Below are positions 1 through 64,000 of a stretch of DNA of 64,000 nucleotides, piece after piece. This DNA is from Labedaea rhizosphaerae (GTDB taxonomy: Bacteria; Actinomycetota; Actinomycetes; Mycobacteriales; Pseudonocardiaceae), in assembly GCF_004362825.1 (NCBI RefSeq), contig NZ_SNXZ01000003.1, positions 596,784 through 660,783 of the forward strand. The letters run 5' to 3'. The position numbers and the translations under genes were made by a program. Position 1 is the first letter of the stretch. Each line of letters starts with the position of its first letter. The notes under the pieces are model-generated. The model did not search any database and was not told the origin of the DNA. It saw only the letters and a program-made list of their open reading frames with translations.

Positions 1-577
1 CCTCGACGTCGAGGTAGCGGCGAGTGCCGCGGTTGTCCTGCCAGAACGTGAGCCAGCGCGCGTCCTCCGCCGAGGGCATCGAGCCGGCCAGCCAGTGCCA
101 TGTCACGGCGTTCGCGGCCCGGCAGGCGCGCAGAACCTCGAGGAACCCGTACATGCCTGCCAGGGCCTTGCCCCACACACTGGCGAAACCCTTCGCGTAC
201 TGCACCGCCTGCGGCACCTGCGCGGCCGTGGCGTGCGCGTCCGCGGCCGGGCAACCTGCCACCGAGCCGAAGCCCTCACGCTTGACGTCGGCGAGCACCG
301 TACGAGCCGCGGCCTGGCCGGCGGCGTAGTCGTTGGCGTCCTTCCACGCGTCGTCAACGCCGAGCTCGCCGACGACGATCAGCTTGACGCCGTGCTTGGC
401 AGCGGCTTGCCGCTCGGCACTGGTGATCTGCTTACTCTCGGCGCCGAGGCCGCTGTACCGGATGGCGCCCTCGACGCCGTCGGCAGCGAACGCCGCGTAG
501 AGCTTGTCCCAACCGGCCTTCGGCACGGCGCGGAAGTCGACCCAGCGGCGCCGGCCATTGAGGTTCAAGGCGGTCAC
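1..577 (-). CDS. Phage endolysin-like protein, Rv2525c/DUF1906-type glycoside hydrolase-like domain (partial)
   Basis: The reading frame runs off the left edge, so only the first 192 codons are visible. A GTG start at 577 overlaps the TGA of the upstream gene and has a GGAG about 8 nt before it. The protein begins WVDFRAVPKAGWDKLYAAF and contains the segments AIRYSG, ITSAERQAAAKHGVKLIVVGE and QAAARTVLADVKREGFG. This matches the TIM-barrel-like Rv2525c/DUF1906 family, in which an early Asp, an R-Y segment and a T-x-x-E segment are typical. It lies at the end of the late operon beside a holin candidate, so a cell-wall lysis role is likely. The C-terminus and any wall-binding domain are outside the window. 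Confidence 0.72.
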   Translation of the reverse strand, partial: MTALNLNGRRRWVDFRAVPKAGWDKLYAAFAADGVEGAIRYSGLGAESKQITSAERQAAAKHGVKLIVVGELGVDDAWKDANDYAAGQAAARTVLADVKREGFGSVAGCPAADAHATAAQVPQAVQYAKGFASVWGKALAGMYGFLEVLRACRAANAVTWHWLAGSMPSAEDARWLTFWQDNRGTRRYLDVE

Positions 578-849
578 GAGACGATCTCCGGCCAGTGCCA
601 GGTGCCGGGCGTGCGGCCGGCGGGGCCGGGCTCGATCTGGTTGTCGATCTCCTCGTTGACGACCTCGGTCGGCATCGCCATGTCCTGCGGCGTGAACACG
701 GCGAGGCTGACGGTCGGCGCCTCGGCGGTGCCGGTGATCTCGGTGACGATCGCCGGGCGGCAGTACTTCGATTCGTTGCCCCCGGCGTCGCGGTTGCCCT
801 GTGTGAAGTGGACAATCCGGCCGATGCTCGGCGGGGTTGGGCTGGTCAT
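574..849 (-). CDS. Small conserved actinophage protein of the lysis region
   Basis: This 91-aa soluble protein begins MTSPTPPSIGRIVHFTQG and ends PGTWHWPEIVS. The IGRIVHF start and TWHWP end resemble short proteins that I recall beside lysins in many actinobacteriophages, whose function is unknown. It sits between the collagen-like membrane protein and the endolysin and shares 4 nt with the endolysin start. No catalytic motif or membrane segment is visible. It may be a lysis accessory or a small tail protein. Confidence 0.7.
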   Translation of the reverse strand: MTSPTPPSIGRIVHFTQGNRDAGGNESKYCRPAIVTEITGTAEAPTVSLAVFTPQDMAMPTEVVNEEIDNQIEPGPAGRTPGTWHWPEIVS

Positions 850-857
850 CGCTTACC

Positions 858-1535
858 TCATCCGGATGGGAGTGGAAGACCGTCGTCCGATGTGGACGTC
901 GGCGTGGTGGTTGTGGTCTCGGGTGGCACGGTGCTGCAGGCGTAGGCGGGCGCGGCGTCGTCGGTGTTGGACCGCACGCAGTCGTGGCGGGTGCCGTCGG
1001 CGTCGGTCCAGGACCAGGTAGCTGGCGGCTTGCCGTCTGCGCCCCGGCACTGGTCTGGCTCGGCGAGACACGGCGGGCTCTGCCCATCGACGCCGTTGCT
1101 GCCGTCGGCACCGTCCTGACCGTCTGCGCCGTCGGCACCGTCCTGGCCGTCTGCGCCGTCTTTGCCTTGGCAGTGCGACGGTTGCGTGAGACAGGGTGGG
1201 CTCGTGCCGTCGCGGCCGTTCACGCCGTCGCGTCCATCGTGGACAATGGGCGCCACCGGGACGGACTGCTGCACGCTCTTCGCCTGCTGGCACGCCGAGC
1301 CCAGAGCCGCGGCTGCCGCACCACCCTCGCGGCACGCTTCGGCTACCTGGTCGGCGAGCGATCGTGCCTGCTGCTGCGCGGTTGTCTTCTCGCCCTGCGC
1401 GCTATTGGCCTGTTGCTGTGCGGTGGTCTTGCCCACGTTGCTGATCACGCTGGACGCGAGCAGGTAGACCACCGCAACGGCGAGCGCGCCAATGGTCGCG
1501 GTGGTTCCGTTGAGCCAGCGGCGAACCTTAGTCAT
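858..1535 (-). CDS. Membrane-anchored collagen-like phage protein with two Cys modules
   Basis: About 225 aa. The ATG at 1535 is chosen because it overlaps the upstream TGA (ATGA) and has GAGG about 8 nt before it; an in-frame start 7 codons upstream is less likely. There is a basic N-terminus, one membrane helix (residues about 11-33, rich in A/V/L), then a Gln/Ala-rich heptad-like stretch that could form a coiled coil. It is followed by Gly-X-Y collagen-like triplets (DGADGQDGADGADG and similar) interrupted by two copies of a Cys module, SPPCLTQPSHCQG and SPPCLAEPDQCRG. The tail is Thr-rich. Collagen-like repeats are usual in phage fibres, but a membrane anchor in the lysis region is less usual. 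The role is unknown: surface protein of the lysogen, lysis accessory, or adhesin. Confidence 0.75.
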   Translation of the reverse strand: MTKVRRWLNGTTATIGALAVAVVYLLASSVISNVGKTTAQQQANSAQGEKTTAQQQARSLADQVAEACREGGAAAAALGSACQQAKSVQQSVPVAPIVHDGRDGVNGRDGTSPPCLTQPSHCQGKDGADGQDGADGADGQDGADGSNGVDGQSPPCLAEPDQCRGADGKPPATWSWTDADGTRHDCVRSNTDDAAPAYACSTVPPETTTTTPTSTSDDGLPLPSG

Positions 1536-1795
1536 GACCGACCACCTCTGCGGCACTGCGCGAGTTCGTCTTCCAGTGCGCGGCGCCGTTCCATTTCCTC
1601 GTCGAGGCGCTCCTGCAGTCGGTCGCCCCGGGCTTCGGCGGCCTCCCGCCGGGCGTGCACCGACGTGAGCTCGACCGTGTGGCGCTGGTCGCTGACCGAC
1701 TCACGGCGCAGCAGCCGAGCGAACAGGAACAGCACGATGCCGCCGACGCCGAGCTGAGGCGCCGACTGCGCGAGACCGTCGAGTACCGCACCCAC
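1532..1795 (-). CDS. Small membrane protein with coiled coil, holin candidate
   Basis: An 87-aa protein with a GTG start at 1795 preceded by GAGGGG. The N-terminal third carries one hydrophobic segment (LGVGGIVLFLFARLL). The rest is highly charged and helical (AEARGDRLQERLDEEMERRRALEDEL), as expected of a coiled coil facing the cytoplasm. Size, topology and position between tail genes and the endolysin fit a class III-like holin or holin partner. No sequence family was recognised with certainty. Confidence 0.6.
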   Translation of the reverse strand: MGAVLDGLAQSAPQLGVGGIVLFLFARLLRRESVSDQRHTVELTSVHARREAAEARGDRLQERLDEEMERRRALEDELAQCRRGGRS

Positions 1796-1804
1796 CGCAC
1801 CCCC

Positions 1805-2524
1805 TCAGACCGCGACCGCGGTATCGGCGGGCGCGCGGCCCATGTCCTCGACGATCATGTGGAGGTCGTAGCCGCCCGCGCCGGTCATGGTCAGCGTGTG
1901 GATCGTGCTGCCGGCCGAGGTGCAGAAGCAGAGCAGGAACGAGTAGGTGGCATCAGCGCCCGGGTACACCTCGCCCGCGAGGTTCATGGTCGCGAGCCGG
2001 GAGTTGCTGCCGTCGTTGGCTTTGACGAACGTGTGGGCGCCGGACACGATGGTGTCGGCGGTGCCCGCGGCGGTTCCGCCGGTCTTCTGCGTGATCTTCA
2101 CGTCGGCGACGTTCGTGCCGTCGCTGCCGGTGCCGTCGATGTACCCGCCGTCGATCCACACCCGGTAGTGGCGGCCGGCCTTGAGCGCCACGCCGTCGAG
2201 CCGCAGCACCCCGGTGTAGGCGTTCTGCACACCGGAGTTCACTTTGCTGCCGGTGAACGCGCCGCGCGCGATGGTTCCACCCGCGAGGTTGGCGTGCACC
2301 CACCCCGTGCCGACGATGTAGCGCTTGACGGCGTACCCGGCGGACACGTCGATGACGTGCTCGTCAGCGACCGGCGAGGCGATGGCGCCCGTGGTGGCCA
2401 CGACCTGCAGCCCGGTCGAGGTCAGCGCCTCCAACCGGTCAGCGATCGCCTTGGCATCAAACGGAACGTTCGGCGGGTCGCTCAGCACCGGATACGGAAC
2501 GTTCCACTGTGGAGTCGACGGCAT
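1805..2524 (-). CDS. Phage tail-tip/minor tail protein, beta-rich
   Basis: The 239-aa protein begins MPSTPQWNVPYPVLSD, followed by a helical piece ending in DRLEAL. That start is typical of distal tail or fibre proteins in actinophages. The remainder is Gly/Thr/Ser-rich and probably beta-structured (for example HYRVWIDGGYIDGTG). The ATG at 2524 has AGGAAGG upstream, which overlaps the end of the preceding frameshifted tail gene. It probably contributes to the tail tip or host recognition. No enzymatic motif was seen. Confidence 0.65.
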   Translation of the reverse strand: MPSTPQWNVPYPVLSDPPNVPFDAKAIADRLEALTSTGLQVVATTGAIASPVADEHVIDVSAGYAVKRYIVGTGWVHANLAGGTIARGAFTGSKVNSGVQNAYTGVLRLDGVALKAGRHYRVWIDGGYIDGTGSDGTNVADVKITQKTGGTAAGTADTIVSGAHTFVKANDGSNSRLATMNLAGEVYPGADATYSFLLCFCTSAGSTIHTLTMTGAGGYDLHMIVEDMGRAPADTAVAV

Positions 2525-2539
2525 CGGGGATCGCCTTCC

Positions 2540-3231
2540 TCAGACCAGTTTCGACGGTGCCCAAAACGCGGACACCGACAGATACGCGTTGTTGACCGGA
2601 TCGGCTGCCATGGCGGAGTTGGCGCGTAGGCGCACCGCCAAGGTCGCGGTGCTGCCCGGTGTCACGTTCATCGCGTACGGCTGCGCGTACACCATGGGCG
2701 CGAAGTCGCTGGCTTGGCGGTGAAGATGTTCTCGCCAGCCACGAGGCCGCCGTTGACCGTGATCTGGAACTGGATGCGCCGCACGAGGGTCGCCGAGTTG
2801 AACACATAGCCCGACGACCCCATGCCGAAGTTCACCGAGTTCGCCCAGTCGGGCACTTGGAACTGAACGGAGACAACGTCTGCGGCGGTCGTGCCAACCG
2901 CGAAGTTGGTGGCCTGCGACTGGGCGTAGGTCACGAAGGGAACGTTGACGTTGTTCACGCCGTCGGGGATGGCCAGCCGTCCGAGGATCACCATCTGTGA
3001 GCCGACGATCAGCACACCGACGGGCATGCCCACGCGCAGCACGGTTCCGTAGCCCTGCACGAGGGTGGGCAGGTTGACCAGGTCCACCCCTGCCACTCGG
3101 ACGACGTTCTCACCGGTCTGTGGGTTGTACTGCACGATCAGGCCTTGCCGGTAACCGATCGGCTGCGCGCCTTGGGCAACGCCTGGGGTCTGCGCACTGG
3201 CCATCGAGATCAGGTCTGCGAGATCAGCCAT
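2540..3231 (-). CDS. Phage tail protein, interrupted by an apparent -1 frameshift near 2712
   Basis: Translation starts at ATG 3231 (MADLADLISMASAQT), 8 nt inside the preceding gene. Frame 0 reads sensibly through NGGLVAGENIFTAK, then degenerates and stops at about 2668. In the -1 frame a protein-like sequence continues without a gap (ASDFAPMVYAQPYAMNVTPG to SAFWAPSKLV) and stops at 2540, just before the next gene. The join lies at the GCCAAGCCAGC segment around 2712; one extra A would restore a single 230-aa protein. The cause is either a one-base deletion (damaged prophage gene or sequencing error) or ribosomal slippage. The N-terminal part has the beta-rich look of tail-tip proteins. Confidence 0.65.
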
Positions 3232-4342
3232 CGTCGCCCCCGAACTGCTGGCGGGTGGTGGCCGACATCGCCGAGCCGGGGACGAGCGGCACGGTGAAGG
3301 TGTCGAGGATGTAGTTGCGGGTGGGAGTGTCGGCCTCGTACTCCAGGCCCACCACGTCCCCGCCCTCCAGCGCGGGGTTGACGATCGACTGGAAATCCAT
3401 CGTGGACGGCAGGCCGATTGATTTCTGCAGCATCGCGGTCGCGGCAGCGTCGGCTTGGGCCTGGGTGACGATGAACGATGAGCTGTAGAACCTGGGCACC
3501 TGCCCGTATGGACCGAACCAGTAGGTGGGGCTCGCCACGTTGAGGTCGAGCGCGATCCCGCGCACGCTGGCCGTGGTGTCCGACGCCTGATCACCGGTGG
3601 CGACGACCGCGTTGTAGACCCCGGAACGGCTGCGCGATCGCGAAGCCTTGACGAGGACCCCGCCGGCGCCTTCCTTGACCGTCCACACCGGCGGATCGGC
3701 CAGGCTCGGCGCGTCGACGAGGTAGAACCGGCCGTCGTATCCGGCGTAGAACTGCTTGCCCAGCGCGTCGGCGATGTCCTGCAGGAACGCCTGCCGGTCC
3801 TCCTCGAGCACGTGGCTGGTGGGGAACGTGGTCGAGTAGGCGGCGAAGTCGTAGGCGACGCTGACGCCGGGCAGCACTTCGCCGATCAGGGTGTCGAAGA
3901 TCAGCCCGACGCTGGCACTGGTGTCGAACTGGCGGGGCTGGGTGACCCGGGCGTCGACGAGCGCGGACATCCGGTCCTGACCGGTGAGGTGCAGCTGCCC
4001 CTGGGGTGCGTCGTCCTGCGATACCTCGTAGAGCCGGAAGTACCCGAGACCCACCCACTCCGTCGATCCGTCGGCATAGCGGATGCCCCGCTCGGCGAAC
4101 ACCTCTGCGCCGTAGGGGTTGAGCGCGCCGGTGACGTCCTGCTCCCATGGCTCTTGCACGGTGATGTCCAGCGTGGACCGCACCACCGCAGTGACGTCGA
4201 CCTTGACGTCGCCGCCGGTGAGCGCCAGCGGGACGCCGGCCGGAGCGACGCCGATCTGGTTGGGGGCGCACAACGTGACCCGCGACGGCGCGGCGTGGCT
4301 GCCGGTGAGGGCGTCGAGAAAGCGTGCGGAGACGGGGCGCAT
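3224..4342 (-). CDS. DUF5047-type phage tail protein
   Basis: A 372-aa protein beginning MRPVSARFLDALTGSHAAPSRV. The R-x(n)-SH start, the LTGGDVKVDVTAVVRSTLDI segment and the WVGLGYFRLYEV segment match the DUF5047 family of actinophage tail proteins as I know it. The start overlaps the stop of the upstream gene (TGATG at 4340-4344). It follows the tape-measure gene and a 465-aa tail protein, so it probably belongs to the distal tail or baseplate hub. Confidence 0.75.
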   Translation of the reverse strand: MRPVSARFLDALTGSHAAPSRVTLCAPNQIGVAPAGVPLALTGGDVKVDVTAVVRSTLDITVQEPWEQDVTGALNPYGAEVFAERGIRYADGSTEWVGLGYFRLYEVSQDDAPQGQLHLTGQDRMSALVDARVTQPRQFDTSASVGLIFDTLIGEVLPGVSVAYDFAAYSTTFPTSHVLEEDRQAFLQDIADALGKQFYAGYDGRFYLVDAPSLADPPVWTVKEGAGGVLVKASRSRSRSGVYNAVVATGDQASDTTASVRGIALDLNVASPTYWFGPYGQVPRFYSSSFIVTQAQADAAATAMLQKSIGLPSTMDFQSIVNPALEGGDVVGLEYEADTPTRNYILDTFTVPLVPGSAMSATTRQQFGGDDG

Positions 4343-5739
4343 CAGGGCACCACCACGTCGGGGACGCCGGTCATGTCGATCACGTCGGCGTAGGTGGGCT
4401 CCCCCGCGAGCAGCGCGGCGTAGGTGGCGTAGGTGTTGAGCACGCTCTGGTAGGTGGCGGTGATCGGCACGATCGACGAGCTCGGCGCGGCCACCTCGAC
4501 CATCGGCAGGTCAAAGAACCGGCGGGTGGTGCGCTTGCTGTGCTGGCTGCGTGCGACGTCGCCGACCCAGAAGTAGCCGGTGGGGATCGGGCAATCGTCG
4601 GTGTCGGGTGGCTGCAGGAAGACCACGTCACCGGCGGCAAGCCGGGCCTCGAGGTCGGCGGCGTCGGTCAGGGTGGGCGTGGTGACCTGCAGGGTGAACT
4701 CGGCGCCGCCGCGCAGGTCGGTCACGGCGATGCCCAGGGTGCGGGCGATGATGTCTTGCGCGCCGCCGCGGGCTCGCCGGGTGATGGTGCCGATGTCGGT
4801 GACGGTGATCTTGCGGGACAGGTAGGCGCGGCCGATGTTCTTCAGCCACACCCCGGTCTGCGCCGGGGTGACAGTGGCGGTCTCCTGCGTGACGTACGCG
4901 GCGCGCGGCACCACGATCGACGCGGCCCGGCTGGCCGCAGCCACGCCGCCGGTGACGGTCACGGTCTGCGCGGGCACCGCGGTGTTGGCCGCGTAGTCAC
5001 CGAACCCGAGAACACCAAGCGTGGCACCGGACCCGGCAGAGCTGGACCCGTAGGCGAGCTGGCCCCAGCCGGACAGCGCGACGGCGGTCGACGCCGCCTG
5101 CTTCTTGAACGGCCGCAGCGCGAGGCTGCCCGCGTCGGGCACGACGAAGCCGGGCACCGGCACGTTCTGCTGGCTGGCGTTCACCACGGTGGCCGAGGTG
5201 CTCGGCGTGGTGCTGCCGTTGCGCAACGCGGCGATGGCCGCGAGGGTGTCATCGCCCGCCACCCCGCCGGAGAACGTGACGGTCGGCGCGGTCACGCCGG
5301 CGGTGTAGCGGCGGGTGAACACGCGCAGGGACGTGCTGTCGTAGATGAGGGTCCAGCCCGCGGGTGTGTTCGCCGAGCCCGCCGTGCCGCGGATCCCGGC
5401 GACGAGGTACAGCGCGTCGCCCTCGGCGACCCCACCGGGCAGGGTCGGCGTCACGGCGGCGTTGTTCGCCGACGCGACGGTGCCCGTACCCGCCCACACC
5501 ACGTCCGCGCTATCCACGTAGGACACGCGGTACATCGTCGGCACGCCAGCCGGGTACTCGTAGTCGTCCAGCCGGCAGCCACCGGCGAGCAGCGGCACCG
5601 CCTCGCCACCGCGCACCGTGGTCCACACCGTGCCGTCCAGGCTGCGCTCGAACAGCGCGGTATCGGCGGTGCCGGGCGCAGCCGCGGCCACCAGGCGGAC
5701 CCGGCCGGCGGCGTCGTCGAACGTCGCGGTCAGACTCAT
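4342..5739 (-). CDS. Phage tail protein downstream of the tape measure
   Basis: 465 aa. The N-terminus (MSLTATFDDAAGRVRLVAAA) and middle (TPTLPGGVAEGDALYLVAGI, then AGWTLIYDSTS) look like the carbohydrate-binding or jelly-roll beta domains used in distal tail proteins. The C-terminal part is helical. The start forms ATGA with the tape-measure stop at 5736-5739. Position suggests a Dit- or adsorption-associated role, possibly with a glycan-binding insertion. No specific family is assigned. Confidence 0.65.
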   Translation of the reverse strand: MSLTATFDDAAGRVRLVAAAAPGTADTALFERSLDGTVWTTVRGGEAVPLLAGGCRLDDYEYPAGVPTMYRVSYVDSADVVWAGTGTVASANNAAVTPTLPGGVAEGDALYLVAGIRGTAGSANTPAGWTLIYDSTSLRVFTRRYTAGVTAPTVTFSGGVAGDDTLAAIAALRNGSTTPSTSATVVNASQQNVPVPGFVVPDAGSLALRPFKKQAASTAVALSGWGQLAYGSSSAGSGATLGVLGFGDYAANTAVPAQTVTVTGGVAAASRAASIVVPRAAYVTQETATVTPAQTGVWLKNIGRAYLSRKITVTDIGTITRRARGGAQDIIARTLGIAVTDLRGGAEFTLQVTTPTLTDAADLEARLAAGDVVFLQPPDTDDCPIPTGYFWVGDVARSQHSKRTTRRFFDLPMVEVAAPSSSIVPITATYQSVLNTYATYAALLAGEPTYADVIDMTGVPDVVVP

Positions 5740-7808
5740 CGGCCTGCCCCCGCCATCACCTTGCGCACCACCGCGCGCGTGCTGCTGGCCACCCGGACGT
5801 CGATGAAGTCGGCGAGCGCGCGGTCTTGGGTGTGGATCTCGATCACGATCGGCTGGCCGTCGCCGACCATCGACCGGGTGGTGGCGTTGCTGTGCACCTC
5901 GGCGCCGCGGGGCAGCGTCACGAGCTCGGGGCCTTGCTCGCCGACCATGGCCATACCGCCACTGAGGACGCGACCACCAGTAGCAAGGTGCGGAATGTCG
6001 GGGATGTGGTTGATGCTCACGCCCGGCAGCAGATTGATGCCGTCGATGACCTTGTTGGCAACCCAGATCACCGAGTGGTTCACCAGGTCGATCAGCCCGT
6101 TCACGGCCGCCTTGAAGCCATTAACGATTCCTTGACCCATTTTCGAGCCGAGATCAGAGAACCATTTTCCGACGCCAGAAAAGACATTCTTTATGTCCTG
6201 CCAACGCTGGCCAAACCACGCCTTTACGTTCCCCCAAGCGGCCTGCACTCCACGCCAGGCGCCGACGAAGAAATTGCGAATCGTATTAGCCACGGTGGAC
6301 GCTATGCCCTGAGCCCACTGCCAAGCAGCTACGAAGGCGTGCGCGACCGCCAGCGCTACTGACTGGATAATGTGCCACGCACCGATCCAGAAATCGCGGA
6401 ACGCGGCCGAGTTCTGCCACAGGTAGATGATCGCGGCCACGAGCGCGGCGATGACCGCGATAATCACGCCGATCGGGTTGGCTTCCATCGTGGTGTTGAG
6501 CGCAGCCTGCGCGGTCGTGAGCGCGGTCGTGATCGCGGCCCATGTCTTGTAGGCGGCGATGATCAGGAGCACGGGTCCGGCCATGGCGAGGAGCACACCG
6601 AGCAGCACCTTGAGCCAGTTCCAGTTCTGCTGCACCCACGCGACCGCGATCTGGAACGCGGCGATCAGGGGCTGCAGGATGGCGATGAACTTCGCGACGC
6701 CGGGGATGACCACGCCCCCGACGATGTTCACGGCCCACTGCTGGAACCCACGCTTGAGGGACTCGACCTGCTGCCCTGGACCGGATGACAGGACCTTGCC
6801 CATCTTGTCGGCTGTGCCGCTGAGCTTGGTCATGCCGGCCTGCGCCACTGCGTTGGCCGGGTTGAGCGCGTACAGAGCTGCGCCTAGGTCCTCGGCCTGC
6901 GTACCGAATAGGGCCACAGCTGTCTGCGCTCGCTTGGCTGGGTCCTTAATGGCGCCGAGCCGCTGCAGCACCAACTCGAACGCCTTCTCCGCACCGGCGC
7001 CCCCATGCGCGAAGGCTTGGGTGGTCTTGTCCACGTCGAGGCCGAGCGTCTTGAACCCTTGCGCGGTCAGCTTCGAGCCGTCGATGGCACGGATGGAGAA
7101 CTCTTTGATGGCGTCCGCGACCAGGTCGGTCGAGCGCGCGCCGGCGCGCATGCCCTGGTTGATCAGACTCAGCGCCAGCGGGCCGTCGATGCCGAGCTTC
7201 TTGAACTGCACCGAGTACTCGGTGAGGGTGTCAAGCCCGTCGTCGGCAAACGTCGGGATTTGCTGAAACCCCTTGGTGATCAGGTCAAACGCAGCCTGGT
7301 AGTTGGGGACCAGGCCGCTCTGCACGAGACGGCCGGCCGCGCGGGTGAGCTCGTCGGCGCCCACCTCGAATGTAGACGACAGGTTCGTGACGTATCCGGC
7401 GAACTTCTCGACGCTGTCACGGCCGATGTCGTCGATGCTTCCGACGTTCTGGACCACTGACTTCACCGAATCGGCGATCTGGTCCATGCCCTCGCCGAAG
7501 CCCTTGGCGTACAAGTCCCCGGCGATCTGGCCGTACTTCGCTGCGGCGTTCGGCGTGGTGCCCAACTGCGCACCGAGCTTGCTACCGAGGTCGGCCTGAC
7601 TGATGGCGTCGTTCACCAAGTCCGCGACGCCACCGATGGCCACGGCACCAACAGCGAGATTGCGGAAGCTGCGGACCGCCGAGCCCACCGACTTGTCGAT
7701 GGCGCCGGAGAACCGCTCGATGGCGTCGCCGCCCTTCTTGGCTCCCTTCTCGAGGTCGGTCGGATCACCGGCAATCTTGATCTTGATCGTGCGCTGCCCA
7801 CCGGACAT
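5736..7808 (-). CDS. Phage tail tape measure protein
   Basis: 690 aa, the longest tail gene. The N-terminus (MSGGQRTIKIKIAGDPTDLEKG) and the helical TMP core with GTQAEDLGAALYAL are typical of siphophage tape measures. Two hydrophobic stretches (WLKVLLGVLLAMAGPVLLI and NPIGVIIAVIAALVAAIIYL) and a run of amphipathic helices with Trp (WRGVQAAWGNVKAWFGQRW) follow. The C-terminus ends in a small beta segment. It directly follows the chaperone pair and the small gene at 7808-8302, as in most siphophages. It sets tail length; the size suggests a tail of about 100 nm by the usual residue-to-length rule. Confidence 0.92.
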   Translation of the reverse strand: MSGGQRTIKIKIAGDPTDLEKGAKKGGDAIERFSGAIDKSVGSAVRSFRNLAVGAVAIGGVADLVNDAISQADLGSKLGAQLGTTPNAAAKYGQIAGDLYAKGFGEGMDQIADSVKSVVQNVGSIDDIGRDSVEKFAGYVTNLSSTFEVGADELTRAAGRLVQSGLVPNYQAAFDLITKGFQQIPTFADDGLDTLTEYSVQFKKLGIDGPLALSLINQGMRAGARSTDLVADAIKEFSIRAIDGSKLTAQGFKTLGLDVDKTTQAFAHGGAGAEKAFELVLQRLGAIKDPAKRAQTAVALFGTQAEDLGAALYALNPANAVAQAGMTKLSGTADKMGKVLSSGPGQQVESLKRGFQQWAVNIVGGVVIPGVAKFIAILQPLIAAFQIAVAWVQQNWNWLKVLLGVLLAMAGPVLLIIAAYKTWAAITTALTTAQAALNTTMEANPIGVIIAVIAALVAAIIYLWQNSAAFRDFWIGAWHIIQSVALAVAHAFVAAWQWAQGIASTVANTIRNFFVGAWRGVQAAWGNVKAWFGQRWQDIKNVFSGVGKWFSDLGSKMGQGIVNGFKAAVNGLIDLVNHSVIWVANKVIDGINLLPGVSINHIPDIPHLATGGRVLSGGMAMVGEQGPELVTLPRGAEVHSNATTRSMVGDGQPIVIEIHTQDRALADFIDVRVASSTRAVVRKVMAGAGR

Positions 7809-8302
7809 CAGCGATCACCGCCAAACGCGCGCTGAATGCCGTCTGCGGCGGCGTTCCACTCGCGGCTGATCTGCGCCGCGCGGCTCTCCACGGTGGGAAA
7901 CAAGAAGTAGCCCTGTCGGCCGCGGTGGGGGTGCCACTGGCGTCCGATGGAACCGTCGTACTTCATGGCCGCGTACCAGCCGGATCGGGCGTTCTGGCCG
8001 AACTCCGCGCCGAACACCAGTCCCCACGCCGGTGCGTTGTTGCGGCCAAGCTTCATAGTGCCGCCAGCGACGATGACCGGCACCCGGTCGCGCAGAACCT
8101 TGATGGTGCGCGCGACGAGACGTGCCTGCGGCCCCTCATGCTGAGCATTGCTCTTGGCGGCAGCGGCGACCACCACGGCGATGCGCTGGGATGCGTCGCG
8201 CAGCTCGGCGCTGGCTTCCTTGGGGAGCTGGCGGAACGCCTTTAGCGTGTCCTGTACGCCATCGATGCGCACGGTCAGGGTGATCGCGGTTTTGCCGGCC
8301 AC
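7808..8302 (-). CDS. Small tail-completion/connector-type protein between chaperone and tape measure
   Basis: 164 aa beginning MAGKTAITLTVRIDGVQDTL. The pattern KAFRQLPKEASAELRDASQRIA followed by GRNNAPAWGLVFGAEFG resembles HK97 gp10-like connector or neck proteins. In actinophages a gene of this type is often found just before the tape measure. The stop of this gene overlaps the tape-measure start (TGATG). The assignment rests on position and overall pattern, not on catalytic residues. Confidence 0.62.
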   Translation of the reverse strand: MAGKTAITLTVRIDGVQDTLKAFRQLPKEASAELRDASQRIAVVVAAAAKSNAQHEGPQARLVARTIKVLRDRVPVIVAGGTMKLGRNNAPAWGLVFGAEFGQNARSGWYAAMKYDGSIGRQWHPHRGRQGYFLFPTVESRAAQISREWNAAADGIQRAFGGDR

Positions 8303-8342
8303 TGCGCACCTCCCTCGGGGGCCGGGCGGCTGTCCACTGTGG

Positions 8343-8599
8343 TCAGCCGCTCAACTGGACGCCTGCCCACTTCCCTGCGCGTGGACGTCGGTCCGGGCCG
8401 CCCGGCCCCGGGGACCTGTTGTGTGCCTTCTCGCTCTCCCTCAGCAATGCCCACGCGGTCGAGATAAGCCGTGGGTCGCGGTCGAGCAGCTCTTCCCAGT
8501 GGGTAAACGGGATGTTGCTGCTGAGGGCCAACGCCATCAGGTTGCGGGTCAGGCTCCCGCGCTCGTAGGGTCTTCGTTCTCGTGACGCTCGTCGTCGGG
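8343..8599 (-). CDS. Tail assembly chaperone, frameshift product (T-like part)
   Basis: This is the -1 frame downstream of the first chaperone, running to a TGA at 8343. It reads YERGSLTRNLMALALSSN then WEELLDRDPRLISTAWALL, a helical segment typical of the second half of siphophage tail assembly chaperones. The frame has no good start of its own. The first chaperone offers a CCCC run at 8597-8600 where a -1 slip would join the frames. The exact slip point was inferred, not seen. The product should bind the tape measure protein during tail assembly. Confidence 0.65.
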
Positions 8600-8863
8600 G
8601 TCGAGGTCGCTGGTGTCCTTGACGTCGATGTCGGCGCCGTCGACGAGGTCCTCCAAGCTCCCGGACCACAGCTTCCGGCGGCCCAGGGCGATGTGCGTGA
8701 GCTCGTACACGTCGCTCATGCGGAGGTTGCCACTGCCCAGGTTGGACATTGACCGGCCGCGTCCGCTCTTCTCCCACTTGTAGATGTCGCGCGAGCTGAC
8801 GACGGATTCGATGGGGTTCTCCGGGTCGTCGTCGAACCGAACGGTGACGAAGAGGTCGCTCAC
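8549..8863 (-). CDS. Tail assembly chaperone (G-like)
   Basis: 104 aa with a GTG start at 8863 overlapping the previous stop (GTGA). The protein begins MSDLFVTVRFDDDPENPIES and ends in an acidic tail (DLDPDDERHENEDPTSAGA). Size, acidic C-terminus, the overlapping -1 frame, and position two genes before the tape measure are the usual features of the first siphophage tail chaperone. Most translation should stop at 8549, with a minority slipping into the longer product. Confidence 0.75.
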   Translation of the reverse strand: MSDLFVTVRFDDDPENPIESVVSSRDIYKWEKSGRGRSMSNLGSGNLRMSDVYELTHIALGRRKLWSGSLEDLVDGADIDVKDTSDLDPDDERHENEDPTSAGA

Positions 8864-9210
8864 GGCGCGGTCACCACCGCTCGGGTCACCGAGGCCACGG
8901 CCGAGTAGTCGACGTACGCCCGGCCCGGGTCCGGGCCACCGATCGGCCGGCGGTACGCGGTGCTGGACAACGGGATCAACGTCGGAACCGGATCCACCGG
9001 CACGGCCACCACGCGCTCGGCGACATCCAGGTCACCCGACACCTTCTCGGGCGTCTGCACGGTGACGGTGATCGCGCCACTGCCCGCGTTCACCACGGCG
9101 AGGTAGTACCGGCCCACCGGCACCACGTCACCATCGACCGTGGGCGCGGTCAGCGTCGGCTTGAGCCCGGCGCCGGGGACTGACTGCGCTGCAACGGATG
9201 TACGCGCCAT
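8860..9210 (-). CDS. Small beta-rich protein after the tail tube gene
   Basis: 116 aa. The start at ATG 9210 (MARTSVAAQSVPGAGL) is chosen because GAGAGGG precedes it and the previous gene stops at 9213; an upstream extension of the frame would overlap that gene. The sequence VGRYYLAVVNAGSGAITVTV followed by VAERVVAVPVDPVPTLIPL reads as an Ig-like beta sandwich. Such small proteins near the tail tube gene may decorate the tail or capsid. No function is assigned. Confidence 0.68.
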   Translation of the reverse strand: MARTSVAAQSVPGAGLKPTLTAPTVDGDVVPVGRYYLAVVNAGSGAITVTVQTPEKVSGDLDVAERVVAVPVDPVPTLIPLSSTAYRRPIGGPDPGRAYVDYSAVASVTRAVVTAP

Positions 9211-9212
9211 GA

Positions 9213-9662
9213 TCAGGCCACCCTCTCGTACGTGAGCCCGTCGCCGAGGGAACCGAGCACCTGGAAGGTGACCTCGCTCTGCTCGGTGTCGCGGGCGTCG
9301 CCGCCGACCGGCGGCGCTTTGATGACCAGCTGACCGCTCCAGCGCACGTGCTCGCCCACGATGTCGGGGTGGTGGTCGAGCACGAAGTCGGCCACCTCCT
9401 TGTTGTGGGCGTACAGGTAGTCGCTGATGCCGTTCTCCCGCCAGTCCGAGTAGAACGTGCACTGCAGCGTCGGCTCGCCGTCGGTCTCCTCGATGAACGA
9501 GTTGGGCGTCGGGTTCTCCGGCGTCGACGCCTCGCTGCAGAAGGTCCACTGGCGGTCGCCGTCGTCCTCGCCCGGATCCATCGTCCAGCTCTGCAGCTGG
9601 CAATCGAAGCTCTGGCCGCCGATCGTGAACACCACGACCTTGAGCCTGCGCTGCTGGACCAT
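9213..9662 (-). CDS. Major tail (tube) protein
   Basis: 149 aa. It begins VQQRRLKVVVFTIGGQSFDCQ and includes EPTLQCTFYSDWRENGISDYLY and EVTFQVLGSLGDG. The pattern of beta strands around one short helical stretch and the ending VTFQVLG fit siphophage tail tube proteins. Its position between the tail terminator-like gene (9662-10048) and the chaperones supports this. The start joins the previous stop as TAATG. Confidence 0.75.
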   Translation of the reverse strand: MVQQRRLKVVVFTIGGQSFDCQLQSWTMDPGEDDGDRQWTFCSEASTPENPTPNSFIEETDGEPTLQCTFYSDWRENGISDYLYAHNKEVADFVLDHHPDIVGEHVRWSGQLVIKAPPVGGDARDTEQSEVTFQVLGSLGDGLTYERVA

Positions 9663-10048
9663 TACAGCCCCACCTCCACAGTCAATTCGTAGGCGGGCAG
9701 CTCAGCGCCGCTCACGGGGTACAGGGTTGGCGTGGCCGAGGCGACGGCCACGGGTTCGAGCCCGTCGAGGGCTGCGGTGATCTTGGGCAGGAGGCTCCAC
9801 ATCAGAGGCAAGGTCTTGGCGTCGGCCTTGCACACGAGGAACACCGGCCACGTGGCGCCCGATGGCGAGTAGGTGCGGGAGTATGTCCCCCACGTCAGCG
9901 TTGGTGCGCCGAGCACGATGCCTGGTGGCTGCACATCGGCGCCCGGGTTGGTGTAGACGCGCATGCCGTCCACGTTGGACAGCGCCTCAACGAGCAGCGC
10001 AGCGGCCTCAGCGACCACGCTGCTGGGCTCGGTGGTCTCCTCGCTCAT
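9662..10048 (-). CDS. Tail terminator-like protein
   Basis: 128 aa. An N-terminal helix (SSVVAEAAALLVEALSNVDG) is followed by beta segments (MRVYTNPGADVQPPGIVLGA, ending YELTVEVGL). This fold pattern and the place between the head-tail connector and the tube gene suggest the tail terminator. The start overlaps the connector stop (ATGA at 10045-10048). Confidence 0.65.
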   Translation of the reverse strand: MSEETTEPSSVVAEAAALLVEALSNVDGMRVYTNPGADVQPPGIVLGAPTLTWGTYSRTYSPSGATWPVFLVCKADAKTLPLMWSLLPKITAALDGLEPVAVASATPTLYPVSGAELPAYELTVEVGL

Positions 10049-10410
10049 GCGACCACCGCCCGCGCGTGCCGGCCAACGCGCAACATCTTCTCGATGTCCG
10101 CGTCGAAACTCGGCACGCGAGAGTTTCCTTGCTCGGCCATGGCGATCAGGGCGTCCGGGGACCGGCGCCGCGAGTGCCAGCGCCAGGCGAGCCGGACGGT
10201 GCCGAGTGCAAGATCCTGTGTCGGCACCTTGATGGGCCCGTCCGGGTCGCCGGTGTAGTTGACGTCCGAGCGCTTGCGCTCGACGTACGCCACCGCCGCG
10301 TCGAGCACGAGCTGCAGCTGCGCGTCGTCGCGGTCGTCGGCGCCCGACTCGCCCTGCTGATGCATGTCCAGCTTCAGCAGCGCGAGGTCGGGCGGCCAGG
10401 CGGTGGTCAC
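10045..10410 (-). CDS. Head-tail connector protein (gp6-like)
   Basis: 121 aa with a GTG start at 10410 that overlaps the previous stop. It is nearly all helical: LVLDAAVAYVERKR, then VPTQDLALGTVRLAWRWHSR. A helix ending VERKR and a second helix of the type ALxTVRLAWRWHxRR are typical of DNA-packaging or head-tail adaptor proteins in HK97-type phages. It follows the capsid gene by one gene. Confidence 0.75.
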   Translation of the reverse strand: MTTAWPPDLALLKLDMHQQGESGADDRDDAQLQLVLDAAVAYVERKRSDVNYTGDPDGPIKVPTQDLALGTVRLAWRWHSRRRSPDALIAMAEQGNSRVPSFDADIEKMLRVGRHARAVVA

Positions 10411-10955
10411 TCGGTGGCGTCCTTTCCGGACTCGTTGGGCTGCTCTGCAGCGGCGGTCACTGTGTCGCCCGGCTGGTCGCTGGCCAGGAAGGTGAGGCCG
10501 TCCCCGGTCTGGGCCGAGGCCTGTGCCTGTGCCTCGTCTTCGCCGTTCTCTCGCTCCTCAGCGGTCTCGTCGGCGTCCTCTTCGTTGACCGGGGTCAGCT
10601 GCGACTCGGGTCGCCAGCCGTACTCGGTGAGCACGAAGCCGCCCGCGCGCACCGGCTCGTTGGAGCCGGCCACGGTCGTCACCTGGACGGGCTCGGTGCC
10701 GCCCATGCGGTAGGCGTTGGTGACGGCAGGCAGTGGGCTTCGCTCGTCGACGTCCACCGCCTGGCCGTCGTCGGCCACCTCGGGCGCTGGCTCCGCGTCG
10801 GGCGCGAAGTCGTCGCCGTGCCCGGTGGTCGAGCCGCTGGCCGTCGGCGCGGCCTGCCGGGCCGGGTCCTCGAGCTGCTCGTTGGCCTCCGGCTGCGCGT
10901 CGGCGGCCTTGGGCTTCTGCTGTGCCGGCCGACGCCGGGTTCCGCGGGTGGCCAT
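10407..10955 (-). CDS. Acidic low-complexity protein downstream of the capsid gene
   Basis: 182 aa, rich in Ala, Glu, Asp, Gln and Pro. A short ordered segment in the middle (YRMGGTEPVQVTTVAGSNEP, then GGFVLTEYGW) is flanked by disordered acidic stretches. The start overlaps the stop of the portal-protease-capsid gene (TGATG at 10953-10957), so it is translationally coupled to capsid production. It could be a head-associated or decoration protein. No family was recognised. Confidence 0.6.
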   Translation of the reverse strand: MATRGTRRRPAQQKPKAADAQPEANEQLEDPARQAAPTASGSTTGHGDDFAPDAEPAPEVADDGQAVDVDERSPLPAVTNAYRMGGTEPVQVTTVAGSNEPVRAGGFVLTEYGWRPESQLTPVNEEDADETAEERENGEDEAQAQASAQTGDGLTFLASDQPGDTVTAAAEQPNESGKDATE

Positions 10956-12280
10956 CAGGCACCCACCGTGTGACGGATCGCGGTGATGCCGACGGGACGC
11001 AGCACCTCGGTCGCGAAGTAGCCGAAGAGCGCGAGGTCAATCAAGGCCGGACCATTGCGCTCTTCGAACCGGAAGGTGAGCAGCCCGCTCTCCCAGGCCC
11101 AGACGTCCTGGTCGTTGAACGCCAACAGATCGGCGTCGCCGGCGGCGTTGCCGGTCATCGACCAGGTGGGCTGCAGCGGCAGGCCGTCGAGGTTGTAGCT
11201 GTTGGTCACGACGTTGGCCGAACCGTAGGCGTTGACGCCTGTGCCCGCGGGGAGCAGCGGCCGCCCGTCGGCGTCCACCGCGGTGGCGACCGCGCTGGTG
11301 CCTTCCTGCGAGAGGTGCGCGCGGTTGAGCGGCGCGAAGCGGCGGAACGGGTACAGCGCCAGTTGGGCGCGGGCGGCACCGAGGAACTCCTTGCCGCCGA
11401 AGGTGCCGGCGGCCGCCGACCCACCGGTGCTGGTGGTGACCTGCGCGCCGGACGGGACGAAACCCGCGGTGATGGTGCCGCCCTGGCCGTTGGCGCCGTC
11501 CAGCTTGGCGTAGACCTTCTGCTCGGTCTGCTGCGAGTAGGACTCCTGCATGGCGTTCATCGCGATGGCGTCGATGGCCGGGTTCGAGCTGTCGACGATC
11601 TCGCGGGTGAGCTGGAACAGGCCGCTGATGCCGCCCGGGGTGACCGTGACGGTGCCGACCGAGATGGTGCCCGCGGTGGGGTTGGTGCCCTCGACGTGGT
11701 CGGCGGACAAGCCGGACGAGCTCACGAACTTCGGCACCGTGAACGGCGTGGCGTCGTTGATGGTGCCCCGGCTGACCGAGTTGACCAGCGGCCGGTTCTT
11801 CATCAGCTGCGTGACGTAGAGGTCCGGCCGGTAGCCGGGCGGGACGACCGCGGCCGCGTTCGAGGTGTTGGCCGCGAACATCGCCATGGCAGCCTGCTCG
11901 GCGGCGTCCTTGGTCTGTGCGGCGAACTTGTTGAGGCGGTCGCGGGCGTCGGGGTCGCCCTCGGTGCGCGCCTTCCAGGCGTCGCGGACCATGGAGAAGC
12001 CCTGCCCGTTCATGCTGTAGACAGGCGCCTCACGCGTCACGACGGCGCGGCCGGCGGGCACGACCTCGCGCTCACTGAACTGCGGGAACGGAAGCGCCTC
12101 GATCGCTGCCTTAACGCCCGCGGTCACCGCGTCGGTGAGCCCGGCGGTAAACGCAGCCGTGTCGAAGGGCAGCGCGGTGGCCTGCACGGTGGGCGGGGCC
12201 GTGGTGGTGGTTGCCGCGCCGGCGTCGGCAGCCGGGGCAGCGGGGGCAGCGGGCTGCTGCTCGGTGACCGGTGCGGTCAT
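10955..12280 (-). CDS. Probable internally initiated major capsid protein
   Basis: This nested start lies in frame inside the portal-protease-capsid gene. ATG 12280 (MTAPVTEQQPAAPAAP) follows GGGAAGGAAACCGAG, a good ribosome binding site, and falls exactly at the end of the protease domain. The 441-aa product would be a complete HK97-fold capsid protein with a flexible, helical N-terminal delta-like region. Hundreds of capsid copies but only twelve portal copies are needed per head, so separate capsid initiation would solve the stoichiometry problem. Its use is inferred. Confidence 0.6.
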   Translation of the reverse strand: MTAPVTEQQPAAPAAPAADAGAATTTTAPPTVQATALPFDTAAFTAGLTDAVTAGVKAAIEALPFPQFSEREVVPAGRAVVTREAPVYSMNGQGFSMVRDAWKARTEGDPDARDRLNKFAAQTKDAAEQAAMAMFAANTSNAAAVVPPGYRPDLYVTQLMKNRPLVNSVSRGTINDATPFTVPKFVSSSGLSADHVEGTNPTAGTISVGTVTVTPGGISGLFQLTREIVDSSNPAIDAIAMNAMQESYSQQTEQKVYAKLDGANGQGGTITAGFVPSGAQVTTSTGGSAAAGTFGGKEFLGAARAQLALYPFRRFAPLNRAHLSQEGTSAVATAVDADGRPLLPAGTGVNAYGSANVVTNSYNLDGLPLQPTWSMTGNAAGDADLLAFNDQDVWAWESGLLTFRFEERNGPALIDLALFGYFATEVLRPVGITAIRHTVGA

Positions 12281-14308
12281 CTCGGTTTCCTTCCCTGGGG
12301 TTTCCGGCGCTGTCGCGGCCGGAGATGCAGTGGCACTGGCCACCACGCTGGTGAGCCGCGCGTTGTCGTACGCGGGCGTTGCGGTGATCGCGACCTTGCG
12401 CAAGGTGGCGGAGTGGACGAGGCAGACCGTGTCGTCGGTGGGGTCCGTGGTCCAACCGTCGCCCTCGCCCGAAAAGTCGACGTACACGCTGAAGCCGTCG
12501 CGAACGCCGTCCTCGGCGAGCTGCAGAATGCGGTCGCCGTCCGCGCCACGGGCGACGCGAAACGTGCCGTCGAGCCCCGTGCGGTTGGACTGCAACCGAA
12601 CGGCCACGCCCATTTCGGTGCCGTCGATGTGGTTGTCGTCGAGCTTGACGCGGTTCTCGGCACCCCAGTGCAGCGAGCCCTCAGCGAACTTCCACCGGCG
12701 TCCGTTCGAGTACGCAACCTGGTTCCACGGCACGGTGAGACCTGAGACGGTGCGCTTCTCCGGGTTGACGCGGAACTCGGCGTCCACATCGGACAGCGCG
12801 AAACCTACCGTCACGCTCTCGGCGGTCGCGGATGGTGCTGTGAACGCCAGCGCGGGTTCGCGGCGGGTGTTCTGCACGGCGTCGCCCTCCGGGTTGTCCT
12901 CTGTGGTCGGATTCGCGGCCGCGCCGGGCTCGGCAGCCGGCTCGGCGGCGGCGGTTGGGTCCAGGAACGGGTCGACGTCGGCGCCGAGGCGGTTGAGGAT
13001 CACGCGGGCTTCCTGGACGGTCAGGACAGGGCCGACGCCGAGGTAGATCTTTTGTACGGCCTCGACGAGCGCACGCGTGTCAGCCGCGGTGGTGTCCTCG
13101 GGAGGTGCGGCGGCTGCGGCCGCATCGGCTGCGGCCTGGATGCGCTTGGCCTCGGGTATGGCGCTGGGGATGTCCTCGAGCTCGGCGATGCGCTCGTCGT
13201 CGTAGACGCCGACCTCGCGGCCGATCTTGTAGGTCTCCATGCGGGATTGGGTGTCGCTCCGCAGGAATCCGGCGTACTGGACCCGCGCGTAGTAACCGCG
13301 CGGCAGCACGTCGTTCATGCTCAGCCGGCCCTCGATGGCGGCGACGTAGGCGGCCAGCGTGAAGTCGATGAGGTCGAGGCGTCGCTGCTCGGCGTTCGCG
13401 TAGGTGCGCGAGGTGGTGCTGACGCCGAGCTCTTCGGGGTCGATACCCGCGTGCCGGCTGATCTCGAGCACGGCGTAGTCGCGCATCGAGGCGAGCTGCA
13501 ACTGCTCGGGGTTCCACTGCAGGGTCTTGGCTTCGAGCGCGGCTCCGACGTAGCCCCACGCCCGCGTGCGGCGCGCGGCTTCCCAGTTGTCGAGCACCGT
13601 CTGCACGTCGCCCTCGTCCTGCTCTTCCTGACCTTCGGCGGGACGGAAGTAGCCGAGCGGGAAAGGGCTGTCCGCGTTCGTGGCGGCGGTGCGGTCGAGC
13701 AGCATGGCGATGCGGATGGCGCGCGCCGCGGCGACCAGCAGCGGGTCGTTGGGCGAGTCGATGCGGATCAACTCGCGGTCGGGCACGTGCTCCCAGGCCA
13801 TGCCCTGCGGCGCCCCGGTGTCGCTGGACACGTAAACCCGCGCGTCCTGCCGCACGTTGACCGAGCGCGGTTCGAGTCGCCGGACTTTGGTGGGGAAGCC
13901 GTGCCAGCCGAACTCGGTGATGCGCAGCCAGCTGACGCCCTCGAACAGCATGTCCTCGACGATGCGGGTCATGGTCACCGACCGGGCGACGTCGACCTCG
14001 GGCTGCTCGACGAGCGGGTTCGGGACGCGGTTGCGCTTGGCGTCGTGCACGTAGACCGGCAGCACGCCAAGGGTTCCGGCGATCAGGTCGCGGGAGCGCT
14101 TGACGGCAGCAACGGTCATGGCCTCACGGCGGCTGACGCGCTGGTCGAGGGAGGTTGACGCACCGTTTGCAGCGAGCCATTCCGGGGTGGCGTCGAGCGC
14201 GAAGCTCAGCGGGGCAGCCTCAGTTCCGGGGTTGGCGAACGCGCCGGTGTCCTCTCCCGACACCGGCGCGCCCCGCCAAGAGCCCAGCACCCTCAGCCAA
14301 TCCCACAC
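10955..14308 (-). CDS. Fused portal - S78 prohead protease - HK97-type major capsid protein
   Basis: One open frame of 1117 codons from GTG 14308. Residues 1 to about 455 are an HK97-type portal (REAMTVAAVKRSRDLIAGTL, VLEISRHAGIDPEELGVST). Residues about 495-670 are a prohead protease: RTVSGLTVPWNQ, His560 in LDDNHIDG, Ser607 in DGFSVYVDF, and the closing LRKVAITATPAYDNARL. Residues about 677-1117 are the capsid domain (LMKNRPLVNSVSRGTIN, FQLTREIVDSSNPAI). The usual three genes are here joined through Ala/Pro/Glu-rich linkers without a stop. An internal ATG at 12280 (M677) has AAGGAAA about 5-6 nt before it, so free capsid protein of about 441 aa may also be made. Self-cleavage by the central protease would release the parts. 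Confidence 0.9.
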   Translation of the reverse strand: MWDWLRVLGSWRGAPVSGEDTGAFANPGTEAAPLSFALDATPEWLAANGASTSLDQRVSRREAMTVAAVKRSRDLIAGTLGVLPVYVHDAKRNRVPNPLVEQPEVDVARSVTMTRIVEDMLFEGVSWLRITEFGWHGFPTKVRRLEPRSVNVRQDARVYVSSDTGAPQGMAWEHVPDRELIRIDSPNDPLLVAAARAIRIAMLLDRTAATNADSPFPLGYFRPAEGQEEQDEGDVQTVLDNWEAARRTRAWGYVGAALEAKTLQWNPEQLQLASMRDYAVLEISRHAGIDPEELGVSTTSRTYANAEQRRLDLIDFTLAAYVAAIEGRLSMNDVLPRGYYARVQYAGFLRSDTQSRMETYKIGREVGVYDDERIAELEDIPSAIPEAKRIQAAADAAAAAAPPEDTTAADTRALVEAVQKIYLGVGPVLTVQEARVILNRLGADVDPFLDPTAAAEPAAEPGAAANPTTEDNPEGDAVQNTRREPALAFTAPSATAESVTVGFALSDVDAEFRVNPEKRTVSGLTVPWNQVAYSNGRRWKFAEGSLHWGAENRVKLDDNHIDGTEMGVAVRLQSNRTGLDGTFRVARGADGDRILQLAEDGVRDGFSVYVDFSGEGDGWTTDPTDDTVCLVHSATLRKVAITATPAYDNARLTSVVASATASPAATAPETPGKETEMTAPVTEQQPAAPAAPAADAGAATTTTAPPTVQATALPFDTAAFTAGLTDAVTAGVKAAIEALPFPQFSEREVVPAGRAVVTREAPVYSMNGQGFSMVRDAWKARTEGDPDARDRLNKFAAQTKDAAEQAAMAMFAANTSNAAAVVPPGYRPDLYVTQLMKNRPLVNSVSRGTINDATPFTVPKFVSSSGLSADHVEGTNPTAGTISVGTVTVTPGGISGLFQLTREIVDSSNPAIDAIAMNAMQESYSQQTEQKVYAKLDGANGQGGTITAGFVPSGAQVTTSTGGSAAAGTFGGKEFLGAARAQLALYPFRRFAPLNRAHLSQEGTSAVATAVDADGRPLLPAGTGVNAYGSANVVTNSYNLDGLPLQPTWSMTGNAAGDADLLAFNDQDVWAWESGLLTFRFEERNGPALIDLALFGYFATEVLRPVGITAIRHTVGA

Positions 14309-14362
14309 AAGCCCAGTGTCGGGAGGGGTATTGACAATTCGGCCGCGCGCGACACGCCGTGA

Positions 14363-15949
14363 TCAGGCGGCCGGCCGTCCATGAACGACGATCGGCTTGC
14401 GCGGCGGCGGCGGCAGCGTGCGGGCGAGGTGCACCGCGCCGCTGGCCCCGTACACAGCGTCGACGTGGCCGGCGCCCTTGCGGATGAAGCGCCAGGTGTC
14501 GCCCGCCCAAAGCTTCTCCGCGCCCTCCACCTGGTCGTCGAGCAGCGGATCGTGGCTATGCGCGATGCCGCCGCCGTCGACCGCGACGGCGAAGCCCATG
14601 CATACGGCAGGGACGTCCCGCCGGATCTCCTCGAACTTGACGCCCTTGGGCGGCCAGCCTTCGCGGCGTTGCTCGGTCATCTCGGTCGCGAGCCCGGCGG
14701 CCGGGCCGCCCGGGAACCAACCCACCTTGCGCGGGCGGATATCGCCGACCTTCTCGCGGAACTCCTTGCGGAACCTGGTTGTCCATTGCGGACCGTCCCA
14801 TGCGGCCACGACCTCGACTCGCACGCGGCCGTCGGCGAGTACGGCCGCGGCGACAAGCGTGGCGTGCGCGTTGTCCATCGACACGTCGAGGCACAGCACG
14901 ACGCGCCTACGCACGCTGAGGAGGTCACCCGGGTCAGCGCCGTTCTCCCATCCGACCGGGCTGATGGCGGGGTCCATGCGGGGCACGCGGATGCACATGT
15001 TCTCGGTCTTGAAGCCGGCGAGCTTCTTGCCACCCTTGGCGACCGCGGTGGCGGCGTCGCCGAGCAGCGCGTCCTGATCGTTGCGCCGGTTGAGGTTCGG
15101 GTTGGCCTGCGCGAGCGCGCGCACGTCCAGGGGATCGGCACCAGGCAAGCAACTCCACTCGAACAGCCCCAGGCGGCTGTCGCCCTTCCCGGTCCGGATG
15201 TAGGTCAGGGCATCGTCGCGCATGTCGTTCAGCACGATGCTGTTGTCGTTGCCGGCGTTGCTCATGGCCCAGATCTGCGCGTCGGGCACAGCGTTGGTGG
15301 CGGGCACGCTGGCGTCGTGGGCGCTGTAGTCATGGTGCTGGCGGAGCTCGTCGAGCACCAGGCGGTCGATGGTAAGCGAGCGGCCGCCCTCCTCGTTGCT
15401 GGCGGCGATCTTGTACCGGCTGCCCTCGTCCAGCTCGCGCTCGTCGGCGTCTGATCGCCAGAACACCTGCTCACCGTTGGCCTTACGGATCGCATCCCGG
15501 TGGGTGATCTCCGGCCGGAACTCGCGGACCCGCTTGGCGAGCTTGATGGCTTTGCGCCACGACTCGGCCGCGTAGTCCAGCTTGGTGCTGGTGCCGAGCA
15601 CCATCTCGACGCGGTCGATGAACAGCCAGAACAGCGACAGCACAACCACGACGTGCGTCTTGCCGTTCTGCCGGGCGACCAGCACGAGCACCTTGCGGAA
15701 CCTCGGCCTGCCGTCGGGCAGCAGCTCGCCGGCGTGGATCACGAGCCACTGCTGCCATGGGTCGAGCGGCGCCTTGAGCGTCTCGTCGGCGAACTCGATC
15801 ACGTCGAACCCGTAGGAGGTGTCCGGGTTGAGCTCGCGCAGCGGCGGCGTCCAGAGCCGCGGTTCAGTGCTCCCCAGCACCCGCCCGTTGGGCCCGAGTA
15901 GCCCGACGTCCCTTGAGCTCGTCGTACTTGCCAGGTCCACCACTGTCAC
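14363..15949 (-). CDS. Terminase large subunit (ATPase and nuclease)
   Basis: About 528 aa. I prefer the GTG at 15949, which has GGGGGAGG 8 nt upstream, over another GTG at 15967. An actinophage-style Walker A, VARQNGKT, and a Walker B, LVLDE, about 100 residues later form the packaging motor. RVVLCLDVSMDNAHATLVAA is the first acidic motif of the RNase H-like nuclease domain. The protein cuts and pumps phage DNA into the head. It overlaps the small-subunit gene by about 86 nt and precedes the portal, the usual order. Confidence 0.92.
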   Translation of the reverse strand: MTVVDLASTTSSRDVGLLGPNGRVLGSTEPRLWTPPLRELNPDTSYGFDVIEFADETLKAPLDPWQQWLVIHAGELLPDGRPRFRKVLVLVARQNGKTHVVVVLSLFWLFIDRVEMVLGTSTKLDYAAESWRKAIKLAKRVREFRPEITHRDAIRKANGEQVFWRSDADERELDEGSRYKIAASNEEGGRSLTIDRLVLDELRQHHDYSAHDASVPATNAVPDAQIWAMSNAGNDNSIVLNDMRDDALTYIRTGKGDSRLGLFEWSCLPGADPLDVRALAQANPNLNRRNDQDALLGDAATAVAKGGKKLAGFKTENMCIRVPRMDPAISPVGWENGADPGDLLSVRRRVVLCLDVSMDNAHATLVAAAVLADGRVRVEVVAAWDGPQWTTRFRKEFREKVGDIRPRKVGWFPGGPAAGLATEMTEQRREGWPPKGVKFEEIRRDVPAVCMGFAVAVDGGGIAHSHDPLLDDQVEGAEKLWAGDTWRFIRKGAGHVDAVYGASGAVHLARTLPPPPRKPIVVHGRPAA

Positions 15950-16283
15950 CTGCACCACCTCCCCCACGGCCGGCGGCCGCGCGCACTCGCGGCGTCAACC
16001 CCAACTCGACCAGCGCAGCCAGCAGCTTGGGTCCGAGGTCGGCGAGCACGGTCACGGCGTCGACGCGCTTGCGCAGGCGCTCGATGCGCTGCCACTGGTC
16101 GTCGTCTTCGGGCTCGATCAGCGCGGCCTCGTCCGCCCACACCTGCGCCTCTTCGATCACCGCGGCGTAGCGCTTGGCCAGTGCGACGAGCCCGGCATCC
16201 GTTGGCGCCGACTGGCTGATCTTGGCGGCGGTCAGTCCCTTTTGGACAGCGTTGGCCACGCTTGGTGACAACCGGTCGGTCAT
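15864..16283 (-). CDS. Terminase small subunit-like protein
   Basis: About 139 aa from ATG 16283 (MTDRLSPSVANAVQKG). It has an N-terminal helical part (GLVALAKRYAAVIEEAQVWA), a central coiled segment (QWQRIERLRKRVDAVTVLAD) and a basic, Gly-rich tail. Place and helical make-up match small terminase subunits of actinophages, which recognise the packaging site. A longer start 21 codons upstream is possible but lacks a better binding site. Confidence 0.75.
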   Translation of the reverse strand: MTDRLSPSVANAVQKGLTAAKISQSAPTDAGLVALAKRYAAVIEEAQVWADEAALIEPEDDDQWQRIERLRKRVDAVTVLADLGPKLLAALVELGLTPRVRAAAGRGGGGAGDSGGPGKYDELKGRRATRAQRAGAGEH

Positions 16284-16423
16284 GGCGAAATCCGGCGGTG
16301 GTGCGTGGGGAGAGAGAGCGGACACGGACGCGGGTGTCCGACCCACCCCCCACCCGGGAAAAACCGCAGGTCAGAGCGTTGAGCCCTGTTTCCGCAGGTC
16401 AGAGGCTTGTAAGGCACTGTGTG

Positions 16424-16714
16424 TCACCACCTTGTTCGTGGTTGCGGCGCCGGGTCGGGCGCCTTGGTTGGGTCACCGATGGCGTTGTTGCACGAGGGGC
16501 AGGCCGCCACCATGTACGCAGGGTCATCACCTGATGCCTTGCCCTGCGTGTGGTGCGCCTGGGTGGCTGTGCCCTCGCATTGGTGAGGGCGTGCGCCTTG
16601 TCGTGCGCACCAGCCATCGGCGTGCGCACGGCAGCGGTGGCCGTCGCGGTCGAGCACCAGCTGGCGCGCCTTGCGGTACGCCCGGGTGCTGCCCTTGTCC
16701 CACGCCTTGCTCAT
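16424..16714 (-). CDS. HNH endonuclease beside the terminase genes
   Basis: 96 aa from ATG 16714, overlapping the polymerase-fusion stop (ATGA). It shows MSKAWDKGSTRAYRKARQL, a zinc-binding CRAHADGWC and later HHTQGKASGDDPAYMV then CPSCN. The HH and N/H positions with the closing CxxC pair form an HNH nuclease fold. HNH proteins next to terminase genes assist cos cutting and packaging in several siphophages (established for HK97-like phages), which suggests cos-type ends here. Confidence 0.85.
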   Translation of the reverse strand: MSKAWDKGSTRAYRKARQLVLDRDGHRCRAHADGWCARQGARPHQCEGTATQAHHTQGKASGDDPAYMVAACPSCNNAIGDPTKAPDPAPQPRTRW

Positions 16715-19700
16715 GCCGAGTCCTGCCAGGCGAAGGCCGGCGCGCTCGGCTCGGCCACGATCCGCACGCCGAATAGCTCGGTCTCCATGCACCGCACCAG
16801 CTCGGCCAGCGCCGCGTCGGCCTCGGCCTCGGGTACCTGCACGTCCACCTCGTCGTGCACAGGCCAGAGCGTGCAGGTGCCCCAACGTGTGTCCTGCCAG
16901 CGGATCAGGGCGTCGATCAACAATTCCCTGGCTGTGCCCTGGATCAGGTAGTTGGGCGCCTTGTGCGGCCAACGCTTGTCGAGGTGGATCACGCGGCCGC
17001 TGTAGGTCGGGTACTGCGTGCCGCCCTGCTTCACCGCTTGCCGCACCTGCGCGGACCACGTGGCCACGCCAGGGCAGATCGCGTCGAGCGTGGCGGCAAC
17101 AGCGGCCGCCTCCGACTCCGGGATGCCGAGGGTGCGCGCGATGCCCGGGATGCCGGAGCCGTAGAGCCTGCCGAACACCGCGCGCTTGACGTGGTAGCGG
17201 TTGCCCTTGGTGGCATTCGGCCCGTAGACCTGGCGGGCGATCAACCAGTGCAGGCCGTCGCCCTCGCCTCGGTCTTCAGCGGCGATCAGCTGCGCGAGCG
17301 CCATGTCACCGGACAGCGCGGCCGCCACGCGCAGCTCAACGCCGGAGAAGTCCGCGCTGATCAACAGGTGCCCAGGGTCCGCGGTGATGCACGCGCGCAC
17401 GCCGCCCTCCCGGGGCAGCTGCTGGAAGTTCGGCCGCACGCAGGACATCCGACCGGTGTCGGCGCCGAGGGTGTAGATCGTGGGTCGGGCACGGCCGTCC
17501 CCGTGGCGCACGAGGTGGTGGTACGGCTTGAGGAACGTCCCGATCACCGTGTCGTGGTGCCGGAACGCGAGCACCTCGCGCGCCAGCTCGCCCACGGGGT
17601 TGTCCTGCTTGGACAGTGGGGTCAGCACGGCCTCGGCCACGCTCGGCCGCCCGCTCTTGCCCGCAGGCTGCAGGGGCGCGCCGAGCGCGAGCAGAGCATT
17701 GCCCACCTGGACGTCGCTGCCAGGGTTGTCGAGCTGACCCAGTTGGCGCACGCGTTCGCCGTGGTGCGCCCGCAGCGGCTCGTGCTCGGTCATGAGCCGT
17801 TCCACGTGCTCGCCGTCGATCCGCACACCCCGGTAAGCCACGCGGGCGGTCATGCGCTGCGCGATCCGCTCGCGTTCGTGCACGGCCGGGTCGGGCTTGG
17901 GCAGGTCCTGGTCGAGCGCGCCGGTGTCGAGCACGTCGCTGGCGGCGTAGATGGCCATGGTGCGGCAGCCGAAGTCCACCTGCGCCCATCCGGAGCGCTC
18001 AATGGGCGTGTCAACCTTGGTCTCGGTCAGCCACTTGCCCGCGGCGAAGAGGGCCTTGCGTGCCTCGTCGGCGGCCGGCGCGGTCGCATCCGGGCCGAGC
18101 ACCGCGGCCGAGATCAGTTTGAGCCCCGGGTCCGAACCGGTCTGCCGGGGGTCGGCGAGCTTGGCCGGGATCACGGTGTCGTCCATCCGCAGCCACGCCT
18201 CGTCGTAGTCGATCAGCTCGGCGTCGGCGAGGGGCACGAGATCGGCCGTCGCCGAGTGCGCACGCAGCCGGGGCGCTGTGGCGATGCGGGTGCCGATCAG
18301 CTCGGCGTGCTCGGCCGGATCGAGCACCACAGCGGCATGCCGGTCGCCGAGCTGCACGGTGCGCAGCGCGTACAGCTCGTGGCCCACCGGGTAGCCCGAG
18401 GTCTCCACGTCCACGGTGAGCCCGCCGGAACGGCTGGACGCTGCGTCGATGACCGCGGCCGCCTGCCCGAGGTCGAGGGGCAGCACGTTGCCCGCACGGT
18501 CCACCGCGAGCGGCAACGGCAACACCTCGCCGGCGGCTGCGGCGATGGCCGCTGCACGCTCGGCTGCCTTGGCCGCGCGCTTCTCGGCCGCCTTCTGCTC
18601 GCGGATCGCCGCGCGGCTCGGCTTGACCCCGGCGTCGACGAGCTCGCGGGCACGGTCGCGCACCGGCTCGCCAGCCGCCTGGCGCTGAGCGCGGATGATC
18701 TCGGCCTGAACTGGGCCGTCCGCGAGCAGTTTCGCGGTGATCTTGGCCGACTCGGCAAGGCGTGACCAGTTGGCCGAACCCGGAACACGCTGATCAGCAG
18801 CCGGATTGACCAACTCGTGTGACCGGTTGTAGGTCTCCGCCGGTTTCGCCTCGGGTGCGCGCGTACGCGCGTCATGCGCGCGCGCATGTGCGATAGGGGT
18901 GGGTGAACTGGTCACACTGGTCACCGAAGTTCCGAAAACCGGGGTGTGAGCTGCGGTTTCCGTGGTGTGACCGGTTGCCGTTGAACTGGTCACCAACTGG
19001 TCACCAGCGAGCGAACTGGTCACAGTTGGCCGGCCCAACCCAGGTCCCGCCGGACTCGTCGCCGTCGTCGTCGTCGTCGGAACGGGCAGCAGCGGAGCCC
19101 ATCCGCCGGGTCGGCGCAGCCGCAGCGGGCGGAACTTGCCGTCTCGGCGAGGCTCGGCCGGGTGGCCGAGGCCGGTCAGCTCACGGCCCCAGCGGGTCGC
19201 TGAGGGCACCGACTTGAGTCCCATGTCCCGGCACCACGTCACGAACGCGCGGTACAGCTCGCCGGCCTTGGTGCCGGTCGCGTCCGGCTCGGTCTCCTCC
19301 TCCACCCAGTTGGTGATCGGGTCCTGCTCGGCCGCGATCTCCTCGGCGCGCAGCCGGATCGAATCGGGTGCGGCCGCGGTGAGCGCGCTGGACCGGTCGG
19401 CCAGCCACCGGCCGGCTTCGTGGATCAGTTGTGCGAGCACGCCGGGCGCCTCGGCGCGCCACGCCGCCCCGTGGGTCTGACCGATCGCCGCCCGGGCAGC
19501 GCGCACGGTCTCCTCGTCGCCTTCGCACGGGATCAGGCGCACGCGGGCCCGGATGGCGGGGTCGGTGAGCACGGGCTCGTCGTTGGCGGTCAGCACGAGC
19601 GTGTGCGTGGGCCGGAAGCTGATCGGGTTGCGGTGCATTTGGTTGGCGGTGAGCATGGCGCCGCCGGTGATCTGCTTGAGTCGTTCCTGGGCCCATCGGC

Positions 19701-21600
19701 CTTCGCGCGGGCCTTCGTCCACAAACGACAGCCGCCTGCCGCGCAGGGCGTAGACGATGGACGCGTGCGCGGTGTCGGCTGCGCCGAGCAGCCTGGGATC
19801 TGCGGCGTGCGCGTAGCTGCCGAGCACGGACATGACCAGCTCGACGGTCTGCGACTTCCCGCGCCGGGTCTTGCCCAGCATGATCGGCATCGCCGCGTCC
19901 GGGTAGCCGGTGAGCGTGATGGCCAGCACGCGCAGCGCCCACGCACGCACCTCGGGGTCGGGCATGACGGCCGCCAGGAACGCGTCCCAGCGCGGCGTCG
20001 GCAGCCCGTCGACGGGCAGCACGGCGGCCGAGTGCAGGTGCGGCGTGCCCGGGTCGAGGTGCGCGGGCGTGAGCACGTCGGCGCTTGCGCGCAGGTCCCA
20101 CGGCACTCCCCCGGCCCAGAGCACTTCGGGCTCACGGTCGAGGTCGCCGAGCTCGACCGCGGACGGATGCGTGCCGGCGGCAACGAGCGCGGCCATCTTC
20201 CCGGCCACCTTGCGCGCACCGCCGTTGTCGAGGAACCGCTGGCGCTTCTTCGCGCGGTCGAACTCGTCGGAGCCCTTCTCGGCGTCCGGGTTGCCGCGCG
20301 GCATCAGGCCGGCCAGCTCGGCGACCGCCCACTGCGTGAGGTCCCCGCGGGTGTCCCAGCGCACCGGGCCGCGCAGCAGCCACGTGCCCGCGTCGGCGGC
20401 GTAGCGCAGCGCCGGGCCCATCCGGTCGAGCGCGGCCGCGGCCAGGGTCTGGTCCGAGCTGCCGCGCGGGTCGAACGGGTGCACGCCGATCACCTCGCGC
20501 ACCGACCACACCCGCGCGGGCGCGATCGGTTGCGGGTCGGTGCCGTCCGGGGTGTCGTTGGCCGGCGCCGGGGCGGCTACCTCGAGCCTGCCGACGAGCA
20601 GGCAGGGGTCGCGGTCGACCTGGCGGCCGCCGTACTGGGTGACGGCCTTGCGGGCGGCGGTGAGCAGGATCCGCTCCCACTCGTCGCCGCGGTCCTCGCC
20701 CGCGGTCACCTCGAACCAGAGCACGCCCAGGTCGTGCAGCGCCGCGCCGACGCCGGCGTGGCCTGCGGCGGCCAGCTGGACGAGTTGGTAGACGCGCTCG
20801 GTCGCGGTGTCGTGGCGGCCGCCCTCGTCGGCCTGGCCGAGCTCGGCGAGCGCGCGCTGCGCCGCCGAGTAGATCTCGGCGCACGCCGGGCGGCTGTCGT
20901 CCTCGAGCTGCGCGAGCAGCACTTGCCCGGCGTCCCGGCTCGCCGCGGCCGGCCCGGCCTCGGTGGCGCCTTCGCGCAGGCCTTCAATCCAGCGCGCGGG
21001 CAGCTCGGGTAGCTCGATCGGCTTGGGCACCTCGCCGTCGGGCAGCGGCCGCCCGTCCGGGCCGTACCAGCGGTACCGTGCGCCCTCGCCCGCGGCCGGG
21101 TTGTCCGAGGGCGCCACCACGGCGTAGCGGTGGTGGCGCTGAATCACCTCGATGTCCGGACCGAGCTTCGTGCGGTACCGGCCGCTGGGCACCCGGAAGA
21201 ACAGGATCCGGCTCGGCCCGGCCGCGGTGTCGGTGCCGCGCGCCGTCGAGCACCAGGTGTCCGGCAGTGACCCCCACTCGGCTTCCCGCGCTGCGAGCGT
21301 CTCGGCGCCGCGCTTGGCGACCTTGCCCTTGTCGTAGTGGTCTACATCGACCCCGATCACGGCCCACTCGCCGTTGTCCGGCAAGCGAAGCGCGATCGAG
21401 TGCGCCCCGTGGCTGCCTACCCACTGCACCAGCTGCAGCGGCTCGGTGTCGCGCCCGTCCGCGCCCGTGAACCCGACCGGCGGCGGGTGCTTGGTGTGCG
21501 CGGGCACCGGCAGGATGCACGGCCACCCAGCTTGCTGGTAGCCGAGCACCCCGGCGGCGAACGCCCCGGCTGGTGGACCTGGTGGCGCGTCGTCGATCAC
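16711..21600 (-). CDS. Replication fusion protein: AEP primase - SF3 helicase - 3'-5' exonuclease - family-A DNA polymerase
   Basis: 1629 codons from GTG 21600, overlapping the upstream stop. N-terminal primase-polymerase domain: catalytic Asp85 and Asp87 in VIGVDVDHYD, then VIQRHHRYAVVAPS. SF3/D5-like helicase: Walker A GKTRRGKS at 576-583, then LSFVDEGP, ITGGAMLTANQMHRNPISF and TLVLTANDEPVLTDP. A Thr/Ser-rich linker at about 840-920 holds DNA iterons. Exonuclease motif TVDVETSG at 1062-1069 (Asp1064, Glu1066). Polymerase A: motif A ADFSGVELR (Asp1417), motif B RYHVKRAVFGRLYGSG and motif C VHDEVDV (Asp1583, Glu1584). All main catalytic residues are present, so one chain could prime, unwind, extend and proofread. 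Such activities are usually split over two to four genes. Confidence 0.9.
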   Translation of the reverse strand: MIDDAPPGPPAGAFAAGVLGYQQAGWPCILPVPAHTKHPPPVGFTGADGRDTEPLQLVQWVGSHGAHSIALRLPDNGEWAVIGVDVDHYDKGKVAKRGAETLAAREAEWGSLPDTWCSTARGTDTAAGPSRILFFRVPSGRYRTKLGPDIEVIQRHHRYAVVAPSDNPAAGEGARYRWYGPDGRPLPDGEVPKPIELPELPARWIEGLREGATEAGPAAASRDAGQVLLAQLEDDSRPACAEIYSAAQRALAELGQADEGGRHDTATERVYQLVQLAAAGHAGVGAALHDLGVLWFEVTAGEDRGDEWERILLTAARKAVTQYGGRQVDRDPCLLVGRLEVAAPAPANDTPDGTDPQPIAPARVWSVREVIGVHPFDPRGSSDQTLAAAALDRMGPALRYAADAGTWLLRGPVRWDTRGDLTQWAVAELAGLMPRGNPDAEKGSDEFDRAKKRQRFLDNGGARKVAGKMAALVAAGTHPSAVELGDLDREPEVLWAGGVPWDLRASADVLTPAHLDPGTPHLHSAAVLPVDGLPTPRWDAFLAAVMPDPEVRAWALRVLAITLTGYPDAAMPIMLGKTRRGKSQTVELVMSVLGSYAHAADPRLLGAADTAHASIVYALRGRRLSFVDEGPREGRWAQERLKQITGGAMLTANQMHRNPISFRPTHTLVLTANDEPVLTDPAIRARVRLIPCEGDEETVRAARAAIGQTHGAAWRAEAPGVLAQLIHEAGRWLADRSSALTAAAPDSIRLRAEEIAAEQDPITNWVEEETEPDATGTKAGELYRAFVTWCRDMGLKSVPSATRWGRELTGLGHPAEPRRDGKFRPLRLRRPGGWAPLLPVPTTTTTATSPAGPGLGRPTVTSSLAGDQLVTSSTATGHTTETAAHTPVFGTSVTSVTSSPTPIAHARAHDARTRAPEAKPAETYNRSHELVNPAADQRVPGSANWSRLAESAKITAKLLADGPVQAEIIRAQRQAAGEPVRDRARELVDAGVKPSRAAIREQKAAEKRAAKAAERAAAIAAAAGEVLPLPLAVDRAGNVLPLDLGQAAAVIDAASSRSGGLTVDVETSGYPVGHELYALRTVQLGDRHAAVVLDPAEHAELIGTRIATAPRLRAHSATADLVPLADAELIDYDEAWLRMDDTVIPAKLADPRQTGSDPGLKLISAAVLGPDATAPAADEARKALFAAGKWLTETKVDTPIERSGWAQVDFGCRTMAIYAASDVLDTGALDQDLPKPDPAVHERERIAQRMTARVAYRGVRIDGEHVERLMTEHEPLRAHHGERVRQLGQLDNPGSDVQVGNALLALGAPLQPAGKSGRPSVAEAVLTPLSKQDNPVGELAREVLAFRHHDTVIGTFLKPYHHLVRHGDGRARPTIYTLGADTGRMSCVRPNFQQLPREGGVRACITADPGHLLISADFSGVELRVAAALSGDMALAQLIAAEDRGEGDGLHWLIARQVYGPNATKGNRYHVKRAVFGRLYGSGIPGIARTLGIPESEAAAVAATLDAICPGVATWSAQVRQAVKQGGTQYPTYSGRVIHLDKRWPHKAPNYLIQGTARELLIDALIRWQDTRWGTCTLWPVHDEVDVQVPEAEADAALAELVRCMETELFGVRIVAEPSAPAFAWQDSA
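18762..19023. repeat. Iteron cluster, probable phage replication origin inside the replication gene
   Basis: Five exact copies of the 9-mer ACTGGTCAC lie at 18907-18915, 18916-18924, 18985-18993, 18996-19004 and 19015-19023. One exact inverted copy (GTGACCAGT) lies at 18762-18770. Two one-mismatch inverted copies (GTGACCGGT) lie at 18819-18827 and 18967-18975. They fall in the Thr/Ser-rich linker of the primase-polymerase fusion and create its repeated VTSS-type peptides. Phage and plasmid origins often consist of such iterons inside the initiator gene, for example lambda ori within gene O. Confidence 0.65.
18858..18888. repeat. Two adjacent CG-rich palindromes beside the iterons
   Basis: CGCGCGTACGCGCG at 18858-18871 is a perfect 14-bp palindrome. 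CATGCGCGCGCGCATG at 18873-18888 is a perfect 16-bp palindrome. Together they form an almost uninterrupted alternating purine-pyrimidine tract that could extrude cruciforms or adopt Z-DNA. They sit 18 bp from the nearest iteron, so they may belong to the replication origin. Confidence 0.55.
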
Positions 21601-22343
21601 GTGTCACCCCCGCGCAGCTGCCGCAGGTTGGTCTGCTGGACAGCCGGGTCAGCCTGGACGCCCGTGGCGTAGCGGGCACGCGCCGCGGCGAGCTCGGCCT
21701 GATGGGCAGCCTCGACGAGCATCCCGTACACGACTTCGTAAATCGTGTCCGGCGTCAACGCCGGCGGGTTGTTGCGGCGCAATACGTTCAGAATGCCGAT
21801 GGCGAACTGTTCGGCGCTCACGTCCACCAGGAACGCGGTCGGTGTGCCCAGCTCGACCGGGTAGGTGTGCGCACCCAACCCGGATGGATCGCGCGGTTGC
21901 GTGTGCTTCGCGTGGATGACTACGTGCGTCGGCGTCCGGTCAATCATGACTTCGAGCCGGTGCCGCTCGATCACGACCCCGGCGATACCGGGAACGATCA
22001 GCGGCGGTGTGTCCCCGGTGACTTGCGCCCATTCGATCTCGTGCCGATCACGGTTCGGCCCACGGACGTTGACCGGCAGGTTGATCAGCTCAGGCCCGTG
22101 CTCGCCGACCACCGCAATGGGGGCGCGCGTGTCCGGCGGTCGGCGAGCCCCAGGACCGCGCGACAATCCGGGGAAGTCATCGTCCGGCAGCGGGTTCGAG
22201 CGGTGGGCGGCCCAACGGCTCTGGCACGTTTCGCTGCAGTAGTACGGGCTCGGGCCGTTCTCCTTGAGCGGCCGGCCGCACCCGCCGCACTCCTGCACGG
22301 CCACGGCGTCGATCGCGGCCAGGGTGGTGTCGAGGTCAGCCAC
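21597..22343 (-). CDS. Zinc-ribbon protein upstream of the replication fusion
   Basis: 248 aa. Near the N-terminus QECGGCGRPLKENGPSPYYC followed by SETCQSRW forms a four-Cys zinc ribbon (CxxC...CxxxC). The middle (GEHGPELINLPVNVRGP) resembles small beta segments found in phage tail proteins, and the C-terminal half is helical. The stop overlaps the replication gene start (GTGA), which suggests coupled translation and possibly a DNA- or primase-partner role. Function is unknown. Confidence 0.65.
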   Translation of the reverse strand: MADLDTTLAAIDAVAVQECGGCGRPLKENGPSPYYCSETCQSRWAAHRSNPLPDDDFPGLSRGPGARRPPDTRAPIAVVGEHGPELINLPVNVRGPNRDRHEIEWAQVTGDTPPLIVPGIAGVVIERHRLEVMIDRTPTHVVIHAKHTQPRDPSGLGAHTYPVELGTPTAFLVDVSAEQFAIGILNVLRRNNPPALTPDTIYEVVYGMLVEAAHQAELAAARARYATGVQADPAVQQTNLRQLRGGDT

Positions 22344-22731
22344 GACGACCCGCCTCGATGTCGTCCGCCTGCTCGCGCGCCATCGTCGAGAAGATCGATG
22401 GACGCAAGGGGATCATGGGGCCGCGGTCGATCAACTCGGCGAATTCGCGCAACGTGGCAGCAGCCGCGACGCGCACCATGGCGGCGTAGTCGGGTTCGGT
22501 GGCGGCATTGCTGACGTGCCAGATGATCTCGGTCCGGCCGTCGTGCCCGTGGATCTGCTCCACCGCCTCGATGCCGTCCGGCCAGTAGACGTCCGAGGCG
22601 TATGTGCCTCGCCAGTGGACGGTAACGGTCTCGTCGGGCCATAGCACGCCGTCGGCGACGATGCCCGTGCCGGACACACCGGTGAGGTCTTCGTTGCGCT
22701 GTAGGTAGAACGTGCGCGCGCGCTCAGCCAC
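22336..22731 (-). CDS. Conserved small actinophage protein
   Basis: 131 aa with TFYLQRNEDLTGVSGTGIVA and later VTVHWRGTYASDVYWPDGIE. The phrase FYLQRxEDxTGVSGTG is familiar from many actinophage early genes of unknown function. The gene overlaps its neighbours on both sides by 8 nt. No catalytic residues were seen. Confidence 0.75.
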   Translation of the reverse strand: MAERARTFYLQRNEDLTGVSGTGIVADGVLWPDETVTVHWRGTYASDVYWPDGIEAVEQIHGHDGRTEIIWHVSNAATEPDYAAMVRVAAAATLREFAELIDRGPMIPLRPSIFSTMAREQADDIEAGRRG

Positions 22732-23017
22732 GGGGCACCCCCGGGCCCTCGAATACGTGCAGCACGACCTCGTCGCCCGCGCTGTTACGGATCTGCGTCG
22801 TGCCGAGGTGAGTGAGCGCGTCGAGGTTGTAGGTGTGGCCGGTGCCGATCACGTGGAACAGCCGCGGTTCCACGCGCTTCTCGTTCGGGTCGACGGAAGC
22901 CCAGAGCATCGGCCGCATGTCCTGCTCGCCTATGTGCACCACCTTGGCGCCCACGGGCAGCACGAGTTGCTGGGGGCCGCCCTCAAGCCTGTACTTCCAG
23001 ATCGTTGTGTTCGGCAT
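22724..23017 (-). CDS. Conserved small phage protein (DUF7352-like)
   Basis: 97 aa: TIWKYRLEGGPQQLVLPVGA, then HVIGTGHTYN and a VVLHVFEG end. The order TIWKYxLE - LPxGA - GTGH - HVFE is that of the DUF7352-type actinophage proteins as I recall them; the role is unknown. The start shares one base with the resolvase stop, marking one transcription unit. Confidence 0.72.
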   Translation of the reverse strand: MPNTTIWKYRLEGGPQQLVLPVGAKVVHIGEQDMRPMLWASVDPNEKRVEPRLFHVIGTGHTYNLDALTHLGTTQIRNSAGDEVVLHVFEGPGVPRG

Positions 23018-23505
23018 CAGTCGTTCTCCTTACGGCTCAAGGGGTCGCGCGCGCCGGTGCCATGGACGGCGGCGTAGAGGGCGTGGCGGCAGGCATCGCG
23101 GGCGTGGCGCATGCCGGTGGTTAGCTCGGCGAGCCCGGCCACCTCGATGCGCTTGTCGGTGGCCCAGGGTTTGACCGCGCCCGCGGGGTGCTGGACGAAG
23201 CGGACGCCCTGCAGCTCGGCCAGCGCGCCGAGGATCATGCGCGCGGTCTCGCCCGCCTGCGCGGTGCGAGACCGGCTCGCACGACGACCGACCACAAAGG
23301 ACTCGGCGGCGACGACGGGCACGGTCCGGATGCCTCGCCAACCTCGTGGGGTCGCGGTCAGCCCGTAGACGGCTGGGAGCACGCCGAGCGGGCTGGTCTG
23401 CAGCACGGCGCACAAGTCGGGGTCGAGCACGCCGTCGATGAAGTGCAGCGCCGCGATGCCTGTGGTCTGGCCCGGGTCCACGCCGACGACCAGCAGCGCG
23501 CTCAC
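23017..23505 (-). CDS. RuvC-like Holliday junction resolvase
   Basis: 162 aa with a GTG start at 23505 overlapping the small upstream gene. VVGVDPGQTTGIAALHF is the first acidic strand of the RNase H-like fold. AESFVVGRRA supplies the Glu position, and the C-terminal HARDACRHALYA supplies the last acidic residue. This is the RuvC/resolvase pattern. It probably resolves branched intermediates before packaging. Confidence 0.8.
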   Translation of the reverse strand: MSALLVVGVDPGQTTGIAALHFIDGVLDPDLCAVLQTSPLGVLPAVYGLTATPRGWRGIRTVPVVAAESFVVGRRASRSRTAQAGETARMILGALAELQGVRFVQHPAGAVKPWATDKRIEVAGLAELTTGMRHARDACRHALYAAVHGTGARDPLSRKEND

Positions 23506-23603
23506 TGGAGGTCGTCCCGCGTGAACGGCTGCAGCCCGTCGGCGCGCCAGGTGGTCAGCGCGTCGGGCAGGAACACTATGATGAAGACCAGCAGCATGAT
23601 CAT
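23502..23603 (-). CDS. Tiny membrane protein (33 aa)
   Basis: The frame from ATG 23603 encodes MIMLLVFIIVFLPDALTTW plus a short polar tail ending FTRDDLQ. It is framed by an ATGA overlap with the upstream gene at 23600-23603 and a GTGA overlap with the resolvase gene at 23502-23505, strong evidence that it is translated. It has one hydrophobic helix. Function is unknown. Confidence 0.6.
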   Translation of the reverse strand: MIMLLVFIIVFLPDALTTWRADGLQPFTRDDLQ

Positions 23604-24241
23604 GCGATCACGCCCGTGTCGCGCAGCAGGGTGTCGGCTTCCTGGCCGTCGCACAGGCCGGTGTGTTGGTCGCAACATTCGAGAGCGCGGTGTACGGCCG
23701 CCTCGGCCTTGCGGCGCAGCTCTGCCGGGTCCGGGTTCGGGTCACGCTTGTACGTGACGACGTGGCCCTTGGAAAGCGCGTGCAGGGCCTCACCACGGGC
23801 TCGCTGCAGGTCGGACAGCTCAACGCTGACCCGGTGGTTCGCCTGGCGCAGTTCGGCCTCGACCCCGGTCAGCCTGGCCACCTCGGCGCGCAGCGTGTCC
23901 AGCTCGCCTTGGCGGCCGTCCAAGTCCGGATCAACGGAATCAGGCACCACCACCACCACCACGCCGCCACCGCTCTGCTCAAGTACGGTCGTCCAGCTCA
24001 CGTACCTGCTCGTGACAGGGTTGCACTTGACCCACGTCCCGCGCTGGGCCTCGAAGTCGATCCGGCGCCACCGCGTCATGTCGCCGGTTTCGGCGTAGTT
24101 GGCGGGCGCCACCACGGTCCCGCCCGGGGGCTCGTCCGGCAGCGTGATCAGCTCGCTCGGTTCGCTGAGCATGGCCGAAGGTGGCTCGCCCGGGAGCCGA
24201 GGCGGCTTCGGGTAGTCATCGCAGGCGTTGACGGCGTCCAT
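23600..24241 (-). CDS. Phage protein with a (CAC)n-encoded valine run and helical C-terminus
   Basis: 213 aa from ATG 24241, which overlaps the helicase stop (TGATG). The N-terminal third is Pro-rich. The middle contains TRWRRIDFEAQRGTWVKCNP, and a run of six Val after GGG is encoded by a CAC/GTG triplet repeat near 23946-23964. A long helix with coiled-coil character follows (LDTLRAEVARLTGVEAELRQ), and the end has paired Cys (ECCDQHTGLC). No known family was recognised. Confidence 0.6.
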   Translation of the reverse strand: MDAVNACDDYPKPPRLPGEPPSAMLSEPSELITLPDEPPGGTVVAPANYAETGDMTRWRRIDFEAQRGTWVKCNPVTSRYVSWTTVLEQSGGGVVVVVVPDSVDPDLDGRQGELDTLRAEVARLTGVEAELRQANHRVSVELSDLQRARGEALHALSKGHVVTYKRDPNPDPAELRRKAEAAVHRALECCDQHTGLCDGQEADTLLRDTGVIA

Positions 24242-26130
24242 CAGGCGGCTTCTTTCTGCTTGCGCGGCAATGGCTTGGGGTCTTCTCCGCCGAGCAGCTC
24301 GGCGACGATGCGGGGGTCTTGGACGAGGTCGGAGAGCTGCTGCGCCTTGTCGCGCAAGGCGTCGCGCACGCGGGCGTCGACAGTGTCGGCGGCCACGATG
24401 TCGATGACCTCGATGGACTCGTGGATCTCGCTGCCGATGCGGTGGGCGCGGTCCTCGGCCTGCAGGGCGTCGACGATCGACCAGGGGCGCTGCAGGAACA
24501 CGACGGTGCGCGCCGCGGTCAGGGTGATGCCGACGCCGCCGGCCGAGGTGGTGACGCAGATTAGGTCCAGGTGGCCGGCCTGGAACGCCTCGACAGTCGC
24601 GGTGCGGTCCTTGGCGTTCTGCCCGCCGACGACGTACCCGACGCGATACCCGGCCTTCGTCGCGGCCGCGCCGGCGAGCTCGACGAGCTGCTTGCTCGGC
24701 GCGAACGCGATCACCGGGGCGGCGAGCTCGCGCGGACCTCCGCGCTCCTCGAGCACGGCCAGCAGCTCGTCGACCTTCCAGCTCGGGGCCTTGAGCTTCA
24801 CGTGGTAGTGCGGGCGCTCCTGGCCTTCCCACGGGCCGCGCTCGGCTACACGCCACTCGACCTCGACGTCCGCGGCCGCCGCGGCGAGCATGTTCAGGCA
24901 CGTGAGCTGCATCAGCACGCCCTGCGCGGGCAGCTCGTCACCGTCGGGCAGCTGCGCGAGCATGTCGCACTCCATCTGGTCGTACGCCTTGCGGTACGCG
25001 GCGGGCAGCTCGACCGTGCGCACCGAGTAGACCTTGGGCGGCAACTGGTCGAGCACGTCGGCCTTGGCCACGCGGCGGTGCTGGCCGAGGATGGCCAGCC
25101 GGAACTCGGCTTCGCGCTCCGGCAGCAGCCCCAGCACGTCCTCGTCGTAGTCGCCGGCCACCGTCAGGCAGTAGCGGCCCACCCACCGCTCGCGGGACGG
25201 CCACGCCGCATCGTCGAGCGCGTTCAGAGTCGGCCACAGGTCACTCGGGTTGTGCGTGATCGGCGTGCCGCTCAACGCCACGATCGGGCCGTTCACCTTG
25301 TGCACCGCGCGGGCGAGCCGCTGCACCGCCAGCGTGCGCTTCGCCGTCGGGCTCTTGATCATGTGGCACTCGTCGATCACGAGCGCCACGGGGCGCAGCT
25401 CGAGCAACGGCCGGTGCCCGGTGCTGCCCACCGGCGCGTCCCGCCGAGCCGTGTCGTAGCTCACCACGTAGACGTCCGCTGTGCCGATGAGGCGCCGCCG
25501 CTCGCCCTGGGTGCCGCGCCACGCCACCGTGCGCACCGTGGGTGCCCACGTCCGCCAGGCGCTCACCCACGAGTCCACGACGGACGCCGGGCACACCACC
25601 AACACCGGCACAACGGACCGTTCGCCATGCTGCGCGCCGTGCTCGGCGAGACCGAGGATCGTGGTGATCGTCTTCCCGGTGCCCGGCTCGTCCGTGATCA
25701 GCGCCGCGCCGGTCGCCGCGATCAGCCGCGCACCGTCCACCTGGTACGGCCGGGGCGTGAGCCCGTCGGGCGCGCGGTACGCCAGCGGCGTCTGCTCGCC
25801 GAGCTGGTGCTCGACAGCGGTCCGCCGCCCGGCCTCGGCAGTGATCCACTGCGCCAGCCGAGGTTGCGGCCGCCACGCCGAACCGAACGTGGCGGCCAGC
25901 TGCACCACGGCCGGCCAGGACACCGGCACCGTCATCCCGCCGGCAGGCAGGCCGATCTCGCCCGTCGGCTTGCACAGCGGGGTGACGGTGCCGAGCAGCC
26001 GGGCCGCGTATGCGACCGCGGCCGGCGCCCCGACGCCGAGCAGCACCACGCGGGTGCCGTCGGCGGTCAGGTCGGCGTACACCGCGTACGGCGGCACGGC
26101 GACCTGGGACACGGACAGGGCGGTGGTCAT
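24241..26130 (-). CDS. SNF2-family DNA helicase/translocase
   Basis: 629 aa. Motif Q-like PRPYQVDGARLI, Walker A DEPGTGKT (GTGKT 150-154), Walker B DECH at 253-256, motif III VALSGTPITHNP, and helicase C-terminal motifs (VTTSAGGVGITLTAA, FLQRPWSIVDALQAEDRAHR). This is a complete two-domain SF2 helicase of the SNF2 group. In phages it probably serves replication or recombination; it follows the clamp-like gene with an ATGA overlap. Confidence 0.9.
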   Translation of the reverse strand: MTTALSVSQVAVPPYAVYADLTADGTRVVLLGVGAPAAVAYAARLLGTVTPLCKPTGEIGLPAGGMTVPVSWPAVVQLAATFGSAWRPQPRLAQWITAEAGRRTAVEHQLGEQTPLAYRAPDGLTPRPYQVDGARLIAATGAALITDEPGTGKTITTILGLAEHGAQHGERSVVPVLVVCPASVVDSWVSAWRTWAPTVRTVAWRGTQGERRRLIGTADVYVVSYDTARRDAPVGSTGHRPLLELRPVALVIDECHMIKSPTAKRTLAVQRLARAVHKVNGPIVALSGTPITHNPSDLWPTLNALDDAAWPSRERWVGRYCLTVAGDYDEDVLGLLPEREAEFRLAILGQHRRVAKADVLDQLPPKVYSVRTVELPAAYRKAYDQMECDMLAQLPDGDELPAQGVLMQLTCLNMLAAAAADVEVEWRVAERGPWEGQERPHYHVKLKAPSWKVDELLAVLEERGGPRELAAPVIAFAPSKQLVELAGAAATKAGYRVGYVVGGQNAKDRTATVEAFQAGHLDLICVTTSAGGVGITLTAARTVVFLQRPWSIVDALQAEDRAHRIGSEIHESIEVIDIVAADTVDARVRDALRDKAQQLSDLVQDPRIVAELLGGEDPKPLPRKQKEAA

Positions 26131-26843
26131 GCGGCTTGTCCGCCTGGCAGTTCGGTGTCGAAGCTCGCGGGCAGCCAGTCCAGTTCAAGCGCGCTGTCGA
26201 CCGCGGCCGCGCGCACCGGCATCACCCATGCTCGGTAGTTGTCGCCGATGCGGACGTGGGTCGGCCTGTTCTGGGTTTCGCCGGGTACGAGGGTCACGTA
26301 CTCGGTCGCGCCCCGCCGCTTCGCGATGCTCGCGAACAGCGCGAGGCACTTCGGCTGGTACAGGTGCGCACCACTGGTCTTCGGCAGCTCGTCGGTGAAC
26401 ACGCTCTGGTAGCTGCGGGTGCCCGACGTGTCGACGTTGACCTCGCAGTGCAGGGAGGTGCCGTCGACATCGATGTGCACGCACCGGCCGCCCCACTGCG
26501 ACTTCGCGCAGCCCGTCACGGTGGTCAGCTGGACCTTGCGAGCTTTGCGGCCGATCTTCACGAGCTGGTCGAGCGCCTCGCGGAACAACCACACTGGTTC
26601 GGGCAGGGCACCGCGCACCTCAACGCGGGCGTGCGCGCCGATGTAGCGGTCGGTGGTCCAGCCGTGCAGCCACCCGTCGGTGGTGTGCAGCCGGACGCAG
26701 GTGAGGATCGGCAGTACAGGGTCGGTGCCGGCCGACTTGAGCAGGTCGGCGAGCATGCCGACGAAGTCGCCGGCCGCGATCGGCTCGACGGTGCCGAGTG
26801 GCGCGTCGTTGACGGTCTCGGGCTTGGTTTCGGTGGTGGTCAT
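26127..26843 (-). CDS. Sliding clamp (beta-clamp)-like protein
   Basis: 238 aa. FVGMLADLLKSAGTDPVLPI, then HTTDGWLHGWTTDRYIGAHA, resembles the LPVL - DGxL - TDxR pattern in DNA polymerase III beta subunits. The C-terminal half ends with NYRAWVMPVRA, like the (I/L)MPxR end of clamps. It is shorter than the bacterial clamp of about 370 aa, so it may form a different ring or keep only two domains. Next to the helicase and upstream of a polymerase fusion, a processivity role is plausible. A start-associated motif precedes the gene. Confidence 0.65.
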   Translation of the reverse strand: MTTTETKPETVNDAPLGTVEPIAAGDFVGMLADLLKSAGTDPVLPILTCVRLHTTDGWLHGWTTDRYIGAHARVEVRGALPEPVWLFREALDQLVKIGRKARKVQLTTVTGCAKSQWGGRCVHIDVDGTSLHCEVNVDTSGTRSYQSVFTDELPKTSGAHLYQPKCLALFASIAKRRGATEYVTLVPGETQNRPTHVRIGDNYRAWVMPVRAAAVDSALELDWLPASFDTELPGGQAA

Positions 26844-26852
26844 GTGGTGCGT

Positions 26853-26869
26853 GCTCCCATGTGGACAGT
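26853..26869 (-). promoter_or_regulatory. Start-associated motif before the clamp-like gene
   Basis: On the minus strand ACTGTCCACATGGGAGC ends in the ribosome binding site GGAG, 10 nt before the ATG at 26843. Near-identical sequences precede the starts at 27761 and 30242. The conserved part reaches well beyond a Shine-Dalgarno sequence, as in the start-associated sequences described for some mycobacteriophages. Confidence 0.5.
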
Positions 26870-26888
26870 TGGTGTGGGCGTGGTGGGT

Positions 26889-26938
26889 GACCGGGGCCGT
26901 GCTCGCGAACCGCTTCTGCGTGGAGCACGGCCCCGGTC
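26889..26938 (-). terminator. Strong hairpin between the ssDNA-binding candidate and the clamp-like gene
   Basis: A perfect 16-bp inverted repeat, GACCGGGGCCGTGCTC at 26889-26904 and its complement at 26923-26938, with an 18-nt loop. It lies in the only sizeable gap of the early operon. No U-run follows, so it may attenuate, stabilise or be processed rather than terminate fully. Confidence 0.45.
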
Positions 26939-26942
26939 GGGT

Positions 26943-27761
26943 TCAGGCCGCGGGCGGGGCGGCCTGGCCGGTCATCTGCGCGAGCAGCGCGGCTTGTGCC
27001 GGGTCCAGCCCGGGCGGGGCCGGGAGTGGCTGTGCGGCCACCGGTGCGGCCACCGGTGCGGCCGGCGTGACCGGCGGTGCGGGCGGCGTGACCGGCGGTG
27101 CGGGCGGCGTGACCGGCTGCGGGGTCTGCTGCTGCTCGGCAACCGGGGCCGGAACGGCTGTCGCGCCCTGGGGGCGCTGGTACCGGACCTGCTTGACCTT
27201 GCTGGGGTTCATCCCGGGTCCGTTGGCCTTGTCCGACACGTAGGTGATCTGGATGACGGCGCCGGCCTCGGGCGGGCCCGCCGGTGCGCCGGCCTCGGCC
27301 ATGGCCCGGTTCAGTTCGTCGCGGTCGGCGCCCTTCACGTACCAGGTGCCGAGGCCATCGGGCCGGTCCTGAGTCGGCTGCATCTGCAGTGGCACCTTCA
27401 TGACGAACTTCGGCGAGCCGTCGCGGAACACCAGCGGTCGGTTGTTGGTGTCGGTCTGCTGCGCCACGTCCGCCGCGGTGAGCGGGCGCGTCACGATGCC
27501 CACGTACGACCGGCCGATCACGTCGAAGGCCAGCGACTTGCCGCCGCCCGTCGATGGCTGGTTGTAGAACGCGTCCAAGCTGCCCTGCGCGAGCGGCTGC
27601 TGCACCGGCGGCGCCGGGTACGGCTGCCCGTAGCCCTGCGGTGGGTACGACATCGGCTGCTGCGGGTACGGGGCTGGCGCCGGGGGCTGCGGCATCTGCG
27701 GGGCCATCGGCATACCCACCATGGGCTGACCGGTGGCCGGGTCGATCATCGGGTACGTCAC
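26943..27761 (-). CDS. Putative ssDNA-binding/OB-fold phage protein, Pro-rich
   Basis: 272 aa from GTG 27761 (VTYPMIDPATGQPMVG), chosen for the AGGAGAG 8 nt before it; a longer frame upstream lacks support. A Pro/Gln/Met-rich N-terminus is followed by a core GSLDAFYNQPS, SYVGIVTRPL, FVMKVPLQMQ and TWYVKGADRDELNRAMAEAG, then ITYVSDKANGPGMNPSKVKQ. This order is familiar from phage proteins thought to bind ssDNA. The C-terminus is a VTPPAPP repeat and an Ala/Pro tail. Placed among helicase, nuclease and clamp genes, this role fits, but it is inferred. Confidence 0.6.
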   Translation of the reverse strand: MTYPMIDPATGQPMVGMPMAPQMPQPPAPAPYPQQPMSYPPQGYGQPYPAPPVQQPLAQGSLDAFYNQPSTGGGKSLAFDVIGRSYVGIVTRPLTAADVAQQTDTNNRPLVFRDGSPKFVMKVPLQMQPTQDRPDGLGTWYVKGADRDELNRAMAEAGAPAGPPEAGAVIQITYVSDKANGPGMNPSKVKQVRYQRPQGATAVPAPVAEQQQTPQPVTPPAPPVTPPAPPVTPAAPVAAPVAAQPLPAPPGLDPAQAALLAQMTGQAAPPAA

Positions 27762-27768
27762 TTGTGAC

Positions 27769-27785
27769 TCTCCTATGTAGACAGT
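27769..27785 (-). promoter_or_regulatory. Start-associated motif before the ssDNA-binding candidate
   Basis: Minus strand ACTGTCTACATAGGAGA; its GGAG lies 8 nt from the GTG at 27761. It matches the motif before the clamp-like gene at 14 of 17 positions. Confidence 0.5.
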
Positions 27786-27793
27786 GCTGTGAG

Positions 27794-28609
27794 CTACTGC
27801 GGATTTACTGATCCCGGGCAGCCGGTCACGCTGGACTCCCGGGACGATTCGGGTCGGTAGAACGGGCAGAAGAAGCACTCATCCGACGTGGGGGTGGCGG
27901 GGATGTCCCGCAGCTGGATGTGCCCGGCGTGCAACGCCTTCGCTTGCTCCTGTCGCCGGGCGGTGTCGGTCCAGACCTCGGCGAGCAGCTCGACCAGCTC
28001 ACCGTCGAACAGGCGCTCCCAGACGTAGAGCTGGTCGAGCGACGACTTGGTGCGCGGCCACGCGATCAGCACGATCCGCTTGACCGGCAGGCCGAGGCGC
28101 AAGTAGCCGAGCCCGTACAGGCCGAGCTGCGCGACGTACTTGCGCGGCGGTCCCTCAGCGCTGCGGACCTTCTGCATCGACGTCTCGCCGAGCACCTTGT
28201 GGTCGTCGACGGACTGCTCGACCGCGTCGTACAGGTCAGCCGTGCCCGGGTGGTTCGGGTGCGGCGTGACGCGCACCTCGGCGAGCCACCGCGCCATGCC
28301 CTTGCGCACGTTGTCCGCGGTGAACGCCTCGGCCAGCCAGGCGTGCACCGCAGTGCCCACGATGGACGGCCACGGGTCGCTCACGTGGTTGGTCACCGGC
28401 AGGCCGGCCATCTTCCCGGCCACCTGCCGGTCGCACGGGCTGCCCAGCTCGGACGGGCCGAGGTGCAGCTGCAGCGACCGGGGCGCGCGGGCCGCGTGCT
28501 CGGTGGCGACCCGGCGCAGCTCGGCCGCGTACCGCGCCGCCCACGGTGTGTTGCCGCCGAGCGGCGCGGGCGCGGCGGCCATGAAGTCGGCTGGGCTGAT
28601 GGTGGTCAT
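27794..28609 (-). CDS. Cas4/RecB-like Fe-S exonuclease
   Basis: 271 aa. PD-(D/E)XK motifs: His89 in GTAVHAWLAEAF, Asp124 in PGTADLYD, and DDHK (135-138), followed by YVAQLGLYGLGYL, the QhxxY motif. One Cys near the N-terminus (Cys59, SPCDR) and three near the end (ECFFCPFY, TGCPG) are placed as the four Fe-S ligands of Cas4/AddB-type nucleases. It probably trims DNA ends in phage recombination or replication. No cas genes are nearby, so a CRISPR adaptation role is not supported. Confidence 0.82.
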   Translation of the reverse strand: MTTISPADFMAAAPAPLGGNTPWAARYAAELRRVATEHAARAPRSLQLHLGPSELGSPCDRQVAGKMAGLPVTNHVSDPWPSIVGTAVHAWLAEAFTADNVRKGMARWLAEVRVTPHPNHPGTADLYDAVEQSVDDHKVLGETSMQKVRSAEGPPRKYVAQLGLYGLGYLRLGLPVKRIVLIAWPRTKSSLDQLYVWERLFDGELVELLAEVWTDTARRQEQAKALHAGHIQLRDIPATPTSDECFFCPFYRPESSRESSVTGCPGSVNPQ

Positions 28610-29412
28610 GCCGCACGCCCCCCGGCGGAACTGGCCAGCTCGATGATCTGGGCCATCGAGAGGTCCACGCGAAAGCGGTGCCCGATCTCGGACTCCAGCG
28701 CCGCGTACTCAGCGGCCAGCTCTGGGCGCAGCTGCGCACCGCGCACCACGTCCGCGCGAGACGCCAACACACACAGGGAACACGAGAGCCGCGTCATGCC
28801 CTGGTCGTAAGCCGGGTGGTACCGCACACCAGACGCCTTGATCCGCGCCCAGACCTGTGCTTCGGTCCACGCGTGAATCGGCAGCCAGGTGGTGACCTCG
28901 CGGCGGCCGCTGCTTGCGGCGTCATCGCGCTGCAGCTCTGCCCTGTGCAGCCGGGCCGTCGACTCTTCCGCGCGCAGGCCCATGCAGTTGAGCACCTTGG
29001 CCTGGCGGCTCAGCGCTAGCTCGCCGACCAGCTGAGTGATCAGCTTTCGCGCGGGCGCCCGCTTTTGATCACTGGTGCAGTAGCGCGCCGCAGCGCTCGG
29101 CCACTTGCCACGATGCCTCACCTGGTCGAGCAAGTCGCCTTGTTCGCGGCGGCGGACCTCAAACCGAATGCCGTAGTGATCGGCCTGCTCACGCGCCAGC
29201 TCAGCGGTGCCCGGCCATTCCACCCGGCCGAGGTCGCAATGCAGCACGGTCACGTGATCGAGCACGTCCTGCTCGCGCGCAAGCTGGGCTACCAGATCGA
29301 GCATGGCCTGGCTGTCCTTGCCCGCCGAGCTATTGACCAGGATCACGTCGTACTCGGTGAGGTCCAACGCGGCTCGCAACCGCGCATCGGCCGTCCCTCG
29401 CGGTGCGCTCAT
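28606..29412 (-). CDS. PAPS reductase/adenine nucleotide alpha-hydrolase family protein
   Basis: 268 aa. The PP-loop motif NSSAGKDSQA (28-34 as SSAGKDS) binds the ATP pyrophosphate. It is followed by YCTSDQKRAPARKLI, GLRAEESTARL, and a C-terminal pair in RLSCSLC. This is the phage branch of the PAPS-reductase superfamily, related to DndC-type and other sulfur-transfer enzymes. Sulfate assimilation is unlikely in this setting; nucleic acid or nucleotide modification is the better guess. Partner genes such as a DndA-type desulfurase are absent from the window. Confidence 0.78.
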   Translation of the reverse strand: MSAPRGTADARLRAALDLTEYDVILVNSSAGKDSQAMLDLVAQLAREQDVLDHVTVLHCDLGRVEWPGTAELAREQADHYGIRFEVRRREQGDLLDQVRHRGKWPSAAARYCTSDQKRAPARKLITQLVGELALSRQAKVLNCMGLRAEESTARLHRAELQRDDAASSGRREVTTWLPIHAWTEAQVWARIKASGVRYHPAYDQGMTRLSCSLCVLASRADVVRGAQLRPELAAEYAALESEIGHRFRVDLSMAQIIELASSAGGRAA

Positions 29413-29642
29413 ACCGCCACCGACATCCCGGCGAGGGGCACCTTGCTGCTGGCCATCGAGTAGTGCAGGCGCACCTCGACGGTCGTGAAACCCTTGCGCC
29501 GCATGTCGTGCGCGACCTGGTGCGCGGTCTCGACCCCCGCCGGGCCGACCACCACGGCGGTGCCGTCCGGGTCGGTGCCGGCCACGGAGAAGCGCGCCGT
29601 GTGGCCGAGTGCGCTGTCGCCGAGTCCCTTGCGCTCAGGCAT
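29409..29642 (-). CDS. Small early phage protein
   Basis: 77 aa. It reads as a compact alpha/beta domain (GPAGVETAHQVAHDMRRKGF, then TVEVRLHYSM). It overlaps the PAPS-reductase-family start by ATGA and the upstream gene by 8 nt. No known family was recognised. Confidence 0.6.
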   Translation of the reverse strand: MPERKGLGDSALGHTARFSVAGTDPDGTAVVVGPAGVETAHQVAHDMRRKGFTTVEVRLHYSMASSKVPLAGMSVAV

Positions 29643-29886
29643 CGGGGCTCACCGCCTCGACCTCGACCGGCGCCTGCTCGGTCAGCTCGGCCGGCACGGT
29701 GACGATCGCCTCGGGCTCGAACGGCTTCCAAGCGGCTCGCGGGATGCTCAGCTTGATCTTGACGAGGATGCAGCCCGGTTCCAGCACGGCCGGGCGCTTC
29801 TGCGTGCTCCGGACCACCTTGAGCTCGCCGCCGTACATGTGGTGTTCGGCCACCTGCAGGTAGACCTCACCGACGCGGTCGCTCAT
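29635..29886 (-). CDS. Small early phage protein with a beta-rich core
   Basis: 83 aa from ATG 29886, which forms ATGA with the upstream stop. The core (VGEVYLQVAEHHMYGGELKV, then VLEPGCILVKIKLSIPRAAW) is probably beta-structured, with an acidic C-terminus. The role is unknown. Confidence 0.62.
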   Translation of the reverse strand: MSDRVGEVYLQVAEHHMYGGELKVVRSTQKRPAVLEPGCILVKIKLSIPRAAWKPFEPEAIVTVPAELTEQAPVEVEAVSPDA

Positions 29887-30242
29887 CGCTGCACCGCCTT
29901 GACGGTCCAGCTCGGCGTCTCTTCCTGGTAGGCCTGGTAGACCGCGAATACGTCCGGGCGCTCGGCAGCCATCTTCTTGGTGTTGCAGCGCTTGCGGGGG
30001 CTGTAGAAGACGCGCAGCGGCTCGGCGAGATCCGGACTGTCGACCACAACCGCGCGGGCGCCGGGTGCCGCCGCGGTGGCTTCGGCCTTGATCGCCGCCT
30101 TGCAGGCCTCGAACATGTTCTCGGCGTGCTTGGCGGCGGCCTTGAGCTGGTCGTGCAGCGCGAGCAGCTGGCCCAGCTTGGTGTTCGGTTCCGGCCTGAC
30201 GGTCGGCTCTGGCGGGGTTGCGTTGTCCGGCAGCACGGTCAC
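29883..30242 (-). CDS. Small early phage protein, helical
   Basis: 119 aa from GTG 30242, overlapping the upstream stop by GTGA and preceded by the start-associated motif. A long helix (LGQLLALHDQLKAAAKHAEN) is followed by VVVDSPDLAEPLRVFYSPRK and MAAERPDVFAVYQAY. The arrangement resembles small phage proteins of unknown role. No enzyme motif was seen. Confidence 0.62.
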   Translation of the reverse strand: MTVLPDNATPPEPTVRPEPNTKLGQLLALHDQLKAAAKHAENMFEACKAAIKAEATAAAPGARAVVVDSPDLAEPLRVFYSPRKRCNTKKMAAERPDVFAVYQAYQEETPSWTVKAVQR

Positions 30243-30580
30243 GCTGCACGCTCCTTTGTGGACTGTTCTTGCTGGGTTTCACGTCGACGCCGGTCCCGCA
30301 CGACGACCTGCACGAGGGCGTCGCGGGTCATGCCGAGTTGCTCGGCGGCTTGGCGGTAGGTGATGCCGGGGGTGCGGATGCGCAGCACGGCGAGGTCGTC
30401 GAGCACTTCGTCGGCCGGCCGGTAAGTGCGCTCGTAGTCGAGCAACGTCCCGGCGCGCCGGGCGGCGCTGTAGCACGGGCCGCACAGACCACGTCCCTTG
30501 TGGCGCTCACCTGCCCGCGCCGACAGGTCGTTGGTCGCGGCCATCGCCTTCGCGCACCTGAGGCACACCCCCGGCGTCAT
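30239..30580 (-). CDS. Zinc-finger plus helix-turn-helix early regulator candidate
   Basis: 113 aa. ATG 30580 is chosen because it forms TGATG with the stop of the small upstream gene. The N-terminus has VCLRC and GLCGPCYSAARRAGTL, giving two CxxC pairs. The C-terminal half, DDLAVLRIRTPGITYRQAAE followed by LGMTRDALVQVV, is a helix-turn-helix. It could control early genes. Confidence 0.65.
   Translation of the reverse strand: MTPGVCLRCAKAMAATNDLSARAGERHKGRGLCGPCYSAARRAGTLLDYERTYRPADEVLDDLAVLRIRTPGITYRQAAEQLGMTRDALVQVVVRDRRRRETQQEQSTKERAA
30250..30266 (-). promoter_or_regulatory. Start-associated motif before the gene at 29883-30242
   Basis: Minus strand ACAGTCCACAAAGGAGC; GGAG ends 8 nt before the GTG at 30242. 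The third member of the motif set; here it overlaps the 3' end of the zinc-finger gene. Confidence 0.45.
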
Positions 30581-30729
30581 CAGTGCCACCACCAGGGCCA
30601 CGGCTCCTCGCTGCTGGGCTCGACGCGCGCGGTCTCCTCGTGCTGCCGCTCTTCCCGCGTCTCGGCCAGCAGCTCGTCAAGAGCGCCGTCGTCGTCCCAG
30701 CCGGGCCGATCAGTCAACGGGTCGGTCAT
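30580..30729 (-). CDS. Small acidic protein (49 aa) with a Trp-rich end
   Basis: ATG 30729 overlaps the upstream stop (ATGA at 30726-30729), and its own TGA overlaps the next ATG (TGATG). It reads MTDPLTDRPGWDDDGALDEL, continues as a charged helix (LLAETREERQHEETAR) and ends EEPWPWWWH. The double overlap is the main support. Function is unknown. Confidence 0.55.
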   Translation of the reverse strand: MTDPLTDRPGWDDDGALDELLAETREERQHEETARVEPSSEEPWPWWWH

Positions 30730-31016
30730 GTGCGCCTCCCCCGCGGCCGGCGGTTGCGAACAAGCAGCGGGTGGCGATTGGCGATCGCGCGGCAGATGCG
30801 GATGTCACCGATGTGGTCGGACTCGCCGAGCCGTCCCTGGCGAGCGAGACCGTTCTGCATCTCGCGCAGTACGTCGTCCATCTCGGCCTCGGCCTTGCGG
30901 GCTGCGCGACGCTGCACCGCGGGCGCGACCACCCATGCGACGAAGCAGAGCACGATGCCCGCGATGCCGACGCCCGCGGCGATCACGAAGAGCTTGAGCA
31001 ACAAGGGAATCGTCAT
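30726..31016 (-). CDS. Small membrane protein (96 aa)
   Basis: One N-terminal membrane stretch (LLLKLFVIAAGVGIAGIVLC) is followed by a charged helix (AARKAEAEMDDVLREMQ) and a basic tail. It is part of a run of tiny overlapping early genes. It could alter the lysogen's envelope, for example as a superinfection-exclusion protein, but nothing in the sequence proves this. Confidence 0.6.
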   Translation of the reverse strand: MTIPLLLKLFVIAAGVGIAGIVLCFVAWVVAPAVQRRAARKAEAEMDDVLREMQNGLARQGRLGESDHIGDIRICRAIANRHPLLVRNRRPRGRRT

Positions 31017-31138
31017 CGTGTGATCACCTGCACGAAAGCAATGACCACCACGACAACGGCACCCACCGACAGGGTGATGATCTCGACGCGCGGCATCAGC
31101 TCGGAGAGCGTGTGCCGAGGTTCCCTGCGGCGCGCCAT
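31013..31138 (-). CDS. Tiny membrane protein (41 aa)
   Basis: ATG 31138 overlaps the upstream stop (TGATG), and the stop overlaps the next start. A basic N-terminus (MARRREPRHTLSELMPR) is followed by one hydrophobic helix (TLSVGAVVVVVIAFVQVI). It is probably an inner-membrane peptide of the early region. Confidence 0.55.
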   Translation of the reverse strand: MARRREPRHTLSELMPRVEIITLSVGAVVVVVIAFVQVITR

Positions 31139-31404
31139 CACGGCCGCCTCTCGGCGTGCTCGGCCCAGCGTGCGGCCTGACCGTCCCAACGCGCCCACGC
31201 AGCCGTGCACATGCGGCGCAGGACGGGCGTACCGCCGAGGACGCCGCCCATCAGGTCGGCGACAATGGCCAACTCGCGGAAGACCTCAGCTCGTGCCCAC
31301 CGCGCGCCGTCCTGATCGAGCTTCGGCAGCTCGTCGTAGGCCTTCTGCGCTGCCTCGAATCGTGCGACCAGCTCGTCCGGGATTTCGACGGTGATCTTGG
31401 CCAT
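31138..31404 (-). CDS. Small soluble early protein (88-89 aa)
   Basis: It begins MAKITVEIPDELVARFEAAQ; a GTG three bases upstream at 31407 is an equal alternative. The short beta strand plus helix start resembles ribbon-helix-helix proteins, but the rest (RWARAEVFRELAIVADLMGG) is a plain helix bundle. Possibly a DNA-binding or toxin-antitoxin-like protein; not certain. Confidence 0.58.
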   Translation of the reverse strand: MAKITVEIPDELVARFEAAQKAYDELPKLDQDGARWARAEVFRELAIVADLMGGVLGGTPVLRRMCTAAWARWDGQAARWAEHAERRP

Positions 31405-31658
31405 CACGCACCGCCTTCGGTGCAGGGCCGCAGCTTGTCGGCGCGCTTGGATACCTCGGGACCGAACGGCTTTCCGCCGCGCAGCGCGCGGGTGTAGATC
31501 AGATCGAAGTCGCGGGGCTTGATGCCGCGACCAGCCTCGAATCGAGCCATCGCCGTGTCGAACTGCCCAGGCGGGGTGGCCGGGCTGATGCCGGTGACGA
31601 CACGGGCGGCACTTCCCTTGAGGGTGCGGACGACGTCGCCGATCTTGAACGTGGCCAT
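31404..31658 (-). CDS. Small phage protein with SH3-like start
   Basis: 84 aa from ATG 31658, overlapping the upstream stop (TGATG). MATFKIGDVVRTLKGSAARV reads like the first strands of an SH3/KOW-type barrel, followed by a helical basic segment (VSKRADKLRPCTEG). No function is assigned. Confidence 0.58.
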   Translation of the reverse strand: MATFKIGDVVRTLKGSAARVVTGISPATPPGQFDTAMARFEAGRGIKPRDFDLIYTRALRGGKPFGPEVSKRADKLRPCTEGGA

Positions 31659-32041
31659 CAGTAGGTCACCACCGTTGTGGTGGTCTGCTCGACCCGCGGC
31701 ACGGCGGTGAGGCAGTGCTGGAACGCAGCGCGCACCTGCGGGTGCTCGGCGTAGAACCGGGTCACGTCGGCCTCGGTGCGCGAGCTGGACAGCTCGTCCC
31801 ATTGCGCGTCGGTGATGCCGGCGTTGTCGCCCCAGCACTTCGAGAACGCGGCCTGGTTGGCCGGCGTGCGCTCGTGGGTGATGACCGTGTAGTGGCCGTG
31901 CGGCTGCTCGGCGGCCGAACTGGTTGCGGTGGCGGCGATGCCGCCGAACATGAGGGCGGTGACGACGATGACGACCCAGCGGGCGGGCTGGCCGATCGGC
32001 TTGCGGCTGGTGCGGTGTCTGGCAGTACTCTGGTTTCGCAT
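31658..32041 (-). CDS. Exported phage protein with two cysteines
   Basis: 127 aa. ATG 32041 (MRNQSTARHRTSRKPI) is preceded by GGAGAGGAAG. A basic N-region and hydrophobic segment (VVIVVTALMFGGIAATATSS) are followed by SAAEQ, a likely signal peptidase or anchor region. The outer part has two Cys (FSKCWGDNAG and FQHCLTAVP) that could pair. An exported protein made early from a prophage suggests a role in envelope modification or exclusion. Confidence 0.6.
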   Translation of the reverse strand: MRNQSTARHRTSRKPIGQPARWVVIVVTALMFGGIAATATSSAAEQPHGHYTVITHERTPANQAAFSKCWGDNAGITDAQWDELSSSRTEADVTRFYAEHPQVRAAFQHCLTAVPRVEQTTTTVVTY

Positions 32042-32119
32042 CGGAGGCTTCCTCTCCGGTCGACGCGGGGCTGACGGTGTGGGCCGTTGGCCCCGCACTT
32101 GTTTTGTGGGACTGGGTTT

Positions 32120-32362
32120 TCAAGCCGCGCGACCGCGGCGGCGGGGACGGGTCGAGGTGGGCGCGCCGTTGGCCACCCAGGCATCGACGTCGGTGCGCAG
32201 CGCCCGCCAGGTGCAACCGACGTAGTTCTGCGCGGCCGGCAAGGCACCGGTGCGCATCGCTTCGCGGATGTGGTTGCGGCCCCGGCTGGCGTGCTGCCGG
32301 ATCTGCGAGACGGTCATCCAGTAGTCGGCCTGCTCGGCGGTCTGCGTGGCGTGCTGGGACAT
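32120..32362 (-). CDS. Excisionase-like small DNA-binding protein
   Basis: 80 aa. YWMTVSQIRQHASRGRNHIR followed by RTGALPAAQNYVGCTWRALR forms a MerR/Xis-type winged helix, in which the second motif touches the DNA. The tail is Arg-rich. It is the second gene after the cro-like gene, a usual place for xis-type factors or small regulators. Confidence 0.65.
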   Translation of the reverse strand: MSQHATQTAEQADYWMTVSQIRQHASRGRNHIREAMRTGALPAAQNYVGCTWRALRTDVDAWVANGAPTSTRPRRRGRAA

Positions 32363-32384
32363 GCCGCGCCCCCTCTCGGTTGTC

Positions 32385-32612
32385 TTATTGAGGAACGAGA
32401 TTTGTCTTCGAGTCCACGAAAAGGTCGCCCTTGGGCACCTGCAGGAACACCTCGATGCGTGCGGCGACGTGCGGCGTGCACGTGGTCTTGGTGCCAGCGC
32501 AGAGCTGCTGGACGAACTGGCGGCTCACCTCGGCGGCCCGGGCCACCTGAGCCTGCGAGCGGTCCGCTGCCCTGATCGCGTCCCTGAACTCGTTGCTGTT
32601 CTTGAGCTTCAT
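32385..32612 (-). CDS. Cro-like helix-turn-helix regulator
   Basis: 75 aa from ATG 32612 (MKLKNSNEFRDAIRAAD), with AAAGG 8 nt upstream. An in-frame ATG at 32675 with GGGGGAG before it would add 21 Arg-rich residues and cannot be excluded. The HTH is SQAQVARAAEVSRQFVQQL. It is the first gene of the leftward early operon and is divergent from the repressor, which is the place of Cro. Confidence 0.78.
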   Translation of the reverse strand: MKLKNSNEFRDAIRAADRSQAQVARAAEVSRQFVQQLCAGTKTTCTPHVAARIEVFLQVPKGDLFVDSKTNLVPQ

Positions 32613-32695
32613 CCATCGGCCTTTCGCTGAGCGCCTGCGCCGGTGATGAGCGGCGCACGACTTGTCGCGGGTCATCGTGCTCCCCCTTCGGTTTA

Positions 32696-32892
32696 GTTGT
32701 CAACTCTCGTTCCGCTCAATAGTGAATCTCGGTTGTCACACTGACAAGCGCCCGGACGGGTGAACTCGAACAGATCACCAGGTAGAACACCAAAAGTGGA
32801 CAATTTCCGGACACCGCTAGGTTGTCACCAGGGCACGCGTCCACGGCGTGTCGCGCGCTTGACAGGGTGTCCACCTCCGACCCTGGACAAGT
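32696..32892. promoter_or_regulatory. Divergent control region with TTGTCA/TGACAA operator-like repeats
   Basis: The roughly 245-bp gap between the leftward cro-like and rightward repressor genes. It contains GTTGTCAAC at 32696-32704, a perfect inverted repeat TTGTCA-CAC-TGACAA at 32733-32747, TGGACAA at 32797-32803, GTTGTCACC at 32821-32829, CTTGACAGG near 32858, and TGGACAA near 32884. These repeated half-sites are probably operators bound by the repressor and/or the Cro-like protein. TTGACA at 32859 could also be a -35 box for the repressor operon, but no clear -10 box was found. Confidence 0.55.
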
Positions 32893-32919
32893 GCCGGAAG
32901 GGCAACGGAAGGTAGCGCT

Positions 32920-33399
32920 GTGCACGCACTCGGACGATGGATCCAGCAGCAGCTCGATGCTCGTGGCTGGAACCGTGCAGACCTAGCGCGTCGGCACGCC
33001 GACCTGTCCCCCAGCTTGCTCGGCAAGCTGATCACGGACGACCGCGAACACCTGGATCAGACGCCGCAGAAGCGCACGCTCAGCGCGCTCGCCGAGGCGT
33101 TCAACGTCAGCCTCGACGAGGTGCTGCTGGTTGCCGCCGAAGCCATCGGCGCGCCGGTCGGCGGGCTCACCGTGGCGCCGCTCAGCCGAGCGACTGCGGA
33201 AGAGCTGACCGAAGAGATCCTGATCAGGTTGCGCAGCGTCCGACCCCAGGAGGTGAGCTCCGGTGAAGCGTCGCCGACCCCCATGACCCCGCCCTCGGAT
33301 ATCGACATCACGACCCTGGCCCAGGACAAAGTCCGGCCGTTGCACCCGCCGCGCGTGACCCGGGCCGCGCGGCGGGCGCCACGTTCGGACGACGACTGA
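32920..33399 (+). CDS. Phage immunity repressor, HTH type (ImmR-like)
   Basis: 159 aa with a GTG start at 32920 and GGAAGG 7 nt before it. The N-terminal HTH runs through LDARGWNRADLARRHADLSP and SLLGKLITDD, then LSALAEAFNVSLDEVL. The C-terminal part is disordered and may serve as the target of the adjacent metallopeptidase. The gene is divergent from cro/xis and followed by immA-like and int genes, the arrangement of the ICEBs1/phi105-type ImmR-ImmA switch. Confidence 0.8.
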   Translation: MHALGRWIQQQLDARGWNRADLARRHADLSPSLLGKLITDDREHLDQTPQKRTLSALAEAFNVSLDEVLLVAAEAIGAPVGGLTVAPLSRATAEELTEEILIRLRSVRPQEVSSGEASPTPMTPPSDIDITTLAQDKVRPLHPPRVTRAARRAPRSDDD

Positions 33400-33501
33400 G
33401 CGCCACCACCCACATGGACTAGAGCGCGGTTACGGTCCGGTCCGCAAGTTGCGCCGACCGGGTCCGATGCGAGCCAGCGAACGGCTGTTCGCGTAACGAA
33501 G

Positions 33502-33511
33502 TGCGATCGCA
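33502..33511. promoter_or_regulatory. Palindrome TGCGATCGCA upstream of the peptidase gene
   Basis: A perfect 10-bp palindrome in the 129-bp gap between the repressor and peptidase genes, 18 nt before the ATG at 33529, flanked by partly inverted GCGTAACG and GCGTTAACGC. It could be an operator for a separate immA-int promoter. Evidence is limited to symmetry and position. Confidence 0.35.
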
Positions 33512-33528
33512 GTGCGTTAACGCCTGCC

Positions 33529-33945
33529 ATGACGACGCATCTGGTGGTGCTCGGCCAGCTGGTCGAGCTACTGGGGAGGATCCCCCAGGTGATCATTCGC
33601 GTGGCGCGCCCGGGAGAGCTCCTGCCGGGTGAGCTCGGCGCCACACTGTTCCTCACGCACGAAATCCTTTTGCGCCCCGGGCTTGACCCCCGCACCGCGC
33701 GCACCACACTGGCGCACGAACTCGTGCACTTGCTGCGCGGCCCCTGCTTCGAAGGCGACGAGCACGCCGAGGAACAAGCAGTTCGTGCACTGACCGCACA
33801 GATCCTGCTACCCCCGCCTGGTTGGCCGCCGACCGTCGACACTCCCACGACGGCCGCGGGGCTCGCCGAGCGGTACCTGATCGACACGGACGCGGCGACG
33901 CTCGCCCTCGAGCTGGCGCGCGGCCGGCACGGAGAGGTTGCCTGA
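33529..33945 (+). CDS. ImmA/IrrE-family metallopeptidase
   Basis: 138 aa. The zinc-binding HExxH is present as TLAHELVHLLRG (HELVH 63-67), followed by the acidic third-ligand region FEGDEHAEEQAVRAL. An upstream strand-helix part (TLFLTHEILLRPGL) completes the fold. In related elements this peptidase cleaves the repressor after DNA damage or quorum signals and so releases excision. The stop overlaps the integrase start (TGATG). Confidence 0.85.
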   Translation: MTTHLVVLGQLVELLGRIPQVIIRVARPGELLPGELGATLFLTHEILLRPGLDPRTARTTLAHELVHLLRGPCFEGDEHAEEQAVRALTAQILLPPPGWPPTVDTPTTAAGLAERYLIDTDAATLALELARGRHGEVA

Positions 33946-35135
33946 TGATCAAACCCGAAGAGCTGCCCAGCGGCCGGTACCGCGCCCGGTACCGGGACGC
34001 CGACGGCAAGGTCCAGTCGGTGCCGGGCACGTTCGAGCGCAAGAGCGACGCCGAAGACGCGGCCGTCGACGCGCAGGCGAAGGCCAACCGCCAGGCCGCT
34101 CGGTCTTCGGGGCGCATGTCGCCGCGCACCTCGTGGGGCGACTGGTGGGACGTCTGGAACGCGGACCGTGAGCACGCCTCGGACGTGGACCGCGTCGAGA
34201 AGAGCATCGTGAAGGTGCACTTGCGCCCGCAGTGGGGCGACACCGAACTGGTGCAGATCAAGCGGCCCGACGTCAAGAAGTGGTACGCCAAACTCACCAG
34301 GGAGTGCAAGAGCCTCAGCTACGCCAACCGGATTTTCGACGTGTTCAAGGCCAGCATGAATGCGGCCGTGGACGAAGAGATCCTTGAATATTCGCCGTGC
34401 TCCCGGGTGAAGATGAAGAGCCCGCCGAAACGCCCCATGCCATATTACAGCCACGCCGAAATGGCGAAGATCACACCCAACCTGAAAGCGCATATCAGGC
34501 GCGCTGCCGAGTTCCTCGAAGATACGGGATTGCGCCCAAGCGAATTGTCGGGCTTGCACGCCCACAGGATTGATTTCGAAAGCGGTTGGCTCTACGTAGC
34601 CGAGGTGTACCTGCGCGGCAAGAAGGTCATGAAGCCGTGGCCGAAAGACCGCGAGTTTCGCCGGGTGCCGCTCACAGCCCGGGCGATGCGCGTGGCGCTG
34701 GAGGCCCTCGACGGCCGCGACCTCACGGCCGGCTGCGGCATCCCGCACCTGGACGGCCGGCCGTGCAAGCACCCGCTCGTGTTCGTGATGCCGCATGGCG
34801 GGGTGCTGCTGGCTGACACGCTGTCGGACGAGCTCCGCGCGGCCGGCGGCAAGGCCGGGTACGCCCTGCGCCGCGGCCTGCCCACGCGCCTGGCCGAGGC
34901 GAACGTGGACCCGTTCCTGATCGCGCGGGTCATGGGGCACGCCACCGTCGATCAGACCAACACCTACGTGCAGGACACCCCGGCCAGCCACCAGCGCATC
35001 ACGGGCGCGCTCGGCGACCGCCCCGGCCTCACCGTCGTGGGACAGGACGACGAGCGTGGGACGGCGCGTGGGACAGAAGCACGGGAGGGTCCGGGTGCAT
35101 CCGGGTCGATGGGCGATCAGTCGGACGCGGGCTGA
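33945..35135 (+). CDS. int: Tyrosine-family site-specific integrase
   Basis: 396 aa from ATG 33945. An N-terminal arm-binding domain (LPSGRYRARYRDADGKVQSV) precedes a SAM-like core-binding domain (GDWWDVWNADREH to FKASMNAAVDEEI) and the catalytic domain: Arg197 in DTGLRPSELSGL, Lys near 226-234, YALRR (306-310) in place of the usual HxLRH, His332 in MGHATVDQT, and the nucleophile Tyr341 in NTYVQ. The first box-II His is replaced by Tyr306. The last third of the C-terminus is a polar extension. It inserts and excises this prophage. Confidence 0.93.
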   Translation: MIKPEELPSGRYRARYRDADGKVQSVPGTFERKSDAEDAAVDAQAKANRQAARSSGRMSPRTSWGDWWDVWNADREHASDVDRVEKSIVKVHLRPQWGDTELVQIKRPDVKKWYAKLTRECKSLSYANRIFDVFKASMNAAVDEEILEYSPCSRVKMKSPPKRPMPYYSHAEMAKITPNLKAHIRRAAEFLEDTGLRPSELSGLHAHRIDFESGWLYVAEVYLRGKKVMKPWPKDREFRRVPLTARAMRVALEALDGRDLTAGCGIPHLDGRPCKHPLVFVMPHGGVLLADTLSDELRAAGGKAGYALRRGLPTRLAEANVDPFLIARVMGHATVDQTNTYVQDTPASHQRITGALGDRPGLTVVGQDDERGTARGTEAREGPGASGSMGDQSDAG

Positions 35136-35185
35136 CCTGGGGCAACGGCACCGTTTGAGGTCGATCCGGGTGCATCCGGGTCGAT
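35090..35185. repeat. Direct repeats at the prophage end (attachment region)
   Basis: A 21-bp sequence beginning TCCGGGTGCATCC and ending GGGTCGAT occurs exactly at 35090-35110 (inside the end of int) and at 35165-35185, 75 bp apart. Within each copy CCGGGT is itself repeated. Copies on either side of the int stop are the usual layout of arm-type integrase binding sites beside attR. The core crossover site cannot be placed without the other end. No tRNA was seen nearby. Confidence 0.55.
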
Positions 35186-35279
35186 TTGCGTTGTCCCAGG
35201 TCACGAGCCCGGCGCAACGCGCGCACCGTATCGTCACCCACCGCGCGGCATGGACCGAACGGCCCATTAGCCGCCCGCG

Positions 35280-35552
35280 TCACGTCTGTTCGTGCTCCTC
35301 GACGACCTCTTGCGGGATCACGATCGGGCGAAGGCGCGCCCACAACCCGAACAGGGCCGCGACCACCAGCATCGAGATGCCCATCCACACGTTGATGTTC
35401 ACGTCGCCGGTCTTGTCCTTGTAGTCGGAGCTGTCCGAGAACAGCCCCACCAGCAGCACGATGATCCCGTAGAGCAGGAACAGCACGGCGAGGATCAGCC
35501 GCAGGTCGAACAGGCCCGCCCGGCGGGTGCCCGAGGATTCGCGTCCGGTCAC
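35280..35552 (-). CDS. Small two-helix membrane protein beside the symporter
   Basis: 90 aa. Two membrane segments (LRLILAVLFLLYGIIVLLVG and NVWMGISMLVVAALFGLWA) flank a short acidic loop (SSDYKDKTGDVN); the tail is acidic. Small proteins of this kind often follow actinobacterial SSS symporters and may be an accessory subunit. Its start lies 15 bp after the symporter stop, so the two are co-transcribed. It is the first gene outside the prophage. Confidence 0.72.
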   Translation of the reverse strand: MTGRESSGTRRAGLFDLRLILAVLFLLYGIIVLLVGLFSDSSDYKDKTGDVNINVWMGISMLVVAALFGLWARLRPIVIPQEVVEEHEQT

Positions 35553-35567
35553 GTCAGTTCGCCTCCC

Positions 35568-37262
35568 TCACCAGAAGATGATGTTCAGGACCAGGGCAAG
35601 GGCGAGCACGCCCGTGCCGAGCACCGCGGGCTTGCGGTACCAGCCGGCGTTCTCGCCGGTGTCGTCGTGCGTGCGCGACTCCTTCGGCGTCAGCGACCAC
35701 ACGAGACCACGCAGTTCGTCGTCCGGCTTCGGCCTGCTCACCATGGAGATGATGATGCTGAGCACGATGTCCACCACGAACGCGACGCTGGCCGCGACGA
35801 AGGCGCCGCCCTGGCCGGAGAAGTTGAACACGCCGTTGCGGTTGAGGACGTCGACGGTGATCGCCGAGACCGTGCCCATGACCAGGCCGATGGCACCGGC
35901 CAGCGGCGTCATCCGCTTCCAGAACATGCCGAGGATGAACGTGGCGAAAAGCGGCGCGTTGAAGAAGCCGAAGAGCGTCTGCAGGTAGTCCATCAGGTTG
36001 TCGAAGTTGCTGGCGATGAACGCCGTGCCGATCGCCACCACGCAACCGACGATCGTGATCAACCGGCCGAACCGCAGGTAGTAGCCGTCCGGCTTGTCCT
36101 TCTTCACGTACGTCTGCCAGATGTCGTAGGTGAAGACGGTGTTGAACGAGCTGACGTTGGCCGCCATGCCCGCCATGAACGCGGCCAGCAGGCCGGTGAT
36201 CGCCACGCCGAGCATGCCGTTGGGCAGCAGGTCGCGGATCAGCAGTTCGATGGCGTTGTTGTACTTCACGTCGCCCGCCGCCGCCGTGTTGCCCGCCTTG
36301 AGCGCGATGAGCTCCGGGGAGAGGACCGCGGCCAGCATGCCGGGGATGAAGATGACGAGGACGATGAGCGTCTTCGGGTAGGCACCGATCAGGGGCGTGC
36401 GCCGGGCCGCGGACATGCTCTTCGCGGACAGCGCGCGCTGCACCTCGGCGAAGTTCGTTGTCCAGTAACCGAAGGACAGCACGAACCCGAGGCCGAAGAT
36501 CAGGCCGATCACCGACAGGGTCGAGTTGGTGATGCCGGTGATGTTGGTGCCGGGCCAGGACGAGAGTTCGAGCGCGTGGTCGGCGTTGGCGTTGGTGACC
36601 TTGTCGACCAGGCCCTGCCAGCCGCCGACGCGGTGCAGCCCGACGAGCGTCAACGGGATCAGCATCGCGATGATCACGAAGAACTGCATGACCTCGTTGT
36701 AGACGGCGGCGGACAGGCCACCGAGGCCCGTGTAGGCGAGGACGACCGCGGCGGACACGATCACCGAGATCCAGAGCGGCCAGCCGAGCAGCAGGTTGAT
36801 CACGGTGGCGAGCGCGTAGAGGTTGATGCCCGCGATGAGCACCTGGGCGACGGCGAAACTTATGCCGTTGACCAGGTGCGCGGCCGGGCCGAAGCGCCGG
36901 AGCATGAACTCGGGAACGCTGCGAACCTTTGCGCCGTAGTAGAACGGCATCATCACCAAGCCGAGGAACACCATGGCCGGGATCGCGCCGAGCCAGTAGT
37001 AGTGCACAGTCGGGACGCCGTACTGCGCGCCGTTGGCCGTCATGCCGAAGATCTCGACCGCGCCGAGGTTGGCCGAGATGAAGGCGAGACCGGTCACCCA
37101 GGCGGGCAGTGATCGGCCGGACAGGAAGAAGTCGAGGCTGCTGGATACGGAGCGCCGGGCGAGGAACCCGATGCCCAGCACCATGACGAAGTAGATCGCC
37201 AGCAGCAGGTAGTCGACGGGACCGGCGTCCAGCCGCAGATTGGCGTCGGCAAGGACATGCAT
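35568..37262 (-). CDS. Sodium:solute symporter (SSS family)
   Basis: 564 aa with about 14 membrane segments. The N-terminus (YLLLAIYFVMVLGIGFLARR), FLSGRSLPAWVTGLAFISAN, the GLSAAVYNEVMQFF loop, FSFGYWTTNFAEVQRAL and MAGMAANVSSFNTVFTYDIW are all hallmarks of the family, close to SglT/vSGLT-like sugar or inositol carriers. The substrate cannot be named from sequence alone. It transports its solute with Na+ across the cell membrane. Its upstream region holds the 22-bp tandem array. Confidence 0.88.
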   Translation of the reverse strand: MHVLADANLRLDAGPVDYLLLAIYFVMVLGIGFLARRSVSSSLDFFLSGRSLPAWVTGLAFISANLGAVEIFGMTANGAQYGVPTVHYYWLGAIPAMVFLGLVMMPFYYGAKVRSVPEFMLRRFGPAAHLVNGISFAVAQVLIAGINLYALATVINLLLGWPLWISVIVSAAVVLAYTGLGGLSAAVYNEVMQFFVIIAMLIPLTLVGLHRVGGWQGLVDKVTNANADHALELSSWPGTNITGITNSTLSVIGLIFGLGFVLSFGYWTTNFAEVQRALSAKSMSAARRTPLIGAYPKTLIVLVIFIPGMLAAVLSPELIALKAGNTAAAGDVKYNNAIELLIRDLLPNGMLGVAITGLLAAFMAGMAANVSSFNTVFTYDIWQTYVKKDKPDGYYLRFGRLITIVGCVVAIGTAFIASNFDNLMDYLQTLFGFFNAPLFATFILGMFWKRMTPLAGAIGLVMGTVSAITVDVLNRNGVFNFSGQGGAFVAASVAFVVDIVLSIIISMVSRPKPDDELRGLVWSLTPKESRTHDDTGENAGWYRKPAVLGTGVLALALVLNIIFW

Positions 37263-37454
37263 GGGACCTCACCACCTAAGACAACGTTGTCGGTCGGGGC
37301 GGAGCTAACCAACATCAACGAACAGCATTCAACAGAAGCCCTCGACCCGGCACAAGGGGTCGCTCGGAGATCATCCTCCGTGACGTTGCGTTCCGCCCGC
37401 CGAAAACCGCCCGCCCACCACGCCCAGCTTCCTTCGGCCGAGCCCACTCCACGG

Positions 37455-37652
37455 GCGTGTCCCCCGCTCCCGCTGGGCGTGTCCCCCGCTCCGACCGCGC
37501 GTGTCCCCCGCTCCCGCCGCGCGTGTCCCCCGGTCCGACCGCGCGTGTCCCCCACTCAAGTCAGGTGTGTCCCACACTCAGACCGCGCGTGTCCCACGTT
37601 TCGGCCAGGCGAGGCCCGAGTCCCAGCCACGCGAACCCCCCGCGCTCTGAGC
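37455..37652. repeat. 22-bp tandem repeat array between nucS and the symporter
   Basis: Nine head-to-tail 22-bp units, beginning GCGTGTCCCCCGCTCC in the well-kept copies. Units start at 37455, 37477, 37499, 37521, 37543, 37565, 37587, 37609 and 37631; the last two are degenerate. GTGTCCCACACTC at 37567-37579 has its exact complement at 37679-37691, so a large hairpin is also possible. The same unit occurs inverted at 49713-49800. There are no unique spacers, so it is not CRISPR. Confidence 0.8.
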
Positions 37653-37714
37653 GCGCGACTGTGGGACACACCCCGCACGAGTGTGGGACACGCCCTGAAG
37701 ATCGGAGCGGAGTA

Positions 37715-38374
37715 CTAGAAGAGGCGAAACTCGTCGGATTCGATGCCGCGCAGGGAGTCGTAGTCCAGGGTCACGCAGCGGATGCCGCGGTCTTCGGCCA
37801 GGGTCTTGGCCTGCGGCTTGATCTGCTGCGCGGCGAACACCCCAGCGACCGGCGCCAGCAGCGGATCCCGGTTCAGCAGCTCCAGGTACCTGGTCAGCTG
37901 CTCGACGCCGTCGATCTCGCCGCGGCGCTTGATCTCCACCGCCACGGTCGCGCCCGATTCGTTGCGGCACAAGATGTCCACCGGCCCGATGGCCGTCATG
38001 TACTCGCGGCGGATCAGGGAGTAGCCCGGGCCGAGCGTGGTGATGTGCTCGGCGAGCAGTTCCTGCAGGTGCGCCTCGACACCGTCCTTCACGAGGCCGG
38101 GGTCGACGCCGAGCTCGAACTTCGTGTCGCTGATGATCTCCTCGAGGGTGATCACGAGCTTCTCGCCCGCCTTGTTCTCCACCGTCCAGGTGCCGGGCTC
38201 CTCGGTCAGCCAGCACGGTGGGCTCATCCAGTTCAGCGGCTTGTACGAACCGCCGTCGGAGTGCACGAGCACCGAGCCGTCGGCCTTGACCATGAGGAGC
38301 CGGGTTGCCATGGCGAGGTGGGCGGTCAGCCTGCCTGCGTAGTCCACCTGGCACCGGGCGATCACGAGACGCAC
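37715..38374 (-). CDS. nucS: Mismatch-specific endonuclease NucS/EndoMS
   Basis: 219 aa. An N-terminal beta domain ([20 protein letters not shown]) binds DNA and the C-terminal RecB-like nuclease has [12 protein letters not shown] and [17 protein letters not shown] with the catalytic Asp, Glu and Lys. The final DEFRLF is the clamp-interacting tail. In actinobacteria lacking MutS/MutL this enzyme performs mismatch repair. It is convergent with nothing on its right: the Nudix gene reads away from it. Confidence 0.95.
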
Positions 38375-38403
38375 GGCAAGCAGGCTAGTGGAGAATCATC
38401 CAC

Positions 38404-38928
38404 GTGGACGCGCTGGACTCACGACAGGTGTACGCGAACGCGTGGATGACCGTCCGCGAGGACGACATCCGGCGGGCCGACGGCTCGCACGGCATCTACG
38501 GGGTGGTGGACAAACCCGACTACGCCTTGGTCATCCCCGCCGACGGCGACCGGGTGATGCTGGTCGAGCAGTTCCGCTACCCGCTGGGCCTGCGGCGGTG
38601 GGAGTTCCCGCAGGGCACGGCGCCGGACCGGGCCGAGCTCGACCCGCACGAGCTGGCCGTGCGTGAGCTGCGTGAGGAGACCGGGCTCGCCGGCAACCTG
38701 CACTACCTCGGCCTGCTCGACGTCGCGCCCGGCATGTCCAGCCAGCGCGGCCGCGTCTACCTGGCCACCGACCTGACCCACGGCGAGCCGCAACGCGAAC
38801 TCGAAGAGCAGGACATGCGCAGTGCCTGGTTCACCCGCGTCGAACTGGAACGCATGATCCGCGACGGCGAGATCACCGACGCGCAAACGATTGCGGCCTA
38901 CGGGTTGCTGCTGCTGCGCAACCTTTAG
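38404..38928 (+). CDS. Nudix hydrolase, ADP-ribose pyrophosphatase-like
   Basis: 174 aa, GTG start at 38404. Complete Nudix box from GTAPDRAELDPHELAVRELR through EETGLAG. Before it VEQFRYPLGLRRWEFPQG is typical of the ADP-ribose/ADP-sugar group. It probably clears nucleoside diphosphate compounds in the cytosol. Its stop overlaps the end of the convergent crotonase gene by 4 bp (38925-38928). Confidence 0.88.
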   Translation: MDALDSRQVYANAWMTVREDDIRRADGSHGIYGVVDKPDYALVIPADGDRVMLVEQFRYPLGLRRWEFPQGTAPDRAELDPHELAVRELREETGLAGNLHYLGLLDVAPGMSSQRGRVYLATDLTHGEPQRELEEQDMRSAWFTRVELERMIRDGEITDAQTIAAYGLLLLRNL

Positions 38929-39698
38929 TCCGGCCAGACGGGCTTGCGCTTCTCGAGGAACGCCGCCATGCCTTCCTTGGCGCCGGGCAGTTGCGACGCC
39001 GACGCCATGACCTCCAGCGCCAGCGCATAGGCGTCGGCTTCCGGGCGGTCGAGCTGCGCGTACAAGGTCTGCTTGCCGAGTGCCTTGCTCGCGCGGCTGC
39101 CCTTGGTCGCCCGGGCCAGCAGGTCGGTCACCGACGCGTCCAGCTCGTCGTCGGGGACCACCCGGTTGACCATGCCCCAGTCCAGCGCGGTCTTGGCGTC
39201 GATGACATCGCCGGTCAGGGCCAGCTCCATCAGCCGCTTGCGCCCGATCGACCGGGCGACGGGCACCGCGGGCGTGTGGCAGAACCAGCCGCCCTTGCCA
39301 CCCGGCAAGGCGAAACCCGCCGACTCCGCGGCCACCGCGAGGTCGCAGGAGGCCACGAGCTGGCAGCCGGCCGCGGTCGCGAGCCCGTGCACGCGGGCGA
39401 TCACCACCTGCGGGATCGACTGCATCGTCCCCATGAGTTCGGTGCAGAGCTTCAGCAGGTCGCGCACGCCGACCAGGTCACGTGCGGCGACGTCGCCGAA
39501 GTCGTGGCCGGCGGAGAACACCGGCCCTTCGGCGCCGAGCACGACACCGGTCGCGTCGGTGTCGCCGGTCGCGCGGAAGGCGGCGAGCAGCTCGGCGAGG
39601 TGGTCCGCGGAGAGCGAATTGCGCCGCTGCGGCCGGTTCATCGTGATCCGCACCGTGTCGCCGTCGTGCTTGACCAGGATGTGCTGGTATTCGCCCAT
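38925..39698 (-). CDS. Enoyl-CoA hydratase/isomerase (crotonase) family protein
   Basis: 257 aa from ATG 39698 (MGEYQHILVKHDGDTVR). VRITMNRPQRRNSLSADHL, VFSAGHDFGDVAA and GLATAAGCQLVASCDLAVAA carry the oxyanion-hole Gly/Ala pattern. The F-SAGHDF phrase is typical of ECHDC3-like enzymes. The first catalytic Glu of true hydratases is not evident in AAGCQLVAS, so the activity may differ from simple hydration. CoA-thioester substrate is unknown. Confidence 0.85.
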   Translation of the reverse strand: MGEYQHILVKHDGDTVRITMNRPQRRNSLSADHLAELLAAFRATGDTDATGVVLGAEGPVFSAGHDFGDVAARDLVGVRDLLKLCTELMGTMQSIPQVVIARVHGLATAAGCQLVASCDLAVAAESAGFALPGGKGGWFCHTPAVPVARSIGRKRLMELALTGDVIDAKTALDWGMVNRVVPDDELDASVTDLLARATKGSRASKALGKQTLYAQLDRPEADAYALALEVMASASQLPGAKEGMAAFLEKRKPVWPD

Positions 39699-39725
39699 GC
39701 CCGCCACGGTAGCTACCGTGACGGC

Positions 39726-40346
39726 GTGCCGCACCACCTCGTCGCGTTCCTGTTGGTCGTCGCCGTCCTGACCGTCACGCCCGGGCCGGACATGGCCCTG
39801 GTGCTGCGCAACGGCGTCCGCGGCGGGTCGCGCCTCGCGTGGTGGACGGGCCTGGGCTGCTGCGCGGGCATCACCGTCCACGCGACGCTCGCCGTGCTGG
39901 GCCTCTCGGCGATCCTGGCCGCCTCGGCGACGGCGTACACGGTCCTGCGGATCGCGGGTGGCGTGTACCTGATCTACCTCGGCGCCATGGCGCTGCGCGG
40001 CTCGTTCCGCGACCACGGCACGCCATCGATGCCCCACGAAGCAGTCAGCCGCGGTGATGCGTTCCGGCAGGGCGTGCTGAGCAACATCCTGAACCCCAAG
40101 ATCGCCTTGCTGTTCCTGACGCTGCTCCCCCAGTTCATCGGCGAATCCGAGCCCCGGCTCACCACGTCGGCTGTGCTCGCCGCCACCTTCCTCGGCGTTG
40201 CCGTGTTGTGGTGGCGGTTGTTCTCCCTCGGCGTCGGCGCCCTGGGTTCCCTCCTGTCCCGACGGCGGGTGCGAGTGGTGTTCGAACGCGTGACCGGCGT
40301 TGTCCTTGTGGCACTGGGGATCCGCGTGGTGGCGTCGACTGGCTAA
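39726..40346 (+). CDS. LysE/RhtB-family amino acid exporter
   Basis: 206 aa from GTG 39726. FLLVVAVLTVTPGPDMALVL followed by NGVRGGSRLAWWTGLGCCAG is the family signature; FRQGVLSNILNPKIALLFL is the second one. About five to six membrane helices. Exports amino acids or similar metabolites. It is divergent from the crotonase gene and its stop overlaps that of the convergent regulator gene by 4 bp. Confidence 0.9.
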   Translation: MPHHLVAFLLVVAVLTVTPGPDMALVLRNGVRGGSRLAWWTGLGCCAGITVHATLAVLGLSAILAASATAYTVLRIAGGVYLIYLGAMALRGSFRDHGTPSMPHEAVSRGDAFRQGVLSNILNPKIALLFLTLLPQFIGESEPRLTTSAVLAATFLGVAVLWWRLFSLGVGALGSLLSRRRVRVVFERVTGVVLVALGIRVVASTG

Positions 40347-41290
40347 GCGCCGACGCGGAAGGTTCGGCGATAGGCGCCGGGCCCGGTGCCGAGTTCGGTG
40401 CGCATGCGGCGGCGCAGGTTCGCGGCCGTGCCCAGGCCGCTGCGGGCGGCCACGCGGTCGACCGACAGGTCCGAGGTTTCCAGCAGGCGCTGGGCATGGC
40501 GCAGCCGCTGCATCAGCAGCCAGCGACCTGGCGTCGCGCCCAGGGCTTCGACGAAGGCGCGGTGGAAGCCGCGTTCGGACAGGCCTGCGTGGGCGGCGAG
40601 GTCGGGCACGCCGATCGGGTCGGCCAGGCGGGCCATCGCCCAGTCCACTGTGGACGCGATGTCGCCGCGACGCGGACGCGTGGGCACCGGTGTTTCCGCG
40701 TACTGGGCCTGGCCGCCTTCGCGCACGGGCGGCATCACCAGCCGGCGCGCCAACTGCGCCGCGACCTGTGCGCCGTCACGCGAGCGGACCAGGTGCAGGC
40801 AGAGGTCGAGCCCGCCGACGACACCGGCCGAGGTGTGCACGCCGCCGTCGTCGGTGAACAGGACGTCGCGGACCACGACCGCGCCGGGAGCGGTCTGCGC
40901 GAGGTCGTCGAGCAGGCGCCAATGCGTTGTGGCGCAACGGCCGTCCAGCAGGCCCGCGGCAGCGAGGGTGAACGAGCCGGAGCACAACGACGCCACGACG
41001 GCGCCGCGGTCGTGGGCCGACCGCAGGGCGGCCACGGCCTCGGCGGAAACCTCCGCCAACGGGTCCGCGCGGCCGAGGACCACCACCAGGTCGCATTCGG
41101 ACAGGCCGGTCAGGTCGTGCGACGGCTCGGCCAGGCCGGCCGGGTGCAACGCGACCGGGCCGGCGCCGCAGATCCGCAGCCGGTGTCGCGGCACGCAGGA
41201 ATCCGTGCGGTCGATGCCCCACACCTCGTTGACCACCGCGAAGTCGAACAGGCGGCTGCCGGGCAGCAGCACGACGCCGATGGTGTCCAT
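40343..41290 (-). CDS. GlxA/AraC-family transcription regulator with DJ-1-like domain
   Basis: 315 aa from ATG 41290 (MDTIGVVLLPGSRLFDF). The N-terminal DJ-1/PfpI domain has VVASLCSGSFTLAAAGLLDG with the nucleophile-elbow Cys. The C-terminal double HTH is IGVPDLAAHAGLSERGFHRA and then LSVDRVAARSGLGTAANLRR. It reads divergently from the isochorismatase gene 71 bp away, which is the likely target. Confidence 0.9.
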   Translation of the reverse strand: MDTIGVVLLPGSRLFDFAVVNEVWGIDRTDSCVPRHRLRICGAGPVALHPAGLAEPSHDLTGLSECDLVVVLGRADPLAEVSAEAVAALRSAHDRGAVVASLCSGSFTLAAAGLLDGRCATTHWRLLDDLAQTAPGAVVVRDVLFTDDGGVHTSAGVVGGLDLCLHLVRSRDGAQVAAQLARRLVMPPVREGGQAQYAETPVPTRPRRGDIASTVDWAMARLADPIGVPDLAAHAGLSERGFHRAFVEALGATPGRWLLMQRLRHAQRLLETSDLSVDRVAARSGLGTAANLRRRMRTELGTGPGAYRRTFRVGA

Positions 41291-41361
41291 GGCAGGAAAG
41301 TACCGCATCGCGCCTATCCGGCATCTCCCCACGCGTGGCGCGGGCGAGCACCGTGGACGGC

Positions 41362-41895
41362 ATGACCACCGCATTGATCGTGATCGACGTCCAGCAAGGC
41401 TTCTACGACCCGGCCCAACCGCCCCGCAACAACCCTGACTTCGAGGCGAACCTGACCACGTTGCTGGATGCCTGGGCAGGCCCGATCGTCCTCGTCCGGC
41501 ACGACTCGGCGAAGCCGGAATCACCGCTGCGCCCCGGCCAGCCGGGCAACGACTTCCTGCCTGTGCTCGACGGCGTGCGCTCGGAACTGATGTTCACCAA
41601 GCAGGTCAACTCGGCCTTCCACGGCTCGGTGGACCTGCACCGCTGGCTGCGTGAGCGCGGCATCCACGACCTCGTGCTCGCCGGCATCCAGACCAACTGG
41701 TGCGTCGAGACGACGGCACGGGTCGGCGGCAACCTGGGCTACGACGTCACGGTCGCCATCGACGCCACGTTCACCTTCGACGCCCAGGGCCCGGACGGCG
41801 AGACGCTGACCGCCGACCAGCTCGCCGCCGCCACCGCGGTCAACCTGCACGCGGGCGGCTTCGCCCGCATCGCCCGGACCAAGGAACTCGTCTAG
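41362..41895 (+). CDS. Isochorismatase-family cysteine hydrolase
   Basis: 177 aa from ATG 41362. TALIVIDVQQGFYDP contains the catalytic Asp, FTKQVNSAFHGSVDLHRWLR has the Lys of the triad, and LVLAGIQTNWCVETTARVGG has the catalytic Cys. It may act on nicotinamide, isochorismate or another amide; no substrate can be chosen. Regulated probably by the divergent AraC-type gene. Confidence 0.9.
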   Translation: MTTALIVIDVQQGFYDPAQPPRNNPDFEANLTTLLDAWAGPIVLVRHDSAKPESPLRPGQPGNDFLPVLDGVRSELMFTKQVNSAFHGSVDLHRWLRERGIHDLVLAGIQTNWCVETTARVGGNLGYDVTVAIDATFTFDAQGPDGETLTADQLAAATAVNLHAGGFARIARTKELV

Positions 41896-41937
41896 GCACT
41901 GTCCTGTGGATCTCGGCGCGAAGACCGCGGCCGGGCG

Positions 41938-42096
41938 GCAGGCGACCTGCGCGGCGACGTCACCGCCGAAGACATCGCCGCGGCCCTCATCGGCATCTTC
42001 ACCGTGGCCCCCCGGCCCGAGCACGACGCCAAGGCCGGTCGCCTGCTGGACCTCCTGATGGACGGGCTGCGGCCGCCCGCGGTCAGGCGCGGTTGA
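41938..42096 (+). pseudogene. C-terminal remnant of a TetR-family regulator
   Basis: A 52-codon stretch reads AGDLRGDVTAEDIAAALIGI followed by FTVAPRPEHDAKAGRLLDLL and MDGLRPPAVRRG before a TGA. The sequence, with EDIAAAL, APxPEH and RLLDLLxDGLRP, is the typical end of TetR-type regulators. No N-terminal HTH is present upstream, where the isochorismatase gene ends at 41895. The remnant overlaps the 3' end of the ATPase gene. It is probably what a deletion left. Confidence 0.5.
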
Positions 42097-42871
42097 GGAC
42101 CGCGCTGAGGAACTCCTTGGTGCGGTCGTGTTCCGGGCTGGTGAACAGCTTCTCCGGCACCGCGTCCTCGATGACCCGGCCGCTGTCGAACATCATCACG
42201 CGGTCGGAGACGTCGCGGGCGAACTGCATCTCGTGCGTCACGCACAGCATGGTGATGTCCGTTGTGGACGCGATCTCCTTGAGCACGCTCAACACCCCGG
42301 CCACCAGCTCCGGGTCGAGCGCCGAGGTGACCTCGTCCAGCAGCAGGACGTCCGGGCGCATGGCCAGCGCGCGAGCGATGGCCACGCGCTGCTGCTGACC
42401 ACCCGACAACTGCGTCGGGTGCGCGGATGCCTTGTCCGACAAGCCGACCATGTCCAGCAGGTCGACCGCGCGCGCCTCGGCCTCGCCCTTGGACAGGCCC
42501 AGCACGCGGGTCGGTGCTTCGGTGATGTTGCGCAGCACCGACATGTTCGGGAACAGGTTGAACTGCTGGAACACCATGCCGATGCGTCGGCGCACCCTGC
42601 TCAGGTGCTTTTCGTCCGCGGGCACCAGTTTGCCGCCGCGTTCCATGTGGCTCAGGTACTCGCCATCGATGGAGATGGTGCCGCCGTCGACCTTTTCCAG
42701 GGTCATCAGCAGGCGCAGGATCGTGGTCTTGCCGGACCCGCTCGGCCCGATCAGCGTCACGAACTCGCCCGGGTCGACGGTGAAGCTCAGCTCGTCCAGC
42801 ACCACGTGCGCACCGAAGCGCTTGGTGACGGCATCGAACGTGATCGTGGGATCAGTGCTGTCGGTTGACAC
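42083..42871 (-). CDS. ehuA: Polar amino acid/ectoine ABC transporter ATPase (EhuA-like)
   Basis: 262 aa. Walker A GPSGSGKTTIL, Q-loop GMVFQQFNLFPNMSVL, signature QLSGGQQQRVAIARAL, Walker B VLLLDEVTSALDPEL, and the H-loop CVTHEMQFA are all intact. It belongs to the polar amino acid group and is the last gene of an operon ordered like ehuBCDA. It powers import of ectoine or related solutes. The start overlaps the permease stop by 20 nt. Confidence 0.88.
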   Translation of the reverse strand: MSTDSTDPTITFDAVTKRFGAHVVLDELSFTVDPGEFVTLIGPSGSGKTTILRLLMTLEKVDGGTISIDGEYLSHMERGGKLVPADEKHLSRVRRRIGMVFQQFNLFPNMSVLRNITEAPTRVLGLSKGEAEARAVDLLDMVGLSDKASAHPTQLSGGQQQRVAIARALAMRPDVLLLDEVTSALDPELVAGVLSVLKEIASTTDITMLCVTHEMQFARDVSDRVMMFDSGRVIEDAVPEKLFTSPEHDRTKEFLSAVLNRA

Positions 42872-43511
42872 GACGCTCCAACCTCCGCACCAGGATCGAC
42901 GCGGGATAACTCAACAACAAGAACAACAAGCCGGCGATGGTGAACGGCTCGACGTAACGGTAGCTCTGGGCACCCACCCCGCGCGCCTCACCGACGAGGT
43001 CGACCACGCCGATGGCGATCAGCAGCGGCGTCTCCTTGAACATCGAGATCGTGTAGTTGCCCAGCGCGGGCAGCACTCGTGGCACCGCCTGCGGCAGGAT
43101 CACGCCGAGCCACACGCGGCTGCGCGGCAGGCTGAGCGCGGTCGCCGCCTCCCACTGCCCCACCGGGATCGCGTCGATCCCGGCCCGGTAGACCTCGGCG
43201 GTGTAGCACGCGTAGTGCACGCCCAGCGCGATCGAACCGGTGAGAAAGGACGTCCACAACAGACCGAGCTCGGGTTGCAGGACGTAGTAAAGGAAGAAGA
43301 CCTGCACCAGCAGCGGCGTGCTGCGCACGAACTCCACGAAGAGCCACACGACCTGGCTCAGCACGGGGATCCGCGAGCGGCGGATGAACGCGAACACCAA
43401 GCCGAGCACGTAGGCGATCAGCGAGCCGACGACCGTCGCCTCGAACGTCACCAGCAGGCCTTCGAGCAGCTTGGGCAGCACTTCCCGGGCGTAGTCCCAA
43501 TCCCAGGTCAT
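42852..43511 (-). CDS. ehuD: Ectoine-type ABC transporter permease (EhuD-like)
   Basis: 219 aa. It has about five membrane helices and the permease-ATPase contact loop EAATALSLPRSRVWLGVILP (EAA-like). The N-terminus WDWDYAREVLPKLLEGL is characteristic of EhuD in the family as I know it. The start overlaps the previous permease gene by 4 bp (ATGA). Confidence 0.87.
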   Translation of the reverse strand: MTWDWDYAREVLPKLLEGLLVTFEATVVGSLIAYVLGLVFAFIRRSRIPVLSQVVWLFVEFVRSTPLLVQVFFLYYVLQPELGLLWTSFLTGSIALGVHYACYTAEVYRAGIDAIPVGQWEAATALSLPRSRVWLGVILPQAVPRVLPALGNYTISMFKETPLLIAIGVVDLVGEARGVGAQSYRYVEPFTIAGLLFLLLSYPASILVRRLERRVNRQH

Positions 43512-44221
43512 CCCACACCTCCCGCGCTCACCTTGGCCAGCGCGCTGGTCCGCGACGGCGGGCGCCGGCCGAGCCGGCGCGCGGCCGCCCGTTCGAGCCA
43601 GCGCATGACGCCCGTGATCACGATCGCGAGCAGCAGGTACAGCACCAGGATGATCCCGTACATCGTCGCGAGGGATTCACCGAAGTTGGGCCGCAACACC
43701 TCCACCTGCCGGGTCATCTCCGGCACGTTGATGAAGAACAGCAACGCGGTGCTCTTCAGCAACTGGATGAACAGGTTGTTGAACGGCGGCAACATCTCCA
43801 CGAACGCCTGCGGCAGCACCACGCGCCGCAACCGTTGCGCGGGCGTGAAGTTCAGCGCGACCGCACCCTCGACCTGGGCCTTGGGCACGGACTGCACGGC
43901 GCCGCGGACGATCTCGGCGCCGTACGCGCCGTGGTTCAACCCGAGCACGGCGATGCCCGCCGCGAGCGGCACCACCTGGAAGCCCACGAGGATCGGGACC
44001 ACCAGGTAGATCCAGAACAGCTGCACCACCTCGGAGGTGCCGCGGAAGGCCTCCACGTACACCCGCGCGACGAACCGCACGACGCGCAGGCGCGACAGCA
44101 TGGCCAGACCCGCGACCAGCGCCAGCACGATCGTCAGCGCGATGCCGCCGAGGGTGGCGTAGACGGTCTGCGGGAGCCCCTCGAGGATGCGGGGGAAGAA
44201 GAACCCGAAGTTGTCGAACAT
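43508..44221 (-). CDS. ehuC: Ectoine-type ABC transporter permease (EhuC-like)
   Basis: 237 aa. It begins MFDNFGFFFPRILEGLPQTV. The EAA-like loop is VEGAVALNFTPAQRLRRVVL, followed by PQAFVEMLPPFNN. The N-terminal phrase and the order in the operon fit EhuC. It forms the membrane channel with the EhuD-like protein. The gene starts 9 bp after the binding-protein stop. Confidence 0.87.
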   Translation of the reverse strand: MFDNFGFFFPRILEGLPQTVYATLGGIALTIVLALVAGLAMLSRLRVVRFVARVYVEAFRGTSEVVQLFWIYLVVPILVGFQVVPLAAGIAVLGLNHGAYGAEIVRGAVQSVPKAQVEGAVALNFTPAQRLRRVVLPQAFVEMLPPFNNLFIQLLKSTALLFFINVPEMTRQVEVLRPNFGESLATMYGIILVLYLLLAIVITGVMRWLERAAARRLGRRPPSRTSALAKVSAGGVG

Positions 44222-44230
44222 CGGCGGGAC

Positions 44231-45130
44231 TCAGCCGGACTGGCAGAGCTTCTCGGTGGTGACCTCGGCGGTCGGCACGTTCGCCTGGCTGAAGCCGAAC
44301 GGCGAGGCGATCTTCACCCACTCGCCGTTGCCCTGCAGCTTCTTCAGCTCGGTGTTGAACGCCTTCAGCAGGTCGGTGTCGTCCTTGCGGAAGACGAAAC
44401 CGCCGGCCGACAACACCTTCTTGCCCTTGATCACCGGGTCGAACCCCTCGGTGACCTCGAGACCGGCGTCGGGGTTCTTCTTCACCACGTCGTGCAGGGA
44501 GATGTCGGTGAGCGCGCCGCAGTCCACGCGGCCGTCCTTCACCTGGCGCAGCAGGTCGTCCTGGGTCTCGACCTTGGTGATCATGCCGTCGGGCACGCCG
44601 GAATCCGTCGCGTAGCCCAGTTCCACCGCTCCATTGAGGACCGCGATCTTGGCCTTCTTGGCGATGACGTCGTCGAAGGTCTTGATGCCCTTGGGGTTCC
44701 CCTTCTTGACCAGGAACGACGTCTTGGCCGAGTAGTCGGCGACGGAGAAGGCGGCCTGGCCGCACCGGTCGGGCTTGATGTTCATGCCCGCGGCGACCAT
44801 GTCGTACTGGTGGGCGTTGAGGCTCGGGATCAGCGAGTCGAAACTCACCTGCTGCGCCTCGATGTTCGCCACGCCCAGGTTCTTGAAGACCGCGCGCGCC
44901 ACCTCGGGCGCCTCGCCGGTCACCTTGCCCGACGCGTCGGTGAACCCGTAGGGCTGCTCACCGGCGATGCCGATCTTGATCTTGCCCGCGCTCTTGAGGC
45001 TGTCGAGGGTCACCGGTCCGGTGTTGACCTTGCTGCACGCGGCGAGCGCCGCCGGCCCGACGACGGCAAGGGCACCGAACGCCGCTGATCGCCGGAAGAA
45101 GTCTCTGCGAGTCCAAATCTCGCCTGTCAT
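44231..45130 (-). CDS. ehuB: Ectoine/hydroxyectoine-type ABC transporter substrate-binding lipoprotein
   Basis: 299 aa. A twin-arginine motif (TRRDFFRRSA) and lipobox LAAC at the end of the signal peptide indicate Tat export and lipid anchoring. Ligand-domain motifs: IKIGIAGEQPYGFTDASGKV, EAPEVARAVFKNLGV, YDMVAAGMNIKPDRC. The GEQPYGF phrase and operon order point to EhuB. It binds the solute outside the membrane. Confidence 0.88.
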   Translation of the reverse strand: MTGEIWTRRDFFRRSAAFGALAVVGPAALAACSKVNTGPVTLDSLKSAGKIKIGIAGEQPYGFTDASGKVTGEAPEVARAVFKNLGVANIEAQQVSFDSLIPSLNAHQYDMVAAGMNIKPDRCGQAAFSVADYSAKTSFLVKKGNPKGIKTFDDVIAKKAKIAVLNGAVELGYATDSGVPDGMITKVETQDDLLRQVKDGRVDCGALTDISLHDVVKKNPDAGLEVTEGFDPVIKGKKVLSAGGFVFRKDDTDLLKAFNTELKKLQGNGEWVKIASPFGFSQANVPTAEVTTEKLCQSG

Positions 45131-45356
45131 CGCGTCTGCCCCTTTTCGTGCGTGTCAACCAGTCACGTGAGTCGTCAGTTGGGTGTTCAGCGAACGTAGG
45201 GGCGATAGTCCGATCGGGTCAAAGGAAGGCCGTTGGCGGACACCGGCTGTTACCAGAACGTAATACGTGACGCCTTTTCGCGGGCAGCACAAAATTCCGC
45301 CCCGACTTGTCCCAATCCGAGTGGCCGGCGAACGCCGCTCGAATCGTTTCACGCGG

Positions 45357-46277
45357 TCAGTGGCAGAACTGCCCGTTCGAATAGTCCTGCGGCACCGCGT
45401 TGTCCTGGTTGAGCCCGAACCGGCCGGCGATCTGCAGCCACTGGCCGTCCTGGCGCATGGTTTCCAGCTGCGCGGCGAACGCGTCGCGCAGGCTGGTGTC
45501 CTCGTTCTTGATGAACTGGAACCCGGCGACCATCGGCTGCACGCCCGGGATCTCGGTGCTGCCGACCACCTCCACGCCGGCCACCGGGTTATCGGATGCC
45601 AACAACCGCAAGGAGATGTCGTAGAACGGGAAGCAGTCGGCCCGGCCGTCGGCGACCGCCTTCATCGCGTCCATCGGGCTGGCGAACGACGGGAGCGAGG
45701 TGACGCCGGCCGCCTGCAACTGCTCCTTGAGCGGGGTCCCGGTCAGCACCGCACACGACCGCTTGCCCTTGATGACGTCGTCCATTGTCGTGATCTTCTT
45801 CGGGTTGCCCTTCTGCACCCCGAAGGCGATCTTGTACTGGAAGTCGGGGACCGGATCGGTTGTCTGGCACATGCTCGGTTCGAAGATCAAGGCGCCACCG
45901 AAGCAGGCGATGCTGTCGTCGCCCGCCGCCGCCATCGTGGCGAGTTTCTGTTGCACCGCTTCGTAGCCGGTCAGCTCGAACTTCACGGCGCGGATGCCCA
46001 GCGCGGTGAACGCGGCCTTGCTCACCTCCACCACCTCGCCGGTGAGCCCCGACGAGTCCTGGTAGGAGAACGGGCGCGCGTCGGTGACGGCCAGCACCGC
46101 CACCCCTTCCTGCCTCGCCTTCGCCAGCCGGTTCGGCGGCGTGGGCGGCTGGACCGGGGTCGGGTGCGGCACGGGCACCGGGCTCCCGGACACCGTGCTG
46201 GTGCACGCGGAGGCGAGCCCGAGCACTGCGAGTCCACCGGCCGCGCGGAACAACCGCCGGCGGCTGAGGTCGTTCAT
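45357..46277 (-). CDS. Second EhuB-like substrate-binding lipoprotein
   Basis: 306 aa. RRRLFRAAGGLAVLGLASAC is a Tat-type signal with lipobox. The mature part follows the EhuB outline (ARPFSYQDSSGLTGEVVEVS, MDAMKAVADGRADCFPFYD). It lies upstream of ehuBCDA in the same direction but separated by 226 bp. It may feed another ligand into the same permease. It has extra Cys residues (SIACFGG, EPSMCQ, GKRSCAV) in the ligand domain. Confidence 0.82.
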   Translation of the reverse strand: MNDLSRRRLFRAAGGLAVLGLASACTSTVSGSPVPVPHPTPVQPPTPPNRLAKARQEGVAVLAVTDARPFSYQDSSGLTGEVVEVSKAAFTALGIRAVKFELTGYEAVQQKLATMAAAGDDSIACFGGALIFEPSMCQTTDPVPDFQYKIAFGVQKGNPKKITTMDDVIKGKRSCAVLTGTPLKEQLQAAGVTSLPSFASPMDAMKAVADGRADCFPFYDISLRLLASDNPVAGVEVVGSTEIPGVQPMVAGFQFIKNEDTSLRDAFAAQLETMRQDGQWLQIAGRFGLNQDNAVPQDYSNGQFCH

Positions 46278-46296
46278 GGTCGGTCAGACTATGCCC

Positions 46297-48318
46297 TCAC
46301 GCGCCCGCGGTGTGTGCCTTTCGCACCACGTCGACGATCCCATTCATGATTTGCGTCAGGTCGTAGTCCTTCGGCGTGAACACGGCTGTCACACCGTGTG
46401 CGCGCAGGTACTCCGCGTCCTGCGGCGGCACGATCCCGCCCACCACCACGGGGATGTCCGAAGCTCCCGCCTTGGCCAGGCCCTCCACGACCGCGGGCAC
46501 CATCTCCAGGTGTGAGCCGGACAAGATCGACAGCCCGACCACGTGCACGCCTTCCTGCACGGCGGCGGCCACGATCTGGTCCGGGGTGAGCCGGATGCCT
46601 TGGTAGATCACCTCGAACCCGACGTCGCGCGCCCGCACGGCGATCTGCTCGGCGCCGTTGGAGTGCCCGTCGAGGCCGGGCTTGCCGACCAGCATGCGCA
46701 GCCGCTCGCCCAGCTCCTCGCCGGTCGCGGCCACCCGTTCCCGCACCGCGGCGAGCTCTTCGGCGGCCTCGCCGGACCCGGTCGCGCCGGCCACGCCCGT
46801 GGGCGCCCGGTACTCGCCGAACACCTCACGCAACGCGCCCGCCCACTCGCCGGTCGTCACACCCGCGTGCGCGCACGCGACCGTGGCGTCCATCAGGTTG
46901 GCGTCGGTCTTGGCGGCGTCACGCAAGCCGCGCAGGGCTTCCTCGGCCGCGGCGGCGTCGCGGTTCGCGCGCCACTTCCGGATGGCCTCGACGGCCTGCT
47001 GCTCCACGATCGGGTCGATGGTCTCGATGGCCTTCGCGCCCTCGGCCTGCAACGGGCTGGGCTCGGTGGTGTCGAACTTGTTGACCCCGACGATGATCTC
47101 GTCGCCGGACTCGACCCGGCGACGGCGAGCCGCGAGCGAACCAACCAGCTGGGTCTTCATGTAGCCGCTCTCCACAGCCGCGACCGCGCCACCCATGGCC
47201 TGCACGCGGTCGATCTCCGCCCGCGCGCCGGCCAAGATGTCGTCTACTTTGGACTGGATGACCGGCGAGCCGTCGAAGATGTCCTCGTACTCCAGCAAAT
47301 CCGTCTCGTAGGCGAGGACTTGCTGCATGCGCAACGCCCACTGCTGGTCCCACGGGCGCGGCAGGCCGAGCGCCTCGTTCCACGCCGGCAGCTGGATCGC
47401 CCGCGCCCGCGCGTCGCGGGACAGGCTCACCGCGAGCATCTCCAGCACGATGCGCTGGATGTTGTTCTCCGGCTGGGCTTCGGTGAGACCGAGCGAGTTG
47501 ACCTGCACGCCGTAGCGGAACCGGCGCTGCTTGGGGTCCTCGATGCCGTAGCGCTCGCGGGTGAGCTCGTCCCAGAGCTGGGTGAACGCCCGCATCTTGC
47601 ACATCTCTTCGATGAACCGCACGCCCGCGTTGACGAAGAACGAGATGCGGGCGACGACGTCGCCGAAGCGATCGGCGGGCACCTGGCCGGAGTCGCGCAC
47701 CGCGTCGAGCACGGCGATGGCCGTGCACATGGCGTAGGCGACCTCCTGCACCGGCGTCGCACCGGCCTCCTGCAGGTGGTAGCTGCAGATGTTGATCGGG
47801 TTCCAGCGGGGCACTTCTGCGACCGTCCACGCGACCATGTCGGTGATCAGGCGCAGGCTCGGGCCGGGCGGGAAGACGTAGGTGCCGCGGGAGAGGTACT
47901 CCTTGATGATGTCGTTCTGCGTGGTGCCCGCGAGCTTCGCGACGACCTCGTGCCAGTCCTTGTCGTCGGCTTCGGCCTGCTCCTGGGCCACGGAGACGTA
48001 GAGCGCGAGCAGCCACATGGCCGTCGCGTTGATGGTCATCGAGGTGTTGGCCTCGGCGAGCGGGATGTCCTGGAAGAGCTGCCGCATGTCGCCGATGTGG
48101 CTCACGGGCACGCCGACCTTGCCGACCTCGCCGCGGGCGAGCTCGTGGTCGGGGTCGTAGCCCGTCTGCGTCGGCAGGTCGAAGGCCACGGAGAGCCCGG
48201 TCTGGCCCTTCGCGAGGTTGCGCCGGTACAGCGCGTTGGACGCGGCGGCCGAGGAGTGGCCCGCGTACGTTCGCATGACCCAGGGACGGTCGCGCTCGTG
48301 GTCGGTCGGATACGGCAC
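46297..48318 (-). CDS. Ethylmalonyl-CoA mutase/MeaA-type cobalamin-dependent mutase
   Basis: 673 aa in one chain. The N-terminal TIM-barrel part shows RPWVMRTYAGHSSAAASNAL and GLSVAFDLPTQTGYDPDHE; the C-terminal cobalamin domain has LVGKPGLDGHSNGAEQIAVR with the DxHxxG ligand. The combination of both domains and these phrases identifies the MeaA/Ecm branch of acyl-CoA mutases (ethylmalonyl-CoA to methylsuccinyl-CoA). The cobalamin adenosyltransferase at 53.9 kb could supply its cofactor. It is divergent from the protease gene. Confidence 0.9.
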   Translation of the reverse strand: MPYPTDHERDRPWVMRTYAGHSSAAASNALYRRNLAKGQTGLSVAFDLPTQTGYDPDHELARGEVGKVGVPVSHIGDMRQLFQDIPLAEANTSMTINATAMWLLALYVSVAQEQAEADDKDWHEVVAKLAGTTQNDIIKEYLSRGTYVFPPGPSLRLITDMVAWTVAEVPRWNPINICSYHLQEAGATPVQEVAYAMCTAIAVLDAVRDSGQVPADRFGDVVARISFFVNAGVRFIEEMCKMRAFTQLWDELTRERYGIEDPKQRRFRYGVQVNSLGLTEAQPENNIQRIVLEMLAVSLSRDARARAIQLPAWNEALGLPRPWDQQWALRMQQVLAYETDLLEYEDIFDGSPVIQSKVDDILAGARAEIDRVQAMGGAVAAVESGYMKTQLVGSLAARRRRVESGDEIIVGVNKFDTTEPSPLQAEGAKAIETIDPIVEQQAVEAIRKWRANRDAAAAEEALRGLRDAAKTDANLMDATVACAHAGVTTGEWAGALREVFGEYRAPTGVAGATGSGEAAEELAAVRERVAATGEELGERLRMLVGKPGLDGHSNGAEQIAVRARDVGFEVIYQGIRLTPDQIVAAAVQEGVHVVGLSILSGSHLEMVPAVVEGLAKAGASDIPVVVGGIVPPQDAEYLRAHGVTAVFTPKDYDLTQIMNGIVDVVRKAHTAGA

Positions 48319-48438
48319 GGTGAACCTCCGTTAACCGGCTTTCTCAGCAGGGTACTGGTGAGTAACCGATTCAGCAGCGGTGCCATTGCTCACAGACCGG
48401 TGTTTGATGCTCCTACCCATTCCTCTCGGAGGCCTGTC

Positions 48439-49314
48439 ATGCGTTTGTCCTCAGCCGCGGCTGCCGCCGCCGCGCTGACGGTCGCGGCGACCGTCACGTT
48501 CGCCGGATCCGCCTCGGCCATCAACTCCTACAACGCCAGCCCCGCCCCCGAGCGCACCGAGGTCGGCGCCCTGATCGCCCAGTGGGACAACGACGGCGAC
48601 CCGGCGACGCCGGACCGGATCGACTGGGTGTGCTCGGGCACGATGGTCGACCGCGACACGTTCCTGACCGCGGCCCACTGCACCTCCGACTGGCCCGCGG
48701 GCGTGCGCTTCTACGTCTCGCTCGACCAGGACGTGCAGTCGGCCCTGGACGCCGCGCTGGCCCAGCACCCCGGCGACCCGGCCGCCGTGGGCGCCCAGAT
48801 CGCCGTCGAGGGCGTCGCGCACACCGACCCCGGCTACCCGGGCACGCAGGCCGACGCGCACGACATCGCGGTCGTCCAGGTGCCCGCCGCGGCGATGGCG
48901 GCCCGCTGGTCGTTCACCCCGGCCACCCTGCCGACCGCGAACCAGCTCGGCAAACTCGGGCCCCAGGCGCTCGACGCGACCAAGTACGAGGTCGTCGGCT
49001 ACGGCACGCAGGAGGCCGTGAACGGGCCCGGCGGGCAGACCCACCCCGGCGGCGGCGTGCGGATGAAGGCGCCGGTCAGCTTCAACGCGCTGACCAAGAC
49101 CTGGCTGCGCCTGCAGATGACCGCACCGCAGGGCAACGGCGGTGCCTGCTACGGCGACTCCGGCGGCCCGAACTTCGCCGTGCTGGGCGGCAAGCTGGTC
49201 CTGGTCGCCACGACCATCACCGGCGACTCGCCGTGCTATGCGACAAACGTGACGTACCGGACGGACACGGTCAGCGCGCGGACGTTCCTCGCGCCGTTCG
49301 TCGCCCTGCCCTGA
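48439..49314 (+). CDS. Secreted trypsin-like serine protease
   Basis: 291 aa from ATG 48439, preceded by CTCGGAGG. A signal peptide runs to about residue 28 (ALTVAATVTFAGSASA). His in FLTAAHCTSDW, Asp in ADAHDIAVVQV and Ser in CYGDSGGPNFAV complete the S1 triad. Cys pairs flank the active site. It is exported and probably degrades extracellular protein. Confidence 0.9.
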   Translation: MRLSSAAAAAAALTVAATVTFAGSASAINSYNASPAPERTEVGALIAQWDNDGDPATPDRIDWVCSGTMVDRDTFLTAAHCTSDWPAGVRFYVSLDQDVQSALDAALAQHPGDPAAVGAQIAVEGVAHTDPGYPGTQADAHDIAVVQVPAAAMAARWSFTPATLPTANQLGKLGPQALDATKYEVVGYGTQEAVNGPGGQTHPGGGVRMKAPVSFNALTKTWLRLQMTAPQGNGGACYGDSGGPNFAVLGGKLVLVATTITGDSPCYATNVTYRTDTVSARTFLAPFVALP

Positions 49315-49383
49315 TCGCCTTTCCGCCTGCCTGATCGCCTTTCCGGCGGTGCCGGCCACGGCCAGAGGGAGGATCATGGAGCC

Positions 49384-49689
49384 ATGGACCTGCCGTTGGT
49401 CTGGGGCATCCTGATCGCGTTGGTCGTGGTCGGCTTCCTGATGCTGGTCCTGCGCTGGGGTCTGTCGGACTACACGGCGCTGGAGAAGCGCAAGAAGGAC
49501 TACGGGCTGCTCACCGAGGTGGCCGTGGTCCCGACCCGGCGCGCGGCCGATGTGGTGTCCGACCAGTTGAAGCGGCACGGCGTGAAGGCCACCGCGGTCC
49601 CGGACCCGGACGGCGAACGCCTGCGCATCCTGGTGTTCCAAGGTGACGAGCAGACCGCCGTCAAGGCCCTGCTGGAAGAGAACTCCTGA
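49384..49689 (+). CDS. Small membrane protein with DUF2007-like domain
   Basis: 101 aa. One N-terminal helix (VWGILIALVVVGFLMLVLRW) is followed by a soluble ferredoxin-like segment (EVAVVPTRRAADVVSDQLKR, HGVKATAVPDPDG, LRILVFQGDEQTAVKALLEE). The latter resembles DUF2007/SPOR-like ligand-binding pieces. Role unknown. Its 3' flank carries the second 22-bp array and a hairpin. Confidence 0.72.
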   Translation: MDLPLVWGILIALVVVGFLMLVLRWGLSDYTALEKRKKDYGLLTEVAVVPTRRAADVVSDQLKRHGVKATAVPDPDGERLRILVFQGDEQTAVKALLEENS

Positions 49690-49712
49690 CCCCCGCTCAC
49701 GCCAGCTCGAAT

Positions 49713-49800
49713 GTGGGACGCACCCGGTCCGACCGGGGGACACACCCGGCCGGAACGAGGGACACACCCGGTCGGAACGGGGGACACACCTGACGCGAAC
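49713..49800. repeat. Second 22-bp tandem repeat array
   Basis: Four 22-bp units starting at 49713, 49735, 49757 and 49779, of the form GGGGGACACACCCGG plus 7 more bases. They are the reverse complement of the units at 37455-37652. The array lies between convergent genes. Confidence 0.78.
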
Positions 49801-49831
49801 GTGTCCCACACCCGGTTCGGGTGTGGGACAC
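49801..49831. terminator. Bidirectional terminator-like hairpin
   Basis: A perfect 14-bp stem: GTGTCCCACACCCG at 49801-49814 and its complement at 49818-49831, loop GTT. It lies between the convergent genes ending at 49689 and 49843 and is built from the same repeat motif. No U-run, as is common for actinobacterial terminators. Confidence 0.65.
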
Positions 49832-49842
49832 GCCCGGTTGGG

Positions 49843-51672
49843 TCAGGGGGCCGGGAAGACCACCTGGGCGGCGCTGCCGCCACGGCGGACCGGCTCACCG
49901 GCCGCGATCACGAGCCCGTGGTCACGGAACTCCAGCCCCGACGCCACGCCGATGTCCGGCGGGATCTTGATGGTCGGGTCGAGCGAGGACGTGTCCTTGA
50001 TCGCGAACGTGTGACCGAGCGCCTTCAGGCCCGGCGTGGTCGGCAGGTCGAACCACGCGGGTTCCACCTGCGTCGTCGCCGAGTTGCGCTGCGACGCGCG
50101 CGGGGCGGCGATCGCCGACTCCAGGTCCATGCCGAAGTCCAGGCGGTTCACCAGGATCTGCAGCACGGTCGTGATGATCGTCGCGCCGCCGGGCGAGCCG
50201 ACCGCGAGGAACGGCTTGCCGTGGTGCAGCACGATCGTCGGCGACATGCTCGACCGCGGCCGCTTGCCCGACTCCGGCAGGTTCGGGTCCGGGGTGCCGT
50301 TGGCCGGCGGCGCGAAGTCGAAGTCGGTCAGCTCGTTGTTCAGCAGGAAACCACGGTCCGGCACGACGATGGCGCTGCCGCCGAGCTGCTCGATGGTGTT
50401 CGTGTAGGACACCACGTTGCCCCAGCGGTCGGACACCACGAAGTGGTTCGTGTGCGTCTCGATCCCGTTCGCGCCGCTGCCCTGGCCCGGCTTGCACGAC
50501 GGGCCGTGCCCGTACGGGTCACCGGGCGCCACCGGCTTGGGCAGCGCCTTCGTCTGGTCGATCTGGCACGCCCGCGTGCGGGCGAACCGGTCCGACAGCA
50601 ACTGCTTCTGCGGAACGTCGACGTACGCCGAGTCACCGATGTAGCGGCCGCGGTCGGCGAACGCCAGCGCGCTCGCCTCCAGGTAGGTGTGCAGGGCCTG
50701 CACACGGTCCATTGAGGACAGGTGATAGTTCTCGAGGATGTTCAGCGCTTCCCCGACGGTGATGCCACCGGACGACGACGGCGGCATGCCGTAGACGTCG
50801 TAGCCGCGGTAGTCCACGTGCGTCGGCTTGCGGTCGATGGCGCGGTAGGCGGCGAGGTCGCCGAGCGTCATCTTGCCTTCGATCGGCTTGAGCGTCGCGC
50901 CCGGCGCCAGCGGCAGGTTGTGCACGGCGTCGACCACGTCGCGGCCGACGGAGCCGCCGTAGAGCACGCCGGTGCCGTGGCGGGCGATGTCGCGGTAGGT
51001 GTCGGCGAGGTCGGGGTTGCGCAGCGTGGAGCCGACAGGGGGCAGATCGCCGCCGGGCAGGAACAGCTCCGAGGTGGAGCTGAACTGGGCGAACCGCTTC
51101 TGGTTCTCCCGGATCTGCTCGTACAGCGTGGCGTCGACCGGGAACCCGTGCTCGGCGACGTCGATGGCCGGGCGCAGGTTGGTGGCCAGGCTGAACTTGC
51201 CCCACCGCTGCAGCGCGCGCTGCCACGTGGCGAGGTTGCCCGGCACGCCGACGCTCAGCCCGCTGGTGACCGCGGTCGGGAAGTCGTAGGGCTTGCCGGT
51301 CGCGGGATCGATGAACAGGTTCCCGTCGGCCGAGCGGGGCGTGGTCTCGCGGCCGTCGATGACGCTCACCTTGTGCGAGTGGGCGTCGTAGTAGACGAAG
51401 TAGCCGCCACCGCCGATGCCGGCGACGAACGGGTCGGTCACACCGAGCGTCGCGGCCACCGCCACCGCGGCGTCCGCGGCCGTGCCACCCCGTTTCAGGA
51501 TGTCGATGCCCGCCTGGGTCGACTGGGCGGTGTCGGAGACCACCGCGCCGCCGAATCCTTCGGCGACCGGGTGCTTCGTGGGTAATGAGTCGGCCTGTGC
51601 CGCGCCCGCGCCGGTGACGAGACCGGCAATCGCGAGCGTGGCCGCCGAGAGTGCGCCGAGACGGGCACGCAT
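49843..51672 (-). CDS. ggt: Gamma-glutamyltransferase, secreted
   Basis: 609 aa. A signal peptide (LSAATLAIAGLVTGAGAAQA) precedes the large subunit with DGRETTPRSADGNLF, and the autocleavage site is at Thr in NGIETHTNHFVVSDRWGNVV. Small subunit motifs: EQLGGSAIVVPDRGFLLNNE, SMSPTIVLHHGKPFLAVGSP, GGATIITTVLQILVN. It hydrolyses or transfers gamma-glutamyl groups, e.g. from glutathione-like compounds, outside the cell. Confidence 0.93.
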   Translation of the reverse strand: MRARLGALSAATLAIAGLVTGAGAAQADSLPTKHPVAEGFGGAVVSDTAQSTQAGIDILKRGGTAADAAVAVAATLGVTDPFVAGIGGGGYFVYYDAHSHKVSVIDGRETTPRSADGNLFIDPATGKPYDFPTAVTSGLSVGVPGNLATWQRALQRWGKFSLATNLRPAIDVAEHGFPVDATLYEQIRENQKRFAQFSSTSELFLPGGDLPPVGSTLRNPDLADTYRDIARHGTGVLYGGSVGRDVVDAVHNLPLAPGATLKPIEGKMTLGDLAAYRAIDRKPTHVDYRGYDVYGMPPSSSGGITVGEALNILENYHLSSMDRVQALHTYLEASALAFADRGRYIGDSAYVDVPQKQLLSDRFARTRACQIDQTKALPKPVAPGDPYGHGPSCKPGQGSGANGIETHTNHFVVSDRWGNVVSYTNTIEQLGGSAIVVPDRGFLLNNELTDFDFAPPANGTPDPNLPESGKRPRSSMSPTIVLHHGKPFLAVGSPGGATIITTVLQILVNRLDFGMDLESAIAAPRASQRNSATTQVEPAWFDLPTTPGLKALGHTFAIKDTSSLDPTIKIPPDIGVASGLEFRDHGLVIAAGEPVRRGGSAAQVVFPAP

Positions 51673-51744
51673 GGGGCAACCCCTTCCGCAAGAGATCAGG
51701 ACCCTGTTCTACTCGCGCCGCGCGAGTCCTGCACGCTTGGTTCC

Positions 51745-52170
51745 ATGAGCACTTTCACGGCGAAGGAAATCGAGTACCTCAGCGCGCAGCCGCTCGGTCG
51801 CCTCGCGACCGTCGGCCGCGACGGCGCGCCGCACGTCGTACCGGTCGGTTTCCGCCTGAGCCCGGACGGCGACGCGATCGACATCGGCGGGCACGGCTTC
51901 GGCGCGTCCAAGAAGTGGCGCGACATGCAGGCCGACCCGCGGGTCTCGTTCGTCGTCGACGACCTGGAGTCGGTGGACCCGTGGACCCCGCGCGCGGTCT
52001 CGATCACCGGCCGGGCCGAACTGCACGAGACCGGCGGCACCGAGCGGTTCGGCAAGAGCTGGGACGAGGCGTGGATCCGGATCGTGCCGACCCGGGTGGG
52101 CGGCTGGGGCGTGGAAGGACCGGCGTTCTCACCGGAAGGCCGCCGCAGCTTCCGCACCGTCGGTGCGTGA
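51745..52170 (+). CDS. PPOX-class F420-dependent oxidoreductase-like protein
   Basis: 141 aa. EIEYLSAQPLGRLATVGRDG, PHVVPVGFRLSPDGDAIDIG and FGASKKWRDMQADPRVSFVV are typical of the split-barrel PPOX/F420 family. It is followed by a tandem paralog overlapping by 8 bp. Substrate is unknown. Confidence 0.85.
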   Translation: MSTFTAKEIEYLSAQPLGRLATVGRDGAPHVVPVGFRLSPDGDAIDIGGHGFGASKKWRDMQADPRVSFVVDDLESVDPWTPRAVSITGRAELHETGGTERFGKSWDEAWIRIVPTRVGGWGVEGPAFSPEGRRSFRTVGA

Positions 52171-52603
52171 CGTGGCGCTGGACTGCTTCACCGACAACGA
52201 GATCACCTACCTGAAAGGGCAGCGGATCGGCCGCTTGGCGACCATCGGCCTGGACGGCGCGCCGCACGTCGGTCCGGTCGGGTTTTGCCTCGGCACCGCC
52301 TACGAGGAGATCTGGCTCCCCGGGCCCGGCCTTCTCGAGTCGAAGAAGTGGCGCGACATCAGAAACGAGCCGCGAGTCAGCTTCGTCGTCGACGACCTGG
52401 CGTCGGTCGATCCTTGGCTGCCCCGCGGGATCCTGATCCGCGGCCGCGGCAAACTGCACCGGTCGGGTGGGGTCGCCCGGTTCGGCAAGCGCGCCGGCTC
52501 GGCCTGGATCGAGATCCGGCCGCGCCGGATCACCAGCTGGGGCATCGAAGGCCCCGAGTGGTCGCTCGCGGGCCGGCGTCGGTCGCGGACCGTCGCCGAC
52601 TGA
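52163..52603 (+). CDS. Second PPOX-class F420-type protein (tandem paralog)
   Basis: 146 aa from GTG 52163. EITYLKGQRIGRLATIGLDG, PHVGPVGFCLGTAYEEIWLP and LESKKWRDIRNEPRVSFVV track the preceding protein closely. The two copies probably arose by tandem duplication and might form a heterodimer. A second in-frame GTG at 52172 is an alternative start. Confidence 0.83.
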   Translation: MRDVALDCFTDNEITYLKGQRIGRLATIGLDGAPHVGPVGFCLGTAYEEIWLPGPGLLESKKWRDIRNEPRVSFVVDDLASVDPWLPRGILIRGRGKLHRSGGVARFGKRAGSAWIEIRPRRITSWGIEGPEWSLAGRRRSRTVAD

Positions 52604-52608
52604 CCGGG

Positions 52609-53886
52609 CTAGGACACCCGCCGCACGTCGGCGCCGAGGCGCTGCATGTTCTCCACGAACCGCGGGTAGCCGCGGTCGATGTGAAAGACGTCCCACACCT
52701 CGGTCACGCCGTCGGCGCACAGCCCCGCCAGCACCAGGCCCACGCCCGCGCGGATGTCCGACGCCCACACCGGCGCGCTCGACAGCTTCGGGATCCCGCG
52801 GATGACGGCGTGGTGGCCGTCGGTGCGGGCGTCCGCGCCCAGGCGTTGCATCTCCTCGATGAACCGGAACCGCGCCTCGAACAGGTTCTCGGTGATCATC
52901 GACGTGCCGTCGGCGATGGAGGTCAGGGCGATCGCGAACGGCTGCAGGTCGGTGGCGAAGCCCGGGTAGGGCAGCGTCACGAAGTCGACCGCGGTCGGGC
53001 GGTCGCGCTGCACGACGCGGAACTCGGTGTCGCCGCTGATGGTGACCTCGGCGCCCGCGGTGCGCAGCTTCTCCAGCACCAGGTCCAGGTTGTGCGGGTT
53101 CACGCCGCGCACGGTCAGGTCACCGCGGGTCATCGCCGCGGCGAACGCCCAGGTCGCGCCGACGATCCGGTCGCCGATCACGCTGTGGTCGGTCGGCGCG
53201 AGCGCGTCGACGCCGTGCACGGTGAGGGTGGACGTGCCGGCGCCGTCGATCTTGGCGCCCATCTGCTGCAGCATCGTGCACAGGTCGACGATCTCCGGCT
53301 CGCGCGCCGCGTTGTCGATCACCGTGGTGCCGTCGGCCAGGACGGCGGCCATGAGGATGTTCTCGGTCGCGCCGACGCTGGGGAAATCGAGCCAGATCTG
53401 CGCGCCGTGCAGGCCCTGGGCCTCGGCCACCACGCAGCCGTGCTCGATTTCCGAGGACGCCCCGAGCTGGCGCAGGCCGCTCTGGTGCATGTCCAGCGGC
53501 CGGCTGCCGATCGCGTCGCCGCCGGGCAGGGCGACGACGGCCCGCTTGCACCGGCCGACCAGCGGGCCCAGCACACACACTGAGGCACGCAGCTTGCCCA
53601 TCGCGGGCGTGTCGGCGCGGTGGTTGAGCTCGGCGGGCGTGGTGATGGTGACGGTCAGCGAGTTGCCGCCGTCGGTGTCGTCGGCGATGACCACCTCGCA
53701 GCCGAGGCTGCGCAGGACGTCCGCCATCAGGGGGACGTCGAGGATCTGTGGGCAGTTGGTCAGCGTGCTCGTGCCTTCGGCCAGCAAGGCCGCGGCCATC
53801 AGTTTCAACACGCTGTTCTTGGCCCCGACGACATCGACCTCGCCGACGAGCCGGGCTCCGCCGCGCACCTGGAAATGCTCCGTCAC
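52609..53886 (-). CDS. murA: UDP-N-acetylglucosamine 1-carboxyvinyltransferase
   Basis: 425 aa. [20 protein letters not shown] at the N-terminus holds the substrate Lys, and the loop is [18 protein letters not shown], in which the usual catalytic Cys is Asp (about residue 124). This Asp form is known from mycobacteria and gives natural fosfomycin resistance. It catalyses the first committed step of peptidoglycan synthesis in the cytosol. Divergent from the adenosyltransferase gene. Confidence 0.94.
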
Positions 53887-53922
53887 GGGCGCCCATCATG
53901 CCCCTCCCCGTAATCTGACCGC

Positions 53923-54495
53923 ATGGCGGTCCGCATCAATCGCGTGTACACGAAGGTCGGCGACAACGGCACGACGGCGCTGGGGGACGGTTCCCGGGTG
54001 CCGAAGACCTCGCCCCGGCTCGGCGCCTACGCCGACGTCGACGAGGCGAACTCCGCGATCGGCGTCGCGCTGGCCCTCGGCGGCCTGTCCGACGAGGTCG
54101 GCATCGTGCTGCGCCGGATCCAGAACGACCTGTTCGACGTGGGTGCGGACCTCTGCGCGCCCATCGTGCCGGACCCGCCGTACCCCCCGCTGCGCATCAC
54201 CGAGGCCTACGTCGAGCGGCTGGAGGGCTGGTGCGACGAGTTCAACGAACGGCTGCCGAAGCTGACGTCGTTCATCCTGCCCGGCGGCACGGCCGGGGCC
54301 GCGTTGCTGCACACGGCCCGCACGGTGTCGCGGCGCGCGGAGCGCAGCGCGTGGGCGCTGATCGAGGCGGAGCCGGAGCAGACCAACCAGCTGGCCGCCA
54401 AGTACCTGAACCGGTTGTCGGACCTGCTGTTCATCCTGTGCCGCATCGCCAACCCGGACGGCGACATCCTCTGGAAGCCGGGCGGCGAGGACTGA
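53923..54495 (+). CDS. Cob(I)alamin adenosyltransferase, PduO type
   Basis: 190 aa. VYTKVGDNGTTALGDGSRVP is the ATP-binding start; LGAYADVDEANSAIGVAL, SFILPGGTAGAALLHTARTV, RRAERSAWAL and AAKYLNRLSDLLFILCR are the family's other motifs. It makes adenosylcobalamin, which the mutase at 46.3-48.3 kb needs. Confidence 0.93.
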   Translation: MAVRINRVYTKVGDNGTTALGDGSRVPKTSPRLGAYADVDEANSAIGVALALGGLSDEVGIVLRRIQNDLFDVGADLCAPIVPDPPYPPLRITEAYVERLEGWCDEFNERLPKLTSFILPGGTAGAALLHTARTVSRRAERSAWALIEAEPEQTNQLAAKYLNRLSDLLFILCRIANPDGDILWKPGGED

Positions 54496-54497
54496 TC

Positions 54498-54566
54498 ACT
54501 TCGGCCGTGAGCGGACAGCACCGCGACGGTGTCGGACGTGCCGAGGTCGACCGACAGCACCCGCAC
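54498..54566 (-). pseudogene. N-terminal remnant of an Hsp70-like protein
   Basis: On the minus strand, GTG 54566 preceded by GGGGGA opens a frame reading VRVLSVDLGTSDTVAVLSAH before it runs into the end of the adenosyltransferase gene and loses similarity. VDLGTSxTVAVL is the phosphate-1 loop of Hsp70/actin-fold proteins, and actinobacterial Hsp70-like proteins often start in this way. The rest of the gene is missing. Confidence 0.5.
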
Positions 54567-54653
54567 GAATTCCCCCGTTTCCCCCTGCCGCAACATGATG
54601 CCCCTTGCCCGACCAGGCAAGGGCATCGATCGACCGGCCGGCAATGCGGATGG

Positions 54654-55412
54654 CTATTCCAGCAAGTGGCGCAGGAAGCGGTCCGGCATCGCGAGGAATT
54701 CTCGGGTCAGGGCCACCGGTTCGGCGTGGTCGTAGTCGACTTGCTCGATCTCGCCGTCGGCGCCCACCTGCAGGATGCTCGCGCCCGGGACGGCCAGCAG
54801 CACCGGCGAGTGGGTGGCGATGACGAACTGGCTGCCCTGCGCGGTCAACTCGACGATGCGCGCCACCAGGGCCAGGCAGCCACGCACGGAAAGGGCCGCC
54901 TCGGGCTCGTCCAGCAAGTAGAGCCCGCGCGGGCCGAAGCGGTGGGTGATCAGGTCGAGGAAGGATTCGCCGTGCGAACGCTCGTGCGGTGACGTGCCGC
55001 CGTAGGAGTCGAGCAGCGGCGGGGACAACGGGTCCTTGTCCAGCCGCTCGATCTCGGTGGCGACGTTGTAGTAGGACTCCGCCCGCAGGAAGAAGCCGGT
55101 CCGCGGCTTGCGGATCCCCCACCGCAGGATCAGGTGGTCGCCGAGTGAGGACTCGCTCGCGCGGGTGGCGAACCGGAAGGCGTGCGAGCCGCCCTCGGGG
55201 TTGAACCCGGCGGCGACCGCGAGCGCCTCGACCAGCGTCGATTTGCCGGTGCCGTTGTCGCCGACCAGGAACGTCACCCGCGGGTCCAGGTCGATCCCGC
55301 CGCTGCGCTCCAGCTCCCGCACGATCGGCAGGGTGAACGGGTAGCGGCCGGTGTTCGCCTCCGGTGCCAGCTGCGCCCGCACGAGGAATCCCGCCGGCCA
55401 GACGTCACTCAC
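54654..55412 (-). CDS. AAA family ATPase (SMC/ABC-like head)
   Basis: 252 aa. Walker A VGDNGTGKSTLVEAL, then SHGESFLDLI in the signature position, Walker B GLYLLDEPEAALSV and the switch FVIATHSPVLLAVPGA. Single short head without coiled coil. Related proteins are annotated only as ATP-binding proteins; role unknown. It may work alone or with a partner outside the window. Confidence 0.85.
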   Translation of the reverse strand: MSDVWPAGFLVRAQLAPEANTGRYPFTLPIVRELERSGGIDLDPRVTFLVGDNGTGKSTLVEALAVAAGFNPEGGSHAFRFATRASESSLGDHLILRWGIRKPRTGFFLRAESYYNVATEIERLDKDPLSPPLLDSYGGTSPHERSHGESFLDLITHRFGPRGLYLLDEPEAALSVRGCLALVARIVELTAQGSQFVIATHSPVLLAVPGASILQVGADGEIEQVDYDHAEPVALTREFLAMPDRFLRHLLE

Positions 55413-55427
55413 GCCACGGTGGACCGG

Positions 55428-55871
55428 TCAGGACGCCCAGGGCACGGTGCGGCCGGGCGGGGCGGATTCCAGCCACGACAAGAAGCCCGTCAACGCATCG
55501 GGGCCCATGGCGATCTCGACCTGCTGGTCTCGCTCACCATGAGCCCCGCGGAACTGCAGCACACGCGAACCCACCGGCATGTTCGGGGTTTCCGCGCTCT
55601 CCGGCTCGCGCCGGTCGACGATCTCGAGCGCTTCGCGGTGGATCACCCGGTTGGGTCCGGATTTCAGGCTCAACGCGCGGAACCAGGCGAACTCGTCACC
55701 GTGGTATCTCGCTATGCCGAGGTGCCAGCCCTTGCCGGTGTTGTCGATCCGGGTGCGCAGGGCGACGATCACGCCGCCCTCACGGACCAGCCGTACCCGG
55801 CGAGCCAGCAACAGCGCGAGCGCGCCGATCACCACCGCGAGGAGCACCAGGATGATCAAACCCAATCGCAC
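55428..55871 (-). CDS. DUF2550 membrane-anchored protein
   Basis: 147 aa. One N-terminal helix (LGLIILVLLAVVIGALALLL) then RRVRLVREGGVIVALRTR and WHLGIARYHGDEFAWFRALS. A gene of this type follows atpC in mycobacteria and relatives, and it does so here too. Function is unknown. Confidence 0.88.
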   Translation of the reverse strand: MRLGLIILVLLAVVIGALALLLARRVRLVREGGVIVALRTRIDNTGKGWHLGIARYHGDEFAWFRALSLKSGPNRVIHREALEIVDRREPESAETPNMPVGSRVLQFRGAHGERDQQVEIAMGPDALTGFLSWLESAPPGRTVPWAS

Positions 55872-56065
55872 CGGCAGCTCCCCAGCCTTGCTCCGCGCTC
55901 GTCAGACCTGGCGGCAGACGACGCGGATCGAGGACGAGCTATGCGCGAACGGCGGGTTCGCCATCATCGCCTCCACGTCCTCGTCGACCTGTTTGCCGCA
56001 GTCTAAGCGCTGATCGGGCGCTGGTCACCCTTTGTCACTTACCAGTGTGGTGCCCCACACGCCGA

Positions 56066-56103
56066 CGGCCGGGGTCCACAGTAGACACTGCGAACCCCGG
56101 CCG
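56066..56103 (-). terminator. Hairpin downstream of atpC
   Basis: A 10-bp perfect stem, CGGCCGGGGT at 56066-56075 and its complement at 56094-56103, with an 18-nt loop, 50 bp after the atpC stop. It could end the atp transcript. The 281 bp between atpC and the DUF2550 gene contain nothing else convincing. Confidence 0.5.
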
Positions 56104-56152
56104 CCGGGTGAACTACCAGGTCACACCCATCAGAGGTCAGACCCAGCACACG

Positions 56153-56518
56153 TCAGACACTGTGGCCGGCCGCGCGCAACCGCGCCCGGCCGCGCAAGCG
56201 CACCTCTTCGTCGTCCGAGTCGAGGTCGGCCCGGGCCTGGTCGACGTCGATCTCGTCGCGCAGCTCGGCCGACTCGGCCAGGATGCTGACCCCCTCGGCC
56301 GTGACGGACAGGAACCCGCCGTCCACGGCCGCGTGGATCTCCTCGCCCTCGGTGGTGTCGATGCGCACCATCTCGCCGCTGACCAGCTCGGCCAGCAACG
56401 GGATGTGGTTGGGCAGAATGCCGATCTCACCCTCGGTGGTCCGGGCGAACACGAACGTGCCGGTACCCGACCACACCTCGCGCTCGACCGCGACCAGCCG
56501 CACGGACATCTCAGCCAC
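56153..56518 (-). CDS. atpC: ATP synthase epsilon subunit
   Basis: 121 aa from GTG 56518, with AAGGAG 9 nt upstream. [37 protein letters not shown] and [18 protein letters not shown] are the beta-sandwich domain; the C-terminal helix is [19 protein letters not shown]. Length equals the mycobacterial form. Couples rotation and regulates ATP hydrolysis. Confidence 0.95.
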
Positions 56519-56557
56519 GCGGATACTCCTTCGTCAGTGCAGTCAGTGCAGCCAGGG

Positions 56558-58943
<2,386 letters not shown>

Positions 58944-58957
58944 CGGCGACTACCCGA

Positions 58958-60601
58958 CTACTTCTTCGGGGCCGGGCGGGAGACCTTGACCGAGTCGTGC
59001 CCGACCTCGCCCTCGTCCATCGCGTCGGCCGGGGCCTCGTTGACCACCGAGGAGCCGTCGGAGGCGGTGAAGGACTTCTTGAAGTCCTCGATCGCCTTGA
59101 CCAGGCGCTCCTCGTTGTCCTCGTTGAGCTTCGCGGTGTCGCGGATGTCGGCCAGGATGCCCTCGTGGTGGTGCTTGAGGTTGTCCAGGAACTCCCGCTC
59201 GAAGCGCATCACGTCCTCGACCGGAACCGAGTCGAGGTGGCCCTTGGTGCCGAGGTAGATCGAGGCGACCTGCTCCTCGACGGGGTACGGGCTGTACTGG
59301 GGCTGCTTGAGCAGCTCGACCAGGCGGGCACCACGCTCCAGCTGGGCCTTCGACGTCGGGTCGAGGTCGGAGGCGAAGGCGGCGAACGCCTCCAGCTCGC
59401 GGTACTGCGACAGGTCGATCTTCAGCGAGGACGCCACCTGGCGCATCGCGCGGACCTGGGCGGCACCACCGACGCGCGACACCGACACACCGACGTTCAC
59501 CGCGGGCCGCACACCCTGGTTGAACAGGTCGGACTCCAGGAAGCACTGGCCGTCGGTGATGGAGATGACGTTGGTGGGGATGTAGGCCGAGATGTCGTTG
59601 GCCCGGGTCTCGATGATCGGCAGACCGGTCATCGAACCGCCGCCGAGCTCGTCGGACAGCTTCGCGCAACGCTCGAGCAGACGCGAGTGCAAGTAGAAGA
59701 CGTCACCCGGGTAGGCCTCGCGGCCCGGCGGGCGGCGCAGCAGCAGGGAGATCGCACGGTAGGCCTCGGCCTGCTTCGACAGGTCGTCGAACACGATCAG
59801 GACGTGCTTGCCCTGGTACATCCAGTGCTGGCCGAGCGCGGAGCCGGTGTAGGGCGCGAGCCACTTGAAGCCGGCCGAGTCGGACGCGGGGGCGGCCACG
59901 ATCGTGGTGTAGTCCAGCGCGCCGGCCTCTTCGAGGGCGCGGCGGACACCGGCGATGGTGGAGCCCTTCTGGCCGATCGCCACGTAGATGCAGCGGACCT
60001 GCTTCGACGGGTCGCCCGAGTCCCAGGCTTCCTTCTGGTTCAGGATCGTGTCCACGCAGACCGCGGTCTTGCCGGTCTTGCGGTCACCGATGATCAGCTG
60101 GCGCTGGCCGCGGCCGATCGGCGTCTGCGAGTCGATCGCCTTGATGCCGGTCTGCAGCGGCTCCGAGACCGGCTGGCGCTGCATGACGGTCGGGGCCTGC
60201 AGCTCGAGCACGCGCTGCTCGTCGGCCTCGATGTCGCCGAGGCCGTCGATCGGCTTGCCCAGCGGGTCGATGACCCGGCCGAGGAACTTCTCGCCCACCG
60301 GCACGGAGAGCACGCGACCGGTGCGCTTGACCTCCTGGCCCTCTTCCAGCTTCTCGTAGTCACCGAGGATGACGGCGCCGATCTCGCGCTCGTTCAGGTT
60401 CAGCGCCACGCCCAGGACGCCGCCGGGGAACTCCAGCAGCTCGTTGGTCATCGCCGAGGGAAGCCCCTCGACCTGCGCGATGCCGTCACCGGTCTCGACG
60501 ACGGTTCCGACCTCTTCGCGCGAGGTCTCGGTCGAGAAGTTGGCGACGTAGTTCTCGATCGCGCTCCGGATCTCGTCCGAGGAGATCGTCAGCTCCGCCA
60601 T
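58958..60601 (-). CDS. atpA: ATP synthase alpha subunit
   Basis: 547 aa. Walker [14 protein letters not shown], the conserved [20 protein letters not shown], and [13 protein letters not shown]-terminal extension of about 35 residues (ends [13 protein letters not shown]) resembles the mycobacterial extension that limits ATP hydrolysis. Starts 49 bp after the delta gene. Confidence 0.97.
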
Positions 60602-60650
60602 GCTCTGTTCGTCCCTGCTCTAGTGGGTGTTCGAAGTCTTGTGGGTGGGC

Positions 60651-61469
60651 CTAGGAGGGCAGCCCGTGCTCGGCCTTGGCCATGCGGCTGGCGACGCTGC
60701 CGTCGATCACCTCGTCGCCGACCCGGACCACCAGGCCGCCGAGCACCGCGGGATCAACGTCGACCTGCAGCGACATCGTCCGGCCGTAGATCCTCGACAG
60801 TACCTGGACCAGGCGCGTCTCCTGCGCCGCCGAAAGCGGGGCGGCCGCGGTGACGTGGGCCACCGAGCGCTGCCGCCGACTGGCGGCGAGCTCCGCGAGC
60901 TGCTCGACCAGCTGGTCGAGGTGCCGGCCCCGGCCGTGGCGCACGGCCTGCTCGAGCAGGTCGACCGTGCTCCGGCCGGCCTTGCCCTGCACCAGCGAGT
61001 GCAGCAGCTCGATCCGGCGCTGCGCGGGCACCGAGCGGTCGCTCAGCAGGTCACGCAGCCGGTTCTCGCTGCCGAGCAGGCGCCCGAAGCGGAACAGCTC
61101 GTCCTCGGTCTCGTCGAGGGCGTTCTCCCGCTCGGCCACGCTCAGCAGCGCGTGGCGGGAGAGCAGCTCGATCGACTCGAGCAGGTCGCTCGGGCGCGAC
61201 CAGCGCAGCTTCACCGTCTCCTGCAGCAACGCCAGCGTCTGGGCGCCGACCTTGCCCTCGAACAGCCGCCCGACCAGACCCGTGCGTGCCGGCTCCTCCG
61301 AGGAGAAGTCGGCCAGGTGCCGGGCCAGCGACCGGTTGTCGGCGAGCACGCCGCCCACGGCCGCGAGCTCGTCGCCGATCGTGCGCAGTGCGGCCGGCGC
61401 GGTCGACGCCGTGTCCGCGTCGAAGCGCTCGCGCAGCGCCCGCTGCGACTCGCGACTCGTGGCCTGCAT
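60651..61469 (-). CDS. atpH: ATP synthase delta subunit
   Basis: 272 aa. Starts MQATSRESQRALRERFD; core SLARHLADFSSEEPARTGLV and RDLLSDRSVPAQRRIELLHS; end GDEVIDGSVASRMAKAEHGL. About 95 aa longer than E. coli delta, as usual in actinobacteria. In mycobacteria this unit is fused behind a second b subunit; here it is separate and joined to that gene only by a TGATG overlap. Confidence 0.93.
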   Translation of the reverse strand: MQATSRESQRALRERFDADTASTAPAALRTIGDELAAVGGVLADNRSLARHLADFSSEEPARTGLVGRLFEGKVGAQTLALLQETVKLRWSRPSDLLESIELLSRHALLSVAERENALDETEDELFRFGRLLGSENRLRDLLSDRSVPAQRRIELLHSLVQGKAGRSTVDLLEQAVRHGRGRHLDQLVEQLAELAASRRQRSVAHVTAAAPLSAAQETRLVQVLSRIYGRTMSLQVDVDPAVLGGLVVRVGDEVIDGSVASRMAKAEHGLPS

Positions 61470-61969
61470 CAGCGTTCTCCCTTGCCACTCTGCGCGGACA
61501 TGGCATCCAGCTCGTCGAGGAAGCGGTCCACGGTCTTGCCGCGGTTCGCGTCGTCGTCGAGGTGGGACCGCACCATCTGGGCGGCCAGCTCCGCCGCCTG
61601 CTGCCCGACCATCGTGCGCAGCTCACGCGCGAGCTGCTGGCGCTGCAGGGCCAGCTGCTCCTCGCCGCGCTGGCGGATGCGCTCCACCTCGCGCTCGGCT
61701 TGTGCGCGCATCTCCTCTTCGATGGCCTGCGCGTCCGCGCGGGCGTCGTCGCGGATCTTGGCCGCGTCGACCCGGGCCTCGGTCACGGCGTTGTCGTAGG
61801 CCTCCTGGGCCTCCTTCAGCCGCTGCTTGGCCTCCTCCGCGGCCACGAGCTGCTCGCGGATCGTCTCCTGCTGCTTGTTCATCGCCGCGCGCAGACGCGG
61901 CACGACGTAACGCCACAGCACGAAGAGGATCAGCAGGAACCCGACGACCTCAGAGATCCAAGTCGCCAT
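61469..61969 (-). CDS. atpF: Second ATP synthase b-type subunit (b', unfused partner of delta)
   Basis: 166 aa. One N-terminal helix (EVVGFLLILFVLWRYVVPRL) then a long coiled coil. It ends with TVDRFLDELDAMSAQS, nearly the same segment that I recall at the b-to-delta junction of the mycobacterial fusion. With the first b gene upstream, the stalk is probably a b/b' heterodimer. Confidence 0.9.
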   Translation of the reverse strand: MATWISEVVGFLLILFVLWRYVVPRLRAAMNKQQETIREQLVAAEEAKQRLKEAQEAYDNAVTEARVDAAKIRDDARADAQAIEEEMRAQAEREVERIRQRGEEQLALQRQQLARELRTMVGQQAAELAAQMVRSHLDDDANRGKTVDRFLDELDAMSAQSGKGER

Positions 61970-62487
61970 CAGGCGCCTCCCTGCCTGCTCAGACCGCCGA
62001 CGTACTCGTCGACCATCGCCGGGTTGCGGACCTCTTCGCCGACCACGCGCGTGGCCAGCGTCGAGGACAACCCACCCACCTGCGCACGCAGCTCACCGAG
62101 GATCTGCTCCCGCTGCGCGGCGAGCTGCTGCTCGCCGGCCTGCCGGACATCGTCGGCCTCGGCCTGCGCACGCTGGCGGAACTCGTCGAGCACGGCCTGG
62201 CCGCGACCGCGCGCGTCGTCGCGGATCTTGCCCGACTCGGCGCGTGCCTCGGCCAGGGTCTCGGCGTGCTTCTCCTTGGCCTGCGCGAACCGTTCGCTCG
62301 CCGCCCGGTTGTCGTCGATGGTCTTCTGGACCATGTCGTACCGGTCTTTCAGGACCTTCTGGATGGGCGGAAGAATGACCTTCCACATCACGAAGAGCAC
62401 GATCAAGAAGATGATCAGCTCGACGAAGAAGGTCGCGTTCGGCAGCAGCGGGTTGCCGCCTTCTTCGGCCAACTGCATGATGCGCAT
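61969..62487 (-). CDS. atpF: ATP synthase b subunit
   Basis: 172 aa. MQLAEEGGNPLLPNATFFVE, then a membrane helix (LIIFLIVLFVMWKVILPPIQ) and a long charged helix. Corresponds to mycobacterial AtpF. Stop and next start overlap (TGATG at 61967-61971). Confidence 0.94.
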   Translation of the reverse strand: MRIMQLAEEGGNPLLPNATFFVELIIFLIVLFVMWKVILPPIQKVLKDRYDMVQKTIDDNRAASERFAQAKEKHAETLAEARAESGKIRDDARGRGQAVLDEFRQRAQAEADDVRQAGEQQLAAQREQILGELRAQVGGLSSTLATRVVGEEVRNPAMVDEYVGGLSRQGGA

Positions 62488-62492
62488 TCGAA

Positions 62493-62765
62493 TCAGGCGC
62501 TCGGGGCCTTGCCGAACACGAACAGCAGGATGGCCGCGAAAGCGAGGGCGATGAAGTAGTTACCCTCCGCCAGGCCGGCCGCGATGATGAACTGGCCGAA
62601 CAGACGACCCTGGGCCTCCGGCTGCCGCGCGACACCGGCGATCAGCTGGCCACCGGCCAGACCGTCACCGATGGCCGCACCAGCGGCGCCGCCACCCAGC
62701 GCGATCCCACCGCCGATGTAGGCGCCGGCGGTCGCGATCGCCGAGTTCAAACCTGCGTCTGCCAT
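62493..62765 (-). CDS. atpE: ATP synthase c subunit
   Basis: 90 aa. Two membrane hairpin helices, [20 protein letters not shown] and, after the polar loop [30 protein letters not shown] containing the proton-binding Glu. Forms the rotor ring. In mycobacteria this Glu region is the bedaquiline target. Confidence 0.96.
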
Positions 62766-62817
62766 TGTTCTCCCTTATCTCTCTTCGAAAGACGAAGCTT
62801 CAGCGTGGAACGCGGAA

Positions 62818-63555
62818 CTAGTGCCGTTCCTCTTCCAATTCCATCGCGGCCTTGAAGTAAGCGATGGTCAGCAGCATGAACAGATAGGCCTGCAGCAGAC
62901 CGATACCCATGTCGAACAGCTTCCAGCCTGCGCCCGGCAGCCAGAACACGTAGGCCGGAAGAAGTGCGAGCAGCGAGACCATGATCCCGCCGGCGAAGAT
63001 GTTGCCGAAGAGCCGCAGCGGCAGCGAGACGAGGTGGACGATCTCCTCGATGATCCACAGCGGCGCGAACGGCGCGAAGTGACCCTTCACGGTGTGCACG
63101 ACCTGCTTGCCGAAACCGCCGTGGCGGCGGGCACCGGCGGCGTGCCACCAGATGAACAGCAGCAGTGACAACGCGAACACCAGGTTCACGTCCGCGGTCG
63201 GCGGCTCGAGGATCGGGTGGCCGTTCCAGTGCAGCGGCAGCACCGAGAGCCAGTTGCACGCGAGGATGAAGATGAACAGCGACATCGCGACGGGCACCAG
63301 GAACGGGGCAACCTTGACCCCGATGGAGTCCTCGACCTGGTCACGCGCGAGCTTCGCGATGGTCTCGAACGCAAGTTGGGTCCGGTTCGGCACGCCCGAG
63401 GTGATCTTCGCGCGGACGATCAGCCCCAGGATGATCACGATCAGGCTCGCGATGACCGTCGCGATGATCGTGTCGAGGTTGAAGACCAAGCCCGCGAGGT
63501 GCACCTCGGTGTGCTCGGTCGGGTTGATCGTGGCGCCCTCCGCCAAGACACTCAC
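62818..63555 (-). CDS. atpB: ATP synthase a subunit
   Basis: 245 aa, about six helices. SLPLRLFGNIFAGGIMVSLL contains the essential Arg; the last helix is GLLQAYLFMLLTIAYFKAAM. Provides the proton half-channels. Its start overlaps the atpI stop by 4 bp. Confidence 0.96.
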   Translation of the reverse strand: MSVLAEGATINPTEHTEVHLAGLVFNLDTIIATVIASLIVIILGLIVRAKITSGVPNRTQLAFETIAKLARDQVEDSIGVKVAPFLVPVAMSLFIFILACNWLSVLPLHWNGHPILEPPTADVNLVFALSLLLFIWWHAAGARRHGGFGKQVVHTVKGHFAPFAPLWIIEEIVHLVSLPLRLFGNIFAGGIMVSLLALLPAYVFWLPGAGWKLFDMGIGLLQAYLFMLLTIAYFKAAMELEEERH

Positions 63556-63971
63556 TGGTTACGACGCTCCTTCAGGACCGGCACGATCGTGTGTGCCATG
63601 AAGACCAACTGGAAGACGGCCAGACCGAAGAACACCCCGAGCCCGTCCGGCCGCAAGAAGTAGCCCATCGCGAGGGCGAGCAGGGTGAGAACGCCGAGCC
63701 GCTGCACCGAGGATCCGGTGATCTGGCGCTTGGTCGGGTTCTCGCTGGAGATCACCTTGACGACCTGCTTCTGCAGCAGGCGCGCGTTGTACAGGCCCAT
63801 GCCGAGCCCGATCGCGAAGAGGATGCCCATCACCATGTGACCGAATATCACCGCGACGACGATCCCGACGACGGCCAGCGCGGTGGCGACAATGAGCGGA
63901 CGGCGCAGGTTGATGAGCACCGGGGCAGGCACATTCGCCGCCGCGTCCTTGATGCCGGACACCGTCGTCAC
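63552..63971 (-). CDS. atpI: ATP synthase I-type membrane protein
   Basis: 139 aa from GTG 63971, preceded by GGGAGA. Four membrane helices (VATALAVVGIVVAVIFGHM, GILFAIGLGMGLYNARLLQK, LGVLTLLALAMGYFLRP, VFFGLAVFQLVFMAHTIVPV). First gene of the atp operon; assists ring assembly. The 29 bases to the right edge hold only its leader. Confidence 0.88.
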   Translation of the reverse strand: MTTVSGIKDAAANVPAPVLINLRRPLIVATALAVVGIVVAVIFGHMVMGILFAIGLGMGLYNARLLQKQVVKVISSENPTKRQITGSSVQRLGVLTLLALAMGYFLRPDGLGVFFGLAVFQLVFMAHTIVPVLKERRNQ

Positions 63972-64000
63972 CTCGTCTCCCTCATTCCTTGCTGAACCTG

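Follow-up and report, generated by a model that had tools for sequence, protein, structure and literature searches.

The window, the whole 64,000-nucleotide stretch of Labedaea rhizosphaerae DNA analysed here, encodes four replication enzymes in a single open reading frame; this raises the question of how one chain might replicate its element, and why its two halves are separated by a long linker. The fused replicase gene lies on the minus strand at 16711-21600. It has 1629 codons and ends with a stop at 16711; its GTG start at 21600 overlaps the stop codon of the ORF that precedes it (21597-22343). The domain order is AEP primase, SF3 helicase, winged helix, a linker of approximately 200 residues, and a Klenow-like exonuclease with a family-A polymerase.

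The first-pass annotation had proposed these four enzymes in one chain; profiles, AlphaFold models and fold matches bear this out, and the two parts on which it considered itself vulnerable, AEP and exonuclease, are both recognised by profile or fold. PHROG 1156 ('DNA primase') matches residues 10-816 and PHROG 17 ('DNA polymerase') residues 1087-1625; mean pLDDT is 89.1 for residues 1-840 and 91.1 for residues 1040-1629. The checked catalytic residues of all four enzymes are invariant in a 12-row alignment (A3), except Y1480, which is F in one row. The claim that all catalytic residues are visible holds for the listed helicase, exonuclease, polymerase and AEP motif I residues and fails for the AEP motif II histidine.

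The AEP (Prim-Pol) domain occupies residues 10-213 (20962-21573, minus strand). It is identified by alignments, by Pfam PF09250 (residues 21-186, E 1.5e-16) and by a fold match to the AEP domain of pRN1 (1rni; residues 10-213, Z 10.3, rmsd 4.1, 169 aligned). D85 and D87 of motif I and E151, presumably the motif III residue, do not vary in any of the 12 rows of A3. In motif II the usual histidine has the form GGxH or SxH. By alignment it is absent from the window protein (PSRIL) and its relatives (PSGIR, PSRIR or TSCIR, with a gap), the L110 row being out of frame and not counted; the plasmid relatives L022 and L023 carry it as GGxH (PSGGLH/PSGGRH). Membership of the AEP fold holds; the canonical AEP active site does not. 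Priming activity is uncertain because the usual motif II histidine is absent. A helical domain follows at residues 222-335 (20596-20937, minus strand), as seen from the model helices and a match to the pRN1 primase (9aam; residues 12-325, Z 10.3); it sits at a PriCT-like position and is presumably PriCT.

The D5/SF3 AAA+ helicase spans residues 380-745 (19366-20463, minus strand). Pfam DUF5906/SF3 matches residues 575-677 (E 2.6e-7), D5_N matches residues 390-545 below its curated cut-off (E 0.013), and structure matches and hmmsearch against PDB agree. Walker A (576-583, K582), Walker B (D628/E629), the motif C Asn (N673), R686 and the D5 fold are all present, as expected of a D5-type SF3 helicase. 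SaPI5, vaccinia/mpox D5/E5 and NrS-1 structures match with Z 17-26; for the SaPI5 primase-helicase (7ola/7om0, Z 24.7/24.3) the alignments extend to residues 820 and 830, and PriRep1 with dsDNA (7pds) matches over residues 373-829 with Z 13.0. ASFV and poxvirus primase-helicases head the Foldseek results as the nearest solved folds, which is not a claim of descent. The C-terminal winged helix, residues 766-830 (19111-19305, minus strand), consists in the model of strand 770-778, helices 779-792 and 801-810, and strands 816-818 and 821-828; the beta-hairpin wing is at residues 816-828 (19117-19155, minus strand).

The C-terminal half is a family-A polymerase with proofreading: motifs A, B and C and a DEDDy exonuclease are found in a Klenow fold. 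The 3'-5' exonuclease covers residues 1058-1235 (17896-18429, minus strand), recognised by the Klenow/Bst fold over the whole model and by residues D1064, E1066, D1120, Y1218 and D1222, invariant in A3. The polymerase covers residues 1240-1627 (16720-17883, minus strand), with a Taq/Klenow profile match, Pfam DNA_pol_A (PF00476; residues 1286-1608, E 2.6e-44) and residues D1417, R1468, K1472, Y1480 and H1582-D1583-E1584. Klenow-type Pol I (6dsu) matches across both domains (model residues 1-589, Z 29.4).

Four operon neighbours had also been assigned to replication. The SNF2-type helicase is present in the replicase operon (24241-26130, minus strand). The nuclease part of the supposed Fe-S nuclease stands, as an exonuclease-family protein of the same operon (27794-28609, minus strand; PHROG 1674, E 3.6e-57). 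The putative counterpart of the clamp-like protein (26127-26843) matches a processivity-factor family (E 8.4e-6) less well than a RusA-like resolvase family (E 4.8e-10). The ssDNA-binding candidate is not confirmed; 26943-27878 matches a PHROG of unknown function.

The fusion is shared by close relatives, in which the frame is whole rather than split. It is found in 29 of the 80 loci of a first scan; 47 of the 80 have a closed AEP frame without PolA and are more distant, unfused AEP relatives. Among 100 open frames with the same SF3-winged-helix (a redundant set from loci L024-L054, L104-L110 and L113-L212), 98 continue into PolA; L047 is cut by a contig end and L209 is truly unfused. There are 48 non-redundant fused elements, including that of the window, in a set from which only those with half of their linker 16-mers in common were removed. 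The same fusion occurs in isolate genomes of Micromonospora and of Nocardioides, and Haloactinopolyspora has a further PolA fusion. This PolA also follows other partners: AEP with AAA_25 (L197), a DUF3854 protein (L149) and another D5-type helicase protein (L110). Capture of PolA across or beside an origin may have occurred repeatedly.

Most phages were said to encode these enzymes separately. Related actinophages do have primase-helicase and PolA genes as separate neighbours; however, the six primases aligned from them have a CHC2/Toprim-like N terminus, as judged by eye, and are not AEP. An exact 9-mer test of ten related actinophage loci (L005-L014) found GC-rich, palindromic or short-period words only, and no iteron-like array. 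On both grounds these neighbouring genes are rejected as the unfused ancestor. The Gordonia phages Fury and GTE8 have genes labelled 'DNA primase/polymerase/helicase' or similar, of 845 and 850 codons, with no PolA fusion. Fury has a separate DnaE-like gene.

The linker, residues 840-1050 (18451-19083, minus strand), stands out by protein identity and GC3. Its mean pairwise protein identity is 0.13 (residues 845-1005), versus 0.38-0.61 for the domains. Such a long, unconserved linker would also suit a frame that yields two proteins, with the polymerase freed by internal initiation or linker cleavage. Within the 300 nt ahead of the polymerase, an in-frame ATG occurs in 24 of 48 elements, and an in-frame start with a Shine-Dalgarno core of 4 bases in 10 of 48; the corresponding counts for a control stretch within the helicase are 48 of 48 and 6 of 48. 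The window has no ATG at codons 816-1110. Across 9960 codons the other two linker frames contain 286 and 302 stops, and of 99 uncut frames with the same helicase 98 retain the fusion (a redundant count, from which in-frame stops are absent by definition). Because the frame stays open, halves working apart are hard to reconcile with the data, and the two-protein explanation is unlikely.

A single fused chain leaves the linker itself to be explained. The first-pass annotation overlooked this region, which is probably not filler; its repeats point to the element's replication origin. Eight copies of a 10-base iteron lie within 262 bp at 18762-19023, out of ten matches to GTGACCAGTT (at most one mismatch) in the entire 64 kb; 100 dinucleotide shuffles of the whole window give a mean of 2.27 matches and at most 7. 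Codon shuffles of the window linker (40) have a mean of 3.7 and a maximum of 7, so that the observed 8 is only just above. Five copies run along the gene on the minus strand: iterons 1 (GTGACCAGTT, exact, 19014-19023, codon phase 0), 2 (exact, 18995-19004, phase 1), 3 (exact, 18984-18993, phase 0), 5 (one mismatch, 18915-18924, phase 0) and 6 (exact, 18906-18915, phase 0). Three are inverted, on the plus strand: iterons 4 (one mismatch, 18967-18976, phase 2), 7 (one mismatch, 18819-18828, phase 0) and 8 (exact, 18762-18771, phase 0). Six copies are in phase 0, one in phase 1 and one in phase 2; these phases and strands are explicable only by a constraint at the DNA level. GC3 falls to 0.65 at the iteron region.

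A 20-nt alternating purine-pyrimidine (RY) tract at 18873-18892 (no strand; coordinates converted arithmetically from locus L024 and checked on the window sequence), a candidate unwinding element, separates the direct iterons from the final inverted pair (iterons 7 and 8). None of 200 codon shuffles reaches its length. Two iteron sets flank a central tract at the 3' end of the helicase module, inside the fused frame; in the window the tract is GC-rich, not AT-rich.

Arrays of at least six repeats are present in 40 of the 48 non-redundant fused linkers; the other eight (L049, L050, L126, L140, L150, L159, L166 and L202) have fewer. L049 shows a few iterons by eye, yet is counted as weak. Repeats vary between elements and are near-uniform inside each, and their order of orientation is often common; the order +++-++, RY tract, -- recurs. 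Codon shuffles of the first 31 linkers (40 each) have means of 2.5-4.0 and maxima of 3-7; in this run L054 and L110 had guessed starts, which shifted their frame labels. On re-examination L110 has 11 copies (shuffle maximum 5), while L054 (4 copies, maximum 5) and L149 (4, maximum 4) are weak. Of 31 linkers, 18 have an RY tract longer than in any of 200 codon shuffles, and in 11 the tract is unremarkable (shuffle p at least 0.07). When whole loci are scanned, the best array is in the linker for 14 of 18 fused loci tested and outside it in L041, L050, L052 and L054.

Unfused relatives have arrays at the corresponding place. A first exact 8-mer test of nine AEP/P4-family loci (L015-L023) gave clear arrays in two only, Gordonia phage Djokovic (L019) and Streptomyces plasmid NZ_CP108574 (L023), both 3' of primase genes. 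A later scan covered 40 of 49 unfused AEP-type loci, with no de-duplication beyond the nine near-duplicates or cut contigs dropped (L059, L065, L071, L075, L084, L087, L088, L089 and L102). The top array has at least eight copies in eight loci, seven of them with the array at the 3' end of the AEP gene, and the best scan interval is centred at most 650 bp from the AEP gene end in 18 of 40. In L205 and L207 the space separating the AEP gene from a PolA gene of the present family is taken up by an array of seven copies (shuffle maxima 5 and 4); in L209 eight copies (shuffle maximum 5) lie just ahead of the separate PolA.

The winged helix is the predicted reader of these repeats. In all 35 elements whose register is clear, residue 822 (K or W versus other) pairs with iteron base 5 (C versus A); among 195 columns it ranks first (z 17.0, the runner-up 6.6). 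The rule was derived from 25 elements with hand-entered iteron words, where 822 leads 550 columns (z 14.4, the runner-up 7.0), and it held in all 10 held-out elements; 10 of 19 new elements passed the cut, and these may be cousins of the training ones. In the 48/35-element set the register was assigned by script, blind to protein; 13 of 48 were excluded for few repeats or poor register, by a cut chosen after the table was seen. Five excluded elements have at least six repeats. Of these, L146 (repeat CAGGACAGTT, K822) would break the rule if its register is right and is a likely counterexample; L052 would also break it, although its wing cannot be aligned; L040 agrees with it; and in L158 and L206 no residue aligns at 822. 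Fitch counts on the tree are 9 changes for base 5 and 9 for the class of residue 822; 200 tip shuffles have a mean of 12.1, and their lowest value equals the observed 9, so base 5 partly follows descent. Residue 817 covaries with base 4, with two training exceptions, the window element (P817, base A) and L029 (Q); the pairing of residue 819 with base 1 is weaker, and column 653 outscores 819 in z. As far as covariation assigns the reader, the iterons lie inside the coding sequence of their own predicted reader.

Covariation between wing and base supports at most binding of the iterons by the winged helix, and not initiation. Binding would also be expected if the repeats were operator or copy-control sites, at which the winged helix represses its own gene or handcuffs copies while replication begins elsewhere; iteron-binding initiators often autoregulate too. 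However, sites within the coding region approximately 2.6 kb from the start codon are poorly placed for a repressor, and both the two-sided layout around the RY tract and the position 3' of AEP-type primase genes match known related origins. Control sites of this kind are decidedly improbable. A low-complexity Val-Thr-Ser protein linker with no role as DNA would explain why several copies encode VTSS-like peptides and why six of eight share a codon phase; it is ruled out, to the point of being barely credible, by the copies in phases 1 and 2, the three of eight on the opposite strand, the arrays between genes in unfused relatives and the wing covariation. Fused frames can arise by indels, but a sequencing or assembly error is refuted by the fused loci of the first scan and the Micromonospora and Nocardioides isolates, and has a negligible chance of being the cause.

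The replicase is therefore best read, with good confidence, as the one-polypeptide initiator and replicase of a tailed prophage, in which the element's replication origin doubles as the coding sequence of the linker. The winged helix ending the AEP-SF3 half would bind the iterons through its wing, which would read base 5 at a minimum and probably base 4 too. SF3 subunits would assemble between direct and inverted iterons and melt the RY tract; the AEP domain would make a primer, and the tethered exonuclease-polymerase would extend it with proofreading. The ancestral order may have been primase gene, stop, iteron origin and polymerase gene; because the stop was lost, translation would cross the origin and the repeats would be turned into linker. 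Presumably the array is the origin, the tract is the melting site, a hexamer assembles, the steps follow this order and the chain acts uncleaved.

Whether this amounts to a whole replicon in one ORF is evenly balanced: the polypeptide would recognise, open, prime and copy the origin in its own linker, and a wing code (822 with base 5, 817 with base 4, perhaps 819 with base 1) would allow specificity to switch by concerted change. If so, coexisting elements would avoid starting each other's replication. The origin and the base-specifying residues are predicted from sequence for an actinobacterial prophage clade, which makes origin recognition by an SF3-type initiator directly testable. The arrangement also suggests that a cis-acting origin can persist while translated, its product serving as a flexible hinge between the enzymes of one chain.

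Several known systems share parts of this arrangement; among the matches listed, no report of the family-A fusion or its linker origin was found in the open-access literature. Lambda O is an initiator without primase, helicase, exonuclease or polymerase domains. Its coding sequence, like that of the window protein, holds its own iteron origin, oriLambda lying within gene O (PMC7466680); the likeness noted here is one of arrangement. The P4-alpha/SaPI (PICI) pri-rep-ori systems resemble the window in having a D5-type SF3 helicase with a C-terminal winged helix (7ola, 7om0, 7pds). In PICIs an AT-rich region flanked by two sets of iterons makes up an origin directly 3' of the replication gene (PMC6092414); in contrast to the window, the origin follows the gene and no polymerase is fused. 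The central tract of the window is alternating purine-pyrimidine and GC-rich, not AT-rich. In pRN1 an essential cis region is reported 3' of the AEP-SF3-wHTH gene orf904 (PMC4234260); ORF904 differs by a stem-loop instead of iterons and by the lack of a fused PolA. TV-Pol-S3H proteins (Sputnik V13 and others) also fuse a PolA-related domain to a D5-type helicase (PMC2579912, PMC3671162); that domain is N-terminal, minimal and a proposed primase, whereas the window protein has a complete C-terminal exonuclease-polymerase and a separate AEP.

The closest precedent, which the first-pass annotation overlooked, is GP55 of lactococcal phage 1706. It is a biochemically characterised replicase with helicase, AEP, exonuclease and polymerase in one chain, so a one-chain replicase is already published. 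Its polymerase, at the C terminus, belongs to family B, and its AEP domain is accompanied by an alpha-helical domain particular to it; the three mentions of 'origin' in the portion covered do not concern a replication origin (PMC12205980). The window protein differs in combining SF3, a winged helix and a family-A polymerase with a predicted origin in the linker. It would be the family-A counterpart of that family-B enzyme, and is a candidate for self-priming DNA synthesis in vitro.

The window contains an open frame of 1629 codons at 16711-21600, as the first-pass annotation had proposed, and it lies on the minus strand. It starts with GTG at 21600, where it overlaps the last codon of the ORF upstream (21597-22343), and its stop codon lies at 16711; from its length, the product is estimated at about 175 kDa. 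Pfam matches Prim-Pol, DUF5906 and DNA_pol_A in the fused protein, with D5_N below threshold, and PHROG profiles assign residues 10-816 to DNA primase and 1087-1625 to DNA polymerase. AlphaFold models of the primase-helicase and exonuclease-polymerase halves have mean pLDDT values of 89.1 and 91.1. The AEP and exonuclease assignments, previously made by eye, are both supported by these models: the former is predicted to fold like pRN1 ORF904 (1rni, Z 10.3), and the latter belongs to a predicted Klenow-type exonuclease-polymerase fold (6dsu, Z 29.4, residues 1-589 of the 590-residue model). By the same fold comparison, the D5-type SF3 helicase and C-terminal winged helix resemble the SaPI5 primase-helicase (7ola/7om0, Z 24.7/24.3); the helicase-winged-helix model also matches PriRep1 with dsDNA (7pds, Z 13.0). 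A PAPS-reductase family protein (28606-29412, minus strand; E 3.3e-21) adjoins the replication genes.

The first-pass annotation described every catalytic residue of the four enzymes as visible. The sets are complete for the helicase, exonuclease and polymerase, and are unchanged across 12 aligned fused proteins except that Y1480 is F in one. The AEP domain retains D85/D87 and E151 and is missing the motif II histidine, which is present in plasmid relatives. This histidine is lacking in the AEP domains of the fused clade (20962-21573, minus strand, in the window). S118, R121 and H157 are invariant in a 40-row alignment that includes distant unfused AEP relatives; they may form an altered AEP active site.

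Each half of the protein is common in phages on its own (881 and 3437 records). Partial matches to the fused protein occur in 3602 of 50,697 phage records and 482 of 72,556 plasmid records; none of these phages or plasmids covers 80% of it in one place. Viral contigs yielded 80 loci by alignment of the AEP-SF3 half. Both halves lie in one frame of 1515-2005 codons in 29 of these. Four others break off where their contig ends, and in the remaining 47 the AEP frame is closed and contains no PolA (one of them, L067, has a separate PolA adjoining). Identity in the AEP-SF3 half is 40-100% among the 29, the value of 100% belonging to the element of the window itself. This prophage is also represented by an IMG/VR contig (L004, 36,277 bp), which spans window coordinates of about -2331 to 33945 (window part 1-33945); the predicted element therefore begins just left of the window. 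Hosts identified from genome contigs are Micromonospora, Nocardioides, a Jatrophihabitans MAG and Haloactinopolyspora, the last with a different front end.

After two more scans, 98 of 100 open frames with the SF3-winged-helix of the fused clade continue into PolA; of the exceptions, L047 is cut by a contig end and L209 is truly separate. These frames include redundant contigs, and the non-redundant fused elements number 48, including the window's own. Since the fusion recurs across relatives, the 1629-codon frame is not two genes joined by error. Intein-like inserts are visible by eye in the polymerase part of two fused relatives, L031 (about 10030-10700) and L043 (about 10290-11330); the former contains an HNH-like stretch, while the latter has Cys first and Gly-Asn last, followed by Ser. 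The window has another fused frame at 10955-14308 (minus strand, 1117 aa), which joins a phage portal domain (68-378) to a major capsid domain (821-1064).

The halves are joined by a linker of residues about 840-1050. Mean pairwise protein identity is 0.13 here (residues 845-1005) compared to 0.38-0.61 in the domains, and third-position GC drops to 0.65. Eight copies of the repeat GTGACCAGTT lie within 18762-19023, of which five are perfect and three differ at a single position; elsewhere the 64 kb has only two copies, both with one mismatch, and 100 shuffles of the window give a mean of 2.27 and a maximum of 7. Five of the eight linker iterons run along the gene and three are opposed; six start in codon phase 0 and one each in phases 1 and 2. 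The linker is a DNA element; this pattern of strand and phase is not made by any protein constraint.

At least six repeat copies are found in 40 of the 48 non-redundant fused linkers. Codon shuffles within the linker (first 31 linkers, 40 shuffles each) average 2.5-4.0 copies and reach at most 3-7; the eight copies of the window compare with a maximum of 7. In 14 of 18 whole fused loci scanned, the best array is located in the linker. The repeat varies among elements (GTGACGGGTT, GTGGAGGGTT, CTGACGGGTT, GTGAAGGGTT and others) and is near-uniform inside each. Many share the orientation order +++-++, tract, --, with similar spacing. The tract, of alternating purines and pyrimidines, sits between the direct and final inverted copies. 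It measures 20 nt in the window and as much as 43 nt in other linkers; in 18 of 31 linkers none of 200 codon shuffles matches its length, and in 11 it is ordinary.

Residues 822 and 817 are the columns most informative on the middle bases of the iteron (25 elements), and both fall within the modelled beta-hairpin wing of the winged helix (E816-818, E821-828). For base 5, residue 822 has a z of 14.4 and the next of 550 variable columns 7.0. Lys or Trp at 822 goes with C at base 5, and any other residue with A; residue and base change jointly between the close relatives L036/L033 (85% identity over residues 1-760), L027/L028 (80%; Asn and Lys at 822, respectively) and L108/L031 (68%). A further 19 elements included ten with at least six repeats and a clear register. 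The base 5 rule held in all ten, as did the rule that A at base 4 goes with His at 817 and with no other residue there; L161 and L187 have a new base combination, GC, and obey both rules. Two elements depart from the base 4 rule: L029 and that of the window itself, which has Pro817. L146 would violate the base 5 rule and was left out for its unclear register; L052 would also do so if its wing were alignable, and L040 obeys. A link between base 1 and residue 819 is only suggestive.

With all 35 elements, residue 822 has the highest z of 195 columns, 17.0, ahead of 6.6 for the next. Base 5 and the class of residue at 822 are concordant at every tip of the tree and each changes nine times, which equals the minimum among 200 tip shuffles (mean 12.1); there have therefore been many independent switches, yet descent is partly shared.

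The most likely reading is that the fused protein is an initiator-replicase which binds iterons in its own gene. The wing would bind the iterons, a step supported by the covariation; the SF3 helicase would then be loaded and the central tract melted, the AEP domain would lay a primer and the tethered proofreading polymerase would extend it. We infer origin activity, tract melting and the single-chain state of the protein. GTGACCAG resembles what we take to be the P4 iteron.

Unfused relatives have repeats between genes. The top array has at least eight copies in 8 of 40 unfused AEP-type loci scanned and lies at the 3' end of the AEP gene in seven of the eight; the best array window is centred within 650 bp of the AEP gene end in 18 of the 40. 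In L205 and L207 an AEP-family gene ends in a stop, seven 9-mers are arrayed in the gap that follows (shuffle maxima 5 and 4), and next comes a PolA gene whose product is 43-44% identical to the window's PolA. In L209, the AEP-SF3 gene is followed by a 206-codon ORF and, about 1.4 kb on, an eight-copy array (shuffle maximum 5), directly before the separate PolA; an alternating tract of 32 nt accompanies this array. L211 shows an array immediately before its PolA. An AEP gene, an array and a PolA gene in this order is the arrangement that would be expected prior to fusion. Gordonia phage Djokovic (L019, 5802-6014) and Streptomyces plasmid NZ_CP108574 (L023, 4484-5016) also have candidate origins, in the form of repeat arrays that immediately follow their primase genes.

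The PolA of the clade also occurs with other front ends. It is fused to another D5-type helicase protein in L110, which has its own 11-copy array and, by eye, an AEP-like N terminus; to a protein with AEP and AAA_25 in L197, where seven repeats compare with a shuffle maximum of 5; and to a DUF3854 protein in L149, where a search with shuffles found no clear repeat array. L046, L050 and L107, conversely, retain the AEP-SF3 half, and their PolA is distant (26-30% identical over the part that matches). The linker is thus also a junction with differing modules on either side.

Initiators that combine SF3 with a winged helix and have their origin on the 3' side are already known. The linker location agrees with the origins described 3' of related replication genes in the portions available of PMC6092414 and PMC4234260, and with the position of the lambda origin within gene O, as given in an excerpt of PMC7466680. 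Among the matches listed, neither a family-A one-chain replicase with an origin in its coding linker nor the wing-base correspondence was found in the open-access literature. TV-Pol-S3H proteins, in the passages available from PMC2579912 and PMC3671162, are fusions of a D5-type helicase with a domain related to PolA. One-chain combination of helicase, AEP, exonuclease and polymerase is already known from GP55 of phage 1706 (PMC12205980, in extract); according to that extract, GP55 has a family-B polymerase, whereas that of the window's replicase is family-A.
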